A stretch of 59,125 nt of DNA. Origin: Candidatus Zixiibacteriota bacterium (GTDB lineage Bacteria; Zixibacteria; MSB-5A5; UBA10806). The stretch lies in assembly GCA_024641335.1 (NCBI GenBank), contig JAHEDG010000002.1, forward strand, positions 58,791 through 117,915. The letters are read 5' to 3'. The number at the start of each line of letters is the position of its first letter. The first letter of the stretch is position 1. Position numbers and translations under genes: made by a program. Positions 1 to 59,125 of this stretch are shown one piece after another. The notes below the pieces were generated by a model, which worked only from the letters and a program-made list of their open reading frames with translations, was not told where the DNA came from and ran no database searches.

Positions 1-402
1 ATCAAAGGGCGTCGCATGGTCGGAGAATTGATTCCCAGCATAATCGACGAATTGCCGATAATGTCTATCGTGGCGGCGGCCGCCCAGGGGACATCGGTTA
101 TACGCGACGCTTATGAACTGCGTAATCAGAAAGTAGATCGAATTAAATCTATTGCCGCCAATCTTAGAAAAATGGGAATCAAAGTCGGGGAACTCGACGA
201 CGGTATGGCTATTAGCGGAGGAGGCGGACTCGAAGGCGCCGAGATCGAGAGTTTCGGAGACCACCGGATAGCCATGTCATTCGCAGTTGCCGGCCTTGTC
301 GCCAACGGTACGACTGTCATCAAGGATGCCGAGTGCGTGAATTCCAGCTACCCCGGTTTCTGGGATGATTTTGATCGTTTCACCTCCGATTCAGCCGGTT
401 AG
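1..402 (+). CDS. aroA: 3-phosphoshikimate 1-carboxyvinyltransferase (EPSP synthase), C-terminal part
   Basis: This is the C-terminal ~133 codons of EPSP synthase; the gene begins outside the window and the frame is open from base 1. EPSP synthase transfers the enolpyruvyl group of PEP to shikimate-3-phosphate in the cytoplasmic shikimate pathway. The family's C-terminal pattern is visible: DELPI near the start, the R-x-K-E/Q-S/K-D-R-like RNQKVDR segment, MGI, and FGDHRIAMSFAVAGL followed by NSSYPGFWDD at the end. The stop at 400-402 is followed after 14 bases by the next gene, so the genes are probably co-transcribed. Confidence 0.95.
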   Translation: MKGRRMVGELIPSIIDELPIMSIVAAAAQGTSVIRDAYELRNQKVDRIKSIAANLRKMGIKVGELDDGMAISGGGGLEGAEIESFGDHRIAMSFAVAGLVANGTTVIKDAECVNSSYPGFWDDFDRFTSDSAG

Positions 403-416
403 AACGTCGATCTCCA

Positions 417-863
417 TTGAGGCAGCTTATTTTCAATAACAGGCTGGCGGGTTCGGCCCGGCTCGGCTTTCAGCGGGGAGTTCATGTCTTCTCGCAGTTA
501 GCCTCCATAATGATCCCGGTATACATCGTTACAGCTCTTCTCAAGCTGACTCCCGCTCTTGACTATATCAGCGGGCTCTTTCAGCCGTTCATGAAGTATC
601 TGGGATTGCCGGGAGAGGCGGCTATCGCCCTGGTGACCGGTACATTTGTCAATCTCTATGCCGCCGCGGCTATTATCGCCGGATTGGATATGACTGGCAG
701 ACAATTGACCATCATAGCGGTTATTCTCGGAATCTCGCATTCTCAAATAATGGAAACGGCCATAGTTGGAAAAATGAAGGCCCGGCCCTGGCTGGTTACC
801 CCGATGAGAGTTGTTTTCGGTCTGAGTACCGGGATGGCAGTTCATTATTTTATGCCGGTTTAG
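417..863 (+). CDS. nucleoside-recognition (Gate) domain membrane protein, first of a pair
   Basis: A 148-residue hydrophobic protein with about four membrane segments, resembling the nucleoside-recognition/Gate domain of SpmA/SpmB-like proteins. Conserved-looking features are PGEAAIALVTG near residue 62 and GISHSQIMETAIVG near residue 101, where polar residues lie inside hydrophobic stretches as in gate domains. The start is TTG at 417; no strong ribosome site is visible, so a start within the preceding gene's end region or translational coupling is possible. It ends 3 bases before a second, complementary gate-domain gene, so the two probably form one heteromeric membrane protein. The transported substrate cannot be deduced. 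Confidence 0.75.
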   Translation: MRQLIFNNRLAGSARLGFQRGVHVFSQLASIMIPVYIVTALLKLTPALDYISGLFQPFMKYLGLPGEAAIALVTGTFVNLYAAAAIIAGLDMTGRQLTIIAVILGISHSQIMETAIVGKMKARPWLVTPMRVVFGLSTGMAVHYFMPV

Positions 864-866
864 AAT

Positions 867-1298
867 ATGGGATTTGTTTGGGAGACATCGGCAGGGCTTT
901 TTTCACTCCTTCTAAAAGTGTTTCTGATAGTTGTTCCGCTCATGGTTCTCCTGGAGATCTTCAGAGAATATAAGATTATTGATAAACTGATCATACCGTT
1001 TCGACGTCCCGCCGGAGCGATAGGATTCAAACAGGATTCTATCTATCCGCTGTTGGCCGGGATAATATTCGGAATTTCATACGGCGGCGGGGTGCTCATC
1101 GGGGAATCCGCTTCCGGCCGGATAAAAGGCAATCAGAAGTTTCTGGTGGCTCTTTACCTCGGGCTCTGCCACGCGGTTTTTGAGGACACCCTGATTTTCA
1201 TGTCGCTGGGGGCGAATGGCGCGGTTGTTTTACCGGTCAGATTGGTTTTGGCCACTGGAGTAGTTTTTATGGCCGCGATAATTCTCAAGGAGAAATAA
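867..1298 (+). CDS. nucleoside-recognition (Gate) domain membrane protein, second of a pair
   Basis: A 143-residue integral membrane protein and likely partner of the gene ending 3 bases upstream. It carries a gate-type motif, GIIFGISYGGGVLIGES around residues 65-81, and a polar intramembrane segment, LGLCHAVFEDTLIF. Such split pairs are annotated as spore-maturation A/B-like or nucleoside-recognition proteins in many non-sporulating bacteria; their physiological role is not established. The AAGGAG near the end of this gene (1287-1292) is spaced to serve the downstream YraN gene. Confidence 0.75.
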   Translation: MGFVWETSAGLFSLLLKVFLIVVPLMVLLEIFREYKIIDKLIIPFRRPAGAIGFKQDSIYPLLAGIIFGISYGGGVLIGESASGRIKGNQKFLVALYLGLCHAVFEDTLIFMSLGANGAVVLPVRLVLATGVVFMAAIILKEK

Positions 1299-1299
1299 G

Positions 1300-1671
1300 A
1301 TCAATAAAAAAAAACTCGGCGATCAAGGGGAAAAGTTGGCCGCCGCATATCTCGAGGGGCTAGGATATGAAATAGTGGCTCTGAAATGGCGGGAAAGCCG
1401 ATTCGAACTGGATCTGGTTGTCAGGAAGAACGATCTGCTTGTTTTCGTGGAAGTCAAGTCGTCCACCGGAACATTTTTAGGTCCTCCCGAATTCAGAGTT
1501 ACTCCTACGAAACAAAAGAGAATCGCCCAGGCCGCTTCCGAGTATCTTTCGAACCTCGATGAGCTTCCGGACGAAATCAGGTTCGACGTGATAACCGTTT
1601 TATGGAATAAAACCGGGAAGCCCAGAGTAACCCATATAGAATCGGCTTTTACTGCCGACGAAAATCAGTAA
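1300..1671 (+). CDS. YraN/UPF0102 family endonuclease-like protein
   Basis: UPF0102 proteins are small, predicted Holliday-junction-resolvase-fold nucleases. The fold's acidic motif is present: FELDLVVRKNDLLVFVEVKSS contains the D, E and K of a PD-(D/E)xK site. If translation began at the first in-frame TTG (1336), the family's N-terminal LGxxGExxA motif would be lost. The sequence upstream encodes exactly that motif (KKLGDQGEKLAAAYL), and the only codon in that frame suitably placed behind the AAGGAG at 1287-1292 is ATC at 1300. I therefore place the start at this rare ATC codon, which is an inference. The gene starts 1 base after the preceding stop. Confidence 0.7.
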   Translation: MNKKKLGDQGEKLAAAYLEGLGYEIVALKWRESRFELDLVVRKNDLLVFVEVKSSTGTFLGPPEFRVTPTKQKRIAQAASEYLSNLDELPDEIRFDVITVLWNKTGKPRVTHIESAFTADENQ

Positions 1672-2030
1672 TTATAAATGGTATCGGGAGCGGGATTGCT
1701 TTTCAGAGAGTCCAGTTTTTCGACTATTATTCCCCAGATTATTTTGTTCTTTTCTCCGGCCTTTGAAAGGTCCTTGACATATTCTCTTATCCAGGTCGAA
1801 TCAACTCCGTTTTCCCGGTAGATTCGATCGAACGCGGCCGTCAGCGAATCCGGGTAATGACCGACCATCTCTTTTGTTAAAGCCAGATCGATATAAGCGG
1901 CAATGAATTTTTCGTCGTTCGGCGACGGAAACTTTGAAGTTCGGGACCGGACGAAACTAATCGCCGCGATCCCTGAGATGATGATTATTAATCCGGCTAT
2001 CGCGAAATAAACAAAGCGTTTACCCGCCAT
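1665..2030 (-). CDS. small membrane-anchored protein, possibly DUF4296-like
   Basis: A 121-residue protein with one N-terminal membrane helix (residues 5-28) followed by a soluble, charged helical part containing FIAAYIDLALTKEM and a Y/W-rich middle. The layout resembles DUF4296-type envelope proteins of the Bacteroidota, but I cannot confirm that. It overlaps the 3' end of the PpiD-like gene by 11 bases and would be translated with it, so a role near the periplasmic foldase is likely. Its stop also overlaps the convergent YraN gene by 7 bases. Confidence 0.65.
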   Translation of the reverse strand: MAGKRFVYFAIAGLIIIISGIAAISFVRSRTSKFPSPNDEKFIAAYIDLALTKEMVGHYPDSLTAAFDRIYRENGVDSTWIREYVKDLSKAGEKNKIIWGIIVEKLDSLKSNPAPDTIYNY

Positions 2031-3891
2031 AATAAAACGACCGATAGTCCTTTATCTCGGCTTTGTTTCTCGCTCCGCTGACCCATTTATTCCAGACATC
2101 CCGACGTTTCTGGCTAATCATATCATTTGTCAGTGAATCGGAGGCGGCATCGAATTTGGGAATGTCAGCCGATTGAAATCCGGCGAATTGCAGAATATAA
2201 GCTCCATTTATCGATTTCACGGGACTGGAAACAGGGTTTTCGGATGACAGCCTGAAAGCCGCGCCAATGAATTCAGGGTCCGATCCCACACGAGGCACAA
2301 ACTCGTGTCTGGCGAAGAAGTCCGGTTCCTGGATAGTTTTACCGGCGGTTTTGGCTATATTATCAAGGGACTTGCCTTTTCGAATCTCCTCGACATATTT
2401 CAAGGCCAATTTATAGGCTTCTTCGGCTTGCATTTCTCTACGAATAGATTCGTAAATTCTGTCCTTTACTTCCTCGAACGGCGTGTATCCGGCGGGAAGA
2501 CGTTTATCCAGTACATAGATAGACAAAGCGTTACGAGTGGCCTCGACTTCAGTGAATTCGCCCGGTTTGGCGGTGAAAGCGAATTCATTGGCCTGATCGT
2601 TTTTACCTACGCCCGGGATAGGCGCGCCGCGGCCGAACGGTTTGGTGTCGGAGACAGTCAGGCCGAATTCATCGGCCGCCGCTCTGAATCCGAGCTTTTC
2701 GGCCTGCAGGGCGAACAGATTCATTTTATCTTCGAGTTCGCTTATTGTCCGGGGCGACGCTTCCACTTTCAGAAGAATATGACTGGCCCTGTATTCGATA
2801 TTTTCGCCTTCCTTTGGTGAGAAAGACAACCCGTCTCCTTGAGCGTTTCTTCTGCCGGTCAGCTTAATTACATGCCATCCGAATTGAGTTTTGACCGGCT
2901 CGGAAATATCGCCGATTTTTTTCAATGCCTTGGTGGCGTCGGAAAACGGCTTGACCATTCTATCCTCGGTAAACCAATCCAGGTCACCGCCCTTGGCCGC
3001 TGATCCATCCTGCGAAACAGCTTTGGCCATCTCGGCGAAATCAGCGCCTTTTTTCAATTCCTTATATAGAGAATCTATGGCTGTCTTGACTTCATTAAAA
3101 TCCTCGTCGCTGGGAGCCTTGTTTAGCTTGATATAGCTTAAGATCGCTTGTTCGGGACGTTTATATTGCTCTTTTTCGGATTCATATCTGGCCATGGCTT
3201 CTTGATCCGACGGCTCCAGGTTCATGTCTTTGAAATCGTCCCTGGGAACAAACAGGTACCGTACTTTTACCTTTTCATTCTTTTCGATGAACTGGGCTCT
3301 GGCGTCCTCCGGTGTAATATGGGTCATGGAAAGCACCAAATCCTGCAATCTCGAAAACATCAGCTGTTGTCTGATCTGGCTTTCAAAATTGAGAAGAAAA
3401 CCGGCCGCCTGCGGATTATTGGCCGAGGCCATCTGCTGAAGCCAGGCCTGATATTTAAAAATATCGAACTGATCATTGGTCATGAAATCGGGGGATGTCA
3501 AAATATCCTGGGGAGGCGCCTGACGCATATATTCGGCTACTTCCGAATCCGTGATCTTGATCCCGTGGCGTTCGGCTTCGTTTTCCAGGCTGGCGATGGT
3601 AGTCAGATTATTCCAGACTTCATTTCTGATCCTATCCAATTCCTCGTCGGATGGTTCATTCTCGTTTTCCTTATAGAGGGCCTGGACCTTAGGTCTGTAT
3701 GTTCCCTCGAAAGCGGCCACGGAGATCTCTCTGCCATCGACTTCGCCTATAATGCCCTGTGGCGCGGCCTTTCCGCCTCTGGATGGATCGCTGAATATTG
3801 AGACCAAGCCCTGTAAGATCATAAAGCCGGCAAATGCCACCAGAACCACGAAGAATATTATTTTTGCGGAATTCCGCATCGACTGCATCAT
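2020..3891 (-). CDS. ppiD: PpiD/SurA-type periplasmic peptidyl-prolyl isomerase
   Basis: A 623-residue membrane-anchored folding chaperone. It has a short cytoplasmic N-terminus, one membrane helix (about 8-30), then a SurA_N-like helical domain with the typical EVDGREISVAAFE start. A parvulin rotamase domain follows at roughly 230-340, with QDGSAAKGGDLDWF and TQFGWHVIKL being the classic parvulin signatures. A second, degenerate rotamase-like segment begins at ASHILLKVE. PpiD proteins assist newly secreted proteins as they leave Sec. The downstream small membrane protein overlaps it. Family assignment is solid; the symbol is by architecture rather than proven orthology. Confidence 0.88.
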   Translation of the reverse strand: MMQSMRNSAKIIFFVVLVAFAGFMILQGLVSIFSDPSRGGKAAPQGIIGEVDGREISVAAFEGTYRPKVQALYKENENEPSDEELDRIRNEVWNNLTTIASLENEAERHGIKITDSEVAEYMRQAPPQDILTSPDFMTNDQFDIFKYQAWLQQMASANNPQAAGFLLNFESQIRQQLMFSRLQDLVLSMTHITPEDARAQFIEKNEKVKVRYLFVPRDDFKDMNLEPSDQEAMARYESEKEQYKRPEQAILSYIKLNKAPSDEDFNEVKTAIDSLYKELKKGADFAEMAKAVSQDGSAAKGGDLDWFTEDRMVKPFSDATKALKKIGDISEPVKTQFGWHVIKLTGRRNAQGDGLSFSPKEGENIEYRASHILLKVEASPRTISELEDKMNLFALQAEKLGFRAAADEFGLTVSDTKPFGRGAPIPGVGKNDQANEFAFTAKPGEFTEVEATRNALSIYVLDKRLPAGYTPFEEVKDRIYESIRREMQAEEAYKLALKYVEEIRKGKSLDNIAKTAGKTIQEPDFFARHEFVPRVGSDPEFIGAAFRLSSENPVSSPVKSINGAYILQFAGFQSADIPKFDAASDSLTNDMISQKRRDVWNKWVSGARNKAEIKDYRSFYYGG

Positions 3892-4057
3892 GATTTTAAC
3901 TCTCCGTTTCCAAACGTCAATCCTTCAATTAAGCGAAAACATACAGAACATAAGAATATAAATCGCCAGAGCGGATTGGCAAGCATAAAAATCCGATTCT
4001 TAGGAAAAGACGGTCTAAACAGGATTGGAATATAGCGATTTTCCAGGGATTTGGTTT

Positions 4058-4822
4058 CTATCGGCCGGCCGGCGCGGTACGATGCCTGACTATTTTTTCG
4101 ATATTAAAACTGGCGATTTCGTCGATTATTTCAGTATTTCTGAACGGTTTGGTAATGAATCCGGCGGCCCCGGCGGCGATCATAGCGCTTTTGCTGTACT
4201 TGGCAGTATGCCCCGAAATCAGCATTACAGGCATATTCGGGTATCTAGCCTTGATTCTCTTTAATAACTCGATCCCATCGATTTCGGGCATCGATATATC
4301 TGAAATCACGACTCCGACATTAAACGACTCCAGAAGCGAAAGGGCTTTCAATGGAGATTGAGTGCTGATAACCTGATACCCCTCACGCTCCAGAACCCTG
4401 ACCAAAATATCCAAAATGAACTCCTCGTCATCCACAACCAGGATTTTCGTGGTTTCCTCTCTGGCCGCGAGTTTCGCTATCTTGGCGGTTATGACCTGTT
4501 CGTTTATCGGTTTGGCAATATAGTCCTTGGCACCCAATTCGAAACTCTTCAATACCGATTCCTGGTCTGTAGACGACGAGCACATTATTACCGGAATATA
4601 ACCATAAACGGGGTTGGCTTTGATGCTCTTGAGCAGATCAAATCCATCCATCCCCGGCAATGTGACGTCGCAAATAATAAGTTTTATGTCGGTATTTGCC
4701 TGCAAACTCCGCAGGGCATCATTGGCATTGGATGCCAACGTAGTTTGATGACCTGAATTCTGTAATACGGTGTTTATGGATACCATGGCAGATGAATCAT
4801 GTTCCACTATCAGAATTTTCAT
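4058..4822 (-). CDS. double receiver-domain response regulator
   Basis: Two CheY-like receiver domains in tandem (about residues 1-118 and 124-240) with no DNA-binding or enzymatic output domain in 254 residues. Receiver 1 has VEHDSS for the acidic pocket, ICDVTLPG with the phosphoacceptor Asp, and AKPI with the conserved Lys. Receiver 2 has VVDDEE, ISDISMPE and TKPF, so both look phosphorylatable. Such proteins act as phosphorelay intermediates or bind partner proteins. No kinase is adjacent. The ribosome site AGGATCTG precedes the ATG. Confidence 0.88.
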   Translation of the reverse strand: MKILIVEHDSSAMVSINTVLQNSGHQTTLASNANDALRSLQANTDIKLIICDVTLPGMDGFDLLKSIKANPVYGYIPVIMCSSSTDQESVLKSFELGAKDYIAKPINEQVITAKIAKLAAREETTKILVVDDEEFILDILVRVLEREGYQVISTQSPLKALSLLESFNVGVVISDISMPEIDGIELLKRIKARYPNMPVMLISGHTAKYSKSAMIAAGAAGFITKPFRNTEIIDEIASFNIEKIVRHRTAPAGR

Positions 4823-5267
4823 CAGATCCTGCTTTTATTATTGTCAGTCTTGCCAAATCTCCCTGCCTTATTAGTATCGACCGATCTTCCAGAAATTTCA
4901 GCGGTTTTGTGTTTGATGTACAATGATTTTCTCGAAAATTTACCAATAATAATAGGTGTTGAATATCAGCAATCTCACTTTGTTTAATGGTTGCCGGCGA
5001 AGGAGAAATGGTATTCTAAAATCTTAAAAAGATAATAGCCTTCAGAGTTTCTGCTATTCAAGTCGGATTTCTACTGTTGACGAATTATTCTAATCAAGAA
5101 CGAGCTGAAAAACTGGCGCCGGCGGGTAAGCGTAACTTATTTGTTTGCAAGCAATTATGTCTATCCGAGAAATCCTTAACGCAAATTGTCTCCAATTGAA
5201 TCCAAATGATCCAAGCTGGCGATTAGATCTATGACATCTATAGCATTCTGCCTTGCTCGATAATGGA
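4823..5267. other. intergenic, no gene seen
   Basis: About 445 bases between the receiver-domain gene (reading away) and the 3' end of the nos operon. I found no coding frame with a convincing ribosome site, no RNA gene and no clear terminator. The sequence near 5000-5045 is AT-rich and may hold a promoter, but no box pair is convincing. Confidence 0.5.
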
Positions 5268-6092
5268 CTACAGATTCTGCTTTTCAAAGATTTTGATGCT
5301 CAAGAACAGGGGGAGTATGATCCAGATTAAAATTATGCCGATGGACATGGCTACCAGAGTACCCATGCTTCCCAAAAGCTTGACAGCCAGGGCCCCGGCT
5401 GCCCCGAAAATCGATTCGCCGCCGACTACAATTAACCCGGTAACCCTGACCATATCAACTGGATTCAATAATAATCCGGCCATAAGCCCGATTTTGAGAG
5501 TTTGATATGATAATAAGGCGGTGCCCGCCAGAACAAGCAGATCATAGAAGATAACGAAGAAAAACCAGACCAGTATGGAAAGTCCCACCGATGCCTGTCG
5601 ACGGTGCAGAATGATCGAGAGCAGAAAAGACAGGCTCAGGAAAACCGCGCCCAAGAGAAAAGCCAGCAAAACCACGAGGATGAACCGCGACGATCCTTCG
5701 GCCCCGATTTGAAGCGCGATGATGATCCCTGCCAGGCCGAATCCGATTCCGGTGGAGATCATAAGCGAAGTTAATGCTCCCAGGTATTTCCCGGCTATGA
5801 TCTTCCAACGGGCGACTGGCTGGGTGACTATAAGATCGAGATACTCTCTTGACGAGACAAAAGTATGCGTGCCCATCATCAGAGCCAGTATCGGTACGAG
5901 GTAAAGAACCAGGCTGACAATTGACGCCCCTGTGCGTCGGAAATCCTGGAACCCCACGTAACCGGCCGTAACCATTCCTGAATAAGCGATTGACAGAGTC
6001 AGTATACCGAACAATACCGAAACCCCCAGTATCCATCGGTTCCGCAGGTTGAGCTTAAGATCCTGTCTGGCGATCTCCAGAATTTTCGTCAT
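5268..6092 (-). CDS. nosY: NosY-like ABC-2 type permease
   Basis: A 274-residue protein with about six membrane helices and the ABC-2 permease pattern, including the cytoplasmic coupling segment SSREYLDLIVTQPVARWKIIAGKYLGAL typical of NosY. With NosD and NosF it forms the transporter that supports copper-site assembly of nitrous oxide reductase in the periplasm. It is the last gene of the nos operon, starting just downstream of NosL with ribosome site GAGGGAATA before ATG. The length matches the usual ~275 residues. Confidence 0.9.
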   Translation of the reverse strand: MTKILEIARQDLKLNLRNRWILGVSVLFGILTLSIAYSGMVTAGYVGFQDFRRTGASIVSLVLYLVPILALMMGTHTFVSSREYLDLIVTQPVARWKIIAGKYLGALTSLMISTGIGFGLAGIIIALQIGAEGSSRFILVVLLAFLLGAVFLSLSFLLSIILHRRQASVGLSILVWFFFVIFYDLLVLAGTALLSYQTLKIGLMAGLLLNPVDMVRVTGLIVVGGESIFGAAGALAVKLLGSMGTLVAMSIGIILIWIILPLFLSIKIFEKQNL

Positions 6093-6112
6093 TATTCCCT
6101 CATGCCCCGGAG

Positions 6113-6838
6113 CTATTTATACAGTGTTTCTTCGGCGGTATGCTCGCCTCCGACTCTCAACATGGCCAGGAGGTTGCCTGCATCGTCGGTAAACGTGAAT
6201 CCTTCGCCGGGCTTGTCGGTTACCAGGGATCTTGAACCTCTGCCTCTGGCCGGGATATTCATACTAAAATCATGCGCGGATAGAGTAATATTAATATCTG
6301 AATCAGTATTATTATTCATAATCACGGCTATTATTTCTCCCCGCATAGCCTCGAAAATTCCCGGTTCGGCCGGCCGGGTCATGATCTCGAAAGTCCTGTC
6401 GGGAGTTTCATAACGCGAACGAAGCTCATTCCAGCTGATAACCTGCCCATAATATTCGCGCGCGAACTCTCCGGCCGATTTTTCAGAAGCGAAGGCCAGG
6501 AGTCCGTATCCCATGGCCGTTCTAAAATCACCCTGGACGATAAACGCTTTATCCGCTTCCATGGCTATATTGTCTCCATGGTTGAACAGGTAACTTGACC
6601 ATACACCGGCTTCCGGTGTTTTCTTGAGTTTATTCCATTCCGATATCAGACATACCGGATTGCAGAAGGTATGAAGCTCTTCGTTCTGATCAATGGCCAC
6701 CGCGCCCTGGTCGATATCCTGGATAATCATGGAGCAGTTTTCACATTCGTCAATCCCGATTTCGATAGCGGGTTTTACCTTCATCTGGCATGAGACTATA
6801 GCCAGCCCGAGCGCGATTACAGCGATTGCCCTATTCAT
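6113..6838 (-). CDS. nosL: NosL copper chaperone lipoprotein with C-terminal cupredoxin-like extension
   Basis: A 241-residue lipoprotein (signal peptide ending in the lipobox-like IVSC, Cys17). The NosL metal motif is ECENCSMII, with Cys32, Cys35 and Met37, and the body matches NosL, which delivers Cu(I) to apo-NosZ. Common NosL proteins end at about 170-190 residues. Here a further ~80 residues follow, from MRGEIIAVIMNN through SAHDFSMNIPARG to FTFTDDAGN, in the order of beta-strands of a cupredoxin but without the copper Cys. It overlaps the nosF stop by 8 bases, with a GGAGG site 6 bases before ATG. Confidence 0.88.
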   Translation of the reverse strand: MNRAIAVIALGLAIVSCQMKVKPAIEIGIDECENCSMIIQDIDQGAVAIDQNEELHTFCNPVCLISEWNKLKKTPEAGVWSSYLFNHGDNIAMEADKAFIVQGDFRTAMGYGLLAFASEKSAGEFAREYYGQVISWNELRSRYETPDRTFEIMTRPAEPGIFEAMRGEIIAVIMNNNTDSDINITLSAHDFSMNIPARGRGSRSLVTDKPGEGFTFTDDAGNLLAMLRVGGEHTAEETLYK

Positions 6839-7724
6839 AATGGTCCTCCACCAGTTGATCCAGTCCCGGTTTCTCTGTGGCGATACTCAGTATTTCCGCG
6901 CCGCTCTCCTGAATGGCCTCCAATACCCTGATCTGCCGCGATTGATCGGCATGATATCGGAAGAAACCATTTTCGAACTCCGCCCGCGAGGCGCCGTTTT
7001 TCAACGCTATCTCCACCAGGTCGGGTTTTTTATCGGCCAGAATCAAAACCATACGGCTCTGATTCTTGACTCTTTCCTTAAATTCCGATACCGATTGATC
7101 AAGCGCCAGCCGACCGTTAACCAGGACACCGACTCGGTCCGATAAGCCCTCGGCGTCGAGAAGAGTATGCGATGAGAACAGAATGGTTTTGCCCCGGCTT
7201 TTCAAAAGCTTCAGATACGCTCTGAAGTGTCTCATGCCGGCCAGATCCAGGTTCAACGTCGGCTCGTCCATAACAATCACCTGGGTATCGCCGATAAACG
7301 AAATGACCAGCCCCAGCCTCTGCAGCATGCCTCCGGATAGTTTGCCGACCTGTTGTTTCATATCCGCTTTTATGGCTATAACATCGAGTATTTCATCGAG
7401 ACGATTCCGGGATTCTCCTTTCATTCTTAGAAAGAAATTCAATACTTCCTCGACCGTCAGATTGTCTGGAATGGTCAGACGCTGTGGAAGGTATGAGATT
7501 TTGGCCTTAACTTCTTCCGGATTGCTCCACAGGTCGCCGCCGTCGACCAGGATATTCCCGGTAGTCGGTCTGGCCAGCCCCACCAGCGATTTGATAATTG
7601 TGGATTTACCGCTGCCGTTGGGACCTAACAGAGCGAATGTTTCGCCGCGCGGTATATGCAGATCGATAGGAAATACTGCTTGGAAATCGCCGTATTTTTT
7701 TGAGAATCCCGAGAGTTTTATCAT
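6831..7724 (-). CDS. nosF: NosF-like ABC transporter ATP-binding protein
   Basis: A 297-residue ABC ATPase of the NosDFY machinery. Walker A is GPNGSGKST (about 35-43), the signature motif LSGGMLQRLGL, Walker B VIVMDEPTLNLD, and the switch His in FSSHTLLDAE. It energises the NosY permease while the periplasmic NosD interacts with NosZ. Start and stop overlap the neighbouring nosD and nosL genes by a few bases, so translation is coupled. Confidence 0.93.
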   Translation of the reverse strand: MIKLSGFSKKYGDFQAVFPIDLHIPRGETFALLGPNGSGKSTIIKSLVGLARPTTGNILVDGGDLWSNPEEVKAKISYLPQRLTIPDNLTVEEVLNFFLRMKGESRNRLDEILDVIAIKADMKQQVGKLSGGMLQRLGLVISFIGDTQVIVMDEPTLNLDLAGMRHFRAYLKLLKSRGKTILFSSHTLLDAEGLSDRVGVLVNGRLALDQSVSEFKERVKNQSRMVLILADKKPDLVEIALKNGASRAEFENGFFRYHADQSRQIRVLEAIQESGAEILSIATEKPGLDQLVEDHYE

Positions 7725-9070
7725 CGACGCAACCCCAGCATAAGACCGACTGGCAGAATAATCAGAAAGGTCCAGAGCATAGCGTGAATATACGAAGATT
7801 CCCCGGCCAGCGCAGTCATTTTCGGCCAGGGGATTCGGCTGTTCTCTATCGGTTTGAATAGGGGATAGCGATCCTCTGTTCGGGTTCTTCTCAAAATAGG
7901 GAGTCTCTTTTCAGCGGCTGTCAGAAGTTGAGACGCCGGGCTGTAAAGATAGAATCTGACCGCCGGATCATCGCTCTCCAGATATTCGAACACGTTTTGC
8001 AGACTATGAGGTACGTCGCCAACGCCGTCGGAATCGAGATCGTACCCGGCATAATCGGACCAGTAATTTCCTCTTCCGTTGTTTTCGAAATGGGTGTCTG
8101 TGATTATCGACGCGTCCATAATGACGGCCGAAAGATTCGATATGAAGTTGTTGCCTATAAAGCTGTTTCCCTCGCAGGAAGCGTTGATCTGGGCGGCCAG
8201 ATCGTTTTGTACGATATCGTTGGATTTAAACAGATTGTTGTTCGAGTCATCTACGAATATGGCCTTGGAATTATCCAGTATCAGGTTATCGGCCGCCTGG
8301 CAATTGTTCACCGATTGAAGAAGTATTCCATAGGCCCTGAAACCCCGGCAGTGGGCGAATATGTTTCTTCGAAATATGATATTCTCGGAATACATCAGCG
8401 CGCTTCCCGCCACGTTGTGATCGAAAAGATTATCCTCGAAAAGGTTATCGTCGGAATACATATAATGAAGCCCGTAGCGGAGATCATGGATATGGTTGCC
8501 TGTTACTGTTGTTTCATTGGCGAATGAAAAATAGATACCGTCCCTGGCGAAGCCGATATCGTTGTTTTCGATGATATTCAATTTGGTATTCCAAAGATGA
8601 ATACCGTTGCCCCGATCGGATTCCTGCTTGTCCCGGCGCCCCTCGATAATATTACCTCTTATTCTGATTCGATTGCCGCCTTTAACATATATTCCGTGCA
8701 GACTGTCTTTGACTAGGCAGCTGTCGATAACAGCATCGTTGCCGGTGATTTTTATTCCGGCCATATCTTTCAGGAGTCTGTCTCCTGAATTTCTGATAGT
8801 AACACCATGAATTTCAACTGAATCGCCGGAGATTAGCAAGGCATCGCCATCGTGATTCCCGTCGAGTACGGCCCCGCGATGGCCGATTATGATTATATGT
8901 CCGGGTATTTCGAAAGGCCCGATATAAATGCCGTTGTTTAGAAATATAGTATCACCGGGAGACGGATTCGCGAGCATGGCGCGCAGATCGTCCGTACTGC
9001 TGACCGTCGCCTTGTTGGCCAGGGCGACGGTATGGCAGGTTACTAATATCAGAATCAGGAGCCGAGACAA
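7721..9070 (-). CDS. nosD: NosD parallel beta-helix maturation protein
   Basis: A 449-residue periplasmic protein with a cleavable signal peptide (about 1-18) and repeated right-handed beta-helix turns of the CASH/NosD type, for example GITIRNSGD-like, NGIHLWNT, NNDIGFARDGIYF and GNHIHDLRYGLHY. A membrane helix at the extreme C-terminus (LWTFLIILPVGLMLG) is common in NosD. It works with NosF and NosY in copper loading of NosZ. The start is TTG at 9070: the preceding in-frame codon is a stop, so no longer start exists. Confidence 0.92.
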   Translation of the reverse strand: MSRLLILILVTCHTVALANKATVSSTDDLRAMLANPSPGDTIFLNNGIYIGPFEIPGHIIIIGHRGAVLDGNHDGDALLISGDSVEIHGVTIRNSGDRLLKDMAGIKITGNDAVIDSCLVKDSLHGIYVKGGNRIRIRGNIIEGRRDKQESDRGNGIHLWNTKLNIIENNDIGFARDGIYFSFANETTVTGNHIHDLRYGLHYMYSDDNLFEDNLFDHNVAGSALMYSENIIFRRNIFAHCRGFRAYGILLQSVNNCQAADNLILDNSKAIFVDDSNNNLFKSNDIVQNDLAAQINASCEGNSFIGNNFISNLSAVIMDASIITDTHFENNGRGNYWSDYAGYDLDSDGVGDVPHSLQNVFEYLESDDPAVRFYLYSPASQLLTAAEKRLPILRRTRTEDRYPLFKPIENSRIPWPKMTALAGESSYIHAMLWTFLIILPVGLMLGLRR

Positions 9071-9108
9071 TTATTTTAAGTCCCCCCGGTGAAACCGGCA
9101 ATCCGGTA

Positions 9109-9621
9109 TCATCCCAGTTTCGACAATTCATCGTCAACCATGGTTTTGGTTCGAACGCCGGCGACGCCGACTTTCACCAGTGTCTGCCATGATTCTTCGA
9201 GTTTCAAGAATAGTTTCTTATCGTATTTTTTTTGTTCCATCTGTTTATTGCATTCGCCGTACATTGTCGTAGCTTTGGTCAGCTGAGCGACCGTGTCGTC
9301 CCATTCCTCGTGAGTCCGTTCGGTCAGCTTATCGCCGTACTGTTCGAAAGCGGCAGTCAGGTAAGCGGCTACGGGATTGAGGATATTCAGCACCTCGATA
9401 ACTTCGGCGTTTTTATTATTAACTCTGGCCTCCCAGTCGTTCTCATTTTTGGGTGTTACGCGCTCCGGAACGGCAATCGCGTCGGGCGCCTTAAAACTGA
9501 CTTTGGCCGTCGACGCAGAGGCAGTTTCCTGTTTTGTTTCGGGCGTGGAAGTGTCTCCTGAGCATCCGGCTAGCAGAATTATCGCGCCCAGGGCCGGAAT
9601 GATATTTTTGGTCAAACTCAT
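9109..9621 (-). CDS. nos-operon lipoprotein of unknown function
   Basis: A 170-residue lipoprotein with signal peptide and lipobox LAGCSGD. After a low-complexity T/S/A linker there is a helical domain with conserved-looking NDWEARVNNKNAEVIEVLNIL and a single Cys in MYGECNKQ. I know no named family for it. Its place between the membrane protein and nosD in the nos operon suggests a periplasmic role in NosZ electron supply or maturation. The start is the ATG at 9621, preceded by GGGAGA at good spacing; an in-frame TTG 15 bases upstream lies within that site. Confidence 0.75.
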   Translation of the reverse strand: MSLTKNIIPALGAIILLAGCSGDTSTPETKQETASASTAKVSFKAPDAIAVPERVTPKNENDWEARVNNKNAEVIEVLNILNPVAAYLTAAFEQYGDKLTERTHEEWDDTVAQLTKATTMYGECNKQMEQKKYDKKLFLKLEESWQTLVKVGVAGVRTKTMVDDELSKLG

Positions 9622-9641
9622 ATTTGATTCTCCCAACAGGG

Positions 9642-10274
9642 TTAAGATTGGCTTTTTTTTCGTTTCAAATCCAGCGAAAAGATTATCGCTAAAACCAGCA
9701 ACAGGGAAAACAGCGCGAGGAAATACGAGGCTATTCCGGGATAACTCCAGACTTTAAACTGGCCCACCTGTTCGAAACCGAATACTGGAGGCATAAACGG
9801 ATCGACCTTCACGGAGGCCCTCGGATCCAGATTATGACCGTAGTAATGCAGTTTGTACCAGAACGACCAAAGGCTGAAAGCCCCGAAGTAGGAAAACATC
9901 ATCAAAACATCGATTGCCGCCTTTATTCGCCCCATAATCATAGCTCTCAATGTCAAAGTAATGAAGATCCCCATAGCCAGCGGTATCCATTTCAACTCGA
10001 GAAAATCCTCCTCCTCCAAGGCGGCCATACCGATATAATGATTGAGGATATTTATTTCTTTTAGATCATTGCCGTCATTCCCGCCGACAAGCTTATGGCT
10101 GTAGATATAAAGATTCAGGCCTTCGGGATACTGATATGACCAGAATTCCAGGCTCCAGAGAGGGGTGAAAAATGACGGCACCAGGCAAATCGCGGCTAAT
10201 AGCAGCATCAACCTCGACTTTAAATTCAGCTGTTTTTCCAGTTTTTCGGTTATCCAGAAAAATATCGACCGCAT
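9642..10274 (-). CDS. nos-operon polytopic membrane protein
   Basis: A 210-residue membrane protein with about four helices and an aromatic- and His-rich periplasmic loop (LWSLEFWSYQYPEG, LYIYSHKL, NHYIGM, FWYKLHYYGH). Proteins of this kind sit directly after nosZ in clade II nos clusters and are proposed to help NosZ maturation or copper handling; the function is unproven. The start ATG at 10274 follows GAGGCGAGG. A 30-base upstream extension would run into the hairpin at 10290-10318 and is less likely. Confidence 0.75.
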   Translation of the reverse strand: MRSIFFWITEKLEKQLNLKSRLMLLLAAICLVPSFFTPLWSLEFWSYQYPEGLNLYIYSHKLVGGNDGNDLKEINILNHYIGMAALEEEDFLELKWIPLAMGIFITLTLRAMIMGRIKAAIDVLMMFSYFGAFSLWSFWYKLHYYGHNLDPRASVKVDPFMPPVFGFEQVGQFKVWSYPGIASYFLALFSLLLVLAIIFSLDLKRKKSQS

Positions 10275-10289
10275 CCTCGCCTCAATCCT

Positions 10290-10318
10290 CCGGGGGACGA
10301 TCAAATATCATCCCCCGG
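10290..10318 (-). terminator. hairpin between nosZ and the next gene
   Basis: Perfect 8-base arms ccggggga (10290-10297) and tcccccgg (10311-10318) enclose a 13-base loop, just after the nosZ stop in the reading direction. There is no T-run after it, and the 3' arm abuts the GGAGG/GAGG region of the next gene. It may be a partial attenuator or an mRNA-stabilising 3' end that favours nosZ over the downstream genes. Confidence 0.55.
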
Positions 10319-10330
10319 TCTTGATCTTGT

Positions 10331-12259
10331 TTAACCCTTTTTGGGTTTGACCAGCAGGTATCCCTGCATTTCCTGATGCAGCGCTGAACAGAAGTTAGTG
10401 CAGTAATAAGCGTAAACTCCCGGTTTGTCGGCCTTGAAGGTAATGCTCTTGGTTTCTCCCGGATCCGCCACGATATTGATATTGTAATTATCGATGGCCA
10501 GTCCGTGAAGCTCGTCACGGGTCTGCTCTATATTGGTCAGATGAATAGTTACCACGTCGCCTTCGTTAACTCTGATAACATCAGGCGAGAAGAAGCTTCG
10601 AACGGCGGTCATTTTCACATCGACCTTGTTGCCGCCCTTGCGTTCGATCGATGTTTCTTCGGGAGTCCAGACAGCGTTTTTGTCGGCCCATTCGCCCTGC
10701 TTGTATACCTCGAAGGGCTTGATCTTATCGGCCTTTATGATGACAGCGTAATGAGGTTCCGGTTCGGTGAAAGCGTCATACAAAAGCTTCATCTTGTCGC
10801 CGGAAATATCGATCAGCTGGGCTGATTCGGGTATTGACGGTCCCACCGAGAGGTGACGGCCCTTGGAGAGCTTATTTAGCGCCACGAGGTAATTGCCATC
10901 AGGAGAACGGGAATCTCCTTCGGCGGTCACCAGGTGTCCGATATTATAGGCCACGGGGATTTTCTCCAGAACATATTTTTCCATCTTCTTGGAGTCGTTG
11001 ACATCGCCCGGATCATAGGGTGGAAGTTTCCATTTGGCCACCGCGCTTTCGACAAACAGCGACGTGTAGGCATTGCCCCGGTCATCGAATTGGGTATGCA
11101 ACGGACCCAGGCCGACCGGAATCTCGGCTTCTCTAACCGATTCATATTTGAGCACCGGGATACCGTCGACGGTATCTTCGAAATCCTTATTTTTAATAGC
11201 GGTCAGGACTTTCTCGAAATTATAAACGGTAGTTGTCGGCGATAGTTTTCCGCTTCCGACTATCCATTGCCCGCTGGGGCTGACATCGACCCCATGAGGG
11301 CTCTTGGCCAGGCCGACCAGAAAGACCACGCCAGGAGCCTTGGCCGGATCGATGACTTTGATTCCCTTAATGGTCGTGTAGTTGTTGGCCGCGATCGCTT
11401 TCTCGGCTTCGCGCCAGTTGAGCATAACGACGAAGTCCTTGTCTTTCTGTGACGCGGTCACTTCCAGTTTGGCGCCTTCGATAAACTCCCTCTCGGAATT
11501 ATAACAGGTCCAGAAAAGCCATCCGTCGCTGACTCCCTTTCCCGCATCCCCGAGGTCGTAGTTAAACGGAGGCATTACTACCTCCCAGCCCACGCTCATA
11601 GTTCCATCTTTGGGGTCGATTTTTATACCGGCAACCACGCCTTTGTATTTCTCTCCGTATTGAGTAACATCGGCGTATGTCCCTTCGGGAAACGGCACCG
11701 ACATACGGGTAGCCATTGTCACGTATTCGCTGTTGGGCGTGACGAAAGATGATCCGTGATTTGCGGAGATATGAGGGATCTTCAGAATCTGTTTGGTTTT
11801 GAAATCTTTCAGATCGATACGGGCGATTCTTCCCTGGGCGTTGTCATTGATAAACAGCCAGCGGCCGTCATACTCACCGTCGGTTTCCGAGAATCCCGGA
11901 TGATGGCTGTCGCCCCAGGTATAGCCGCCGAGCATCGCTTTGGATTCATCGTCGAATCCGTAACCGGTGCCGGGATAAGGGGTGAATACCGGTATGGTGC
12001 AAATATGCCTCATTGACGGTATACCGGAAACGAAAATCTGACCGCTGTGTCCTCCCGAATAAAAGAGATAATATTCGTCCATGTCGCCTGGCGGCACATA
12101 TGTTTTCAACGCCGCGTCGGTAATATCCGACCTGCCCGTTTCTGATCCCGCTCTACCCCGTCCGCTTTTAGATCCACCACATCCGGGCAGGAGTAAAGCC
12201 AGAATGGCGATTATGAGGCCGAAAAGAAACAGCCTCGCCAATAGTTTGTTCTCAGACAC
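10331..12259 (-). CDS. nosZ: nitrous oxide reductase NosZ, clade II, lipoprotein form
   Basis: The terminal reductase that converts N2O to N2 using the CuZ and CuA centres. A seven-bladed propeller domain (for example GYTWGDSHHPG and ISANHGSSF, carrying CuZ His ligands) is followed by a C-terminal cupredoxin with the complete CuA motif CTNFCSALHQEM (C-x3-C-x3-H-x2-M) 11 residues before the end. The N-terminus is a Sec-type signal with lipobox LLLPGC instead of a twin-arginine signal, which marks the clade II type. The likely start is GTG at 12259, five bases after GGAGG; the earlier GTG at 12265 overlaps that site. Confidence 0.96.
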   Translation of the reverse strand: MSENKLLARLFLFGLIIAILALLLPGCGGSKSGRGRAGSETGRSDITDAALKTYVPPGDMDEYYLFYSGGHSGQIFVSGIPSMRHICTIPVFTPYPGTGYGFDDESKAMLGGYTWGDSHHPGFSETDGEYDGRWLFINDNAQGRIARIDLKDFKTKQILKIPHISANHGSSFVTPNSEYVTMATRMSVPFPEGTYADVTQYGEKYKGVVAGIKIDPKDGTMSVGWEVVMPPFNYDLGDAGKGVSDGWLFWTCYNSEREFIEGAKLEVTASQKDKDFVVMLNWREAEKAIAANNYTTIKGIKVIDPAKAPGVVFLVGLAKSPHGVDVSPSGQWIVGSGKLSPTTTVYNFEKVLTAIKNKDFEDTVDGIPVLKYESVREAEIPVGLGPLHTQFDDRGNAYTSLFVESAVAKWKLPPYDPGDVNDSKKMEKYVLEKIPVAYNIGHLVTAEGDSRSPDGNYLVALNKLSKGRHLSVGPSIPESAQLIDISGDKMKLLYDAFTEPEPHYAVIIKADKIKPFEVYKQGEWADKNAVWTPEETSIERKGGNKVDVKMTAVRSFFSPDVIRVNEGDVVTIHLTNIEQTRDELHGLAIDNYNINIVADPGETKSITFKADKPGVYAYYCTNFCSALHQEMQGYLLVKPKKG

Positions 12260-12304
12260 CAGCACCTCCTTTAATGGTTTTTAAGAATACTATACATATT
12301 ATCT

Positions 12305-13510
12305 TCATTGGTTGTTATTCTGATTTTTCTTGTATTCATGATTAGCCTTGGTCAGGATATTGATCAGTTCCCACTTCTCCTCGTCGGTGAGTATTATCTT
12401 GGTGGAGAAGATTATAGACATAGTTCCGCTCTGAGTCGGATCGAATACGAATTCCTGCAGAGTCTGACGGAATCTCACTCTGGTATCATCGAGAGCGAAT
12501 GTCAGATCGGGGCCTTTCTCGGTAGGTGATTTTATACCAAAAGCTTTTATAGAATGACAGACGAAGCATCCCTTTTCGATAAAAAAGGCGCCGTCGCCGG
12601 CCAGCAGTTCCTGACGTTTGGATGATTCCTCGGGTCTTAACTGCTCTTTCTGCCGGAAGCCGGGGATATATTTGGTGGGAAGATTCTCGTCTTTCCAGCT
12701 CATCATCAAAAGAGCCAGAGCCTGTCTGTCCCGGGTCTGCAATCCCATCTTGGGCATGACCGTTCCCGGTACGATCTGGGCCGGTTCGTCGAAATGCTGC
12801 AGATGCCAGTTGAAGGCGGATCTGAAGCCGCTGAAGTTGGTCCAGTCGAAATTCTCCGGATGTTTCTCCCCGATATGATTGAGCTCCGGACCAATCGTGC
12901 CACCCTCGCCGTTGATCACATGACATCCCCAGCAGGCTTTTTCCTGTATAAGATCTTTGGCGTGATTGATAAAAGGCATCCCCTTCGTTTCCCTCTCGTA
13001 ACGGTGGCAGACGTTGCAGTTGGTTTCCAGCAAAGCCGCTTTCTCGCTGATATTATAATCAGACGCTACCGCTCCGGCCAGCAAAGGCTCTTCCCAGAAT
13101 TTGACGAAACCGTGCGCGGATATATAATCCACCGCGTACCCCTGGCCGCCGTGACAAATCGTACAGCCATATTTCTCCGGGGGATGGTCATTGAAGAGAG
13201 ACATCTGCGGATGAGTCGCGTATGGTTGTTCTTTGTTCTCCAGGCCCGGCCAGAAGATTCCCTGGTGGCAGGTAACGCAGCGGTCAACCCGGTCAAGATC
13301 TTCCACCCATATCTGCTGTATCCCCGAAGGAATCTTGCTGACGGCTTCCTCGGCAGCCACCTCGGCGGCGATATATTTGAATTCGGATTGGTAATATTTC
13401 CATTCCGGGACATTATCTTTGACAATAGTCGCGAAGGTTATCGCGGCGAACAACAGACCGGCCACGGCGAAAATGATTTTGTCGGTTTTGATGATTTTAT
13501 CTTTTTTCAT
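12305..13510 (-). CDS. membrane-anchored pentaheme cytochrome c
   Basis: A 401-residue protein with one N-terminal membrane helix (about 12-30) and five CxxCH heme-binding motifs: CVTCH, CTICH, CNVCH, CWGCH and CFVCH. It lies between cytochrome b and nosZ, so it most likely takes the place of cytochrome c1 and carries electrons from the Rieske/cytochrome b complex to NosZ. The last motif lies in a mono-heme class I-like module near the C-terminus. Ribosome site AGGAG is nine bases before ATG. Confidence 0.9.
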   Translation of the reverse strand: MKKDKIIKTDKIIFAVAGLLFAAITFATIVKDNVPEWKYYQSEFKYIAAEVAAEEAVSKIPSGIQQIWVEDLDRVDRCVTCHQGIFWPGLENKEQPYATHPQMSLFNDHPPEKYGCTICHGGQGYAVDYISAHGFVKFWEEPLLAGAVASDYNISEKAALLETNCNVCHRYERETKGMPFINHAKDLIQEKACWGCHVINGEGGTIGPELNHIGEKHPENFDWTNFSGFRSAFNWHLQHFDEPAQIVPGTVMPKMGLQTRDRQALALLMMSWKDENLPTKYIPGFRQKEQLRPEESSKRQELLAGDGAFFIEKGCFVCHSIKAFGIKSPTEKGPDLTFALDDTRVRFRQTLQEFVFDPTQSGTMSIIFSTKIILTDEEKWELINILTKANHEYKKNQNNNQ

Positions 13511-13522
13511 GCTGTCATTCTC

Positions 13523-15022
13523 CTAAAATCTCACCGGCATCTCCGGCCAGATTTCCCATGGCCAGAAGAAACCCCAGTTTGGTCCGCGCAGCCAGGTGCC
13601 CACAACAGTCAGGATTATAAACGCCGCCACAAAACAGGAGAAAAGAGCTATCGATGCCGTCCGAGCGGAACCGCTTATCTTCCTGGCCGCGAAAAACAGT
13701 ATTATCATGGTCAGAAGCAGACCGGTGGCGGGATTTAAAATATCGAACCAGATCTGGCTGGAGAAAATACCTCCGAGCAGTTCTCTCGATGGAAACTGAA
13801 TTCCGACGAAGATGGTCAGGCAGGTTAAGGCCGTTCCGACCATCGCGCCGATATACATCCACTTTTTATCTGCCGGTTGAATCAACCATCTTCCGACAAG
13901 CTTATTCTCGCGGTCGACCCATGGTATCAGCATCAGACCGAGTACCGCCAAACCCGGTATCAGCACGCCTCCCATAAAGGCGCTGTAACTGACCAGCTCC
14001 TGCAAACCGAGAAAATACCACGGAGCTTTCGCGGGATTGGGCGTTATGGAAGGATTGGCCGCCTCCTCCAAAGGCGCCGAAAATAACAATGCCAGAACCG
14101 AGGAGATCAAAAGAGTTAATATTATCACGATGGTGATCCTGCGGGTCAGGTGGGGCGAGCTGGAAAGCGAGTTTTCGGATGTCAGGATCTGGCGGTCGTA
14201 GATATGGACCGATGTACCTTTGGCGATACCCATCAGAGCATATGATTTCGAGCTTTTTTCATCTATATCGGAAGTCTCGGTTGTACTGCTTTCTTCCTTG
14301 ACCATTTCCATAGCGGCCAGACCGCCGTCCTTTCGCACTCTCCACATATGCCAGGCGGCTATGGCAAATAAGATAACCGGCAGGAAAAAGACATGCAGGA
14401 CATAGAACCTGATAAGAGTATTTTGTCCGATCAGCGATCCGCCCAGTATAAACTCCCTGATCATCTGCCCGAATACCGGCACGGCGGAAGCAATAGATGT
14501 TCCCACGGTTATAGCCCAGAAAGCCAATTGATCCCAGGGGAGCAGGTATCCGGTAAAGGATAAAAGGAGAGTCAAAACCAGGAGGATAACTCCGAGCACC
14601 CAGTTAAGCGACCGGGCCGAGCGTTTGAACGACCCCTTCTTATAGGCTCCTGTATAAAACACCCTGAACATATGCAGGAATACCACTCCCACCATCAGGT
14701 GAGCCGTTATTCTATGCAGGGACCGGAGGAAATAACCAAAACTGACCGCGAATTGCAGGTCTTTGATCGACCAATAGGCTCTTTCCACCGACGGCACATA
14801 TAGAAACATCAGAGCTACCCCGGTAACGCACAATATCAGGAAGAGCGTAAAGGAGATTGTCCCCAGCCAGAGTGAATAACCCCATGATAGTCCCTTGATG
14901 CTGACTCTGTTCGGAAACCAGTGAAGCAGAAAGTTCTTCACTATAGCATCTCCGGCTTCCCTGTTGCTTTCCGGACGCCACGACCAGATAAGCTTGTTTA
15001 AAAAGGCCATTATCGCAGTCAT
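13523..15022 (-). CDS. cytochrome b (b6 and subunit IV fused)
   Basis: A 499-residue quinol-oxidising cytochrome b with about eight membrane helices. Two His pairs for the b hemes are visible: [11 protein letters not shown] with LHMFRVF, and FYVLHVFF with AAWHMWRV. The Qo-site motif corresponding to PEWY is present as APWYFLG after residue 325. A charged soluble stretch (about 240-290) joins the b6-like half to the subunit IV-like half. Together with the Rieske protein and pentaheme cytochrome it should form a menaquinol:cytochrome c oxidoreductase feeding NosZ. Confidence 0.93.
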
Positions 15023-15030
15023 ACGCTCCT

Positions 15031-15549
15031 CTAAATAGTTATCCTGAAATCGCTGTCTACGGAGGTGGAAATATCCACTACCAACTGGCCGTCCTCAGGG
15101 GCGATCTCCAGCTTGTGCCAGGGCAATGACGACGGAGCCGGCCCGGAATAGGGCATTCCGTTCTGCCTGAACTTGGACCCGTGGCAGGGACAATGAAATT
15201 CATATTTTTCGGTTATCTCTCTGCCGCCGACCTTTACAGTCTGTGCATGTTGAAGCGGCGCGTATTTGACAGTGCATCCGAGATGCGTGCATTTGGCTGA
15301 AATCGATGAGTATTGACTGCCTTCCCTGATTATAAATAATCCCTTCGATTCGATAAAGTTGATACCCTCGGCGAACTCCACGGGGGAACCGACCTTGAAT
15401 TTTTTCGGAGGCTCATATTTTATATTGGGGACAAGAGCTCTCAGATATGTCCATCCCTGGCCCAGAAAGGCCGCGGCAAACGCCCCGAGCGTAATCTTGC
15501 CAAGAAAAGAACGGCGCCCGTTGGCCGCGCCCTCGGATCCGGTTTGCAT
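15031..15549 (-). CDS. Rieske iron-sulfur protein
   Basis: A 172-residue Rieske protein. The [2Fe-2S] ligand motifs CTHLGC and CPCHGS are both present, with the disulfide cysteines. The N-terminus has a twin-arginine motif, GRRSFLGK, before a hydrophobic anchor, as is usual for Rieske proteins exported by Tat. It partners with the cytochrome b encoded directly downstream. The chosen start is the ATG at 15549; a GTG two codons earlier lies inside the GGAGGAGAG ribosome site. Confidence 0.94.
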
Positions 15550-15551
15550 TA

Positions 15552-17471
15552 TCACTCTCCTCCGATAATATCGTGAAAATTAAATCTCTCCATCGTCCAG
15601 GCGTCGGTAGGGCAGATCTCGGCGCAAAGTCCGCATCGGATACATCGATCATGATCCTTTAGCATTACGCTGTAATCATTCCCCTCGACGGCCGCTTGCT
15701 CGAACCGGGCGACATCCAGACCCTCTATATTGACTTTTTCAAAAGGTACCAGGGCCAGACATTCCTCCGGGCAGACGTCGACACAGGCCCCGCAAAGAAC
15801 GCAAAGTTCCGAATCGTATACCGTTTCCACATGGCACTGCAGACACCTCTGAGCCTGTCGGACAGCCTCCTTCTCGCCGTAAACCTGCTCTACCTCGGTG
15901 ATCCCGGTTCGCCTGTCCAGCGGAATAGTATCCGGCCGGCATCGCCGCGTTTTCTCGTAGGCCGGTGGCATAACATATTCGTCAATGGGTATTTTTTCGA
16001 TACTGACTCTCGTTCGGAACGATCTTGCGCTCGAACGCAGGTAGCGATCTATAGAACGGGCAGCCCTTTTGCCGTTTTCCACCGCCTCGATCAGAATTCT
16101 AGGTCCAAAAGCGACATCGCCTCCGGCGAATATGCCCGGAGCCGAACTGGCCATGGTTTCCGGATTTATCCTGATCAGACCGTTGGGAGTAAGATCTATG
16201 CCGTCGACTGGTTTGATAAAGCCTGTATCGGCCTGCTGTCCTATGGCCAGGATGACACTGTCGCAGGGGAAATAATGTTCGCTTCCCTCTATAAATTGAG
16301 GATTAAATCGCCCGTTATCGTCAAAAACCCTGGCGACCTCGATCAGTTTTATCCCTTTGACCCTGCCGTTCTCGCCGATTATCTCGGCGGGTCCTCTTGA
16401 TGGCTGAAAATTTATTCCTTCCAGTTTGGCGTCTTCCATCTCTTCGAAGCCTTGAGAGGTTTTGGCCGCGGGCATCTCATCGAATGATTCCAGAGAGGCA
16501 ACTACAATATCGCGGGATCCCTCGCGCATGGCGCTTCTGGCGACATCGATAGCGGTATGCAGATCGCCGGCTTTGGCCGCGGTATCGATCGCGTCTTTCG
16601 GTGAATAGTAACCTCTGAGCGCCGTCCGGGCGGCATCCAGAGCGACGCTTCCGCCTCCGATCACCACGACCTTCTCGCCGAGTTCGACTTTATAGCCTAA
16701 ATTGACATTTATCAGGTAATCGACCGCCTTCAGGACTCCATCCAGGTCAGATCCCGGTACTTTCAGACTACGGCCGGCCTGCGTTCCCACCGCTACGAAT
16801 ACGGCGTCGAATCCATCGGCCTTCAATTCGGCGATCCCGTAAGCGGGGGTCAGTGGCGAGTTGGTTTTGATCTTTACGCCGAGGCTCTGAATATTACTGA
16901 TTTCCTTGGCGATTACCGATCTCGGAAGCCTGTATTCCGGAATTCCCAGACGAAGCATACCGCCGGCCTCTTCCGCCGCCTCAAAAACGGTTACATCATG
17001 CCCCATTAGGGCCAGGTCATGAGCGGCTCCCAATCCAGCCGGACCGGAGCCGATAACCGCCACTTTTTTCCCGCTCGGAGCGGGGTTAAGCGGAAAAGCT
17101 CCCAGATGTCCCGGAGATTGAGCTCCGGCCGATTTCTCTCCCATAAGCAAAGATCTGAAACTGTTCGGCTGCTGAGATTCGCTGCCGTAGCGTTCCGTTA
17201 GAAATCGCTTCAGCGCCCGAATAGAAACCGGATCGTCGATCGCTCCCCGCCGACAGGCGTCCTCGCATGGAGCGGCGCAGACCCGTCCGCAAATCGAAGC
17301 CAGTGGATTGGGCGAACGAACTACCTGAAAAGCTTCGGCGAAGCGCTCATCGGCTATGAGCTGAACATACTGTCCGGAATCGGTATCCACCGGGCAGGCA
17401 AGGCGGCAGGGAACGTTATTTCTATACCATTCCAAACCGTAGGCCCGAGTATTAATACGATTTTCATTCAT
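15552..17471 (-). CDS. GltD-like NAD(P)H oxidoreductase with C-terminal ferredoxin domain
   Basis: A 639-residue FAD and iron-sulfur protein. The N-terminal GltD-type [4Fe-4S] domain has CRLACP (Cys22, Cys26) and CGRVCAAPCEDAC (about 60-73). A first dinucleotide fold has VAVIGSGPAGLG (about 136) and a second has VVVIGGGSVALDAA (about 267). The C-terminal ferredoxin domain has two clusters, CVLCGACVDVCP and CIRCGLCAEICP. It resembles glutamate synthase beta-subunit-related oxidoreductases that pass electrons from NAD(P)H. As first gene of an operon with Rieske, cytochrome b and NosZ, it probably supplies or regulates electron entry. No ribosome site precedes the ATG, suggesting a leaderless message. 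Confidence 0.88.
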   Translation of the reverse strand: MNENRINTRAYGLEWYRNNVPCRLACPVDTDSGQYVQLIADERFAEAFQVVRSPNPLASICGRVCAAPCEDACRRGAIDDPVSIRALKRFLTERYGSESQQPNSFRSLLMGEKSAGAQSPGHLGAFPLNPAPSGKKVAVIGSGPAGLGAAHDLALMGHDVTVFEAAEEAGGMLRLGIPEYRLPRSVIAKEISNIQSLGVKIKTNSPLTPAYGIAELKADGFDAVFVAVGTQAGRSLKVPGSDLDGVLKAVDYLINVNLGYKVELGEKVVVIGGGSVALDAARTALRGYYSPKDAIDTAAKAGDLHTAIDVARSAMREGSRDIVVASLESFDEMPAAKTSQGFEEMEDAKLEGINFQPSRGPAEIIGENGRVKGIKLIEVARVFDDNGRFNPQFIEGSEHYFPCDSVILAIGQQADTGFIKPVDGIDLTPNGLIRINPETMASSAPGIFAGGDVAFGPRILIEAVENGKRAARSIDRYLRSSARSFRTRVSIEKIPIDEYVMPPAYEKTRRCRPDTIPLDRRTGITEVEQVYGEKEAVRQAQRCLQCHVETVYDSELCVLCGACVDVCPEECLALVPFEKVNIEGLDVARFEQAAVEGNDYSVMLKDHDRCIRCGLCAEICPTDAWTMERFNFHDIIGGE

Positions 17472-17475
17472 GTTC

Positions 17476-17520
17476 TGATTCTAATATCCCGAGTCTCCCA
17501 AACGCTTTGACTTTAGTCAA
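17476..17520 (-). promoter_or_regulatory. DNR/NnrR (FNR-type) box and -10 of the nos operon
   Basis: TTGACTTTAGTCAA (17507-17520) is a perfect TTGAC-N4-GTCAA palindrome, the consensus of DNR/NnrR/FNR-family regulators of denitrification. In the minus-strand direction a TAGAAT -10-like box follows at 17477-17482. The centre of the palindrome lies 42-43 bases from the A of the start codon, so a class II promoter (centre at -41.5) would start transcription at or within one base of the ATG. This agrees with the absent ribosome site. An overlapping half-site (GTCAATTGAC) extends to 17525. Confidence 0.75.
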
Positions 17521-17786
17521 TTGACCGATTGTAAAACCAGAATGTAATCAGTCGCTGCCGGGGCCCGATGCGTATCGCGCAATAATACTATGAAGCCGCC
17601 TGCCTTAACGCAAGGATTTATTGCGATAACCGGCGATTTAGGTTGTCGATCTCCGATGATTAACGAAAAATTACTATTATCATTATATAGATTCCCAAGC
17701 CGATATTAGGGATATTAAAACTGCAAAATGAATGTGCCGATTTGTATTGATTATCGTTTCGGGCCGGGTAATGTTCGATCCGGGAT

Positions 17787-17822
17787 AAAAAATCCTCCCG
17801 AACCGCCGGTCCGGGAGGATTG
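17787..17822 (-). terminator. rho-independent terminator of tRNA-Glu
   Basis: Nine-base arms aatcctccc and gggaggatt (17791-17799 and 17813-17821) with a GC-rich 13-base loop, followed on the minus strand by a run of T (the aaaaaa before 17791 on the plus strand). It lies six bases beyond the tRNA 3' end. Confidence 0.85.
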
Positions 17823-17828
17823 TGATTT

Positions 17829-17903
17829 TGGTAGCGCTACGGGGAATCGAACCCCGGTTTGATGGCTGAGAACCACCCGTCCTAACCCCTAGACGATAGC
17901 GCC
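17829..17903 (-). tRNA. tRNA-Glu(CTC)
   Basis: Reading the minus strand: acceptor ggcgcta/tagcgct (first pair G-U), D-arm, anticodon stem ggtgg/ccatc with loop ttctcag giving anticodon CTC, T-arm ggggttcgattcccc, discriminator A and an encoded CCA end. The CTC anticodon reads GAG. Length 75 bases including CCA. Confidence 0.93.
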
Positions 17904-17914
17904 ACGGAATAATC

Positions 17915-17942
17915 AAGATAATCTAATTCGTTTTCCAGTCAA
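17915..17942 (-). promoter_or_regulatory. sigma-70-type promoter of tRNA-Glu
   Basis: On the minus strand TTGACT (17937-17942) and TATCTT (17915-17920) are separated by 16 bases. Transcription would begin about five bases before the mature tRNA 5' end. Confidence 0.7.
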
Positions 17943-18025
17943 TACAAAAAAGATCGGGAAGGCTTGTCATCAAATATTTCGCCGCCGGAAGTGGAAATTC
18001 CCCATTATTAAGGTATCCGGCAGGT

Positions 18026-18751
18026 TCATAACTTTGCTATTATAATCAGGTCCTTTGACTTCAGGCCGAATCTTTCTCTATTATAGCCGCCCAATGATGT
18101 TATTCTTCGAAATCCGGCGCCGCCAAGCTCTCCTGCCAGGTCTTTCTTAAGCCAGGGGTGAATCTTATTCCTGGTCGTTTTGACAGCCGGCGGGATTTTC
18201 GATGTATCCACCAGGGTAACGGCGAAATCGATCGATTTTTTTCCGTATCCGTACTGTTTGATTCTGATCATATCCGGGGCGGTATCCACCGCGAATGTTA
18301 GCGGCCTGTCTCGCATGATCCGATCATAATTCAGAATTTGAAACAACACCGATCCGCCCGGCTTGAGATGATTGGCGCAGTTTCTAAAAAGTTTCCTGCT
18401 GTCTGCAAGATTTCCGAGCAAAGGCAGCGTATTACCCAGACAAAGCAATAGATCGAATTTCTCCCTCAACCTGATCTTGGTTATATCCCCGTAAAGGAAC
18501 CGGGTATCGGCCCTGTGGAGCCTGGCTTTAGCTCTGGCCTTCCTCAACATATCCTCTGAATAATCGACACCGGTTACCCTATAACCCTCAGCAGTCAGTC
18601 CGACCCCAACCGTGCCGGTACCGCATCCGAATTCCAGGATATCCTTTGCCTCCAGGGATCGGACCAGGTTCAACAGGCCCGGGGGTAAAAGTGATTCCCG
18701 TTTGACGAATCTATCGTAACTGCCGGCGAACTTCCCTTTGATTTTTGACAA
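18026..18751 (-). CDS. class I SAM-dependent methyltransferase
   Basis: A 241-residue cytoplasmic methyltransferase. Motif I is ILEFGCGTGTVG (about 36-47), the acidic end of beta-2 is GVDYSED, and motif II/III is FDLLLCLGNTLPLL. The substrate cannot be inferred. The start is TTG at 18751, four bases after a strong GGGAGG site. It stands alone between tRNA-Glu and a divergent T9SS gene. Confidence 0.85.
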   Translation of the reverse strand: MSKIKGKFAGSYDRFVKRESLLPPGLLNLVRSLEAKDILEFGCGTGTVGVGLTAEGYRVTGVDYSEDMLRKARAKARLHRADTRFLYGDITKIRLREKFDLLLCLGNTLPLLGNLADSRKLFRNCANHLKPGGSVLFQILNYDRIMRDRPLTFAVDTAPDMIRIKQYGYGKKSIDFAVTLVDTSKIPPAVKTTRNKIHPWLKKDLAGELGGAGFRRITSLGGYNRERFGLKSKDLIIIAKL

Positions 18752-18997
18752 ATTACCTCCCGAAAGAGAATATCGGTGATCTTCAATCGAACAGGCATTT
18801 TAGCAAATAAGCTTCCGGAGTCAAGAGGAATCGTATTGGTGAAGCTACTGTAAAATTACGAATTTGCGGAAATATTCGATTTTTTGTTGCGGAATTCCAT
18901 TTTTATTGTATCTTAATTGGTGAGAATATTAATTAAAGCGAATTTTCTCGATTGTTAAGCAGCTTAATGAAAAAAGCCCATTAAAACGGAGGAGAGA

Positions 18998-20698
18998 ATG
19001 AAAAAAACGTTAATGGTGTTTTTGCTACTGTTGCTTTTCGCCGTCCTGGCGCTGGCGGAAAAGCCCGCAAAGCTGAATCGCGCGCCGGTGCCTTTTGACG
19101 GCCGCAACGCCTATGAGGGGAACATCGCGGTTCCCCCATCGAATCCGGTTATTTCAAGCTCGCCGGGAGACAGTATCGGAGTCTCCTACTATGCCTACCA
19201 GACCAATGGTTCCACCGGAAACAGGATTTCTGTTGATTCCGATGGTAATATCCATGTCGCCTGGACCAAGGGTATGGCCGCCGCAGGCAGGCCGCGGTAT
19301 GTGAACTATAATTACCGGGATTCTGATAATAACTGGCTGGGAGATACCAGAGTGAGCACGGATAACGGAACAGGTTTTGTCGTTATGGATATCCTGCCGG
19401 ACGGTCGTGCTATACCCGTATACCACACGGCCGATGTCACTCCATCGCATTCTATCCTGGCGCGAGATGCTTTTGCCGGATTTGGTATTTTCGAGGAATT
19501 CGATATTCCGTCAAATGGAATCGAATATATCTGGCCTTACGCGTCGCGAGATTTCAATGGTAAAATCCATGTGATTAACGCCGATTACAATTCGACCAAC
19601 CTGGCTTATACCTATTCTACTAATGATGGTGAAACCTGGGCCGCATATACGATTTTCGGAACTTATGATGTTCTCAGTTACACAATCTGCAGCTCGCCAG
19701 TCTCACCCAAAACCGCGATTTTGTATACTTTCGATACCGGATCAGGTTTCAGCGACGTGTTTTATTTCGAAACGACAGATGGTACTAACTGGAACTGGGG
19801 TGACCCATACAATATCACCGAGTTTGTTTCCAGCGACTCGATGTCGGCCTATGCCGACATAGACGGCATTTACGACTACAACGATAATCTTCATATCGCC
19901 TACCAGGGACAGCTGGCCGATGCCGACGGAGTCTATATCGTCGGCGACCTGATGCATTGGAGTGTCTCCACCGGACATAATTTCGTCGCGTCATCGCCGG
20001 ATAATTGTTCGCCCATTAACTATTGTACATGCATATGCAAAATGAGCCTCGGTGTGAATCCGGTTAATAATAACCTCTATGCCCTCTGGTCGGAGCTTTC
20101 CGAGGATGATGTCTCCGCCGCCGGTTTTTCCAATGGCGAGCTCTATGCCGCCGCTTCGGCTGATGGCGGCGCCAACTGGTTCGAAAAGGTCAATCTGACC
20201 AATTCGCCTTCCCCTGGGTGCAGCCCGCCTAACTGCGACAGCGATGTCTGGTCATCCTTGGCTGAGAAGGTAGACGGCGATCTGCACATCATGTATATTG
20301 ATGACAATGACGCCGGAGCCGAATGGCGCCCTGAAGGAGCCTGGACCAACAACAGAGTCCTGTACCTGGAAATCGACGAACTGGATCTTCTGCCGACAGC
20401 GGTACATGACGATATCGATCTGCCCTTCGAATTCAATCTTGGAGAGAACTACCCGAACCCATTCAACGCCGAAACCATAATCCCGCTCGAGGGGGAACTC
20501 AGGGACGGACGAGTAGCCATTTATGATATCGCCGGACGCCTCATCAGAGACTTTAATATAACTTCAGAGACCCACTCAATCACCTGGGACGGTACCAACA
20601 GCGCCGGAACGGTTGTCTCCAGCGGTACCTATTTTTACTCGGTCAGCTTCGACGGCTTCGGAACAGCCGCCGTCAGGAAGATGACGATGCTGAAGTAA
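18998..20698 (+). CDS. secreted sialidase-fold protein with T9SS C-terminal sorting signal
   Basis: A 566-residue exported protein with a Sec signal peptide (about 1-20). The middle looks like a BNR/Asp-box beta-propeller: STNDGETWAAY (about 206) and SADGGANWFEK (about 387) match the S-x-D-x-G-x-x-W box, and VDSDGNIHVAW, FNGKIHVI and YNDNLHIAY mark successive blades. The last ~85 residues form a Por-type sorting domain with the NYPNPFN motif, VAIYDIAGRLIRDF and GTYFYSVSFDG, as used by the type IX secretion system. No catalytic sialidase residues could be assigned. Ribosome site GGAGGAGAG precedes ATG. Confidence 0.88.
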   Translation: MKKTLMVFLLLLLFAVLALAEKPAKLNRAPVPFDGRNAYEGNIAVPPSNPVISSSPGDSIGVSYYAYQTNGSTGNRISVDSDGNIHVAWTKGMAAAGRPRYVNYNYRDSDNNWLGDTRVSTDNGTGFVVMDILPDGRAIPVYHTADVTPSHSILARDAFAGFGIFEEFDIPSNGIEYIWPYASRDFNGKIHVINADYNSTNLAYTYSTNDGETWAAYTIFGTYDVLSYTICSSPVSPKTAILYTFDTGSGFSDVFYFETTDGTNWNWGDPYNITEFVSSDSMSAYADIDGIYDYNDNLHIAYQGQLADADGVYIVGDLMHWSVSTGHNFVASSPDNCSPINYCTCICKMSLGVNPVNNNLYALWSELSEDDVSAAGFSNGELYAAASADGGANWFEKVNLTNSPSPGCSPPNCDSDVWSSLAEKVDGDLHIMYIDDNDAGAEWRPEGAWTNNRVLYLEIDELDLLPTAVHDDIDLPFEFNLGENYPNPFNAETIIPLEGELRDGRVAIYDIAGRLIRDFNITSETHSITWDGTNSAGTVVSSGTYFYSVSFDGFGTAAVRKMTMLK

Positions 20699-20751
20699 AA
20701 TTCAGGGAATTTACTTAAATCAGCGTGTCATAAATTTTATGACCGCTATGG

Positions 20752-20780
20752 GGCCGCCCCAACCGGGCGGCCTTTTTTTA
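20752..20780 (+). terminator. rho-independent terminator of the T9SS cargo gene
   Basis: Stem ggccgcc/ggcggcc with a short loop followed by seven T residues, about 55 bases after the stop codon. Confidence 0.9.
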
Positions 20781-20838
20781 TCGCGGGAACCGAATTACGA
20801 AAATGATTGTTATTTTTAAAAAACAGGACGGGAGGTCT

Positions 20839-21927
20839 ATGAAAAAACTGCTAACAACCTTGATTCTGACAGCGGCGGTCTTATTGACGACAGCCGCCAT
20901 ATCTTCGGGTTTACCGCGATTCGCCGCCAAAGCTGAGCAAAAATGCAACCTTTGCCATGTCGGTCCGACGGGGGGAGGTATGAGAAATTCGTTTGGCTCG
21001 CAGTTTTTCGGTATGACCGAACTGGCCGCGCACTCGACTCCATTCGAGGAGATATCCGAATTCAATCCCAGAATTTCGGAGATCCTGTCCCTGGGTATGG
21101 ATATGAGATCGCAATATGTTTATGACGAATCGAGCGAGATTTCCACGTTCTTTCAGATGGAAGGGAATTTCTATGTCAGCGCTGATCTGAATGAACGTTT
21201 TTCCTTGAATTTGAATAAGGGTCTTTATCAGGGTTTCGAAATTTACGGTATGGGGTATATTCTGCCCTATAAAGGATATTTCCGTATAGGTAAATTCCAG
21301 CCGGCTTACGGATGGCGTTTCGCGGATCATACTTCCTTTGTCAGAGAGAAAATGCTCTGGCCTCCCAACTCTACCGATACAGGTTTCGAATTGGGGGTTT
21401 ATCCTCACGGAATATCTGCTAATGTCGGTTTCTTCAACGGTTCCGGCGGTATGTTCGACGACGGCAAGGGGAAAGCGATATCGACAAGGGTAGAGGCTAG
21501 AAAAAATATCGGGGGTCTCGGCCTCGGCCTCGGCGGATCATATTATCTCAACGACGGACCGGCCGGGGATAAAACCATGTACGGGTCGTTCTATTACGCC
21601 AACCTGCTCCACGGAAAGATCATATACCTGGGAGAATTCGATTGGCTGGAGAATAAGGAGTCGGTTCCTTCCGGGTTGATCTCGCTGGCTTCCACGCAGA
21701 AATTGAGCCTGTTATTGCGACAGGGGATCTGGCTGGAAGGGTCTTATGATTTTTATGATCCCGATATTGATATACAATCCGGTACAGTCGTCAGATACGG
21801 ATTGGGCCTCGATTATTTCCCCTACGGTTTTCTGGAAATCGAACCCAATATACGTTACTATGACGATTCCTACGGGCTTAATGAAAAATATATTTTGTTT
21901 AACGCGCAGTTTCACTTCTTCTTTTAG
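20839..21927 (+). CDS. outer-membrane beta-barrel with an N-terminal heme-c motif
   Basis: A 362-residue exported protein: signal peptide (about 1-24), then a short segment with one heme-binding motif, CNLCH (mature residues ~10-14), followed by a Gly-rich turn. The remainder has alternating aromatic beta-strands, for example GYFRIGKFQPAYGWRF, GLGLGLGGSYYL and YGLGLDYFPYGFLEIEPNI. It ends in HFFF, a C-terminal aromatic signature of outer-membrane barrels. Such proteins may place a heme in or at a porin for electron transfer. The start ATG at 20839 follows GGGAGG; an in-frame ATG at 20803 adds a charged stretch that would spoil the signal peptide. Confidence 0.75.
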   Translation: MKKLLTTLILTAAVLLTTAAISSGLPRFAAKAEQKCNLCHVGPTGGGMRNSFGSQFFGMTELAAHSTPFEEISEFNPRISEILSLGMDMRSQYVYDESSEISTFFQMEGNFYVSADLNERFSLNLNKGLYQGFEIYGMGYILPYKGYFRIGKFQPAYGWRFADHTSFVREKMLWPPNSTDTGFELGVYPHGISANVGFFNGSGGMFDDGKGKAISTRVEARKNIGGLGLGLGGSYYLNDGPAGDKTMYGSFYYANLLHGKIIYLGEFDWLENKESVPSGLISLASTQKLSLLLRQGIWLEGSYDFYDPDIDIQSGTVVRYGLGLDYFPYGFLEIEPNIRYYDDSYGLNEKYILFNAQFHFFF

Positions 21928-21935
21928 GGGGAGTT

Positions 21936-22586
21936 ATGAATATGGATAGATTGTCGCCTCTGGAATATATGTTAGCTCTCGCCGCAGTTATATCGGTCGG
22001 GTTATCCTGCGCCGACAACGGGATCGCCCCGGAAAACCGTCCGCCCGCAATCACATCGAGCGTCGCGGTGGAAGCGTTGACCGATTCTCTGTTCAGTTAC
22101 ACCGTTCATGCTTCCGATCCAGATGGGGACGCTCTTACTATAGAGATCGTTGATATTCCGAGTTGGACTTCGGTAAGTGGTACGGTCATCAGCGGTACCC
22201 CGACGGCTCAAACCCCGGATACTTCCTTCATGGCGATAGCCTCGGACGGATTCTTATCAGATACCGCGATGGTCTCTGTATCGATAGTCACCCAGATCAG
22301 CCCGGTATCATATTCGGGTGATATTCAGCCTATTTTCAACTCCAACTGTTCCGGCTGCCATGTAGGGGGAAATCAGGGCGGATTGACCTTGAACAGCTAT
22401 ACTTCGCTGATGCAGGGGGGCAATTCCGGCGCGGTGGTCGTTGCCGGCGATCCGGATAACAGCAGAATTATCCAGAGGCTCGAAGGGACGGTAACCCCGC
22501 GGATGCCTTTCCAGCAGCCGCCGCTTTTACCGGGAGATATCCAGCTTATCCGCGATTGGATCTCCCAGGGCGCGCACGATAATTAG
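21936..22586 (+). CDS. lipoprotein with Ig-like repeat and Planctomycete-type cytochrome c domain
   Basis: A 216-residue lipoprotein with lipobox VGLSC near residue 25. A cadherin/Ig-like domain follows (PPAITSSVAVEAL through DTSFMAIASDGF), then a PSCyt1-like cytochrome c domain: YSGDIQPIFNSNCSGCHVGG contains the CxxCH motif, and GDPDNSRIIQRLEG and MPFQQPPLLPGDIQLIRDWISQG match that family's distal parts. It starts 9 bases after the heme-motif barrel gene, so the two probably work together in envelope electron transfer. A second ATG six bases downstream is better spaced from GGGGGAG. Confidence 0.85.
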   Translation: MNMDRLSPLEYMLALAAVISVGLSCADNGIAPENRPPAITSSVAVEALTDSLFSYTVHASDPDGDALTIEIVDIPSWTSVSGTVISGTPTAQTPDTSFMAIASDGFLSDTAMVSVSIVTQISPVSYSGDIQPIFNSNCSGCHVGGNQGGLTLNSYTSLMQGGNSGAVVVAGDPDNSRIIQRLEGTVTPRMPFQQPPLLPGDIQLIRDWISQGAHDN

Positions 22587-22624
22587 GATATCCGCGGATA
22601 TTCGATTATTTCGTTTATCTATGT

Positions 22625-22654
22625 CGTAGGGGTTTGATTAATCAAACCCCTACG
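22625..22654. repeat. perfect 30-base palindrome
   Basis: Fifteen bases (22625-22639, cgtaggggtttgatt) are followed immediately by their exact reverse complement (22640-22654). The following ttatgttttt could let it act as a terminator for the upstream pair of genes, but the lack of a loop and the perfect symmetry look more like a dispersed intergenic palindromic repeat. Confidence 0.8.
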
Positions 22655-22894
22655 GTTATGTTTTTAGACGTTGTGGTCGGCGGACGCCCTCGTCGGCCGG
22701 CATGCCCTGACCCCATTTGCCCCGCTCCAGGCAAAAGGCCGTTTTTTCAAACGCCCCCACGAATAGAGATTAATAATTGTCGGTTGGGGCCGGGTTCCCC
22801 GACCACTTTTATTTCCCCTTTGACATCCCACCCGAAATCCGTATTTTGGCATCTGTTTATAAGATAGGCGACTGAAAAAGGATGATTCAAACTA
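22655..22894. repeat. repeat-like noncoding stretch
   Basis: A G/C-rich noncoding segment ahead of gatE. The stretch near its left end (gtggtcggcggacgccc, 22674-22690) and the reverse complement of its right part (ggtcggggaacccggcccc, near 22784-22803) are partly similar, as in degenerate inverted terminal repeats. No coding frame is convincing. Confidence 0.35.
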
Positions 22895-24781
22895 ATGACC
22901 AACAACGATAAATACCGGCAATTAGGCTTCAAATGCGGCCTGGAGATCCATCAGCAGCTGCTCACCGAAAAAAAGCTTTTCTGCCGCTGCCCCGCTTACT
23001 ATCGCAACGACCGACCGGACGGTCAGATTGTCCGGCATATGCGGCCAACCCTTTCGGAGTTAGGCGAGTACGACGGTACCGCGCTCATGGAATTCAAGAC
23101 CAAAAAAAATATAACCTACCAGCTCTACCGGGAAAACAGCTGTACATACGAACTCGACGATACCCCGCCGTTCCCGATCAACAGGCAGGCGTTGGAGATC
23201 GCCTTGAAGTTAGCCATGCTGCTCAATTGCGCGGTTGTCGACGAGCTTCATGTCTCTCGCAAGCAGTATCTCGACGGTTCCATCCCGACCGGCTTTCAGC
23301 GTACCGCCATTGTGGGAGTTGACGGCTGGGTGCCGTATAAAGGACGGAAAATCCATATCACTCATCTTTGCCTGGAGGAGGATGCCTGCCGGGAGGTTTC
23401 CGATATCGGGCACGAAATAATCTTCCGCACCGACCGTCTTTCTATGCCGCTTTTAGAGGTTATCACGGCTCCTGATATGCTCGATCCAACCGAAGCGATG
23501 GAGGTCAATGCCTTGATCGGTATGATACTCAAAGCCAGCGGGCTGGTCAGACGGGGCATTGGCTCGGTTCGTCAGGATGTCAACGTTTCCATAGCCGGAG
23601 GCGACAGAGTGGAGATTAAAGGGACTCCGCACTCCTGGATGTCCGGGGAGCTGACCGCTATCGAGGCCGAAAGACAGGCGGCTTTGCTCGGTATAAAAGA
23701 GACTCTGCGTTTAAGAGGGATCAACGATAAGACATTGCATGGCGAGAAATTCGATCTGACCGATTCGTTCGCTGATCTGAAGAACCCGATAATAGAGGAG
23801 AGCCGGGTTAACGGCTGGAAGATCAAGGGTATCAAGCTCGATGGTTTCGCGGGTATCATGAGCCGGCCGGTTCAGCCCGGTAAATTCTTCGCCGACGAGT
23901 TGGCCGGTCGAGTCAGGGTGATCGCCTGCCTGGATCGGATGCCCAATATAGCAGTTTCCGATATCCCCCAATCCGCCGGATTCACCGTGGAAAGCTGGCT
24001 GCGAATTCGCAAGCAGTGCGGTTGCAAGCATACCGACGCGGTCGTGCTGACGTGGGGGGCAGAGGACGATGTCAACACGGCGCTGTCGGAGATTAAGATC
24101 AGGGCTATAGAGGCCACCAGGGGAGTACCCCAGGAGACTCGGCAATCAATTGGCTCCGGGGTAACAGATTTCGAGCGAATTCTCCCCGGCGCCGATCGAA
24201 TGTACCCCGATACCGACAGCCCGCCGGTTAAGATCACCGCCGAATGGCTCGACAGGCTGCGCGCGGAACTGCCCGAACCGGCCTATAAGCTAATTGATAA
24301 ATGGGAGAAAAAAGGGGCATCAACCGATATAGCCGAAAAAGCGGTGGTCTCGCCGCAGGCGGCGCTGTTCGACAGGCTGGTAAATGATACCGAAACCAAT
24401 CCAGGCCTAATCTGGAGCGGCCTGAAAAAACTCTCCGGCTCGGATCATCTGTTCCTGAACGGGAATGCCCAGCATTTTATTACGCTGTTCAAAACCTACG
24501 AGGCCAAGAAGATCACCCGCGATTCGCTGTTTGATATCCTCGAACAGGCCGGACGCGGCGGCAACGGATCGATCCCCGATATGATCGAAAATCACGCTCT
24601 TGTCGATATCGATTCGCCGGAGGTAACCGCCCTGATCGCCGAATTCAAATCCGAGACCGCCGACATGATCTTCCGCAGCGACGACGACCGTATCAATTAC
24701 ATCTGCGGCCGTATCAAAGCCAGTTTCGGCGGCCGTGTGGATGGAGCCGGGGTGCGGGGGAGAGTAGTGGATGGGGTATAG
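22895..24781 (+). CDS. gatE: archaeal-type Glu-tRNA(Gln) amidotransferase subunit E (GatE)
   Basis: A 628-residue protein of the GatB/GatE fold with the E-type signature GLEIHQQLLTEKKLFCRCP (residues 13-31). The long insertion near 325-410 (GRVRVIACLDRMPNIAVSDIP and following) is the AspRS-like GAD domain that separates GatE from GatB. A tRNA-binding tail follows (SRITRD-like TRDSLFDILEQAGRGG). GatE with the asparaginase-like GatD converts Glu-tRNA(Gln) to Gln-tRNA(Gln) in archaea. No gatD lies in this window. The last ~15 residues are a repetitive G/V/R tail. Only a weak GGA lies ahead of the ATG. Confidence 0.9.
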   Translation: MTNNDKYRQLGFKCGLEIHQQLLTEKKLFCRCPAYYRNDRPDGQIVRHMRPTLSELGEYDGTALMEFKTKKNITYQLYRENSCTYELDDTPPFPINRQALEIALKLAMLLNCAVVDELHVSRKQYLDGSIPTGFQRTAIVGVDGWVPYKGRKIHITHLCLEEDACREVSDIGHEIIFRTDRLSMPLLEVITAPDMLDPTEAMEVNALIGMILKASGLVRRGIGSVRQDVNVSIAGGDRVEIKGTPHSWMSGELTAIEAERQAALLGIKETLRLRGINDKTLHGEKFDLTDSFADLKNPIIEESRVNGWKIKGIKLDGFAGIMSRPVQPGKFFADELAGRVRVIACLDRMPNIAVSDIPQSAGFTVESWLRIRKQCGCKHTDAVVLTWGAEDDVNTALSEIKIRAIEATRGVPQETRQSIGSGVTDFERILPGADRMYPDTDSPPVKITAEWLDRLRAELPEPAYKLIDKWEKKGASTDIAEKAVVSPQAALFDRLVNDTETNPGLIWSGLKKLSGSDHLFLNGNAQHFITLFKTYEAKKITRDSLFDILEQAGRGGNGSIPDMIENHALVDIDSPEVTALIAEFKSETADMIFRSDDDRINYICGRIKASFGGRVDGAGVRGRVVDGV

Positions 24782-24800
24782 CTAACAATTTTTAAAATAG

Positions 24801-26021
24801 TTATTTGTAAAATTCGTCAATAATTCGTTTTAGTGCCTTTAGATCATCTTCGTTTTTATCCTTGAGCTTCGAAAGTATAGGACATTTTCTTAGATTCATT
24901 TTCCATTCATCATAAATAAGGCCAATTTCATAACCATCGAGGTTCCGATGACGGAATTTGAAGCCGATGTAATTTGCAATGTTTTCAAGAGCATATGATT
25001 TTATTGGAAGCGCGATCGCATTCCTTAATTCTATCAAAACATCGAAGAATGAGACATTATCTGGCAAAGCTAGGCGATAATGTTTCAATCTATTTATTAG
25101 TACTCTTTCGTCAAATTTAGAGCCTGAAAATATAATTATTTCGCTTGGCTTTATTTTCACTAATATTTTCTGAAATTTTGATATGACAGTTGATTCTTGC
25201 CGTGGAGTGTAAGCTACCAATTGTTCAAATACATTTAATTTGTATGAGTAAATGCCAATCATCCAAATACGGTTTCCTCCCAGATCCGTTTCAATATCTA
25301 AGCACAGAGGATTTTCGCCAATATTTCTTAGGGATTTGATATTAACGGTTACGTTATGGTAATGAGAGAAGGCTCGCATTTTAAGTAATCCGGCTTGTTG
25401 GATTCCACATTTCAAGATCCTGTTAATATCAATTTCTTTTAACATAATAAATGATTTTATAGTCTTAATGCCAGCTTCATGAAGTTGCATCATCCGCCTG
25501 TGTGCGATACCTTGGATTGTTTCAACACGAAGCCACCCGCGCCGCTTAATTTGCTGGAACCGTTTCTTTTCTGGACTAATATATCTCGAAACCCTTCCTT
25601 TACCGAATGCGCTATATTTCCCTGCAAGGCTATCTTCATCTGTTTTATAATATAAGCTTTGGTAAATCCCTAGTTTTCTAATCTCCTCTTCTACTCTAAA
25701 AACGTCCTTTACAGCTTCCCAATTTCTTGTGTAAACGACTATAACACCCTCATCCTGTTTAATGCCACGCGGTTGGCCCATTGCGGTAGAACATTTACTT
25801 TTTGGTCCTAATAGTCCCTTCTCCGTAGCTGTTTTTATTTTTTTCCAAAGCCCGTCAATTTTCTTAAAAGAGGCGAATGTTAGCCACTTTCCGGTTTTAG
25901 AGTGAATACTTGAAGCACGCTTTACGGATGTATTTTTATTTTCAGCAAAAACCCAAGGATAGTCATTTATGCGGGATGGTGTTTCTTTCTTATCCTCGTA
26001 TAGATTTGTTGATCTTTTCAC
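24801..26021 (-). CDS. RNase H-fold exonuclease-like protein with HhH-like region, AT-rich
   Basis: A 406-residue protein whose C-terminal ~200 residues match a DEDD/RNase_H_2 (YprB or TM0106-like) exonuclease fold: LCLDIETDLGG supplies the first D-x-E, IIFSGSKFDERVL a further Asp, and SYALENIANYIGFKFRH the conserved Leu/Ile-rich helix. Residues ~185-215 (LHEAGIKTIKSFIMLKEIDINRIL) resemble a helix-hairpin-helix. The N-terminal half is basic. The DNA is much more AT-rich than its neighbours (19 of 60 G+C at 24841-24900), suggesting recent transfer. The start is GTG at 26021 after GAGGA. Its exact substrate is unknown. Confidence 0.7.
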   Translation of the reverse strand: MKRSTNLYEDKKETPSRINDYPWVFAENKNTSVKRASSIHSKTGKWLTFASFKKIDGLWKKIKTATEKGLLGPKSKCSTAMGQPRGIKQDEGVIVVYTRNWEAVKDVFRVEEEIRKLGIYQSLYYKTDEDSLAGKYSAFGKGRVSRYISPEKKRFQQIKRRGWLRVETIQGIAHRRMMQLHEAGIKTIKSFIMLKEIDINRILKCGIQQAGLLKMRAFSHYHNVTVNIKSLRNIGENPLCLDIETDLGGNRIWMIGIYSYKLNVFEQLVAYTPRQESTVISKFQKILVKIKPSEIIIFSGSKFDERVLINRLKHYRLALPDNVSFFDVLIELRNAIALPIKSYALENIANYIGFKFRHRNLDGYEIGLIYDEWKMNLRKCPILSKLKDKNEDDLKALKRIIDEFYK

Positions 26022-26477
26022 TTTTGAATCCTCATTCTTATAAACATGATCAAAAATATTACCAGATATCCCTTAGAGCCATCAAAAATATTCGATTGTC
26101 GAATGGTATAACAAGTATCCCATAATCCGATTTAGGATCATTAATATCTCGATCTACCATATAATTTAATAAACATAAGCACCCTTATCAAGTAAAGTTA
26201 TTGGTAGAGCATTAGTCGATCGTTCTGTGCTTGCCCATACCTCCCGCCGCGCCAACCTGCCCGGCGATCGCGGCGCACGGGGACTTACGCTACGCACAAG
26301 TATTCATGTGGCGACAACTCTCAGCACCTGCCGCAAAGTGGCAGTAGGTCAAAATCCCCGCGGTTTTGACAAGATATGACTGATGACGGCCGAGGCAGCG
26401 GTCAGGTTCGGAGACCTGACCGCACAAGACTGCCGGTTTCGGCTTTTGTATGAAAAAAAGATGTCGCCCTGAAGTAA
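26022..26477. repeat. noncoding stretch with a cluster of hairpins
   Basis: The first ~180 bases are AT-rich like the nuclease gene. From about 26220 the composition turns GC-rich and a series of inverted repeats begins: ctgcc/ggcag (26328-26344), gtcaaaa/ttttgac (26348-26370), and a nested element at 26389-26443. The core arms of that element, gcggtcaggt and acctgaccgc (26398-26407 and 26414-26423), are perfect, with outer arms ggcag/ctgcc and gccga/tcggc. It may be a dispersed palindromic element or a terminator region. An apparent short frame across it is a by-product of the repeats. Confidence 0.6.
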
Positions 26478-26807
26478 TCAACCCCACTTGCCTTTTTTCA
26501 TATGGCCGGCTAACTCGGCGTTGACCGAACCCAAAAGCATCTCGGAGCAGTTTTTCGCCTTGGTAAAGATCTTCACACAGGCCGGATCGAGGTTGTCCTC
26601 GATACCTTCCTCGGCGATATCCATCATGTCGGCCAGTAGTCCGGCCAGTGTCATATGCAGCGAATTGGTATACCTGGAACGGTTGATAAGCTCGACCGCG
26701 TCATCCGGCAGCTTCTCGAATTTTTCCCCGGGCGCGCCACACTTGGGGCATTTATCGGGAGCGTCGTCCCCCTCGTGAATGTACCCGCAGGAAGAACATC
26801 TCCACAT
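26478..26807 (-). CDS. rubredoxin-like protein with helical C-terminal domain
   Basis: A 109-residue protein. The N-terminus is a rubredoxin/rubrerythrin-type Fe(Cys)4 knuckle pair, CSSCGYIHEGDDAPDKCPKCGAP, followed by a helical domain of ~70 residues (SLHMTLAGLLADMMDIAEEG). Such proteins usually serve in oxidative-stress electron transfer with rubrerythrin or superoxide reductase, neither of which is nearby. The start is ATG at 26807 with AAGGAG five bases before it; an in-frame TTG 15 bases earlier lies ahead of that site. Confidence 0.88.
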   Translation of the reverse strand: MWRCSSCGYIHEGDDAPDKCPKCGAPGEKFEKLPDDAVELINRSRYTNSLHMTLAGLLADMMDIAEEGIEDNLDPACVKIFTKAKNCSEMLLGSVNAELAGHMKKGKWG

Positions 26808-26933
26808 AAAATCTCCTTTCAATTATAATTATTCCTGCCTTGAGAATAATGCATCGGCTGTCCATATTCAAGAAGAAAAAAGGGAGGAACTGAAAGTTCC
26901 TCCCGAAATACTCTTTGCAATATCCTTAACCGA

Positions 26934-27452
26934 TCATCTGCGTGCGGAAATATATTCCTCCAGGCTTTCGATTTTGCCATTAATGCACATATCGATTATC
27001 TCGTCGATTCTCGATGATTCGTCCGGGATAATAATTTTCGGAGTGGCCATCAACCTGCGGGCTCGTTGGGTCAGATCGATCTCTTCGGGGCTTTTATTCT
27101 GCCAATCGCGCAGGTAAAGATCCTGAATACGAATGAAGGCCGAAACCACCAGGTAAGCGTCGTCCATATACCCGAATAACCCGTTGCCATCCTCGGAGAT
27201 GAAATCGTTGGGCTGCAGGATATAATCTATAATCAGGCCGCTGAGGTTCTTGATTTCATGCGGAGTAGCCTTGTCGCTCCAGTAGCCGGTCAGCACTTTT
27301 AAAGTGGGAGGGAGAAGAAAAATAAACTCCTTAACAGCGCCGATCTGTTCATCGGTGGTTATACCGTTCAGCCGCTTTTTAATGGCCTCCCTGAACACAG
27401 CGTCATTATTCTCGGCAAGATTCTTCAACTGATTGGCCAGCCTGTTAATCAT
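26934..27452 (-). CDS. DUF1232 (YkvA)-like protein
   Basis: A 172-residue protein with a central hydrophobic segment IDYILQPNDFISEDGNGLFGYMDDAYLVVSAF that follows the DUF1232 pattern (P-x-D-x-I, then Gly and DD before a hydrophobic helix). The flanks are helical and charged. DUF1232 proteins are poorly characterised; YkvA-type members are linked to membranes. Ribosome site GGAGG lies five bases before the ATG. It is divergent from gltX and no functional link is evident. Confidence 0.65.
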   Translation of the reverse strand: MINRLANQLKNLAENNDAVFREAIKKRLNGITTDEQIGAVKEFIFLLPPTLKVLTGYWSDKATPHEIKNLSGLIIDYILQPNDFISEDGNGLFGYMDDAYLVVSAFIRIQDLYLRDWQNKSPEEIDLTQRARRLMATPKIIIPDESSRIDEIIDMCINGKIESLEEYISARR

Positions 27453-27662
27453 CTCCGCCTCCTTTAAAACCTCTCCATGTTAGATTATTCGCGGGCCTTT
27501 TGTATATCCCTCTTATTCGGCCGATTCGCGGCGAATTGTTTTCCTTATTTATATACTCCTCCCAAAAACAGATTGTGCCATAAAAAAAGAGCTATTTCAA
27601 GAATAATCTGGCGGCAGAGAGCGGCAACCAATATAGAAGACAACGGAAAAATCGCTAAACAA

Positions 27663-27691
27663 TTGACAAATCGGCGATTGGGCTGTAATTT
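27663..27691 (+). promoter_or_regulatory. sigma-70-type promoter of gltX
   Basis: TTGACA (27663-27668) and TAATTT (27686-27691) with an exact 17-base spacer. The AAGGAGG ribosome site (27704-27710) lies just behind the predicted start of transcription and ten bases before the gltX ATG. Confidence 0.8.
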
Positions 27692-27720
27692 GCCCCGATT
27701 GCCAAGGAGGCTGTTTTTCG

Positions 27721-29157
27721 ATGTCCGAAATCCGTGTTAGAATTGCCCCGTCACCGTCGGGCTATCTTCATATCGGCACCGCCCGCGCCGCCCTGTTCAA
27801 TTGGCTCTTCGCCCGTCATCATGGCGGGAAGTTCCTGCTCCGTATCGAGGATACCGATACCCAAAGGTCATCGGATGAGATGATCGAGGTTATCCTCGAA
27901 TCTCTCAAATGGCTCGGCCTGGATTGGGATGAGGAGCCGGTCTTTCAATCGCGGCGGCTCGAGCTTTACAGCCGGTATGTCGGCGGTCTGCTGGAATCGG
28001 GCAAGGCTTACAGATGCTGGTGCGCGCCTGATGTTCTCAAGGAAAAGCAGGACGAGGCCAGACAGCAAAAGAAAAACCCGAAGTACGACCGGCATTGCTT
28101 CGACCTGCCTGAAAGCGAGAAAAACAGGTTCCTGGATTCCGGCCAACCGGCGGCTATCAGGATTATTATGCCGGAGGGTGTCACGGCCTTTCATGATATC
28201 GTGGTCGGGGAGGTTTCCCGTGACAACAGTGAGCTTGACGATTTCATAATCGCTCGCTCCGACGGCCGGGCGGTCTACAATCTGGCCGTGGTGGTTGACG
28301 ATCACGAGATGGGGATTTCTCATGTCATTCGGGGCAACGATCATATCTCCAATACGTTCAAACAGATAATTATCTATCGAGCTCTGGGTTTGGAACCGCC
28401 TCGCTTTGCCCATATTCCTCTGATACTCGGAAAAGACCGTTCCAAGATGTCCAAGCGTGACGGCGCGGCAGCTGTTACCGACTACGGCAAGTTAGGTTAC
28501 CTGAAAGAAGCGGTAGTCAATTTCATCGCCCTTATGGGCTGGTCGCCCGGAGATAATAATGAAATAATGACGGCCGATCAGATGATCGAGGCCTTCTCAC
28601 TGGAGCGGATCAACCCATCCAACGCGGTCTTCGATCCGGAAAAGCTGACCTGGATGAATGGCGAGTATATCCGTGCCAGCGACGATAACAAGCTGGTCGA
28701 TCTGGTCCGTCCATATCTGGTGGAAGCAGGCTTGACCACACATCTCTGGATCAATTCCCGATGGGATTGGATGCTCAAGTTCGTACGTATACTTAAGGAA
28801 AGATGTCATCTTTTAACCGATTTTGCCGAAAAAGGCCGGTTTTTCTTCGTCGATGAGTTTGAATATGATCCTAAAGGATCGGCTAAGTATTTTAGGGCTG
28901 ATGTCTTGCCGTTGATTGCGGCCTGGATCGAAACATTATCGTCGACCGGCGAATATACCGCCTCTGCCATAGAAACAGGTTTGCGAGAGTTGGCCGGGAA
29001 ACTGGAAATCAAGCCGGCCACGATAATTCATCCGACCAGGCTGGCTCTTTCCGGGGAGACTGCCGGTCCGCCTCTTTTCGATATGATGGAGTTATTGGGG
29101 CGGGAAAAATGTTTGAAAAGACTGGAAGAAGCTGTTTGTGTTATCGAAAAAGAGTGA
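27721..29157 (+). CDS. gltX: glutamyl-tRNA synthetase
   Basis: A 478-residue class I synthetase that charges tRNA-Glu. The HIGH-type motif is SGYLHIGTARAALFN (residues 13-27) and the KMSKS-type motif is SKMSKRDGA (about 240). The zinc-region equivalent at ~99-125 has CWCAPDVL and HCFDL. The length is usual. Whether it is discriminating or also charges tRNA-Gln cannot be told by eye; the presence of both GlnRS and GatE in this window makes that worth asking. tRNA-Gln(CTG) lies directly downstream with its own promoter. Confidence 0.96.
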   Translation: MSEIRVRIAPSPSGYLHIGTARAALFNWLFARHHGGKFLLRIEDTDTQRSSDEMIEVILESLKWLGLDWDEEPVFQSRRLELYSRYVGGLLESGKAYRCWCAPDVLKEKQDEARQQKKNPKYDRHCFDLPESEKNRFLDSGQPAAIRIIMPEGVTAFHDIVVGEVSRDNSELDDFIIARSDGRAVYNLAVVVDDHEMGISHVIRGNDHISNTFKQIIIYRALGLEPPRFAHIPLILGKDRSKMSKRDGAAAVTDYGKLGYLKEAVVNFIALMGWSPGDNNEIMTADQMIEAFSLERINPSNAVFDPEKLTWMNGEYIRASDDNKLVDLVRPYLVEAGLTTHLWINSRWDWMLKFVRILKERCHLLTDFAEKGRFFFVDEFEYDPKGSAKYFRADVLPLIAAWIETLSSTGEYTASAIETGLRELAGKLEIKPATIIHPTRLALSGETAGPPLFDMMELLGREKCLKRLEEAVCVIEKE

Positions 29158-29165
29158 AAAAATGT

Positions 29166-29194
29166 TTGACTTTATTTGCCGTATCGCGTATATA
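29166..29194 (+). promoter_or_regulatory. sigma-70-type promoter of tRNA-Gln
   Basis: TTGACT (29166-29171), a 17-base spacer, then TATATA (29189-29194). It lies between the gltX stop and the tRNA, so the tRNA can be transcribed independently. Confidence 0.75.
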
Positions 29195-29279
29195 TTATAG
29201 TGATTGTCTTTTGAAGGCCTGATGCAATGAATATCCCCCCCTTTAAGTTGCGCAGCCTATCAGAAGACATTCGCATTTA

Positions 29280-29350
29280 TGGGGGATCGTCCAACGGCAG
29301 GACATGCGGCTCTGGACCGTAGTATCGGGGTTCGAATCCCTGTCCCCCAG
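29280..29350 (+). tRNA. tRNA-Gln(CTG)
   Basis: Acceptor tggggga/tccccca (U1-A72), anticodon stem tgcgg/ccgta with loop ctctgga giving anticodon CTG, T-arm cggggttcgaatccctg, discriminator G73. No CCA is encoded (tat follows). U1-A72 and G73 are the identity elements recognised by GlnRS. Seventy-one bases. Confidence 0.93.
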
Positions 29351-29603
29351 TATAGTTTTTTATGAACCGAGATTGCTATCGACCTGAAAATCATCCAAAA
29401 AACGATGTATACCCTATATCTGGCTGTATTGCGATTATCACGGCCGCTCGAAAATAGTCAACATCTATATCCAAGACTCGGATTGGAAGTTTTGCTCTGT
29501 AGGAATTTCCAATCCGGCTGAAGCAGCCGATCTGGAACTCATATCATCAGCTCGTATGATTTTGCTATTAACTAATTAGCGATTATACCGAAATAACGGA
29601 CAG
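29351..29603. other. intergenic with a 10-base inverted repeat
   Basis: No gene seen. A T-run follows the tRNA at once. Arms cggattggaa and ttccaatccg (about 29481-29490 and 29509-29518) enclose 18 bases; the element may be an operator or mRNA structure ahead of the first DUF4402 gene. No convincing promoter pair was found. Confidence 0.45.
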
Positions 29604-29630
29604 GTGTTTATCCATTTATGCAGGTGGTGT

Positions 29631-30131
29631 GTGTCTAAGAGCAATCGACAGGATATCAATCCCATGATGGGGATAGCATACGCGGTACTCGTATTGTCGT
29701 CTTTGAGCGGATACGCGGTTTCGGCTCAAACTGTGACCTCTACCAATGATTTGGCATTCGGAAACATATTTCCCGGAGTTCCCAAGGCTATCGTTAAAAG
29801 CTCGGTCGGCGATGCCGCTGAATTCACAGTAACCGGCACCACCGGGGCCGAGGTAACCCTGGATTTTACGCTTCCTGCTTACATGTATACCACCGGCGCA
29901 AATATGCCCTTGTTTTTCTCCAGCAGCGATTGTGCAGTCGATTCCACCAATCCGCAGGACCAGTCAAACCCCAGCGCGAATAATTTAAATCCAAATGGAA
30001 CTATAACTTATAGGATCGGCTCCAACGGTATGAGTGTCTGGCTGGGGGGGCGTGTCGTTCCGGGACTGGTGCAAAAATCAGGTTCTTACACCGCTACTAT
30101 AAGGCTGACAGTGGCTTACACCGGTTTTTAG
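29631..30131 (+). CDS. DUF4402 fimbrial-subunit-like protein 1
   Basis: An exported protein of ~166 residues with a signal peptide ending at VSAQ. The DUF4402 fold is recognisable: LAFGNIFPG near the start of the mature part, FTVTGTTGAEVTLDFTLP, and the closing VWLGGRVVPGLVQKSGSYTATIRLTVAY. It has one Cys and carries N/P-rich SNPSANNLNPNG instead of the D-rich insert of its neighbours. It heads a run of paralogues, chaperone and usher, so it is probably a pilus or surface-fibre subunit. I chose the GTG at 29631 (AGGTGG just upstream), because the fourth paralogue has a similar VSK-x-N-x-RQ beginning. Confidence 0.8.
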   Translation: MSKSNRQDINPMMGIAYAVLVLSSLSGYAVSAQTVTSTNDLAFGNIFPGVPKAIVKSSVGDAAEFTVTGTTGAEVTLDFTLPAYMYTTGANMPLFFSSSDCAVDSTNPQDQSNPSANNLNPNGTITYRIGSNGMSVWLGGRVVPGLVQKSGSYTATIRLTVAYTGF

Positions 30132-30334
30132 GCCGTTTTTAGGATCTTAAAAACTATTCTATTATGAAACATATACTGTTTCAGTTCTTAGTTTGCCATC
30201 CAATAAAACTAAAGGACAGTTGATTAACTGGCGATTCTATAAACGCGGCCAGATAAATCAAGGTAGGTGCCGTAAAACAGATGCTGCGGGAAAGTGTACT
30301 AAGGATGAATAGAAATAAATTCAAGGAGGACAAC

Positions 30335-30892
30335 ATGAAAAGCCTAAGAGCATTACGTCTATCAAGGAAGATTATGATGCTAACAGGCACAATCCTGATC
30401 TTATCGTTTGGATTCAGTTTAGCTCAGGATGCGGCCACAGGTTCGGCCACGGCCACAGTACAAACTATTATCACGGTTACAGCTACCCAGGCATTGGCGT
30501 TCGGTAACGTCTTCCAGGGTGTAAGCAAGACCGTCGGGGATAACGTCGATGCGTCGTCCGGTATCTTTACCATTACCGGTCAGGCTGGAGCAGGCGTCAA
30601 TCTTCAAATGATCCTGCCGGATTATATGGCTCTGGCGGATGGTTCTGACCGTATGACCATTACTTTCAGCACAACCGACGCGGCAGTCGATACCAACGGC
30701 GCCACTCCTTCGACTGTAGTCGCTGGTGACGGTTGGGTCGATCAGAATCCCAGAGTTCTGCCCGCGGCGGCAGTAGTTGGCGCTGCCAATACAGCCATCT
30801 ATTTGGGTGGAAAAGTAACTCCCACATCCGACCAGGCCGCCGGCGCGTATTCGGCGGATATCGTTCTTCTGGTAGCTTACGACGGCACCTAA
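30335..30892 (+). CDS. DUF4402 fimbrial-subunit-like protein 2 (likely major subunit)
   Basis: A 185-residue exported protein with signal peptide ending SLAQ. The mature N-terminus, ATGSATATVQTIITVTATQ, alternates hydrophobic residues like a donor strand, followed by LAFGNVFQGV, FTITGQAGAGVNLQMILP and the final YLGGKVTPTSDQAAGAYSADIVLLVAY. It is preceded by the best ribosome site of the cluster (AAGGAGG six bases before ATG) and followed by its own terminator, so it may be the most abundant subunit. It is closely similar to subunits 3 and 4. Confidence 0.87.
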   Translation: MKSLRALRLSRKIMMLTGTILILSFGFSLAQDAATGSATATVQTIITVTATQALAFGNVFQGVSKTVGDNVDASSGIFTITGQAGAGVNLQMILPDYMALADGSDRMTITFSTTDAAVDTNGATPSTVVAGDGWVDQNPRVLPAAAVVGAANTAIYLGGKVTPTSDQAAGAYSADIVLLVAYDGT

Positions 30893-30931
30893 GCCATATA
30901 AAGAAAGCCGTAGATTTCAAGGCGTTTATGG

Positions 30932-30959
30932 GGAGCCGATCAGGCTCCTCTTTTTTTTA
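30932..30959 (+). terminator. terminator after DUF4402 subunit 2
   Basis: Stem ggagcc/ggctcc with loop gatca followed by eight T residues. It lies inside the pilus locus and would lower transcription of downstream subunits, chaperone and usher relative to subunit 2. Confidence 0.88.
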
Positions 30960-31079
30960 TCCATAATACAGCCTATATCCCTGAACCCCTGCTAAATAAG
31001 GCGATATATAGAATCAATGAATTATAGTTATTTTCTGTTAAAAATATGCGCGTTCTGTCGATAAAAATACTGGAGCTGA

Positions 31080-31098
31080 CTGTTTCAAAGGGAAACAG
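31080..31098 (+). promoter_or_regulatory. inverted repeat ahead of DUF4402 subunit 3
   Basis: Perfect 7-base arms ctgtttc and gaaacag around a 5-base loop, 14 bases before the ATG of subunit 3. It could be an operator or a translation-controlling hairpin; no ribosome site is otherwise visible there. Confidence 0.45.
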
Positions 31099-31112
31099 TT
31101 TGTCTGAACGAT

Positions 31113-31670
31113 ATGTGTGAATCTGGAAGAATTTTAAAACTTGTCTGGAAACCGGCGCTGGTCGTGCTTCCCGTTCTCCTATGGGCATATCCGGCTGCCG
31201 GTCAGGATGTAGCTGTAGGATCGGCTACCGCAACGGTGGTAACCACGATTTCAGTTACGGCCTCAAGCCCCCTGGCCTTCGGTGACGTTATGCAGGGGGT
31301 GCCGGCGTCGATTGCGAATAACAACGCCTCGGCGGCGATCTTCGAAATAACCGGACAGGCCGGTTCGGGAGCCGATCTTTACCTGCAGCTGCCGGAATAT
31401 CTGGCCTTATCCGACGGCAGCGACAGAATGACCATAACGTTCGGCTCTACCGATGCTTCGGTTGACACTACGGGAGCAGCGGATCCGGCAGCCATGAATG
31501 CCGGTAAAGGGTGGCAGAATACGAATCCTTACAACTTGCCGGCGGCGGCGGTTATCGGGGCGGCGGGGACAGATGTTTATTTGGGGGGAAAAGTGATCCC
31601 GTCCCCAAGTCAAAAAGCGGGAAATTATTCCGGCGATATCATCTTAACGGTAGCATATAATGGCAGCTAA
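31113..31670 (+). CDS. DUF4402 fimbrial-subunit-like protein 3
   Basis: A 185-residue exported protein with signal peptide ending PAAGQ. It shares with subunits 2 and 4 the N-terminal alternating strand (VGSATATVVTTISVTA), LAFGDVMQGVP, FEITGQAGSGADLYLQLP, the SDGSDRMTITFGSTDASVDT insert and YLGGKVIPSPSQKAGNYSGDIILTVAY. It lies after the terminator of subunit 2 and overlaps the next subunit by 11 bases, so the later genes form a second transcription unit or depend on read-through. Confidence 0.85.
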   Translation: MCESGRILKLVWKPALVVLPVLLWAYPAAGQDVAVGSATATVVTTISVTASSPLAFGDVMQGVPASIANNNASAAIFEITGQAGSGADLYLQLPEYLALSDGSDRMTITFGSTDASVDTTGAADPAAMNAGKGWQNTNPYNLPAAAVIGAAGTDVYLGGKVIPSPSQKAGNYSGDIILTVAYNGS

Positions 31671-32271
31671 AGTGAGCAAAAACAGCAATAGTCGGCAGAT
31701 GAGATTCTCTATGGGCAATTGGTCGATATTTAACATTCGGCTGCTTAAACTGGCGATCGTAACTGTTGCGCTATGGGCGATTTTATCGCCTTTGAGCGCG
31801 CTTGATTTCAGCGACGGTACGGCTTCTGGAACAGTGCTAACGATAATAACGGCTGCCGCGACGCAGGATCTGGCCTTCGGAAATATTCTCCAGGCGGTTC
31901 CTAAATCCATAGGTTACAATAATGACGCGTCGTCGGCGATCTTTACCATAACAGGAGAGGCCAGCGCCGGAATCAACCTGCAGTTGATATTGCCTGAATA
32001 TGTTTCGTTGTCGGATGGCTCCGATCGAATGACCATCATATTCTCATCGACCGACGCCGCTGTAGATACTACAACTGTGACCCCGTCAACGATCAGCGCT
32101 TCCGACGGCTGGATCAATCAGAATCCATATTATCTTCCGGCATCAGCGGTAATTGGATCCGCGGGCACAACTAAAATATATCTGGGAGGCAAAATAGTGC
32201 CATCGGTTGACCAGACACCGGGAACGTATTCGGGAGATATTGTACTGAGCGTTTCATATAACGGTTCATAG
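31660..32271 (+). CDS. DUF4402 fimbrial-subunit-like protein 4
   Basis: An exported DUF4402 protein of up to 203 residues, with a longer basic leader before the signal helix. Motifs are as in its paralogues: LAFGNILQAVP, FTITGEASAGINLQLILP, SDGSDRMTIIFSSTDAAVDT and YLGGKIVPSVDQTPGTYSGDIVLSVSY. The start is either ATG at 31660, inside the previous gene's end, or GTG at 31672 just past that stop; the GTG gives an N-terminus like that of subunit 1. It is followed by the chaperone gene. Confidence 0.83.
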   Translation: MAAKVSKNSNSRQMRFSMGNWSIFNIRLLKLAIVTVALWAILSPLSALDFSDGTASGTVLTIITAAATQDLAFGNILQAVPKSIGYNNDASSAIFTITGEASAGINLQLILPEYVSLSDGSDRMTIIFSSTDAAVDTTTVTPSTISASDGWINQNPYYLPASAVIGSAGTTKIYLGGKIVPSVDQTPGTYSGDIVLSVSYNGS

Positions 32272-32309
32272 TAAATGAAAATTGTAACAGGAAGACAGGA
32301 GTGCTTAGG

Positions 32310-33179
32310 ATGCCTGAACTTAGTATAAACAAGATAAAAATGGGCGGGGCAATACGCAATTGGTACATGGCGGCTCTGTTTGTTCTGCTCTTCGCGGCCA
32401 ATATATCGGCTGGGGTTCTTGTCGCCCCGACCGTGGTTTTTCTTTCCGAAACCAACCGGACCGGACGGATCACTCTGCAAAATCCGACAGATGTTCCTCA
32501 AGAAGTTAATATCTTCTTCAGTTTCGGTCTTCCAGTCTCCGACAGCCTTGGTAATGTTTCTGTGATATTACAGGATTCAGTCACCGGCGATCCCAAATCG
32601 GCGATGGATTGGGTAAAAGCGTTTCCGAGAACGGTTGTTTTACCCCCGGGAGGGAACCAGACAGTAAGACTTGTGATCAAGCCGCCGGACGATCTTCCTG
32701 ACGGAGAATACTGGGCCAGAATCGTGGTTCGCTCTCAGGATGCCCGCGGCACGGTTCCCCGGGCCGATGACAATACCGGCATTTCCACACAGCTTAATAT
32801 GGTAATTCAGACGGCTATCATGCTCAAATACCGAACAGGTGAACTGATCTCCAACCTTGAGCTGACATCAGCCGGGGCTCGACTTGACGGGAATATAGTA
32901 CAGGTAATGCTGGACATGGTATGTAGAGGAAATGTCTCGTATATGGGTATTCTCCACTCACGGGTACTCGATAAAAACAATAACGAAATAGGCCGGGGCA
33001 AAATCAACCTGGCGGTATACAGGAATTTAAGACGGCGGATCGATCTGCCCATAACAATTGAGAATAGTAATCCTCCTTACAGAGTAGAGGTGAGGATAAC
33101 GAGCGAAGGACGAACCGATGTGCCTCCTCCGGATATGATATCCGGAAACGAGATCGTTCGCACTTTGAATCTGGAATAA
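32310..33179 (+). CDS. PapD-like periplasmic pilus chaperone
   Basis: A 289-residue exported protein with signal peptide to about residue 33. The first Ig-like domain begins VLVAPTVVFLSETNRTGRITLQNPTDVPQEVNIFF and continues through FPRTVVLPPGGNQTVRLVIKPP to DGEYWARIVVRSQ, the strand order of PapD-family chaperones. The second domain starts near QTAIMLKYRTG. These proteins hold pilus subunits by donating a strand until delivery to the usher. It is longer than classical members (~240) and diverged in the FGS/FGL region. ATG at 32310 lies eight bases after AGGAG. Confidence 0.8.
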   Translation: MPELSINKIKMGGAIRNWYMAALFVLLFAANISAGVLVAPTVVFLSETNRTGRITLQNPTDVPQEVNIFFSFGLPVSDSLGNVSVILQDSVTGDPKSAMDWVKAFPRTVVLPPGGNQTVRLVIKPPDDLPDGEYWARIVVRSQDARGTVPRADDNTGISTQLNMVIQTAIMLKYRTGELISNLELTSAGARLDGNIVQVMLDMVCRGNVSYMGILHSRVLDKNNNEIGRGKINLAVYRNLRRRIDLPITIENSNPPYRVEVRITSEGRTDVPPPDMISGNEIVRTLNLE

Positions 33180-33218
33180 GTGCGATTGCGGCCGGGAGTA
33201 CATTAAACAGAATATGAA

Positions 33219-35783
33219 ATGATTGAAATGAAACCGATAAATAAGCTCAAGCTGCCGATTATCGCGGCTCTCATTTTTCAGGTCATGATCAGTAGCCTCG
33301 CCGAAGCCGTGGAAACCGAAGAGATAGTTGTCGGCTTTAAAGTCCATCGCTTAATCGAACGGGATATCATGGCTCTTTATGGCGGCGGAGATGTATATCT
33401 TCCGGTGATGGAGATATTCGGCTTGCTGGATCTGAATATAAAAACGGATAATTCCCGACGGCGGTTCAGCGGTTTTATAATCTCCAAAAAAGAGATGTTC
33501 GAGATAGATCTGATCGGAAGCGTGGGCAGGTTCGAAGACCGCTCCATCAGCCTTTCCGCGTCCGACTACGTAATAACTCCAGGTGAATTGTATCTCAGGC
33601 TCGAGCTATTCGAGCAGCTGTTCGGTCTGGATATGGAGTTTGACTATTCCGAATTGCAGGTCAATCTCAAGCTCAACGAAGAATTTCCGTCATTTTTGAA
33701 AATGAAGCGGCGGAAGAAGCATGAAATGCTCCTGACCAGAAAAACGGCGCTCAAAGATATAAAACGTCTTGAAAGAAAATGGGAGTATCTCGGAGGAGGG
33801 GTAGTTGACTGGTCGCTCTCTGCCAGTCCTTACGGCGGCGGAGGGCAATATTATAATCTCGCTTTCGGCGGAATGCTATTGGGCGGTGATTTGAGTGTTG
33901 TCGGCGGAGGGAATTCTATCAGCGGATTCGATTATAACCAGTTGGGATATAAGTGGCATTACTACCTGGGAGACAATCATTATCTGTCTCAAGCCGAATT
34001 GGGTGACGTTTACACAAACGGCCTGCTTGCCCGGCAGCTAAGGGGCGGGTTGTTCACGAACAGGCCACAGACTCAAAGGAAGTTTTTTCAGACCATCGAT
34101 CTTTCCGGGCAGCTTGAAGAAGGCTGGGAAGTGGAATTGTATATAAACAATCAATTGACTGATTTTACTTATACCGATTATTCGGGGGAATATAATTTTA
34201 ATATCGATATCAACTACGGAACCACCGATATTACTTTGAAAATGTACGGGCCGAACGGGGAGATCCTGACCGAGAGAAGACATGTCGGTATCCCCTATAA
34301 TCTGATTCCCGGAAAGCAATTCGAATATTATGTGGCGTCAGGGATATCCGACGCGAATAGCAAAGATAATAACTACATTCAAGCCGGCGGTTTATATGGA
34401 ATAAACAACAGCCTGACTATCGGGATCGGCTCTGATTTTCCCGTGGGCTCTGAAGATGGAGAGAAGCCTATAATATCCGGCGAATTGACCGGGCAGGTCG
34501 CCGGCAACATGACGGCCAACGCCTCACTCGCTCCAGGATACGCCGGCAGTATCGGCATGAATTACATACAGCCGTCAATGATAAATATCGATTTCGGTTA
34601 TACCCGGTATTTTAAAAACCGATTCAGAAACAGACCGGGTCAGCTCCATCGGCTGGCGATTTCGATCTCTTCTCCTCTTAAAATCGGTCAACGCTACTAT
34701 AGTCTCCGTTATTCGGCGTACTGGAACCGCTTTCCTCTCTATAACTCGATAAACATGAACTACGGGTTCAATACATCCCTTTTGGGATTCTACTATAACT
34801 ATATGGGGCAATCGAAAATTTCAATTTATCCCGATCGAACCGATAATAAGATATCGAGCGACCTTTTTATCTCTCCGACGTTTATCCGATGGCTGAAGCC
34901 GCAGCTTAGAGTTTCGTATGATCACGATTCAAAAAGCTTCGAACGTTACGGGATTCAAATTAACAGACGGTTGTTCAAATCGGGGCAGCTTTCTATCTCT
35001 TATGAACGGAATGAAATCTCTGGTTCATCGACATTCATGCTGACATTCAAAATACTAAGCTCATTCGCCGATTTTTCATCACGGGTTATCCATTCCGGCG
35101 ATATATCGTCGATAACCCAGATGCAGAGAGGCTCGGCCCAATATGATAAAGAGGCCCGCAGACTGAGATTTACCCGTAGAAACGGGGTTGGTTACGGTTC
35201 GGCTGTTGTTCGTCCGTTTGTCGACTTGAACTACAACGGGGTACTCGATCGAGACGAAAAGCTTAGCCCGGGGTTAAAAGCCAGGATTCAAGGCGGGCGG
35301 GAAAGCCAGAAGGGAAAAGGAAAACGTTATTACTATGATGGCCTTCGGGCGTACGATCAATATCTGGTCGAAATCGATCCGAACAGTCTTGATAATCCTC
35401 TGCTGGTACCGGCTCACGATAATTATGAAATAAACTGCAATCCCAATATCGTAACCGCTATTGATGTACCGTTGGTGACCGCCAGCCAGATTAGCGGAAA
35501 GATCCTAAGAAGAATCGGCGATATTGAGACCGGACAGGGCGGAATTACCTTGAATTTGATCAATCTTTCCAAGGAAAGCGTAACGGCAATTACCACTTTC
35601 TCCAACGGCGAATTTTATTATCTGGGGCTGGTACCAGGGCTTTATCGGGCCTATATAGACCTGGAGCAGCTGGAAAGATACGGATATGTATCCGAGCCCA
35701 ACGAAATCGAGTTTCTGGTCGAGCCTGTCGAAGGCGGAATGTCTATTGAAGATATCAATTTTGTTATGGTCCCCGGAAAATAG
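33219..35783 (+). CDS. usher-like outer-membrane assembly protein
   Basis: An 854-residue exported protein. An N-terminal domain (about 30-160) with LPVMEIFGLLDLNIKTDN is followed by a barrel with many amphipathic strands. Near 290-350, QTIDLSGQLEEGWEVELYINNQLTDFTYTDYSGEYNFN and DITLKMYGPNGEI match the usher pattern of vector to named small organic periplasmic motifs seen in fimbrial ushers: a V-x-V-Y-x-N-G-like strand, then G-x-F and a D-x-x-G. The C-terminal part has a calcium-loop-like DLNYNGVLDRDE (about 668-679) and a carboxypeptidase-regulatory/CNA-B-like Ig domain. It is last in the pilus gene run and would form the secretion pore. Confidence 0.75.
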   Translation: MIEMKPINKLKLPIIAALIFQVMISSLAEAVETEEIVVGFKVHRLIERDIMALYGGGDVYLPVMEIFGLLDLNIKTDNSRRRFSGFIISKKEMFEIDLIGSVGRFEDRSISLSASDYVITPGELYLRLELFEQLFGLDMEFDYSELQVNLKLNEEFPSFLKMKRRKKHEMLLTRKTALKDIKRLERKWEYLGGGVVDWSLSASPYGGGGQYYNLAFGGMLLGGDLSVVGGGNSISGFDYNQLGYKWHYYLGDNHYLSQAELGDVYTNGLLARQLRGGLFTNRPQTQRKFFQTIDLSGQLEEGWEVELYINNQLTDFTYTDYSGEYNFNIDINYGTTDITLKMYGPNGEILTERRHVGIPYNLIPGKQFEYYVASGISDANSKDNNYIQAGGLYGINNSLTIGIGSDFPVGSEDGEKPIISGELTGQVAGNMTANASLAPGYAGSIGMNYIQPSMINIDFGYTRYFKNRFRNRPGQLHRLAISISSPLKIGQRYYSLRYSAYWNRFPLYNSINMNYGFNTSLLGFYYNYMGQSKISIYPDRTDNKISSDLFISPTFIRWLKPQLRVSYDHDSKSFERYGIQINRRLFKSGQLSISYERNEISGSSTFMLTFKILSSFADFSSRVIHSGDISSITQMQRGSAQYDKEARRLRFTRRNGVGYGSAVVRPFVDLNYNGVLDRDEKLSPGLKARIQGGRESQKGKGKRYYYDGLRAYDQYLVEIDPNSLDNPLLVPAHDNYEINCNPNIVTAIDVPLVTASQISGKILRRIGDIETGQGGITLNLINLSKESVTAITTFSNGEFYYLGLVPGLYRAYIDLEQLERYGYVSEPNEIEFLVEPVEGGMSIEDINFVMVPGK

Positions 35784-35811
35784 TTGTTATAGATAGATCG
35801 CTATTAAATTA

Positions 35812-35850
35812 CAGGATATGCCCGCGAGGGTGCCGTGTGCGAATATCCTG
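35812..35850 (+). terminator. possible hairpin after the usher gene
   Basis: Eight-base arms caggatat and atatcctg (35812-35819, 35843-35850) around a 23-base loop, 30 bases after the stop. There is no T-run, so its role as terminator is uncertain. Confidence 0.4.
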
Positions 35851-35944
35851 AATATAATAACTAAAGATCCCAACACAACGAGCGAACAGACTTCTCATTT
35901 CAGAACCAGGAAAACTAATCTATAGTTTTGTCTTTGCCGGCCCG

Positions 35945-36469
35945 CTAGTTACCAGTCAAAGTTACTGTCAGCTCTACCGAGCCGCTGTACGCCCCGCTGC
36001 CTTGACCTATGGTCGGATTAACGGTGCCGCCGATCCATACCATCAAACCTCCACCCGAACCCAGGATAGTGGTGGTAACTACCGCCGGGTCGATAGCCGC
36101 CGTAGGATTTGACTGGTCATTTAACGGATCATTGGCATATGACGCGTCGGTGCTGGAAAAGCTGATCGCCAGATTGCTGGCCCCCGAAGTCAGATTTACC
36201 GGCACTGTGAAATCAAGCGTGATCTCCGCCCCGGCCTGGCCTGATACGGTCCATTCGCCCGCCAGGCCGACATCCGTTTTGTCGACCAACTTATTGACAC
36301 CGAGACTCACAGTTTGGAATTGCAGATCGTTGGTGCCGTTGACTGAAAGGGTTGAAACTACAGTCGCCAGGGCTTGAATTGAAGCGCTTTCCTGCGCGAA
36401 AAGACTATCGCCGAAAGCTATCAAACATAGTCCGACCCCGAGGATAACAGAGAATAATTTTCTGAACAT
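35945..36469 (-). CDS. DUF4402 fimbrial-subunit-like protein 5
   Basis: A 174-residue exported protein, divergent in sequence from the other four and on the opposite strand. The signal peptide ends SLFAQ; the mature part has IQALATVVSTLSVNGTNDLQFQTVSLG, WTVSGQAGAEITLDFTVP, DQSNPTAAIDP and the closing VWIGGTVNPTIGQGSGAYSGSVELTVTL. Like subunit 1 it has the DQSNP insert and a VW-GG segment, so subunits 1 and 5 form one subtype. Ribosome site GAGGAGGGG precedes ATG. A sigma-54-like promoter lies 44 bases upstream. Confidence 0.85.
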   Translation of the reverse strand: MFRKLFSVILGVGLCLIAFGDSLFAQESASIQALATVVSTLSVNGTNDLQFQTVSLGVNKLVDKTDVGLAGEWTVSGQAGAEITLDFTVPVNLTSGASNLAISFSSTDASYANDPLNDQSNPTAAIDPAVVTTTILGSGGGLMVWIGGTVNPTIGQGSGAYSGSVELTVTLTGN

Positions 36470-36512
36470 TACCCCTCCTCGTTATATAAATGATTTTCTA
36501 AAACCACAATAA

Positions 36513-36528
36513 AGCAACAATGCTGCCG
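36513..36528 (-). promoter_or_regulatory. possible sigma-54 promoter of DUF4402 subunit 5
   Basis: The minus strand reads CGGCAGCATTGTTGCT: GG and GC elements are separated by exactly ten bases, and the -12 part TTGCT is consensus, while the -24 part (cGGCAg) is weaker. The start of transcription would be near 36502, 33 bases before the gene. A sigma-54 activator is encoded close by at 38741. Confidence 0.5.
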
Positions 36529-36923
36529 ATATGCCGGATCGACATAACTCATATCATAACAGTTCGTTATGGGCTTTTGGGTATGCCTGAAAAAGCCGGT
36601 TTTTTGCTTGTTTATGGGATTCGACCTATACTGAGCCGCCCAACCGGTTATCGTTCAATGGATTCCTTTTGGCAAGCGTGATTCTGAACAGTTGCGGCCC
36701 CTATAGAAGCTGCCAATAATTATCTCAATCCCTGCGTTTAAGTCTCTGTTTATATGGACGACGCAACGGTGGTTTCACATTGAAACTGTGCGATATATCG
36801 CAATACATATAGGAGAGTTCCAATAGAATCAACTCCAATTTACAAATAACCCCGGCATTCTCACCGTTTTGGATTTCAAAACGATTGTTTCGTGAGCGCC
36901 GGGCCCGGTAAAGATAAAGATTC

Positions 36924-36951
36924 TTGACTTTCACCATAGCTGAGCTAATTT
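36924..36951 (+). promoter_or_regulatory. sigma-70-type promoter of the histidine kinase gene
   Basis: TTGACT (36924-36929), a 16-base spacer and TAATTT (36946-36951), 31 bases before the TTG start at 36982. Confidence 0.65.
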
Positions 36952-36981
36952 AGAGCGGAATATAGATCCGCGGAGAAGCGA

Positions 36982-38757
36982 TTGGGAATTAACGAGGAAA
37001 TTCATTCGAAAAAACCGGCGGTCGCCGGGGGCGGTAAACGATCTGGCGAGATTCGAGAACTGGATCGCCGTTTGCTGCTTTTGGCGTACGGTGGAGATCC
37101 CGGAATAGAGTTTCATCGGGAAGTTTGCAGGTTGATCCTGGAAGATTCCGGATGCGAGTCTCTCGAACTATGGTTCAGGGAAAAGCAGAAATTCTATAAA
37201 TGCGAAATGTCCACAGCAATTTCCGGCGATTTCAAATACGAAATTACCCCGAGCGTCGAGGATGAGCGGGGGATTCCAATCCCGGTTATCCGGGAGGATT
37301 CGATATTCGCCGAATTGCGTCGGATGCTTATCAAGGGGAATCTCCCCGATAGCTTGAGAGAATATTCGCGCGGTAATTCGCTTTGCGTAAACAATATCGA
37401 TCAGTTCATATCGTCTCAATGGCCGACAATCTCCAGGACAACAGCGTCATCATATCGTGAATCAGGACTCAAAGGTTCGGTTACTGTCATCCCGGTAGAA
37501 TTTTGCTATGAGACTATCGGCGTACTGCAATTATCATCCGAGCGAAAACGATATTTCGAACCGGCTGAGATAAAGCTATATGAAAATATCGCCCGCACGC
37601 TGGGAATCGTTCTGATGACTCAGCAGGCTCAATCTGCCCTGCGAGAGCGGGTTAAGGAGCTTACCTGTCTATATAGCATTTCCCAGGTCGCGGAGCGCGA
37701 GGGGATCACTCTCGACGGTATTCTGCAGGGGATCGCCGAATTGCTTCCCCCGGCCTGGCAATACCCTAAGGCGACCGTGGGAAGAATTGTTTTGGACGGC
37801 AGTATTTATTCATCGCCCGGTTTCCAGGAACTCGAACAAAGTCAGAAATCCAATATTGCGGTTAGTGGAATCAAACGGGGATTTGTCGAGGTGGTTTACA
37901 CAAGCTCGAAACCCGAGCTCGATGAAGGCCCCTTTTTGAGAGAGGAACGAAGCCTCATTAACGCTATCGCCCGTGAAGTAGCCATGATTGTAGAGCGTAA
38001 AGAGGCGGCGGACGAAAAAACCAGGCTTCAGGAACAGCTGCGTCATGCGGATCGGCTGGCAACGATCGGGCAGTTGGCCGCGGGTGTCGCCCATGAGATA
38101 AACGAGCCTTTGGGAAGTATGCTCGGATTCGCCCAGTTAGCCGGAAAGCATCCGGGATTGCCGGAACAGGTGGAAAAGGATATCTCCAAAATAGAAGCCG
38201 CCTCGCTGCACGCCAGAGAGATTGTTAAAAAACTCATGCTCTTCAGCCGTCAGATGCCCCCGCAAAAAAAGCCTGTCGACCTAAACAGGATGATCGATGA
38301 AGGTCTATATTTCATCAAGTCCAGATGCAGGAAAAGCAATATCGAGATCATCCTTGATCTGGGAGTCGATTTGCCGGTTATTATCGCCGACCAATCTCAA
38401 ATTTATCAGGTTCTGGTCAACCTTGTTGTTAACGCCGTTCAAGCTATGCCTGACGGAGGAAAATTGAAAATCGCAACGGGATTTAACGAGGACTATGTAA
38501 TCATGGCAATCGAAGATACCGGAATCGGAATGGATGAGGAAATTCAGAAAAAAATATTTCTGCCGTTTTTTACTACCAAAGAGATAAACGAAGGGACCGG
38601 AATCGGCCTTTCGGTGGTTCACGGTATTGTTACCCTGCATGGCGGGCAGATCGATGTTTCCAGCCGGCCGGGTGAAGGCACCCGGTTCGAAATCTTTCTT
38701 CCAGTCAAGAGCCGCGGGGGAAATCAAGAAGAGGCGGATAATGACAGACGGGATTAG
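36982..38757 (+). CDS. GAF-domain sensor histidine kinase
   Basis: A 591-residue cytoplasmic kinase with no membrane segment. Two GAF-like regions (about 30-200 and 215-335) precede a HisKA domain with the H-box AGVAHEINEPLGSM (His near 371) and a HATPase_c domain with the N-box NLVVNAVQAM (about 480), G1 EDTGIGMD, F FLPFFTTK and G2 GTGIGLSVVHGI. All catalytic motifs are intact. It senses an internal signal, perhaps redox or a small molecule, and should phosphorylate the NtrC-type regulator whose start overlaps its end by 17 bases. The start is TTG with GGAG seven bases upstream. Confidence 0.9.
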   Translation: MGINEEIHSKKPAVAGGGKRSGEIRELDRRLLLLAYGGDPGIEFHREVCRLILEDSGCESLELWFREKQKFYKCEMSTAISGDFKYEITPSVEDERGIPIPVIREDSIFAELRRMLIKGNLPDSLREYSRGNSLCVNNIDQFISSQWPTISRTTASSYRESGLKGSVTVIPVEFCYETIGVLQLSSERKRYFEPAEIKLYENIARTLGIVLMTQQAQSALRERVKELTCLYSISQVAEREGITLDGILQGIAELLPPAWQYPKATVGRIVLDGSIYSSPGFQELEQSQKSNIAVSGIKRGFVEVVYTSSKPELDEGPFLREERSLINAIAREVAMIVERKEAADEKTRLQEQLRHADRLATIGQLAAGVAHEINEPLGSMLGFAQLAGKHPGLPEQVEKDISKIEAASLHAREIVKKLMLFSRQMPPQKKPVDLNRMIDEGLYFIKSRCRKSNIEIILDLGVDLPVIIADQSQIYQVLVNLVVNAVQAMPDGGKLKIATGFNEDYVIMAIEDTGIGMDEEIQKKIFLPFFTTKEINEGTGIGLSVVHGIVTLHGGQIDVSSRPGEGTRFEIFLPVKSRGGNQEEADNDRRD

Positions 38758-40096
38758 CGGCGAAAAGATACTTGTCGTCGATGATTCTCCCGACACGCTA
38801 GAAGTTATACGGCGCAATTTGGTTTCACAGGGCTATAAGGTCTTTACGGCGCCCGGGGTTGAGGAGGCGTTGGGAATATTGAGTTCGACATCTGTCGACC
38901 TGGTGATTACCGATTTGAAGATGCCCAGGGCCAGCGGCCTGGACCTGGTTCGGCATGTCAGGGAAAATCTGAAGAATACGGAAATAATAATGATAACCGG
39001 CTTCGCCTCGATCGAGGGGGCGGTCATGGCGGTGAAAATGGGGGCCGAGGAATATCTGGCCAAACCGTTTACCGACGATGAGCTGTTTACCGCCGTAAAA
39101 AAGTCGCTCGAAAAGCTAAAGATGCGCAGGACAGCTAATGGGAAACTTCCGACACAGGTATCCGATGATTCTTTCGGGTTGATTGGAGTATCCAGATCAA
39201 TCCGGAATGTTTTTGATTCTATCCGCAAAGTAACATCGACCAGCGCCAACGTGCTGATAATCGGGCAGAGCGGCACTGGCAAAGAATTGGTCGCCCGCGC
39301 GATTCACTATAGCGGGAAAAAAACCTCGACCCCGTTCGTACCGGTCAATTGCGGAGGTATTCCCGAAGGTTTGCTCGAAAGCGAGCTGTTCGGGTATGTC
39401 AAAGGAGCGTTTACCGGAGCGACAGAGACCCGTGCCGGATTTTTCCAGACCGCCGACGGCGGGACGATATTCCTCGATGAGGTCAGCGAAACAAGCCTAT
39501 CCATGCAGGTTAAGCTACTGCGAGTACTTCAGGATAAAGAAGTCTTTATGGTCGGAGCCACCAAACCGCACAAAGTCAACGTGAGGATTTTGGCCGCTAC
39601 CAATAAAGATCTTATAGGCCTGGTCAAGAAGGGCTTGTTCAGAGAAGACCTTTATTTTCGTTTGAATGTCATTACTATCTCGATTCCTCCCTTGAGGGAG
39701 AGGGGTGATGATATACTCATACTCGCCAACCATTTCGCCGAGAGGTTCGCCGCCGAGATGCCGCGGGCAGCTCCGCGGTTCTCCGACAGGGCGTTGGAGG
39801 TCTTGAAAAACTATTACTGGCCCGGCAATGTCCGGGAGCTCGAAAACGTAATCCAGCGCCTGGTAGTCATGACCGACGGCGATATAATCGACGCCCCGGA
39901 TTTGCCGTCGTTGATGAGATTTTCCCCGTTACGGCAAACCGGATTTGACAGGCCTTTGGCTGAAGTCGAAGCCGAGTATATCAAAAATGTCCTGACCAGC
40001 GTTGGCGGCAATAAAACCAAAGCGGCCGAGATTCTGGGCATAGATCGCAAAACCCTTCGTGAGAAGTTGAAGAGCGCCGATTCAGAAACATCATGA
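38741..40096 (+). CDS. NtrC-family sigma-54-dependent response regulator
   Basis: A 451-residue activator: receiver domain (about 8-120) with [15 protein letters not shown] and AKPF; AAA+ domain with Walker A GQSGTGKE (about 174), the sigma-54 contact loop GAFTGA (about 221), Walker B GGTIFLDE and the arginine-finger region; C-terminal Fis-type helix-turn-helix [22 protein letters not shown]. It remodels sigma-54 polymerase at GG/GC promoters. Two such promoters flank the kinase/regulator pair (36513 and 40283). The ATG at 38741 is preceded by AGAGG; a longer frame begins inside the kinase gene but would prepend non-receiver sequence. Confidence 0.93.
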
Positions 40097-40101
40097 TCTT
40101 T

Positions 40102-40126
40102 CCGCCGGGGAATTTTCACCCGGCGG
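40102..40126 (+). terminator. hairpin after the response regulator
   Basis: Arms ccgccggg and cccggcgg around a 9-base loop directly after the stop codon; a clear T-run is lacking but ttcattattcc follows. Confidence 0.6.
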
Positions 40127-40252
40127 TTCATTATTCCCCGATTGTCTCTCCATAACTGAGTATCGTAAAGCACCAATGTTAAGACTATATAGATCTATAA
40201 TAACTAATTAAGTCTGTTGTTGTTCAATAAGATACGACTTCAAAAATATAAT

Positions 40253-40270
40253 TAGTGAAAATGTTCACTA
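40253..40270. promoter_or_regulatory. Rex-like operator palindrome
   Basis: TAGTGAAAATGTTCACTA is a perfect 7-4-7 palindrome. It matches the core GTGAA-N4-TTCAC of the Rex repressor consensus TTGTGAANNNNTTCACAA, differing only at the second position of each arm. Rex senses the NADH/NAD ratio, which fits the NADH-dependent operon downstream. It ends 12 bases before the -24 element of the sigma-54 promoter. Confidence 0.6.
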
Positions 40271-40282
40271 TCGGCGTACGGA

Positions 40283-40298
40283 TGGCACATCTGTTGCC
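40283..40298 (+). promoter_or_regulatory. sigma-54 promoter of the NADH-linked operon
   Basis: TGGCACATCTGTTGCC has a consensus -24 (TGGCAC) and -12 (TTGC) with GG and GC exactly ten bases apart. Transcription would start near 40310, ahead of the 4-Cys protein gene. The sigma-54 activator gene ends about 190 bases upstream. Confidence 0.85.
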
Positions 40299-40387
40299 TC
40301 TGGTAAATGTCAGGTAGGGTGGTTAAATACGGGACTGTTTTGACAATAAATAAATTTCGGGGAAATAAGGTTAGGAAGGAGATGGGT

Positions 40388-40666
40388 ATGACCGGTACAA
40401 TGGAACATAAAGATCTTTGCAGCACATGTAATGAAGGCCCCACCTGCGTCCGGCGCCGGCTTCACGACAAACCGGTCTGGCAGTGCGAGGAATTTGACGA
40501 TTTTCAGCCCGCCCCGAAGAGAACCATCGTACGAATAGCGGCGGCGGAAAGAAAGGTCGAATCCCGGAAGCTCCTTAAGGGACTGTGCGCCAACTGTGAA
40601 AATATAGGAATATGCGTTATTCCAAAATCCGACAGCGGGATCTGGCACTGCGAGGAATACGTCTGA
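40388..40666 (+). CDS. small protein with duplicated 4-Cys module
   Basis: A 92-residue cytoplasmic protein made of two copies of one module: LCSTCNEGPTCVRRRLHDKPVWQCEEF and LCANCENIGICVIPKSDSGIWHCEEY, joined by a basic linker. Each copy has C-x2-C-x5-C and, after 10-12 residues, W-x-C-E-E, so four cysteines per copy could bind zinc or an iron-sulfur cluster. I know of no assigned function. It is the first gene behind the sigma-54 promoter and precedes a NuoE-like subunit by 43 bases, so it may be an accessory or electron-carrying subunit. The ATG at 40388 has AAGGAG six bases before it. Confidence 0.8.
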   Translation: MTGTMEHKDLCSTCNEGPTCVRRRLHDKPVWQCEEFDDFQPAPKRTIVRIAAAERKVESRKLLKGLCANCENIGICVIPKSDSGIWHCEEYV

Positions 40667-40709
40667 TCATGAAAATAATAACCGGAATTATCCAGTATGA
40701 GGATTTGAT

Positions 40710-41558
40710 ATGAGCGCTCCGGCAGTTTTAAAAATTCTGGAAAAAAACGTTAAGGAGGACGCGGGTCTTATCGCGATACTCGAGGATATTCAGGCCAATT
40801 ACGGTTATTTGCCGAAGGAGGCCCTTGAGATTGTAGCCGAGAAAACCGGTTATCCTCTTCTGGATATATTTGGTGTGGCTACTTTTTATAAATCGTTCAG
40901 CCTCAAACCCAGGGGCGAGCATTTAATATCGGTTTGTTTGGGTACCGCCTGCCACGTTCGCAGCGCTCCGGTAGTTGTCGAAGAATTCGAACGTCAACTG
41001 GGCATAAAAGTAGGCGAAACGACTCCTGATAACGAATTTTCGTTAGAGACCGCTGCTTGTCTCGGGGCCTGCGCCCTCGGCCCTATAGTAGTAGTCGACG
41101 GCCGCTATTTTTCAAATGTCGATACCAGCGAGGTCAAGCGGATCATTAAAAAAGCCCGGACCGGGTTGGATAAGGTGACTGTAAAAGCCGATCAGCGGAT
41201 TTTCCCGGTGGAGGTCAGCTGTTCGAAATGCAATCACAGTTTGATGGATTCGAGCCACCTGATCGACGGCTATCCATCCATCAAAGTAACCATGTCGTTT
41301 TCCGATCTGCACGGCTGGCTGGCGTTATCAAGCTTGTATGGCAGTTATAACGTTTCATCGGAATATGAGATACCCGGTGAGATGATAGTTAACATTTTTT
41401 GTCCTCATTGTCATGCCGAACTGTTGGGGGCGGCAGACTGCGCCGATTGCAGCGCTCCGATGATTCCGATGATCGTAAGGGGAGGCGGTGTCGTTCAGAT
41501 CTGCTCCCGCAAGGGATGCAAAGGACATATGCTGGATCTAAATGGAGTTAATTTATAG
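40710..41558 (+). CDS. NuoE/HndA-like [2Fe-2S] subunit with C-terminal zinc-ribbon-like domain
   Basis: A 282-residue protein. Residues 1-150 are a thioredoxin-fold [2Fe-2S] subunit of NADH dehydrogenase/hydrogenase type with helical start (YGYLPKEALEIVAEKTG), CLGTACHVR (Cys near 76 and 81) and CLGACALGP (near 117). The usual subunit stops near 160. Here ~125 residues more carry CSKC, CPHC, CADC and CSRKGC, probably zinc ribbons. The next gene encodes the NuoF-like partner. Ribosome site GAGGATTTGAT precedes the ATG. Confidence 0.92.
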   Translation: MSAPAVLKILEKNVKEDAGLIAILEDIQANYGYLPKEALEIVAEKTGYPLLDIFGVATFYKSFSLKPRGEHLISVCLGTACHVRSAPVVVEEFERQLGIKVGETTPDNEFSLETAACLGACALGPIVVVDGRYFSNVDTSEVKRIIKKARTGLDKVTVKADQRIFPVEVSCSKCNHSLMDSSHLIDGYPSIKVTMSFSDLHGWLALSSLYGSYNVSSEYEIPGEMIVNIFCPHCHAELLGAADCADCSAPMIPMIVRGGGVVQICSRKGCKGHMLDLNGVNL

Positions 41559-41603
41559 ACTGACAGGGACGTTAAAGGCAACGTTTTCCAGATAGGTAGA
41601 ACA

Positions 41604-43454
41604 ATGCAAAAATTAGAAACGATAAAAGATCTCGCGGAATTACGAAAGAGGATAAAAATCGGGCAGGACCCTAAAATACCTACAGTCGTCATTTCCGCCG
41701 GAACCTGCGGCCAGGCCAGCGGAGCCAACGATCTGATACGGGCGGTCAAACGTGAACTGCTTTTTAAAAATTTAACGGAACGAATTCGTCTTCGGATAAC
41801 CGGCTGTCACGGTTATTGCGAAATAGAGCCGTCGGTGCTGATAGAACCTCGTGGTATAGTTTACCCTAAAGTCGGTTTGAAGGAGATGGCTCGGATAATA
41901 GAGGCTGTCGACCAGGGGCGAGTCCTCGAAGACTTGCTGTTTGAGGATCCGATAAGTAAAAACAGAATCGAAAAGCTATCCGATTTACCATTCTACAAAA
42001 ATCAGACCAGGACGATTCTCTCTCAAAATGAGAAGATCGATCCGATAAGAATATTCAATTATATCGAAAATGATGGTTATAGCGCTTTTTTAAAAACGCT
42101 GGAGAACGGCGGTCGGGAATGGGTGATTGATGAGATTAAGACATCGGGCCTACGAGGACGAGGCGGCGCGGGATTCCCGACTGGGCTGAAATGGGAGATG
42201 CTGGCCAATCAACGCAATGGATCCGGGAAGTATCTGGTCTGCAACGCCGACGAGGGAGATCCGGGCGCATACATGGATCGTAGCGTTCTTGAGGGTAATC
42301 CCCACAGTATTATCGAAGGGATGCTGATAGGAGCCTATGCTACCGGGGCAACCGATGGAGTTATATACGTCCGAAATGAATATCCTCTGGCGATCAAGCA
42401 TCTGGTTATCGCCCTTCGTCAGGCAAGCGATCTCGGCGTGCTTGGCAAAAACATACTCGGTACTGATTTTTCCTTCGATATCAGGATGGTCAGGGGAGCG
42501 GGAGCGTTCGTCTGCGGCGAGGAAACAGCGCTGATGAAATCGATAGAAGGGAAAATGGGAGAACCCCGCCAAAGGCCGCCGTTCCCAGTGCAAAAGGGTA
42601 TTAGGGGAAAACCGACCGCAATCAATAATGTTGAATCATGGGCTAATATCCCGGTAATCATCAGGGATGGAGCGAAGAAGTACTCGAAAATAGGAACAAG
42701 CGGGAATTCGGGTACCAAAATTTTCAGCCTTGTTGGGAAGGTGAAGAATACGGGTTTGGTGGAGGTCCCTATGGGCATATCCATACAGGAAATCGTCAGC
42801 AATATTGGAGGGGGGCCGTCAGGCAAAACGAAAATAAAAGCCGTTCAAACAGGCGGACCGTCGGGAGGTTGTATTCCCGCGCGCATGTTCGATCTGCCTA
42901 TCGACTACGATAGTCTCGCCAGGGCAGGGTCTATTATGGGTTCCGGCGGAATGATAGTTATGGACGAAAATACCTGTATGGTCGATTTGGCCAGATATTT
43001 CATGAATTTCCTAAAAGACGAGTCGTGCGGCAAGTGTTTCACCTGTAGGAAGGGCACACAGAGAATGTATGAGATAATCGACGATATCTCCAAAGGGATC
43101 GGTCCGGTTAATTGCCTGGATCTGCTCGAGGAACTGGCCGAGACTGTCAGGAATACGACTATGTGCGGCCTCGGGCAGACAGCATCGAATCCCGTGCTTT
43201 CGACTTTAAAATATTTCAAAGACGAGTATATACAACATATTGAAAATCAGCGATGCCCCGCCGGCGTTTGCAAGGAACTCATTAGATATTCCATAAACGA
43301 CAACTGCAACGGCTGTATGCTTTGCCTTAGATCCTGCCCGGAGGACGCTATCACCGGGGCGAAAAAGGAGATGCACTTAATCGACAATGATAAATGCATA
43401 AAGTGCGGAGCTTGCAAGAGTGTTTGCAGGTTCGACGCCATCGATGTCAGATGA
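41604..43454 (+). CDS. NuoF/HndC-like NADH-binding flavoprotein with ferredoxin domain
   Basis: A 616-residue NADH dehydrogenase subunit. The N-terminal ~110 residues are a thioredoxin-like [2Fe-2S] region (GTCGQASG and ITGCHGYCE). The FMN/NADH core has GLRGRGGAGFPTGLKW (about 182) and VCNADEGDPGAYMDR. An SLBB region follows, then the N3-type [4Fe-4S] motif SCGKCFTCRKG (about 475). The C-terminus adds two ferredoxin clusters, CNGCMLCLRSCP and CIKCGACKSVC. This composition is that of HndC/HydB-type subunits of soluble complexes and not of the membrane complex I. It oxidises or reduces NAD(H). Confidence 0.95.
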   Translation: MQKLETIKDLAELRKRIKIGQDPKIPTVVISAGTCGQASGANDLIRAVKRELLFKNLTERIRLRITGCHGYCEIEPSVLIEPRGIVYPKVGLKEMARIIEAVDQGRVLEDLLFEDPISKNRIEKLSDLPFYKNQTRTILSQNEKIDPIRIFNYIENDGYSAFLKTLENGGREWVIDEIKTSGLRGRGGAGFPTGLKWEMLANQRNGSGKYLVCNADEGDPGAYMDRSVLEGNPHSIIEGMLIGAYATGATDGVIYVRNEYPLAIKHLVIALRQASDLGVLGKNILGTDFSFDIRMVRGAGAFVCGEETALMKSIEGKMGEPRQRPPFPVQKGIRGKPTAINNVESWANIPVIIRDGAKKYSKIGTSGNSGTKIFSLVGKVKNTGLVEVPMGISIQEIVSNIGGGPSGKTKIKAVQTGGPSGGCIPARMFDLPIDYDSLARAGSIMGSGGMIVMDENTCMVDLARYFMNFLKDESCGKCFTCRKGTQRMYEIIDDISKGIGPVNCLDLLEELAETVRNTTMCGLGQTASNPVLSTLKYFKDEYIQHIENQRCPAGVCKELIRYSINDNCNGCMLCLRSCPEDAITGAKKEMHLIDNDKCIKCGACKSVCRFDAIDVR

Positions 43455-43475
43455 CTTACGCGAGGAAAGGATAGA

Positions 43476-44153
43476 ATGATAAATCTCATAATTAACGGCG
43501 CCAGGGTTTCCGTCGAGGAAGGAACGACAATTCTGGAAGCTGCGAAATTCCTCGGCTTCCCTATCCCGACCCTCTGCCACATGGACGGGCTGTCCCCCTA
43601 TGGAGCCTGCCGTCTGTGCGTAGTGGAGATCGGCGAGGGCGAAAAAGCTAAGATGGTATCTTCATGCACCTACCCGGTAGAGGAAGGGTTGAAAGTCAGA
43701 ACCGCCTCGTCGAGAGTTGTCAAGGCCAGGAAGATGGTAATCGAGCTATTGCTGGCGACATGCCCGCAATCGAAAATCATCCAGGATCTGGCCTCAGCGC
43801 ACCATGTTTTCCAGCAGAGGTTCAAACAGGAGCATGATGATTGTATCCTCTGCGGATTATGTACGCGCATGTGCGAGGAGCAGATGATGGCCAGAGCTAT
43901 CGGGTTCCGAGGTCGCGGTGAGAACCGATCTTTGGGAACGCCGTTTGACGTCAAATCAGAAAAATGCAGATTGTGCGGAGGTTGTATGTATGTCTGCCCC
44001 GCCTGCCAATTGAGATGCACATTCAACCAGCCGGAAAAAGCTGTCTGCGGCGGATGCGCCAACCTGGCGCCGCCCTGTGTGGAACAAGAAAAATTCGATG
44101 ATATGATGTGCTACATGGATCCTTGTGTAGCCTGCGAAATTAAAAAAGACTGA
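43476..44153 (+). CDS. NuoG N-terminal-like iron-sulfur subunit (HoxU-type)
   Basis: A 225-residue protein with a plant-type [2Fe-2S] domain (Cys34, 45, 48, 64), a central His/Cys region (VFQQRFKQEHDDC) and [4Fe-4S] motifs CILCGLCTRMC and CRLCGGCMYVC. Further cysteines (CQLRC, CGGC, CMDPCVAC) near the C-terminus may bind another cluster or metal. It corresponds to HoxU or the N-terminus of HydA/NuoG, but there is no H-cluster domain, so this is not an iron hydrogenase. It would wire the NuoF-like subunit to the GltB-like protein encoded 13 bases downstream. Confidence 0.9.
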   Translation: MINLIINGARVSVEEGTTILEAAKFLGFPIPTLCHMDGLSPYGACRLCVVEIGEGEKAKMVSSCTYPVEEGLKVRTASSRVVKARKMVIELLLATCPQSKIIQDLASAHHVFQQRFKQEHDDCILCGLCTRMCEEQMMARAIGFRGRGENRSLGTPFDVKSEKCRLCGGCMYVCPACQLRCTFNQPEKAVCGGCANLAPPCVEQEKFDDMMCYMDPCVACEIKKD

Positions 44154-44166
44154 TAACGGAGGAATC

Positions 44167-45753
44167 ATGGCGATAACATATTCGAGAATAAACGCCTCGG
44201 CGGCGACCCTGACTAAGAACAGAACTGAAGATTCGATAACTCCTTCGTCCGGGATGTGCGTTACCTGTGTCGACGGCTGTATCGGGATGTGCGAAATAGG
44301 TAAATCATCCTATCGCGGGCATGAAGTCATTTATCCACAGCCATTCGGCGTAATCACTACAGCGTCTGAAAAAACCTATCCGGTCGATTATTCTCATTTC
44401 AATATCATGGGTACGGCGGTGGGAGCGCTGGGTATCGAAGCCGACAGCGATAAGGCAATATTCCCGGCGGTTGATCTTGAGGTCAGGTTTGGTTATGATA
44501 ACGGCCTGAAATTCCGTTTACCGTTTATTATCCCCGGTATCGGCTCCACAGATATAGCCAAGAACAACTGGGAAGGACTGGCTATCGGAACAGCGTTGGC
44601 CGGAACCGGTCTGACTATCGGGGAAAATGTCGTGGGCATGGACGTGCAATCTGTAATAACCGGAGGTAAGGTTATCGACACGGTCGATCTTAAAAGACGA
44701 GTCAAGCTCTTTACAGATAATCAGCGCGATGGTTACGGGGCGATTATAGTGCAGGCCAATGTCGAGGATACCCGTCTGGGTGTTCAGGAATATGCCATTA
44801 AGGAACTGGGAGTTGAAGTAGTCGAACTAAAGTGGGGTCAGGGAGCCAAGAATATCGGGGGAGAGGTAAAAATCAAAGATCTGAAAAAGGCCCAGCTGCT
44901 TTTTAAGCGCGGCTATGTGGTTCTTCCCAATCCTACAGATCCGGCCGTGATAAAGGCCTTCGAGCGCGGGGCGTTCAAGGAGTTTGAGCGTCATTCCCGA
45001 GTAGGTATGGTTACAGAAGAATCATTTGCCGCCAGGGTGGAAGAACTTCGTAAAGCCGGGGCAAAATATATTTTCCTGAAAACAGGAGCCTATCGGCCGG
45101 CGGATCTGGCCCGAGCTGTTAAATTCGCGTCGAAATATAAGCTGGATCTGCTCACCGTGGATGGCGCCGGCGGTGGAACAGGTATGAGCCCCTGGAGAAT
45201 GATGAACGAGTGGGGAGTTCCTCCGGTCGAGCTTCACTCGATGCTCTATCAATACGCCAAACAGCTTTCTGATAAGGGCGAGCATATCCCCGCTCTGGCT
45301 CTGGCCGGCGGTTTTACTTTCGAGGATCAGATTTTCAAAGGACTGGCTCTGGGGGCTCCTTTCGTCAAACTCATAGGAATGGCTCGCGCTCCTATCGCCG
45401 CGGCCATGGTTGGCAAGACTATCGGAATGACCATCGAAAACAATCAGCTGCCGGTTTATGTCGAACGTTTCGGCAACACCAGGGACGAGATCTTTGTGAC
45501 CTCCGGCGATCTGCGCCACGAATTGGGCAATGCCGAATTCGAAAGTCTGCCCACAGGGGCGATAGGCCTTTACACCTACTATGAACGTCTGGCACAAGGG
45601 TTGAAACAGCTCATGTGCGGAAGCCGTAAATTCTCGCTGGAACATATGACCCGCGACGATCTGGCCTGCCTGACCAAACAATGTTCCGAGGTCAGCGGGA
45701 TACCGTACATGATGGATTTGGATAAAAAGGAAGCGGCGAAGATACTAGGCTGA
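44167..45753 (+). CDS. GltB-like FMN-binding protein (glutamate synthase family) with N-terminal 4-Cys motif
   Basis: A 528-residue protein of the FMN-binding glutamate synthase family. The TIM-barrel has PFIIPGIGSTDIAKNNW, TVDGAGGGTGMSPW (about 330-343, FMN phosphate region), LALAGGF and GAPFVKLIGMAR. The N-terminus has C-x2-C-x3-C-x3-C (Cys31, 34, 38, 42), which may bind a [4Fe-4S] cluster. There is no glutaminase (Ntn) domain and no GXGXG beta-helix, so ammonia or another nitrogen source, or a different reaction, is implied. It follows NuoE/F/G-like genes, which would deliver NAD(P)H electrons in place of GltD. GGAGG precedes the ATG. Confidence 0.88.
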   Translation: MAITYSRINASAATLTKNRTEDSITPSSGMCVTCVDGCIGMCEIGKSSYRGHEVIYPQPFGVITTASEKTYPVDYSHFNIMGTAVGALGIEADSDKAIFPAVDLEVRFGYDNGLKFRLPFIIPGIGSTDIAKNNWEGLAIGTALAGTGLTIGENVVGMDVQSVITGGKVIDTVDLKRRVKLFTDNQRDGYGAIIVQANVEDTRLGVQEYAIKELGVEVVELKWGQGAKNIGGEVKIKDLKKAQLLFKRGYVVLPNPTDPAVIKAFERGAFKEFERHSRVGMVTEESFAARVEELRKAGAKYIFLKTGAYRPADLARAVKFASKYKLDLLTVDGAGGGTGMSPWRMMNEWGVPPVELHSMLYQYAKQLSDKGEHIPALALAGGFTFEDQIFKGLALGAPFVKLIGMARAPIAAAMVGKTIGMTIENNQLPVYVERFGNTRDEIFVTSGDLRHELGNAEFESLPTGAIGLYTYYERLAQGLKQLMCGSRKFSLEHMTRDDLACLTKQCSEVSGIPYMMDLDKKEAAKILG

Positions 45754-45762
45754 GCATCATGC

Positions 45763-45779
45763 CGGGAGACTATCTCCCG
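45763..45779 (+). terminator. hairpin after the GltB-like gene
   Basis: Arms cgggaga and tctcccg around cta, 10 bases after the stop. No T-run. A second inverted repeat (gtcagg/cctgac, about 45806-45833) follows. Confidence 0.5.
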
Positions 45780-45852
45780 ACTAAGATAATGAATCTTCTC
45801 GTTCTGTCAGGTCGTAGCGCAACCTGGCCTGACGGCCGATATCATGCGTGCG

Positions 45853-45893
45853 CAAAAAGGCAGGTCACATCCTGATGGACTTCGACCTGCCTT
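45853..45893 (-). terminator. terminator of the sarcosine/dimethylglycine methyltransferase-like gene
   Basis: Ten-base arms aaggcaggtc and gacctgcctt (45857-45866, 45884-45893) followed on the minus strand by a T-run (aaaaa at 45854-45858 on the plus strand). Confidence 0.75.
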
Positions 45894-45916
45894 AACTATT
45901 TCATTATAATTCCGGA

Positions 45917-46747
45917 TTACCCCTTAGTATAGCAGGCCTGCGCGACCTTTAAGCGGCCGTCGGATAAACACGCGAGCACATTTTTCGCTTTCGCAGGCAC
46001 GTCGCTTCCGACTATTACTCCCAGGCCCAACGGCGGCGGACCGTCCTTTTTCATCTTCTCCATCATGCCCCGAAACCAGTTGGCCGCCCGCTCGGTAACG
46101 TCTTCCCAACGCGATTCTTTAAAACCGCCTTCATCGAGAAGCCCCCTGATTTCGTCCTGGTTGGATATATAGTTGATTTCAGGTACGTTGGCCCAGAATA
46201 CCGGATAATCTATCTGCTGGCCGTTCCCTTTCAGGATCTCGTGAAATATGAATTTCCCGCCCGGCTTTAAGACTCGCGAGATTTCGGAATAGAGCATTTT
46301 CTTATCCTCGATATTCATCCCCACATGCTGCATCCAGGCTATATCGAAACTGGCATCATCGAATGACAGATCAAAAGCGTTCCCGACCTGGAATTCAGCT
46401 TGATGATTCAATCCGACTTTCTCTGACAACTTGGCGGCAACCGAGCAGTATTCTTCGGTAAGGTCGATCCCGGTTACCCGGCATCCGAATTCATGGGCCA
46501 GGGTCCTGGCCGGGCCGCCGATCCCGCATCCGATATCCAGAACGTGTTTGCCTTCCTGAAGCTCGCCCAATTTGGCGAGGTTTCTTGTTTCATCACGTCC
46601 ACCGATATGAAATTCCTCGAAAGCGGCGATATCCTCACGGGTCAGATTATTCAAATCTTTTCCGGCCTTCTCAAGCGAACCATAAATACGGTTGATCAGG
46701 TCGCCCCGTCCATACTGGGTGTTGATAGAATCGATGTACTCTTTCAT
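45917..46747 (-). CDS. SAM methyltransferase, sarcosine/dimethylglycine N-methyltransferase-like
   Basis: A 276-residue class I methyltransferase. Motif I is VLDIGCGIGGPARTLA (about 70-85), then GIDLTEEYCSVAA and the substrate-region FDIAWMQHVGMNIEDK. Layout and the GGR-x-E-T-x-x-L-A segment resemble sarcosine/dimethylglycine N-methyltransferases that make the osmolyte glycine betaine. The glycine/sarcosine methyltransferase partner is not seen here, so substrate is uncertain. AGGAG lies before the ATG. It is a single gene with its own terminator. Confidence 0.82.
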   Translation of the reverse strand: MKEYIDSINTQYGRGDLINRIYGSLEKAGKDLNNLTREDIAAFEEFHIGGRDETRNLAKLGELQEGKHVLDIGCGIGGPARTLAHEFGCRVTGIDLTEEYCSVAAKLSEKVGLNHQAEFQVGNAFDLSFDDASFDIAWMQHVGMNIEDKKMLYSEISRVLKPGGKFIFHEILKGNGQQIDYPVFWANVPEINYISNQDEIRGLLDEGGFKESRWEDVTERAANWFRGMMEKMKKDGPPPLGLGVIVGSDVPAKAKNVLACLSDGRLKVAQACYTKG

Positions 46748-46965
46748 GATGCCGGCTCCTGTTTTGTATTAGTGAATTTTCCAAATCAGCAACAACCAAT
46801 CGCCGTTCGCGCTTGTCCAAGGCCCATTTAACTCGTGAGCGAGGACTTTATGAATCCACGAATACTATTTTAGCCTTGTAATCCGTCGATGTCAACATAT
46901 TTACTGATGTACGCAGGGGGATTCGACTCCATGGCGGTAAATCCACACCCTCGAATTATCCAGGG

Positions 46966-47418
46966 TTGTTAAAAACAACTCGACCGATTATATTTACTCT
47001 CATGAAAACGCCCCGGATCAATAGAAGGCACCTGATTTTGCTGGCCGGGATTACCTGGACAACTGTAGGTATCGCCTTAATAATTGTCGCTCTGGGCTGG
47101 CTGGTCTCGATTCATCATCATATAGCTGTCGCCGCCGGATCCGGGATAATTGCCGGTTTGGTAGTCTATCGATTCGGATTCTCCAGAATCGCAGCCGCTA
47201 ACCTGGTCCGGATAAAAGCGTTGGCCACGGAAAAAGACAATCTAAGCCTGTTCGCGTTTCAGAAGAGGAGCAGTTATTATATTGTGGCCATCATGATGTC
47301 CTTGGGATACGGATTACGCCACTCGCCGCTTCCCAGAATTTATCTTGTTCCGGTTTACGGCGCGATCGGCCTGGCTTTGCTGTTCTCCAGTTTTCAATAC
47401 TATCAAAATTCACGCTGA
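46966..47418 (+). CDS. small polytopic membrane protein
   Basis: A 150-residue protein with about four predicted membrane helices (for example LAGITWTTVGIALIIVALGWLV and YIVAIMMSLGYGL) and a basic linker. I recognise no family. An ATG at 47002 (MKTPRINRRH) gives a plausible shorter start with a basic N-terminus. Forty-eight bases separate it from the cupin gene. Confidence 0.55.
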   Translation: MLKTTRPIIFTLMKTPRINRRHLILLAGITWTTVGIALIIVALGWLVSIHHHIAVAAGSGIIAGLVVYRFGFSRIAAANLVRIKALATEKDNLSLFAFQKRSSYYIVAIMMSLGYGLRHSPLPRIYLVPVYGAIGLALLFSSFQYYQNSR

Positions 47419-47466
47419 TAAAAAATCCGTCGCGAGAGTTATTTTCGCGTGGAACGGAGGGATATT

Positions 47467-47817
47467 ATGGGACTGATAATACTCGATGATCTGCCGGAAC
47501 TGGTGATAGCCGAGGGCATCCACATGCGGGCGGTTACAGCGGAATCCCTGACTGTCGCGCATGTGAAGATAGCCGCCGGATCATTACTGCCCGAACATTC
47601 ACATCCCAACGAGCAGGTGGTCAATGTCATGGAAGGGGAGTTGGAAATGGTGGTCGACGGTCAGACCCACAACCTGACTCGCGGCAAAGTCCTGGTGCTA
47701 CCTTCCAATGTGATCCACTCCGGACGGGCATCAACCGATTGTCTGGTAGTCGACGTCTTTCACCCGGCGCGCGAGGATTTCAAGGGATCGAGTTTCGATG
47801 GGTATCCGGGGGAATGA
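47467..47817 (+). CDS. cupin-domain protein
   Basis: A 116-residue single-domain cupin. Metal-binding motif 1 is PEHSHPNEQVVNVMEGELEM with the H-x-H-x4-E pattern, and motif 2 is VLPSNVIHSG, so a metal ion site looks complete. Small stand-alone cupins are varied enzymes or sensors; the function cannot be deduced here. The ATG at 47467 has GGAGGG at good spacing, whereas the longer frame from 47449 includes that site. Confidence 0.85.
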   Translation: MGLIILDDLPELVIAEGIHMRAVTAESLTVAHVKIAAGSLLPEHSHPNEQVVNVMEGELEMVVDGQTHNLTRGKVLVLPSNVIHSGRASTDCLVVDVFHPAREDFKGSSFDGYPGE

Positions 47818-47961
47818 AAGAAAATCGAATTACATTTTCATTTGCTACCCAAAAAGTAGCCAGGCAGCGCCTGGTTACCAGAAGAAGGTAAGCAGCGCTT
47901 GATTGCCAGAGAGTGTTTTATAGTTGCCAAGCGCCTGCCTGGCAACTAATAGCAGGTTCAA
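47818..47961. repeat. intergenic stretch with three copies of a short GC-rich repeat
   Basis: Between cupin and glnS three related ~20-base units occur: gccaggcagcgcctggttacc (near 47862), ggtaagcagcgcttgattgcc (near 47887) and an inverted unit, gttgccaagcgcctgcctggcaac (near 47924). They are partly self-complementary and form hairpins across the convergent gene ends. Confidence 0.55.
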
Positions 47962-49668
47962 TTAACCTTGCTTGGCAATCTTCGCCCAGCTGTCCCGCAA
48001 GCCCACCGTACGGTTGAAAACCAGGTGGCCGGGAGCCGTATCGGGATCGATACAGAAATACCCCTGACGTTCGAACTGGAATCGGTCGCCCGGTTTGGAA
48101 TCAGCCGCATACGGTTCGATACGACAATCATCGAGGATCTCCAGGGAGCCGTGATTCAGATTGTCCAACCAGGTCTTGCCTTCTTCAACATCATCAGGAT
48201 CTTCTTTGCGGAACAAATGATCATAAAGACGAACCTCCGCACGCAAAGAATGCTCGGCCGATACCCAGTGCATGGTGGCCCTGACCTTGCGCCCGTCGGG
48301 AGCATCGCCCCCGCGGGTTGCCGGATCGTAGGTACAGCGAAGTTCCGTGATTTGGCCGTTCTCGTCCTTGATAACGTCGGTGCAGGTGATGAAATAGGCG
48401 TAACGCAATCTCACTTCCCGTCCGGGAGCGAGACGGAAGAATTTCTTAGGCGGATCTTCCATGAAATCATCGCGCTCGATATATATGACCTTCGAGAACG
48501 GAACTTTGCGGGAGCCGGCATCCGGATTTTCCGGGTTGTTCACGCAGTCGAGCTGTTCGGTTTGGCCTTCCGGATAATTTTCTATTACCACTTTTAACGG
48601 TTTCAGCACAGCCATAACACGCTGGGCATGCTTATTCAGATCTTCCCTGACGGCATGTTCGAGCAAAGCGTAATCGACCGTGCTGTCACGCTTGGCTATA
48701 CCGACCCGCTCGGCAAAATTACGGATAGACACCGGCGTAAATCCTCGTCGACGAAGACCAGAGAGAGTCGGCATCCGGGGATCATCCCATCCTTTGACAT
48801 AGCTCTCTTTCACCAGTTGGAGAAGCCGCCGCTTGCTCATGACGGTATAGGTGAGATTCAGCCGGGCGAACTCGATCTGTCTGGGGACGTATATTCCGAG
48901 GTTTTGAACAAACCATTCGTAGAGCGGTCTGTGATCCTCGAATTCCAGGGTGCAAAGGGAATGAGTTATTCGCTCTATCGAATCCGATTGACCGTGAGCC
49001 CAATCGTACATCGGATAGATACACCACTTATCGCCTGTGCGGTGATGGGGCGCCTTGAGTATTCGGTACAGCACCGGATCGCGCATATTGAGATTGCCGT
49101 GAGACATATCTATTCTGGCCCGCAGCACTTTGGCTCCATTCTCGAACTCCCCGGACTTCATCCGTTGGAACAAATCGAGGTTTTCGCCGGCGGAGCGATT
49201 TCTGAAAGGACTTTCCTGTCCCGGCTCCGTCAGGGTCCCGCGATACTGCCGGATCTGGTCCGCGCTAAGATCATCGACATATGCTTTGCCGTCATTGATA
49301 AGCTTCACGGCGTACTTATATAGCGTATCGAAATAATCCGAGGCGTAAAAAAGGCGATCCCCCCAGTCGAAACCGAGCCAGCGAATATCCTCGATAATCG
49401 ATTCCACATACTCGGACTCTTCTTTGATCGGATTGGTATCGTCAAAGCGAAGATTGCAAAGACCGTTGTATTCAGAGGCCAGACCGAAATTAAGACAAAT
49501 CGATTTGGCGTGGCCTATATGAAGATAGCCGTTGGGTTCCGGTGGAAACCTGGTGTGAACCCTGCTGTCGTTTCTGCCGAGCTTCAAATCCTCTTCGATT
49601 ATGACCTTGATGAAATTGGAAGGAGCCTCCCGGGCCTTTTCGTTTTTTTCGTTATCCAATGAATCCAT
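47962..49668 (-). CDS. glnS: glutaminyl-tRNA synthetase
   Basis: A 568-residue class I synthetase that charges tRNA-Gln directly. The HIGH motif is [13 protein letters not shown] (about 47-59), KMSKS-type is [10 protein letters not shown], and the two anticodon-binding beta-barrels are present at the C-terminus ([31 protein letters not shown]). The length is close to the ~555 residues of the GlnRS family. GlnRS-bearing bacteria normally lack the transamidation route, yet a GatE homologue is encoded at 22895. GAGAGG precedes the ATG closely. Confidence 0.97.
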
Positions 49669-49977
49669 ATCCTCTCGCCTCGCTAATTAGTTGCAGCCCG
49701 ATAAAATACCCTCTATATCGGGCTGATAATTTAGCATATAATGGACAGTCATGCCAGCGAAATATATTTCGCTGAATGGCGCTATTCCCGACACGATTCA
49801 GGCCTGAATAAATATGGCGCTCCTAAATGGACATTCTGATCTGGAAACAGAACGGTTTCCTTCTGAGAAAATTTCGCGCCGGATATTCTAATAATAAGAA
49901 CAAATGAGCTGGAATCGGCGTTATAGATCTTAGCGGAATAACGATAAAACCAATCTGACAGGAATCGAGGATAAATT
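49669..49977. other. intergenic, no feature seen
   Basis: About 310 bases between divergent glnS and the ATPase gene. It probably contains both promoters, but no box pair stands out and no RNA gene was recognised. Confidence 0.4.
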
Positions 49978-51456
49978 TTGATCAGGAAATTACCGACAAC
50001 TCTTGGAGCACTAAATAAATCAGGCTGGCAAAGCCGAACAGTAAAAGACGAACTTCGCGAAAATCTGCTTGAAAAAATCCGAACCGGGCAACCGGTGTTC
50101 GAGGGAATAGTCGGATTTAATAAAACCGTAATTCCCCAGATAGAAAACGCTATCCTCTCCAGGCATAATTTTATTCTGCTGGGGCTTCGAGGACAGGCCA
50201 AGAGCCGTATTATCAGACGGCTTTACGCGCTGCTGGATGAATTTATCCCCTCGATTCCCGGTACGCTGCTTAACGAGGATCCTCTCAATCCGATTTCTCC
50301 GAAGGGGAAGAAGATGGTCGAAGAGATGGGGGATAATATGCCTGTCGAGTGGATTCCCCGGGAGAACAGGTACCATGAAAAGCTGGCCACTCCCGATGTC
50401 TCCATCGCGGATCTGATCGGTGATATCGATCCGATAAAGGCCGCTCGAGAAAAACTGGATATTTCCAATGAAGAGGTCATACACTGGGGAATAATCCCCC
50501 GGACCAACCGGGGTATTTTCGCCATCAATGAGCTTCCCGATTTGCAGCCCCGCATACAGGTCGGCCTTTTGAATATTCTCGAGGAGAATGATATACAGGT
50601 CAGAGGATTTCCGCTTCGGGTCCCTCTCGATATGCTGCTGGTATTCACCGCCAATCCGGAAGATTATACCAACAGAGGAAATATTATAACGCCGCTCAAA
50701 GACCGGATAGATTCGCAGATCATAACTCATTATCCCCGCTCGATAGAGGAGGCCAGGGAAATCACCCGGAACGAATCGTCCCATATCTCCGACAAAATCA
50801 CGGTTCCGGAGTTTGTAAAAGATATAATCGAGGAGGTCTCGTTCCAGGCCAGGGAAAGCGAGTATGTCGATCAGTCATCGGGAGTTTCCGCCCGGGTATC
50901 GATTTCGGCCTATGAAAATTTTCTTTCCAATATCGAACGTCGGGCGATAAGAAATAAAGACGGCGATTTCTTTCCCAGAATGAGCGATCTTTATTCGATA
51001 ATACCGGCTGTTTCCGGGAAAATAGAACTGGTTTACGAGGGTGAACAGGAAGGATCTGCGAGAGTGGCTCTCAATCTCATAGGGGCGGCTGTCAACTCGA
51101 TATTCCTGACTCATTTCCCCAAACCGACCAAAGATAAAGGCAGTCCCGATGAACCGGCCAGGAGCAACCCTTATGAAGCCGTAATCGACTACTTCTCCAC
51201 CGGCCGAAAATTGGAGCTGGCCGATGATCTGTCCTTCCCGGAATACAAAAAAAGACTTTCCGAGATTTCCGGTCTGAAAGAGATCGTCTCCCGACATTTC
51301 GACACTGAGGATCCGCGGGAGCTTCTTTTACGTATGGAATTTCTGCTCGAAGCCCTCTATCAGAATAATATGATCGCCAGGGAGGTGCGTGATTCGGCCG
51401 TTCTCTACGGTGATATTTTCTCCGATATGCTCAAGGGCCTGGGAGGGGTCAATTGA
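49978..51456 (+). CDS. MoxR/BchI-type AAA+ ATPase
   Basis: A 492-residue AAA+ protein of the magnesium-chelatase-I/MoxR class. Walker A is LLGLRGQAKSR (about 67-77); the Walker B/sensor region is NRGIFAINELPDLQPRIQVGLLNILEE; DMLLVFTANPEDYTNRGNIITPLKDR has sensor 1 and the arginine-finger region. Such ATPases work with a VWA-domain partner, here encoded directly downstream with a 4-base overlap, to insert metals or remodel protein complexes; the client is unknown. No chelatase H subunit or bacteriochlorophyll gene is nearby. The start is TTG at 49978 after GAGG. Confidence 0.88.
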   Translation: MIRKLPTTLGALNKSGWQSRTVKDELRENLLEKIRTGQPVFEGIVGFNKTVIPQIENAILSRHNFILLGLRGQAKSRIIRRLYALLDEFIPSIPGTLLNEDPLNPISPKGKKMVEEMGDNMPVEWIPRENRYHEKLATPDVSIADLIGDIDPIKAAREKLDISNEEVIHWGIIPRTNRGIFAINELPDLQPRIQVGLLNILEENDIQVRGFPLRVPLDMLLVFTANPEDYTNRGNIITPLKDRIDSQIITHYPRSIEEAREITRNESSHISDKITVPEFVKDIIEEVSFQARESEYVDQSSGVSARVSISAYENFLSNIERRAIRNKDGDFFPRMSDLYSIIPAVSGKIELVYEGEQEGSARVALNLIGAAVNSIFLTHFPKPTKDKGSPDEPARSNPYEAVIDYFSTGRKLELADDLSFPEYKKRLSEISGLKEIVSRHFDTEDPRELLLRMEFLLEALYQNNMIAREVRDSAVLYGDIFSDMLKGLGGVN

Positions 51457-52547
51457 AGTTTATCTATTCGCGTTGGGATGACCAGTTCTATGAGAGTCTT
51501 AGGAATCTCTCCGATCTGATGTCCATATTTCAGTACCTGCTTAACCGTCTCGGCGGAGATGTTCAAGAAGTTCTCAAGCTGATGGAACGTTTGCAAAAGC
51601 GAGGAGCATTGGATTCCAAGTATGACCTGGAGAAATTCAAAAAACAATTGGAAGATTCCAGGATGGTTAAAATGACCGAATCGGGATTGAAACTGGCCGC
51701 CAAAGGCGAACGGGCTCTTCGGCAGGAGGCTTTCGACCTGATTTTCCGCGGAATGAAATCGTCCGGCAAGGGAAATCATCCACTACCCTACGAAGGGGGA
51801 ATGTCCGAGGAGCTTCTCCCGGAAAAAAGACCTTACAATTTCGGGGATAATTACCGATCGGTCGATTATAGCTCGTCTTTGTTCAATTCGGTCAAACGAT
51901 CGGGCGACCTCGGACTGAATCTCAACGAGAACGATCTCGAGGTATTCGCCTCGGAACAGACAACCTCATGCGCCACCACGCTCATGATCGATGTTTCACA
52001 CTCCATGGTGCTTTATGGCGAGGACAGAATCACTCCGGCTAAGCAGGTGGCTATGGCTTTTACCGAACTGATTATGACCAGGTATCCGAAAGATCATCTC
52101 TCTATCGTCCTGTTCGGCGATACCGCCTGGGAAGTCAAAATCAGCGATCTGCCGTATATTGACGCCGGTCCGTATCACACCAATACCCAGGCGGGGCTGC
52201 GCATGGCCCGACAGATCCTGCTCTCTAAAAAGCATGTCAATAAACAGATATTCATGATTACCGACGGCAAACCATCCATGATCACCCGCTCCAACGGGCA
52301 AATTTATAAGAATCCCGCGGGATTGGACGCCATGATCGTAAACCGCACCCTGGATGAAGCCGTGGTTTGCCGCAAGAAGAAGATTCCGATTACCACCTTT
52401 ATGGTCACGAACGATCCATATTTGCAGTCGTTTGTCCGCCAGTTGACAGAACTGAATAAAGGACGAGCCTATTTCTCTTCGGTGGATAACCTCGGCAGTT
52501 ATGTGATCTGGGATTTTGTCTCTAATCGCAGGAAAAAAGAAAAATAA
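51453..52547 (+). CDS. VWA-domain partner of the AAA+ ATPase
   Basis: A 364-residue protein with a C-terminal von Willebrand A domain (about 170-355). The MIDAS metal site is complete: DVSHSM (D-x-S-x-S, about 178), Thr in YHTNTQAG, and MITDGKPS. The N-terminal ~170 residues are helical and charged. It corresponds to the D-type partner of BchI/MoxR ATPases. It starts at TTG (51453) within the end of the ATPase gene with GGGAGGGG before it, so translation is coupled. Confidence 0.88.
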   Translation: MKFIYSRWDDQFYESLRNLSDLMSIFQYLLNRLGGDVQEVLKLMERLQKRGALDSKYDLEKFKKQLEDSRMVKMTESGLKLAAKGERALRQEAFDLIFRGMKSSGKGNHPLPYEGGMSEELLPEKRPYNFGDNYRSVDYSSSLFNSVKRSGDLGLNLNENDLEVFASEQTTSCATTLMIDVSHSMVLYGEDRITPAKQVAMAFTELIMTRYPKDHLSIVLFGDTAWEVKISDLPYIDAGPYHTNTQAGLRMARQILLSKKHVNKQIFMITDGKPSMITRSNGQIYKNPAGLDAMIVNRTLDEAVVCRKKKIPITTFMVTNDPYLQSFVRQLTELNKGRAYFSSVDNLGSYVIWDFVSNRRKKEK

Positions 52548-52558
52548 ACCGCTAACAA

Positions 52559-52590
52559 GACAACACCCGACCGGTCAGTCGAGTGTTGTC
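52559..52590. terminator. bidirectional hairpin between convergent genes
   Basis: Arms gacaacac and gtgttgtc (52559-52566, 52583-52590) extended inward by cgac/gtcg. It serves the VWA gene and the convergent M16 peptidase gene. T-runs are weak. Confidence 0.6.
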
Positions 52591-52621
52591 CGTTGATTTG
52601 TATGGGGTTACAGGAAACAGT

Positions 52622-55600
52622 TTAATCTCTGTAGATTCCTGTTACCCAGTAGTCCCTGGGGTAAATTTCGTACAGTTTGGCGTTCCCTTCGACATCGTCG
52701 AGGTATTCCTGGTACGATTGAAACTGTTTTTCAGGGCCGATGATAAAGTATATCGCCCCGTCTACAAGATCGCCGCGAGGGCCGTATCCCGGCAATACTT
52801 CGCCATAGACCGATTCCATAATATTATGGAGTTTATCGTAGAGTCCCTTATCAGCGCGGTGATCGAGTATCCCTTGTCTGAAAGCGCCGACAACTTCGGG
52901 AGTGAGTCCGTCTGATAGGTCAGCGGCCATGGCTTCCCCTCTTTGTTCATATCGTCCGCCGGCGCGATTGGCCAGGAACGCCTGGGCAACCGCGTAATCA
53001 GAAAGGGTCGGATCGTATGGAGCGTTTTTTAGTTCATTGACCACAAACTGCATGGTTTGAGCCAGATCGGGGCATCGTTCGGCGTAATATATCAGCATGC
53101 CGTCCGCTTCGCTGCTGCGCAGACCGTTGGAATATGCCAGTCCGGCACCCCATGTTTTCATAAACATGCTATGCGCTCCTCCTCCTCCATAGAGTCTGGC
53201 GGCTAAAAATCTCAAGAGTTTTTCCGGATCGTTGTCGGCAAAGCTGGCGCATTTCGCCCTGTTTATAAACACTCCCAGACGGGTGTTCTCATTGACCAAT
53301 CCCACATAAACCGGCTGAACCGGCCGCGGATTCCTCTGGTTCATCCTGTTGATTATCAGCGGAACGCCCCGGTAAGTATAGTATTTCGACGTCTTACCGC
53401 CGAGTTTCTCTGCCAGGGCGTTGAGTTTCGGTATCAGGGATTTTTGATTGGTGGTGTTGGCGATTAGAAATCCCCTGGCATTATCCTTATTGAAAATCAG
53501 GCCGGTCAGGGATTTCAGGTCATTGAGAGCCTTCCCCGGCGGGACCGCCAGATCGGCGGCCATCTGACCGCAGAGATATTTCCAGTCGTCAGCCAGGGAA
53601 GCGTCGGGAATATCAGCCAGATTCCGTTCGAGATCATCTGCGGCGTCGTTAAGAAGTTTGGCTACTTCACCGGAAAATCCTTCGCCTGTTCGCATGGTAC
53701 TGATCAGTTCGATCAAATGGAGCCTGTCCTGGCTGTTTTGATCCGAGGCCACCCTGTTCATATAGTCAGAGAATTGCGATAATGCCTTCTCTGAACCGGG
53801 ATCCTTGAGCATCCAGCGGAGTCGATGCAGGGCGTGGGTTTCAGTCAGGAAGGAGTTGGCGCAGAGCATTAAAAGATTTTTCTGTTTCCAGTAGGCATTG
53901 GCCGGGTCGTTAACCCAGGCTTCTTCGCTCATCTTCATGGTATTTCTCAGGTTCTTAATGGAAAGGTCGACCGCGTCGCGTATTCTCGGAAGATTCTCCT
54001 CTCTCCAATCCGGAGTGAAAATCAATGTTTCCATCCAATCGACAGCCTTTTCCGTTTCGAGCCGGTCGCTTCCCGATCCTCTTAGTACCAGCTCCACTCT
54101 CTCGGTTCTGTTGTTAACGCTGTAGTAGGCCCTGACCTCGAGAATCTCTTTGCGGATTTCCTCTATCATCTTGTCATAGGCAAGAGGTTTGCCGTCTTTG
54201 ATTACTCCTACTTCAGTCAACAGCGTCGGTAACGCGGAGACATACGGCAAGAGCGACTCAGGGACAGCGTACATATTAAACGCTAATCCGGCGGTAGCGC
54301 TGGTCATGGATTCGAATGTCGAAATCACCAGCGGACCTCTTCCGGAAAGTTTCTCCTGCCGGTAATCGAGCCGGTCGTCAAGGGACATCGGTGGACTTTT
54401 CGCGAATTCCGGCATAGGGATCTTCGCGGCTTCCCGATCGATGACCGAGGTGTTGGCATCGTATTCGCTTTTATATTTCCTGATAGCCTTGTCAGGATCG
54501 GTGATTCCGTATTTTTTCTCCAGTCCTTCGACAAACGTCTTCAACCTCGCATCGCGGTCCCGATCTTCTTCGGCCGCCATTTCGGGATTCGACCTGGTGG
54601 CTACTCCGAACGGTTCGATTCTCAGTAATCCCCATTTTTTTATATATCCGGTCCAGAAATTTACGTTTGTCGAGACAAGCTGTTCGGCAAATCCAAGTTC
54701 GCCGTCCAGAGTAAGCTTCTTGCGGAATCCGTCGACTTTCCGCAGATGCTTAAGATGAGCCATCCACTGCGACCCGGAACCCCTGAATCCGAAGCCTGGA
54801 GGCGAATTCAGGAATTTCCGCAAACCTCGCCGTCTCTGTATGATTTTATTCTTTACCCGGTCATTGAATTCGGTCAGTTCTTCGGAACCGTCAGCGAACC
54901 CGGCGATACGGCTGATTTCCGCCATTATCGCCGATCTGACTGCCGCTATCATTTCGGCCTCGGTGATTTCTCTTTTGACATTATTAAAACCGATATAGAT
55001 CGGATAACCGGGGTAGTTATCAAACCATCCGAACACGCTGTTGGCCCCCAGATCCATTATTCTCGTTTCCGAATCGATGAATTTGCGGTAGAGGTTCGAT
55101 GTCTCTCCGCCGGCCAGATTATCCAGAAATAAATCCAGAAGATATTCCTCGTTGGCATCGAGCGTATTGACCGGCGGCCAGGCGTAAATCATGAGCCCCG
55201 GTTCGTTCGGGTTCTGATTGGGAAATTCGGTCAGGCTGATCTCGCCGGCCGGAGCGGTCACAGGCGGGGGAAGTCTGTCCTCGGCGGTGGCCGGGTCGGC
55301 TCCCCGCCTGACATCCGGTTCGACCTTTTTCAGGATCTTCGAGACTTTTTTCAGGAAATCATCGATCTTCACATCGTCTGGAACCGACACTATAACGCCC
55401 ATATTATTCAGGTGATAATTATCATGGATAAAATTCCTCATATCTTCAGGTGTCATCGAACGAATGGCCTCTGGATAACCGCCCGAAGAGTAGGAGAGAG
55501 GATGATCCGGTCCGTAAAGAAGATGATCCAGACGACGTCCCAGATTGGACCAGGGTCGTTCGAACGACGTGGTCATTTCGTTGTATACGGTTCCCTTTTC

Positions 55601-56155
55601 CTCCAGCTTCAAGGCGCTGTCGACAGGATCGATGGAGTAACCGATATTACAGACCTCCCGGCGGATTTCCTCGTCGGAAAAATTAGGATTTAGTAAAGCG
55701 TCGAGCCTCTTTTCGAGTTGATCGTAGAAAACATCGGTGCCGGCGGTGGTGTTGAAATGATAGCAGGTTTGAAGCTGCATGGTGAAGGCGGAGCTTTCCG
55801 AAAGCGACATATCCTCGAGCGAAGCCACATAACGTCCTTTTGTCCCTTTGCCCAGGAGCAGATGCTCGCAGGTATGAGGCTCGCCCTGATCCGATGGCGG
55901 GAAAGTATTCACCCATATGAACCCCTGGGGAATCGATTGTATCCTCAAAAAATCGAGAACGAATCCGCTGGGAATATGTCTGAACCGGGCTCCCATAGCC
56001 TGTCCCATCTCGTTATCATAGACATTCTCGACCCGAAAGTCCGCGATCTTTTGATTGTCTTTCAGCTTTTCAATCACCTCGCCCCCAAGAGCTTTCTCAT
56101 TTTTTGCCGTTGCCGCGAAAATAATCATCAGCCCAGATAAAATCCATTTCGACAT
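52622..56155 (-). CDS. secreted M16-family zinc peptidase (PreP/M16C-like)
   Basis: A 1177-residue exported peptidase with signal peptide (about 1-25). The inverted zinc motif is HTCEH (H94-x-x-E97-H98), with the downstream metal ligand expected near EEKGTVYNEM. An M16C-associated domain and the catalytically inactive C-terminal pitrilysin half follow (for example GLVNENTRLGVFINRA and ARLYGGGGAHSMF). PreP and insulinase relatives degrade peptides in a closed chamber. It is longer than PreP (~1000). The start ATG at 56155 has AGGAGG seven bases upstream; an in-frame ATG at 56182 would precede that site. Confidence 0.88.
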   Translation of the reverse strand: MSKWILSGLMIIFAATAKNEKALGGEVIEKLKDNQKIADFRVENVYDNEMGQAMGARFRHIPSGFVLDFLRIQSIPQGFIWVNTFPPSDQGEPHTCEHLLLGKGTKGRYVASLEDMSLSESSAFTMQLQTCYHFNTTAGTDVFYDQLEKRLDALLNPNFSDEEIRREVCNIGYSIDPVDSALKLEEKGTVYNEMTTSFERPWSNLGRRLDHLLYGPDHPLSYSSGGYPEAIRSMTPEDMRNFIHDNYHLNNMGVIVSVPDDVKIDDFLKKVSKILKKVEPDVRRGADPATAEDRLPPPVTAPAGEISLTEFPNQNPNEPGLMIYAWPPVNTLDANEEYLLDLFLDNLAGGETSNLYRKFIDSETRIMDLGANSVFGWFDNYPGYPIYIGFNNVKREITEAEMIAAVRSAIMAEISRIAGFADGSEELTEFNDRVKNKIIQRRRGLRKFLNSPPGFGFRGSGSQWMAHLKHLRKVDGFRKKLTLDGELGFAEQLVSTNVNFWTGYIKKWGLLRIEPFGVATRSNPEMAAEEDRDRDARLKTFVEGLEKKYGITDPDKAIRKYKSEYDANTSVIDREAAKIPMPEFAKSPPMSLDDRLDYRQEKLSGRGPLVISTFESMTSATAGLAFNMYAVPESLLPYVSALPTLLTEVGVIKDGKPLAYDKMIEEIRKEILEVRAYYSVNNRTERVELVLRGSGSDRLETEKAVDWMETLIFTPDWREENLPRIRDAVDLSIKNLRNTMKMSEEAWVNDPANAYWKQKNLLMLCANSFLTETHALHRLRWMLKDPGSEKALSQFSDYMNRVASDQNSQDRLHLIELISTMRTGEGFSGEVAKLLNDAADDLERNLADIPDASLADDWKYLCGQMAADLAVPPGKALNDLKSLTGLIFNKDNARGFLIANTTNQKSLIPKLNALAEKLGGKTSKYYTYRGVPLIINRMNQRNPRPVQPVYVGLVNENTRLGVFINRAKCASFADNDPEKLLRFLAARLYGGGGAHSMFMKTWGAGLAYSNGLRSSEADGMLIYYAERCPDLAQTMQFVVNELKNAPYDPTLSDYAVAQAFLANRAGGRYEQRGEAMAADLSDGLTPEVVGAFRQGILDHRADKGLYDKLHNIMESVYGEVLPGYGPRGDLVDGAIYFIIGPEKQFQSYQEYLDDVEGNAKLYEIYPRDYWVTGIYRD

Positions 56156-56438
56156 CTTCCGCCTCCTGATAAAGGTTCTCAAATTAAAAAACGATATCTG
56201 CTTCGGGGGCTTTGCGCAATCTCAAGCGAGACAAAAAGATATTGATCCTGACTGACGGCCCCGGAATCATCCGCTCCTGAAAAGTGAATTTAATATAAAT
56301 CCGAAAGATAATCAAAGCGCATTTGAGGATTTCGCCGATACCACCCTGGCACATAACTGCCTCGCTAATTGCGATACCCTTTTGAAACATCGTAAGGCAT
56401 TATAAATCAGCGGATTAGTGTTGTCTTTCGGTTTGGGA
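56156..56438. other. intergenic upstream of the M16 peptidase, no gene seen
   Basis: Carries the divergent promoters of the peptidase gene and, at its right end, the sigma-54 promoter of motA. No other feature recognised. Confidence 0.4.
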
Positions 56439-56454
56439 TGGCAATGATTTTGCA
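56439..56454 (+). promoter_or_regulatory. sigma-54 promoter of motAB
   Basis: TGGCAATGATTTTGCA matches the -24/-12 consensus (TGGCA and TTGCA) with GG and GC ten bases apart. It gives a leader of about 85 bases before motA. Sigma-54 control is common for flagellar genes. Confidence 0.8.
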
Positions 56455-56549
56455 CATAATTTAACTCTCGCTTTATTTTACTGAAAAGATGACGAAAGAA
56501 TATTTATGGATATGAGATTATCGGAAAAGCTTGGAGAGCGCGGGTAAGT

Positions 56550-57410
56550 ATGCTGATTATTATCGGATTTGTAGTTGTCTTTATTTCGGTTCTCGGCGGA
56601 TTTGTCATGGAAGGCGGTCAGTTGCTGGTGTTATTTCAGCCGGCTGAATTTCTGATTATCGGCGGGGCCATGATAGGTTCCATAGTTGTCGCTCTGCCGT
56701 TCAAAACTCTCCAATTGATGGTTACTCAGATTAAGAGCGCTATGGGGAATCCGCCCAATAAGGATTTCTTCATGAGGATATTGGTAATGCTGTATGAAGT
56801 TTTCCAGATAGCCAGAAAAGACGGTTTGGTAGCCCTGGAAAGTCATATAGAAAATCCCGGCGAAAGCCCGGTATTGAAAAAGTATCCCGAATTCCTTCAG
56901 AATCACCATCTGCTTGATTTCTTCGCCGATACGATGAGGCTTATACAGTCGGGTGTTGTGCCGGCGCATGATCTGGAATCGTTGATAGATACCGATCTTG
57001 ATATTCATCATCAGGAGACTAACAGACCGGCGGCCGCTTTATCCAAGGTCGGCGATTCGCTGCCCGGCCTGGGAATTGTCGCGGCGGTATTGGGAGTGGT
57101 CATAACTATGGGGGCCATCGGCGGTCCTCCGGAAGAGATTGGCCATAAAGTCGGCGCCGCCCTGGTTGGGACATTTTTGGGAATATTGCTTTGCTATGGA
57201 TTCGTTCAGCCGCTGGCTTCCAATATAGAGAATGTCAACGCGCAATGGGCACAGCAGTATACAGTGGTAAAACACGCCCTTATGGGTTTCCATAAGGGAA
57301 TGGCTCCATCCATCGCGGTTGAGTTGGGCAGAAGATCCATATCGGCCGGTATAAGGCCCGGATTTATAGAGCTCGAGGAAGCCTGCCGCCAGAGCCGCGA
57401 AAAAGGATAG
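56550..57410 (+). CDS. motA: flagellar motor stator protein MotA
   Basis: A 286-residue inner-membrane stator subunit with four helices, a large cytoplasmic loop between helices 2 and 3 and the typical PAEFLIIGGAMIGS, FADTMRLIQSG and PGLGIVAAVLGVVITM segments. Together with MotB it forms the ion channel that powers flagellar rotation. It ends 5 bases before motB. The length is standard (~285). Confidence 0.95.
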   Translation: MLIIIGFVVVFISVLGGFVMEGGQLLVLFQPAEFLIIGGAMIGSIVVALPFKTLQLMVTQIKSAMGNPPNKDFFMRILVMLYEVFQIARKDGLVALESHIENPGESPVLKKYPEFLQNHHLLDFFADTMRLIQSGVVPAHDLESLIDTDLDIHHQETNRPAAALSKVGDSLPGLGIVAAVLGVVITMGAIGGPPEEIGHKVGAALVGTFLGILLCYGFVQPLASNIENVNAQWAQQYTVVKHALMGFHKGMAPSIAVELGRRSISAGIRPGFIELEEACRQSREKG

Positions 57411-57415
57411 TATAG

Positions 57416-58285
57416 ATGGAATCCGAAGACCAACAGCAGATTATAATAGTTAAGAAAAGCGGCGGTCATGAAGGGCATCATGGCGGCGCCTGGAAAGTCG
57501 CCTATGCCGATTTTGTCACGGCAATGATGGCTTTCTTTCTGGTTATGTGGCTGGTCAATCAGGATCAGATTATCAAGGATAACGTGGCCGGTTATTTCAA
57601 TGATCCGGTCAATTGGGGGAAAAAGGCGGGCAGCTCCGTTCTCCCGGGAGGAGCGTCCATACTCGAATCGCAGATAGCCCCGCCGCCGAAAAGAACCGAT
57701 TCGGAAAACTCCAGAGACAACCTGCAAAAAACGGGCGGAAAACTCCTGAACGCTTTGGAAGGTATACCCGGTTTCGAAACGGTAAAGGATCATATCAAAA
57801 TCGAGATGACCTCCGAGGGTTTGAGAATACAGCTTATCGAAGCCTCCGGTACAATGGATGATTCATCATATTTCTTCGATCTGGGAAGCTCCAGGCTGTC
57901 GTCGAAAGGAACCATGATACTGTCGGTCATCGCATCGGAACTGGGCAATCTCCACAATAATATTGTTATAGAAGGACATACCGACAGCCGAAAATACTCC
58001 ATGGATAAAAAATATTCCAATTGGGAGCTCTCCGCCGACAGGGCCAACAGCGCCAGAAAACTGATGGAAGAAAAAGGAATCAAAACCGGCCAGATATTCG
58101 AAATACGAGGCTACGCCGATAACTCCCCCATGATCGAAGATAACCCTCTTGACGCCAGAAACCGGCGGATTGCCATAGTGGTAATGACCGAGGATCCGAA
58201 AAAAGAGAGCGACGAGGCTACGCCCATAACCGATGAAAATCCGATTTCTCAGATAATCCCGGTCAAGCATGAGCGTATCAATTAG
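57416..58285 (+). CDS. motB: flagellar motor protein MotB
   Basis: A 289-residue stator protein with the ion-channel helix WKVAYADFVTAMMAFFLVMW (about 23-42, with the essential Asp), preceded by HEGHHGG. The periplasmic peptidoglycan-binding OmpA-like domain (about 140-260) has IVIEGHTDS, NWELSADRANSARKLM and NRRIAIVV. It pairs with MotA. Ribosome site AAGGATAG precedes ATG. Confidence 0.95.
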   Translation: MESEDQQQIIIVKKSGGHEGHHGGAWKVAYADFVTAMMAFFLVMWLVNQDQIIKDNVAGYFNDPVNWGKKAGSSVLPGGASILESQIAPPPKRTDSENSRDNLQKTGGKLLNALEGIPGFETVKDHIKIEMTSEGLRIQLIEASGTMDDSSYFFDLGSSRLSSKGTMILSVIASELGNLHNNIVIEGHTDSRKYSMDKKYSNWELSADRANSARKLMEEKGIKTGQIFEIRGYADNSPMIEDNPLDARNRRIAIVVMTEDPKKESDEATPITDENPISQIIPVKHERIN

Positions 58286-58398
58286 GATCCGCTGACTTCA
58301 CCCTTGATTCATATAATAGCGTTGATCAGTCATTCAACCCCGGCAGTCTCTAAAATACGCGCTAAACTCCACGATCACCCGGGAAAATATTACAGCGA

Positions 58399-58427
58399 TT
58401 GACATTTTCCTATAGATTCCATATATG
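58399..58427 (+). promoter_or_regulatory. sigma-70-type promoter of the arsenite exporter gene
   Basis: TTGACA (58399-58404), a 17-base spacer and TATATG (58422-58427). No ArsR operator could be recognised. Confidence 0.65.
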
Positions 58428-58478
58428 AGGTCAAGACGGTTTTAAGGCGATAGTATCGATTCAAAAAGGAGTTAATAG

Positions 58479-59125
58479 ATGAGCAGCGGCACGGCTAAAA
58501 AGAAATTATCGTTCCTGGATAGATTCCTGACCCTCTGGATTTTCTCAGGCATGGCGGTCGGGATCGCCGCCGGATACCTGATCCCCGGCATGGAGCGCTT
58601 CGTCGGAGGATTTTCCATCGGCACCACCAACGTCCTCATAGCCGCCGGCCTGATACTCATGATGTATCCGCCGTTAGCGCGGGTCAAATACGAGGAGTTG
58701 GGCAGGGTATTCCGCGACTGGCGGGTGCTTCTGCTTTCGTTAGTCCAGAACTGGGTCATCGGCCCGGTTCTGATGTTCATCTTAGCCATAACCCTCCTGC
58801 CGGATCATCCCGATTACATGACCGGCCTGATTCTGATCGGCCTGGCCCGATGTATCGCCATGGTCATCGTCTGGAACCAGTTAGCCGAGGGGGATTCCGA
58901 GTACGCCGCCGGCTTAGTCGCCTTCAACAGCATTTTCCAGGTGCTCTTCTACAGCGTCTACGCCTGGGTCTTCATCACCGTCCTGCCGGAGTGGTTCGGC
59001 ATGAAGGGGATGGCGGTCGAGGTCACTATCGGCCAGATCGCCAAAAGCGTGTTCATCTATTTAGGCATCCCGTTTTTAGCCGGCATGATCACCCGTTACA
59101 CTATGATCAAATGGCGAGGGAAGGA
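58479..59125 (+). CDS. ACR3-family arsenite efflux protein, N-terminal part
   Basis: The gene runs off the right edge after 215 codons. Product: membrane exporter of As(III) with repeated hydrophobic helices. The ACR3 signature [15 protein letters not shown] (about 126-140), with the conserved Cys thought to take part in arsenite binding, and [15 protein letters not shown] are visible. ATG at 58479 lies seven bases after AAAAAGGAG. No arsR or arsC is upstream; further ars genes may lie beyond the window. Confidence 0.93.

Follow-up and report, generated by a model that had tools for sequence, protein, structure and literature searches.

Chaperone-usher pathways have been divided into three groups and six clades, with the classical and alternative groups found only in Beta- and Gammaproteobacteria and the archaic systems known from many phyla (PMC9452303). 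In the archaic (sigma) Csu pili of Acinetobacter baumannii, an N-terminal segment of the subunit serves as the donor strand Gd, which is inserted into the preceding subunit (PMC9452303). The chaperones CsuC and EcpB, the latter from the alternative (alpha) ECP system of Escherichia coli (EcpABCD), use an arginine in strand F of domain 1 (Arg89) in place of the classical pair (PMC4654587).

We analysed a stretch of 59,125 nucleotides from a Candidatus Zixiibacteriota bacterium (contig JAHEDG010000002.1, positions 58,791 to 117,915; hereafter the window), which at 29604-36469 carries genes for five DUF4402 proteins (S1 to S5), a PapD-like chaperone and an usher-like barrel protein. A preliminary description, made from the sequence alone, had read these seven genes, each of which is indeed an open frame (Table 1), as a chaperone-usher locus of divergent type whose subunits are DUF4402 proteins, and this reading is supported by the usher model, the profile homology of the chaperone and the pilin matches of the subunits. 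It is very probable that the seven genes together make up a full chaperone-usher pathway for secreting and assembling a predicted thin surface fibre, with an usher from a deep lineage that also includes Proteobacterial members and is separate from the sampled classical and archaic ushers. S1, S3 and S4 match the Pfam DUF4402 model above its cut-off of 25.2 bits, while S2 (23.6 bits) and S5 (20.9 bits) score slightly below it and are clear homologues of the other three. For S1, S2 and the chaperone, translation may begin further 3' than the mechanical ORF start, and the true start of S1 is probably near 29664.

Table 1. Features of the probable DUF4402 chaperone-usher locus, in window coordinates
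Feature	Position	Strand	Basis
S1, DUF4402 subunit, putative tip	29604-30131	+	DUF4402 E 2e-7; without N-terminal donor segment
S2, DUF4402 subunit, first major-type, putative rod	30281-30892	+	Homology; terminator directly 3'
S2 predicted donor strand, residues 49-64, QDAATGSATATVQTII	30425-30472	+	Homology with S3 and the archaic SCPU N-terminal segment
Intrinsic terminator GGGGAGCC-GATCA-GGCTCCTC-TTTTTTTT (8 T)	30930-30950	+	Located after S2
S3, DUF4402 subunit, major type	31113-31670	+	DUF4402 3.4e-6; AF2 model; PDB fold matches
S3 predicted donor strand, residues 31-46	31203-31250	+	Unpaired in monomer model; SCPU alignment
S4, DUF4402 subunit, major type	31660-32271	+	DUF4402 match; 11-nt overlap with S3
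PapD-like periplasmic chaperone	32301-33179	+	PapD_N, profile homology, invariant R140
Divergent outer-membrane usher, 854 aa	33219-35783	+	AF2 model, Foldseek, hhalign, tree
Usher N-terminal periplasmic domain, residues 31-150	33309-33668	+	AF2 secondary structure
Usher beta-barrel, residues 191-643, about 24-25 strands	33789-35147	+	AF2 model, Foldseek
Usher plug-like insert, residues 304-358, five strands, after barrel strand 6-7	34128-34292	+	AF2 model, hhalign
Two usher C-terminal periplasmic domains, residues 648-852	35160-35774	+	AF2 model; second SdrD_B/CarboxypepD_reg-like
S5, DUF4402 subunit with donor segment	35945-36469	-	Homology; displaced and inverted relative to relatives

Neither single-sequence nor profile searches of Pfam, NCBIfam and the PDB returned an usher match for the barrel protein, and the usher profile PF00577 matched 0 of its 27 orthologues. 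We modelled it with AlphaFold2 from 41 orthologues (pLDDT 86, pTM 0.68) and obtained an N-terminal domain, which has no PapC_N match and is PF07833-like in three orthologues, a helix at residues 157-179, and a barrel followed by two C-terminal domains. When this model was compared with the PDB using Foldseek, ranks 1-18 were all FimD or PapC (E 6e-28 to 1e-12, about 12% identity), with the best full-length alignments running to ~900 columns and the next match falling to E 8e-9. In a profile comparison with nine E. coli ushers (hhalign; 97%, E 8e-11), the 621 aligned columns take in the plug, which together with the motif after it, VPYNLIP...EY.VA.G...Y.QA..YG, is paired with the FimD region containing VPYSSVP...Y.I.AGEY...F.QS..HG. 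By predicted fold and profile comparison, the barrel protein is an usher. The preliminary description had held that a barrel lacking plug and chaperone-binding regions would speak against this reading; in the model, by contrast, a plug-like insert is present and two domains follow the barrel at the C-terminal end. The protein is organised like the ushers of the classical type 1 and P pili (FimCD, PapCD), with barrel, plug and C-terminal domains, but its identity to them is 12%.

The chaperone likewise yielded nothing real from the PDB in single-sequence and profile searches, and its match to PapD_N is sub-threshold (17.3 bits); the same domain is matched by 20 of its 26 orthologues, at best with 4.7e-6. 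An hhalign comparison with E. coli chaperones gave 94.9% and 4.6e-8, covering domain 1 and the G1 strand, and from its length and alignment the protein would be a two-domain, PapD-like chaperone. The classical Arg8/Lys112 of type 1 and P pilus chaperones are replaced by Val and Met in the window protein and are basic in 0 of the 26 orthologues. R140, by contrast, is invariant in all 26 and stands four residues past a conserved Glu, the same Glu+4 position as Arg89 of CsuC and EcpB and as the arginine of six SCPU-locus chaperones; this register rests on the Glu as anchor rather than on structure, because the alignment program itself placed R140 one column off. The conserved arginine suggests that the window chaperone belongs with the non-classical type: it resembles the Csu chaperone in having a strand-F, domain-1 Arg instead of the classical pair (PMC4654587, PMC9452303), and the ECP chaperone in the position of this Arg relative to the conserved Glu. 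As for the archaic/alternative domain-2 anchor Tyr196/Arg174, an invariant Tyr240 lies one column off, and no Arg equivalent is seen in Zixibacteriota.

The AF2 model of S3 (87 sequences, pLDDT 89) is all-beta except for the signal peptide, and its residues 31-46 are unpaired in the monomer. An alternating hydrophobic strand at the start of the mature subunits had been noted earlier; the segment quoted then, SATATVVTTISV, corresponds to S3 residues 37-48, and such a segment is present in S2-S5 and corresponds to the donor strand of archaic pilins. In a profile comparison that drew on only six SCPU pilins, the DUF4402 segment DVAVGSATATVVTTISVTASSPLAFG aligns to SCPU TASTTFLVTATVNNECQITATNMVFG (67%), and the C-terminal strand Q..G.Y...I.LTV.Y is also shared (54%, same six pilins), so that the subunits resemble those of Csu at both ends. 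Unlike Csu, however, the window subunits are DUF4402 rather than SCPU proteins, and S2, S3 and S4 have no paired cysteines. Against E. coli pilins, hhalign detected no profile similarity except in the last strand, which sets the subunits apart from those of type 1 and P pili. A Foldseek search of the PDB with the S3 model returned mostly chaperone-usher pilins (CsuE, Caf1, PapE, CfaB, PapA and FimA), and a few of the top matches are unrelated beta-sandwich proteins; as the pilin matches, though mostly of probability >0.9, have E 3.6e-3 or worse and TM 0.35-0.5, these fold matches alone constitute moderate evidence. The preliminary description would have yielded to DUF4402 proteins predicted as complete Ig folds; the N-terminal segment left unpaired in the model, together with the predominance of chaperone-usher pilins among the PDB matches, would be compatible with an incomplete fold.

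The subunits differ in the region that carries this segment. From the signal-peptide core to the L.FG motif the median distance is 31 residues in S2-S4 (n=95) and 30 in S5 (n=24), whereas it is 15 in S1 (n=35); the S1 orthologues are ~15 aa shorter here, and the donor segment is absent from them. The tip adhesins of type 1, P and Csu pili sit distally and cannot donate a strand. Since the distal tip is the only possible place for a family without a donor segment, we propose S1 as the tip subunit, which would give the system a donor-strandless tip as in type 1 and P pili; the lectin-like tip adhesin, two-domain in those pili, is missing from the window locus. S5, with its N-terminal donor segment, would not fit the tip role. 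The earlier division of the subunits into S1 and S5 versus S2, S3 and S4 thus stands by sequence, S5 being the best window paralogue of S1, but not functionally, as S5 has the donor segment and S1 does not. A lone Cys (..DCA.D..) is found in 29 of 35 S1 orthologues, including that of the window, and in no S5; unpaired cysteines are unusual in periplasmic or surface proteins.

A second distinction among the subunits lies in the intergenic region after S2, which contains an intrinsic terminator. Thirty loci have two or more major-type genes. In 15 of them the first major gene is followed by a terminator-like hairpin and T-run, and none follows the other subunit genes downstream of the first major, or S1 (0/30, 0/24, 0/30). 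When only relatives with a gap of >150 nt are counted, the hairpin is present in 15 of 25; shuffled gaps produce one 0.1 times on average and at most once. From the position of the terminator after the first major gene, S2 is probably the rod (major) subunit: partial termination past this gene would yield more of S2 than of any other subunit, which is what one expects of a rod. Promoter-like sites at the locus were not above shuffles.

From these components we infer a fibre built by donor-strand exchange. The DUF4402 proteins would reach the periplasm as Ig-like pilins that lack one strand, and the PapD-like chaperone would cap the groove of each via its G1 strand. The usher would then recruit the chaperone-subunit complexes, catalyse donor-strand exchange and extrude the fibre. 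S1 would be assembled first and so come to lie at the tip, S2, made in excess, would form the rod, and S3 and S4 may be minor or adaptor subunits; the role of S5, perhaps a further subunit at the base or an adaptor, is the least certain. The fibre might serve in attachment.

Relatives of the locus were found by an alignment scan, a single-protein scan of genome contigs having found none. They are named Candidatus Zixiibacteriota, and the earlier guess of an FCB-type host was therefore right. The operon is kept in about half of 133 Zixibacteriota genomes: the usher is present in 64 of the 133 genomes of the class, DUF4402 in 58 and both in 56 (Fisher p 5e-26), indicating that it is conserved as a unit. 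PF00577 ushers occur in 0 of these 133 genomes (the E. coli control was positive), as does SCPU (the named controls were silent, and the same model finds 9 of 143 gammaproteobacteria). The usual order in the relatives is S5, a small gene, S1, two or three majors, chaperone and usher. The window locus deviates from this in that S5 is inverted and downstream of the usher and the small gene is absent; since relatives have S5 upstream and on the operon strand, its position in the window is a local rearrangement.

The small gene of the relatives encodes a secreted protein of about 95-165 aa that is conserved and fast-evolving (e.g., L072:3900-4253, L101:3258-3689, L109:3633-4097 and about 20 others), and an ORF lies between S5 and S1 in 22 of the 23 loci having both. 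The protein begins with an (S)ASI.A.A.V segment resembling that of S5 and then diverges; it is possibly a variable subunit or an adhesin. Four Zixibacteriota genomes (L058, L059, L060 and L061) have a second kind of DUF4402 system. The second-kind ushers of L058 and L060 cluster with Proteobacterial ones in the usher tree, which suggests that this second system was acquired by horizontal transfer.

The system is not restricted to FCB bacteria, since the same DUF4402 operon is found in Alpha-, Beta- and Gammaproteobacteria. Operons of Polaromonas, Sphingopyxis, Ferrimonas and Pseudoalteromonas that are annotated as DUF4402, ‘molecular chaperone’ and ‘carboxypeptidase regulatory-like’ have the same gene order and a homologous usher and chaperone, and are members of the same system; the Proteobacterial ushers are annotated as either carboxypeptidase-regulatory-like or SdrD B-like. 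Ferrimonas aestuarii has two such operons, and on plasmids of Polaromonas, Sphingopyxis and Pseudoalteromonas the same usher adjoins a chaperone; of the five plasmid regions inspected, four include annotated DUF4402 genes. These operons differ from the window locus in having fewer subunit genes (in some loci a single short DUF4402 gene), SPOR domains on some ushers or neighbours, and a chaperone with mostly His at the R140 position and Arg two residues earlier. A third usher of the family in Ferrimonas (L114:7206-10511) has SPOR domains at its C terminus, and neither a DUF4402 gene nor one for a chaperone was recognised alongside it.

Across 143 gammaproteobacterial genomes, DUF4402 occurs in six and a DUF4402-type usher in six, five being shared; the usher count is of near-full-length matches only, as most whole-profile matches are to the C-terminal SdrD-like domain. 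PF00577 is found in none of the six DUF4402 genomes. In the same sample SCPU occurs in nine genomes, PF00577 in eight and both in seven. The Zixibacteriota models match the ushers and chaperones of the DUF4402 loci, and the E. coli models those of the SCPU loci. We then computed an unrooted usher tree (36 rows, LG+C20+F+G4) in which the alternative ushers are represented by EcpC only. A 100/99 branch divides all 21 DUF4402 ushers from the classical and archaic ones and from EcpC, which lies beyond this branch as a long branch adjoining the split. The six archaic ushers group together at 100/99 and are placed with the classical ones; the DUF4402 ushers thus differ from that of Csu both in lying outside the archaic branch and in being undetected by PF00577.

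As far as computation tests it, the DUF4402 system has the properties by which chaperone-usher systems in general are defined, and it falls outside the classical and archaic definitions that were tested. We lean towards regarding the DUF4402 systems as a fourth deep chaperone-usher group beside the alternative, classical and archaic ones, with its own pilin family, an usher family that current domain models do not detect, a range reaching from a candidate FCB phylum to the Alpha-, Beta- and Gammaproteobacteria, and a single-domain, donor-strandless DUF4402 tip; with an unrooted tree and a single alternative usher, such a fourth group is likely, short of proven. It is improbable that this is instead an ordinary archaic (sigma) system whose usher and subunits have merely drifted in a fast-evolving lineage: the SCPU ushers group with the classical ones and all 21 DUF4402 ushers lie beyond the 100/99 branch, DUF4402 loci in the gammaproteobacterial sample never occur with PF00577 whereas SCPU does in seven of nine genomes, and the Zixibacteriota usher and chaperone models match DUF4402 loci and not SCPU loci. 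In favour of drift are the non-classical Arg of the window chaperone, the resemblance of DUF4402 to SCPU in the N-terminal segment and C-terminal strand, and the known occurrence of archaic systems in many different phyla (PMC9452303).

Two further readings concern what the locus makes. The barrel might export DUF4402 proteins that do not polymerise, in a surface-coat or spore-coat-like pathway without a fibre, as could be supposed from the single short DUF4402 gene of some Proteobacterial loci; several paralogous subunits with a conserved alternating segment, one subunit that lacks the segment, and a terminator that would control dosage fit a polymer of tip and rod, and we hold a fibreless pathway to be quite unlikely. 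That the barrel is an unrelated outer-membrane protein and a chance neighbour of the chaperone is hardly credible, given that the fold search and profile comparison identify an usher and that the chaperone adjoins the barrel gene across phyla, even though the protein has no sequence match to PF00577 or any PDB usher and its C-terminal SdrD_B/CarboxypepD_reg-like domain is common in surface proteins. If the reading as an usher-built fibre of a separate lineage is true, a further deep chaperone-usher group has escaped notice through the annotation of its ushers as "carboxypeptidase regulatory-like" and of its pilins as DUF4402. DUF4402 would then also gain a function, usher-built fibres would be known from an uncultured phylum too, and the evolution of chaperone-usher assembly could be viewed against an outgroup-like lineage. 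The open-access literature (subscription papers and preprints being outside this scope) contains no mention of DUF4402 or PF14352, nor of Zixibacteria with chaperone-usher systems.

Directly next to the locus lie genes for a GAF-containing histidine kinase and an NtrC-like response regulator (36982-40096); we weighed whether they belong to it and left them out because they are not conserved neighbours in relatives. Elsewhere in the window, a nitrous oxide reductase-like protein with nos_propeller and cupredoxin domains (10331-12265, minus strand) has a gene that clusters with those for cytochrome b and Fe-S oxidoreductases (13523-17471). The product of a gene at 18998-20698 (plus strand) has a C-terminal FlgD-Ig/CHU_C/Por_Secre_tail-like domain and is possibly a type IX secretion substrate.
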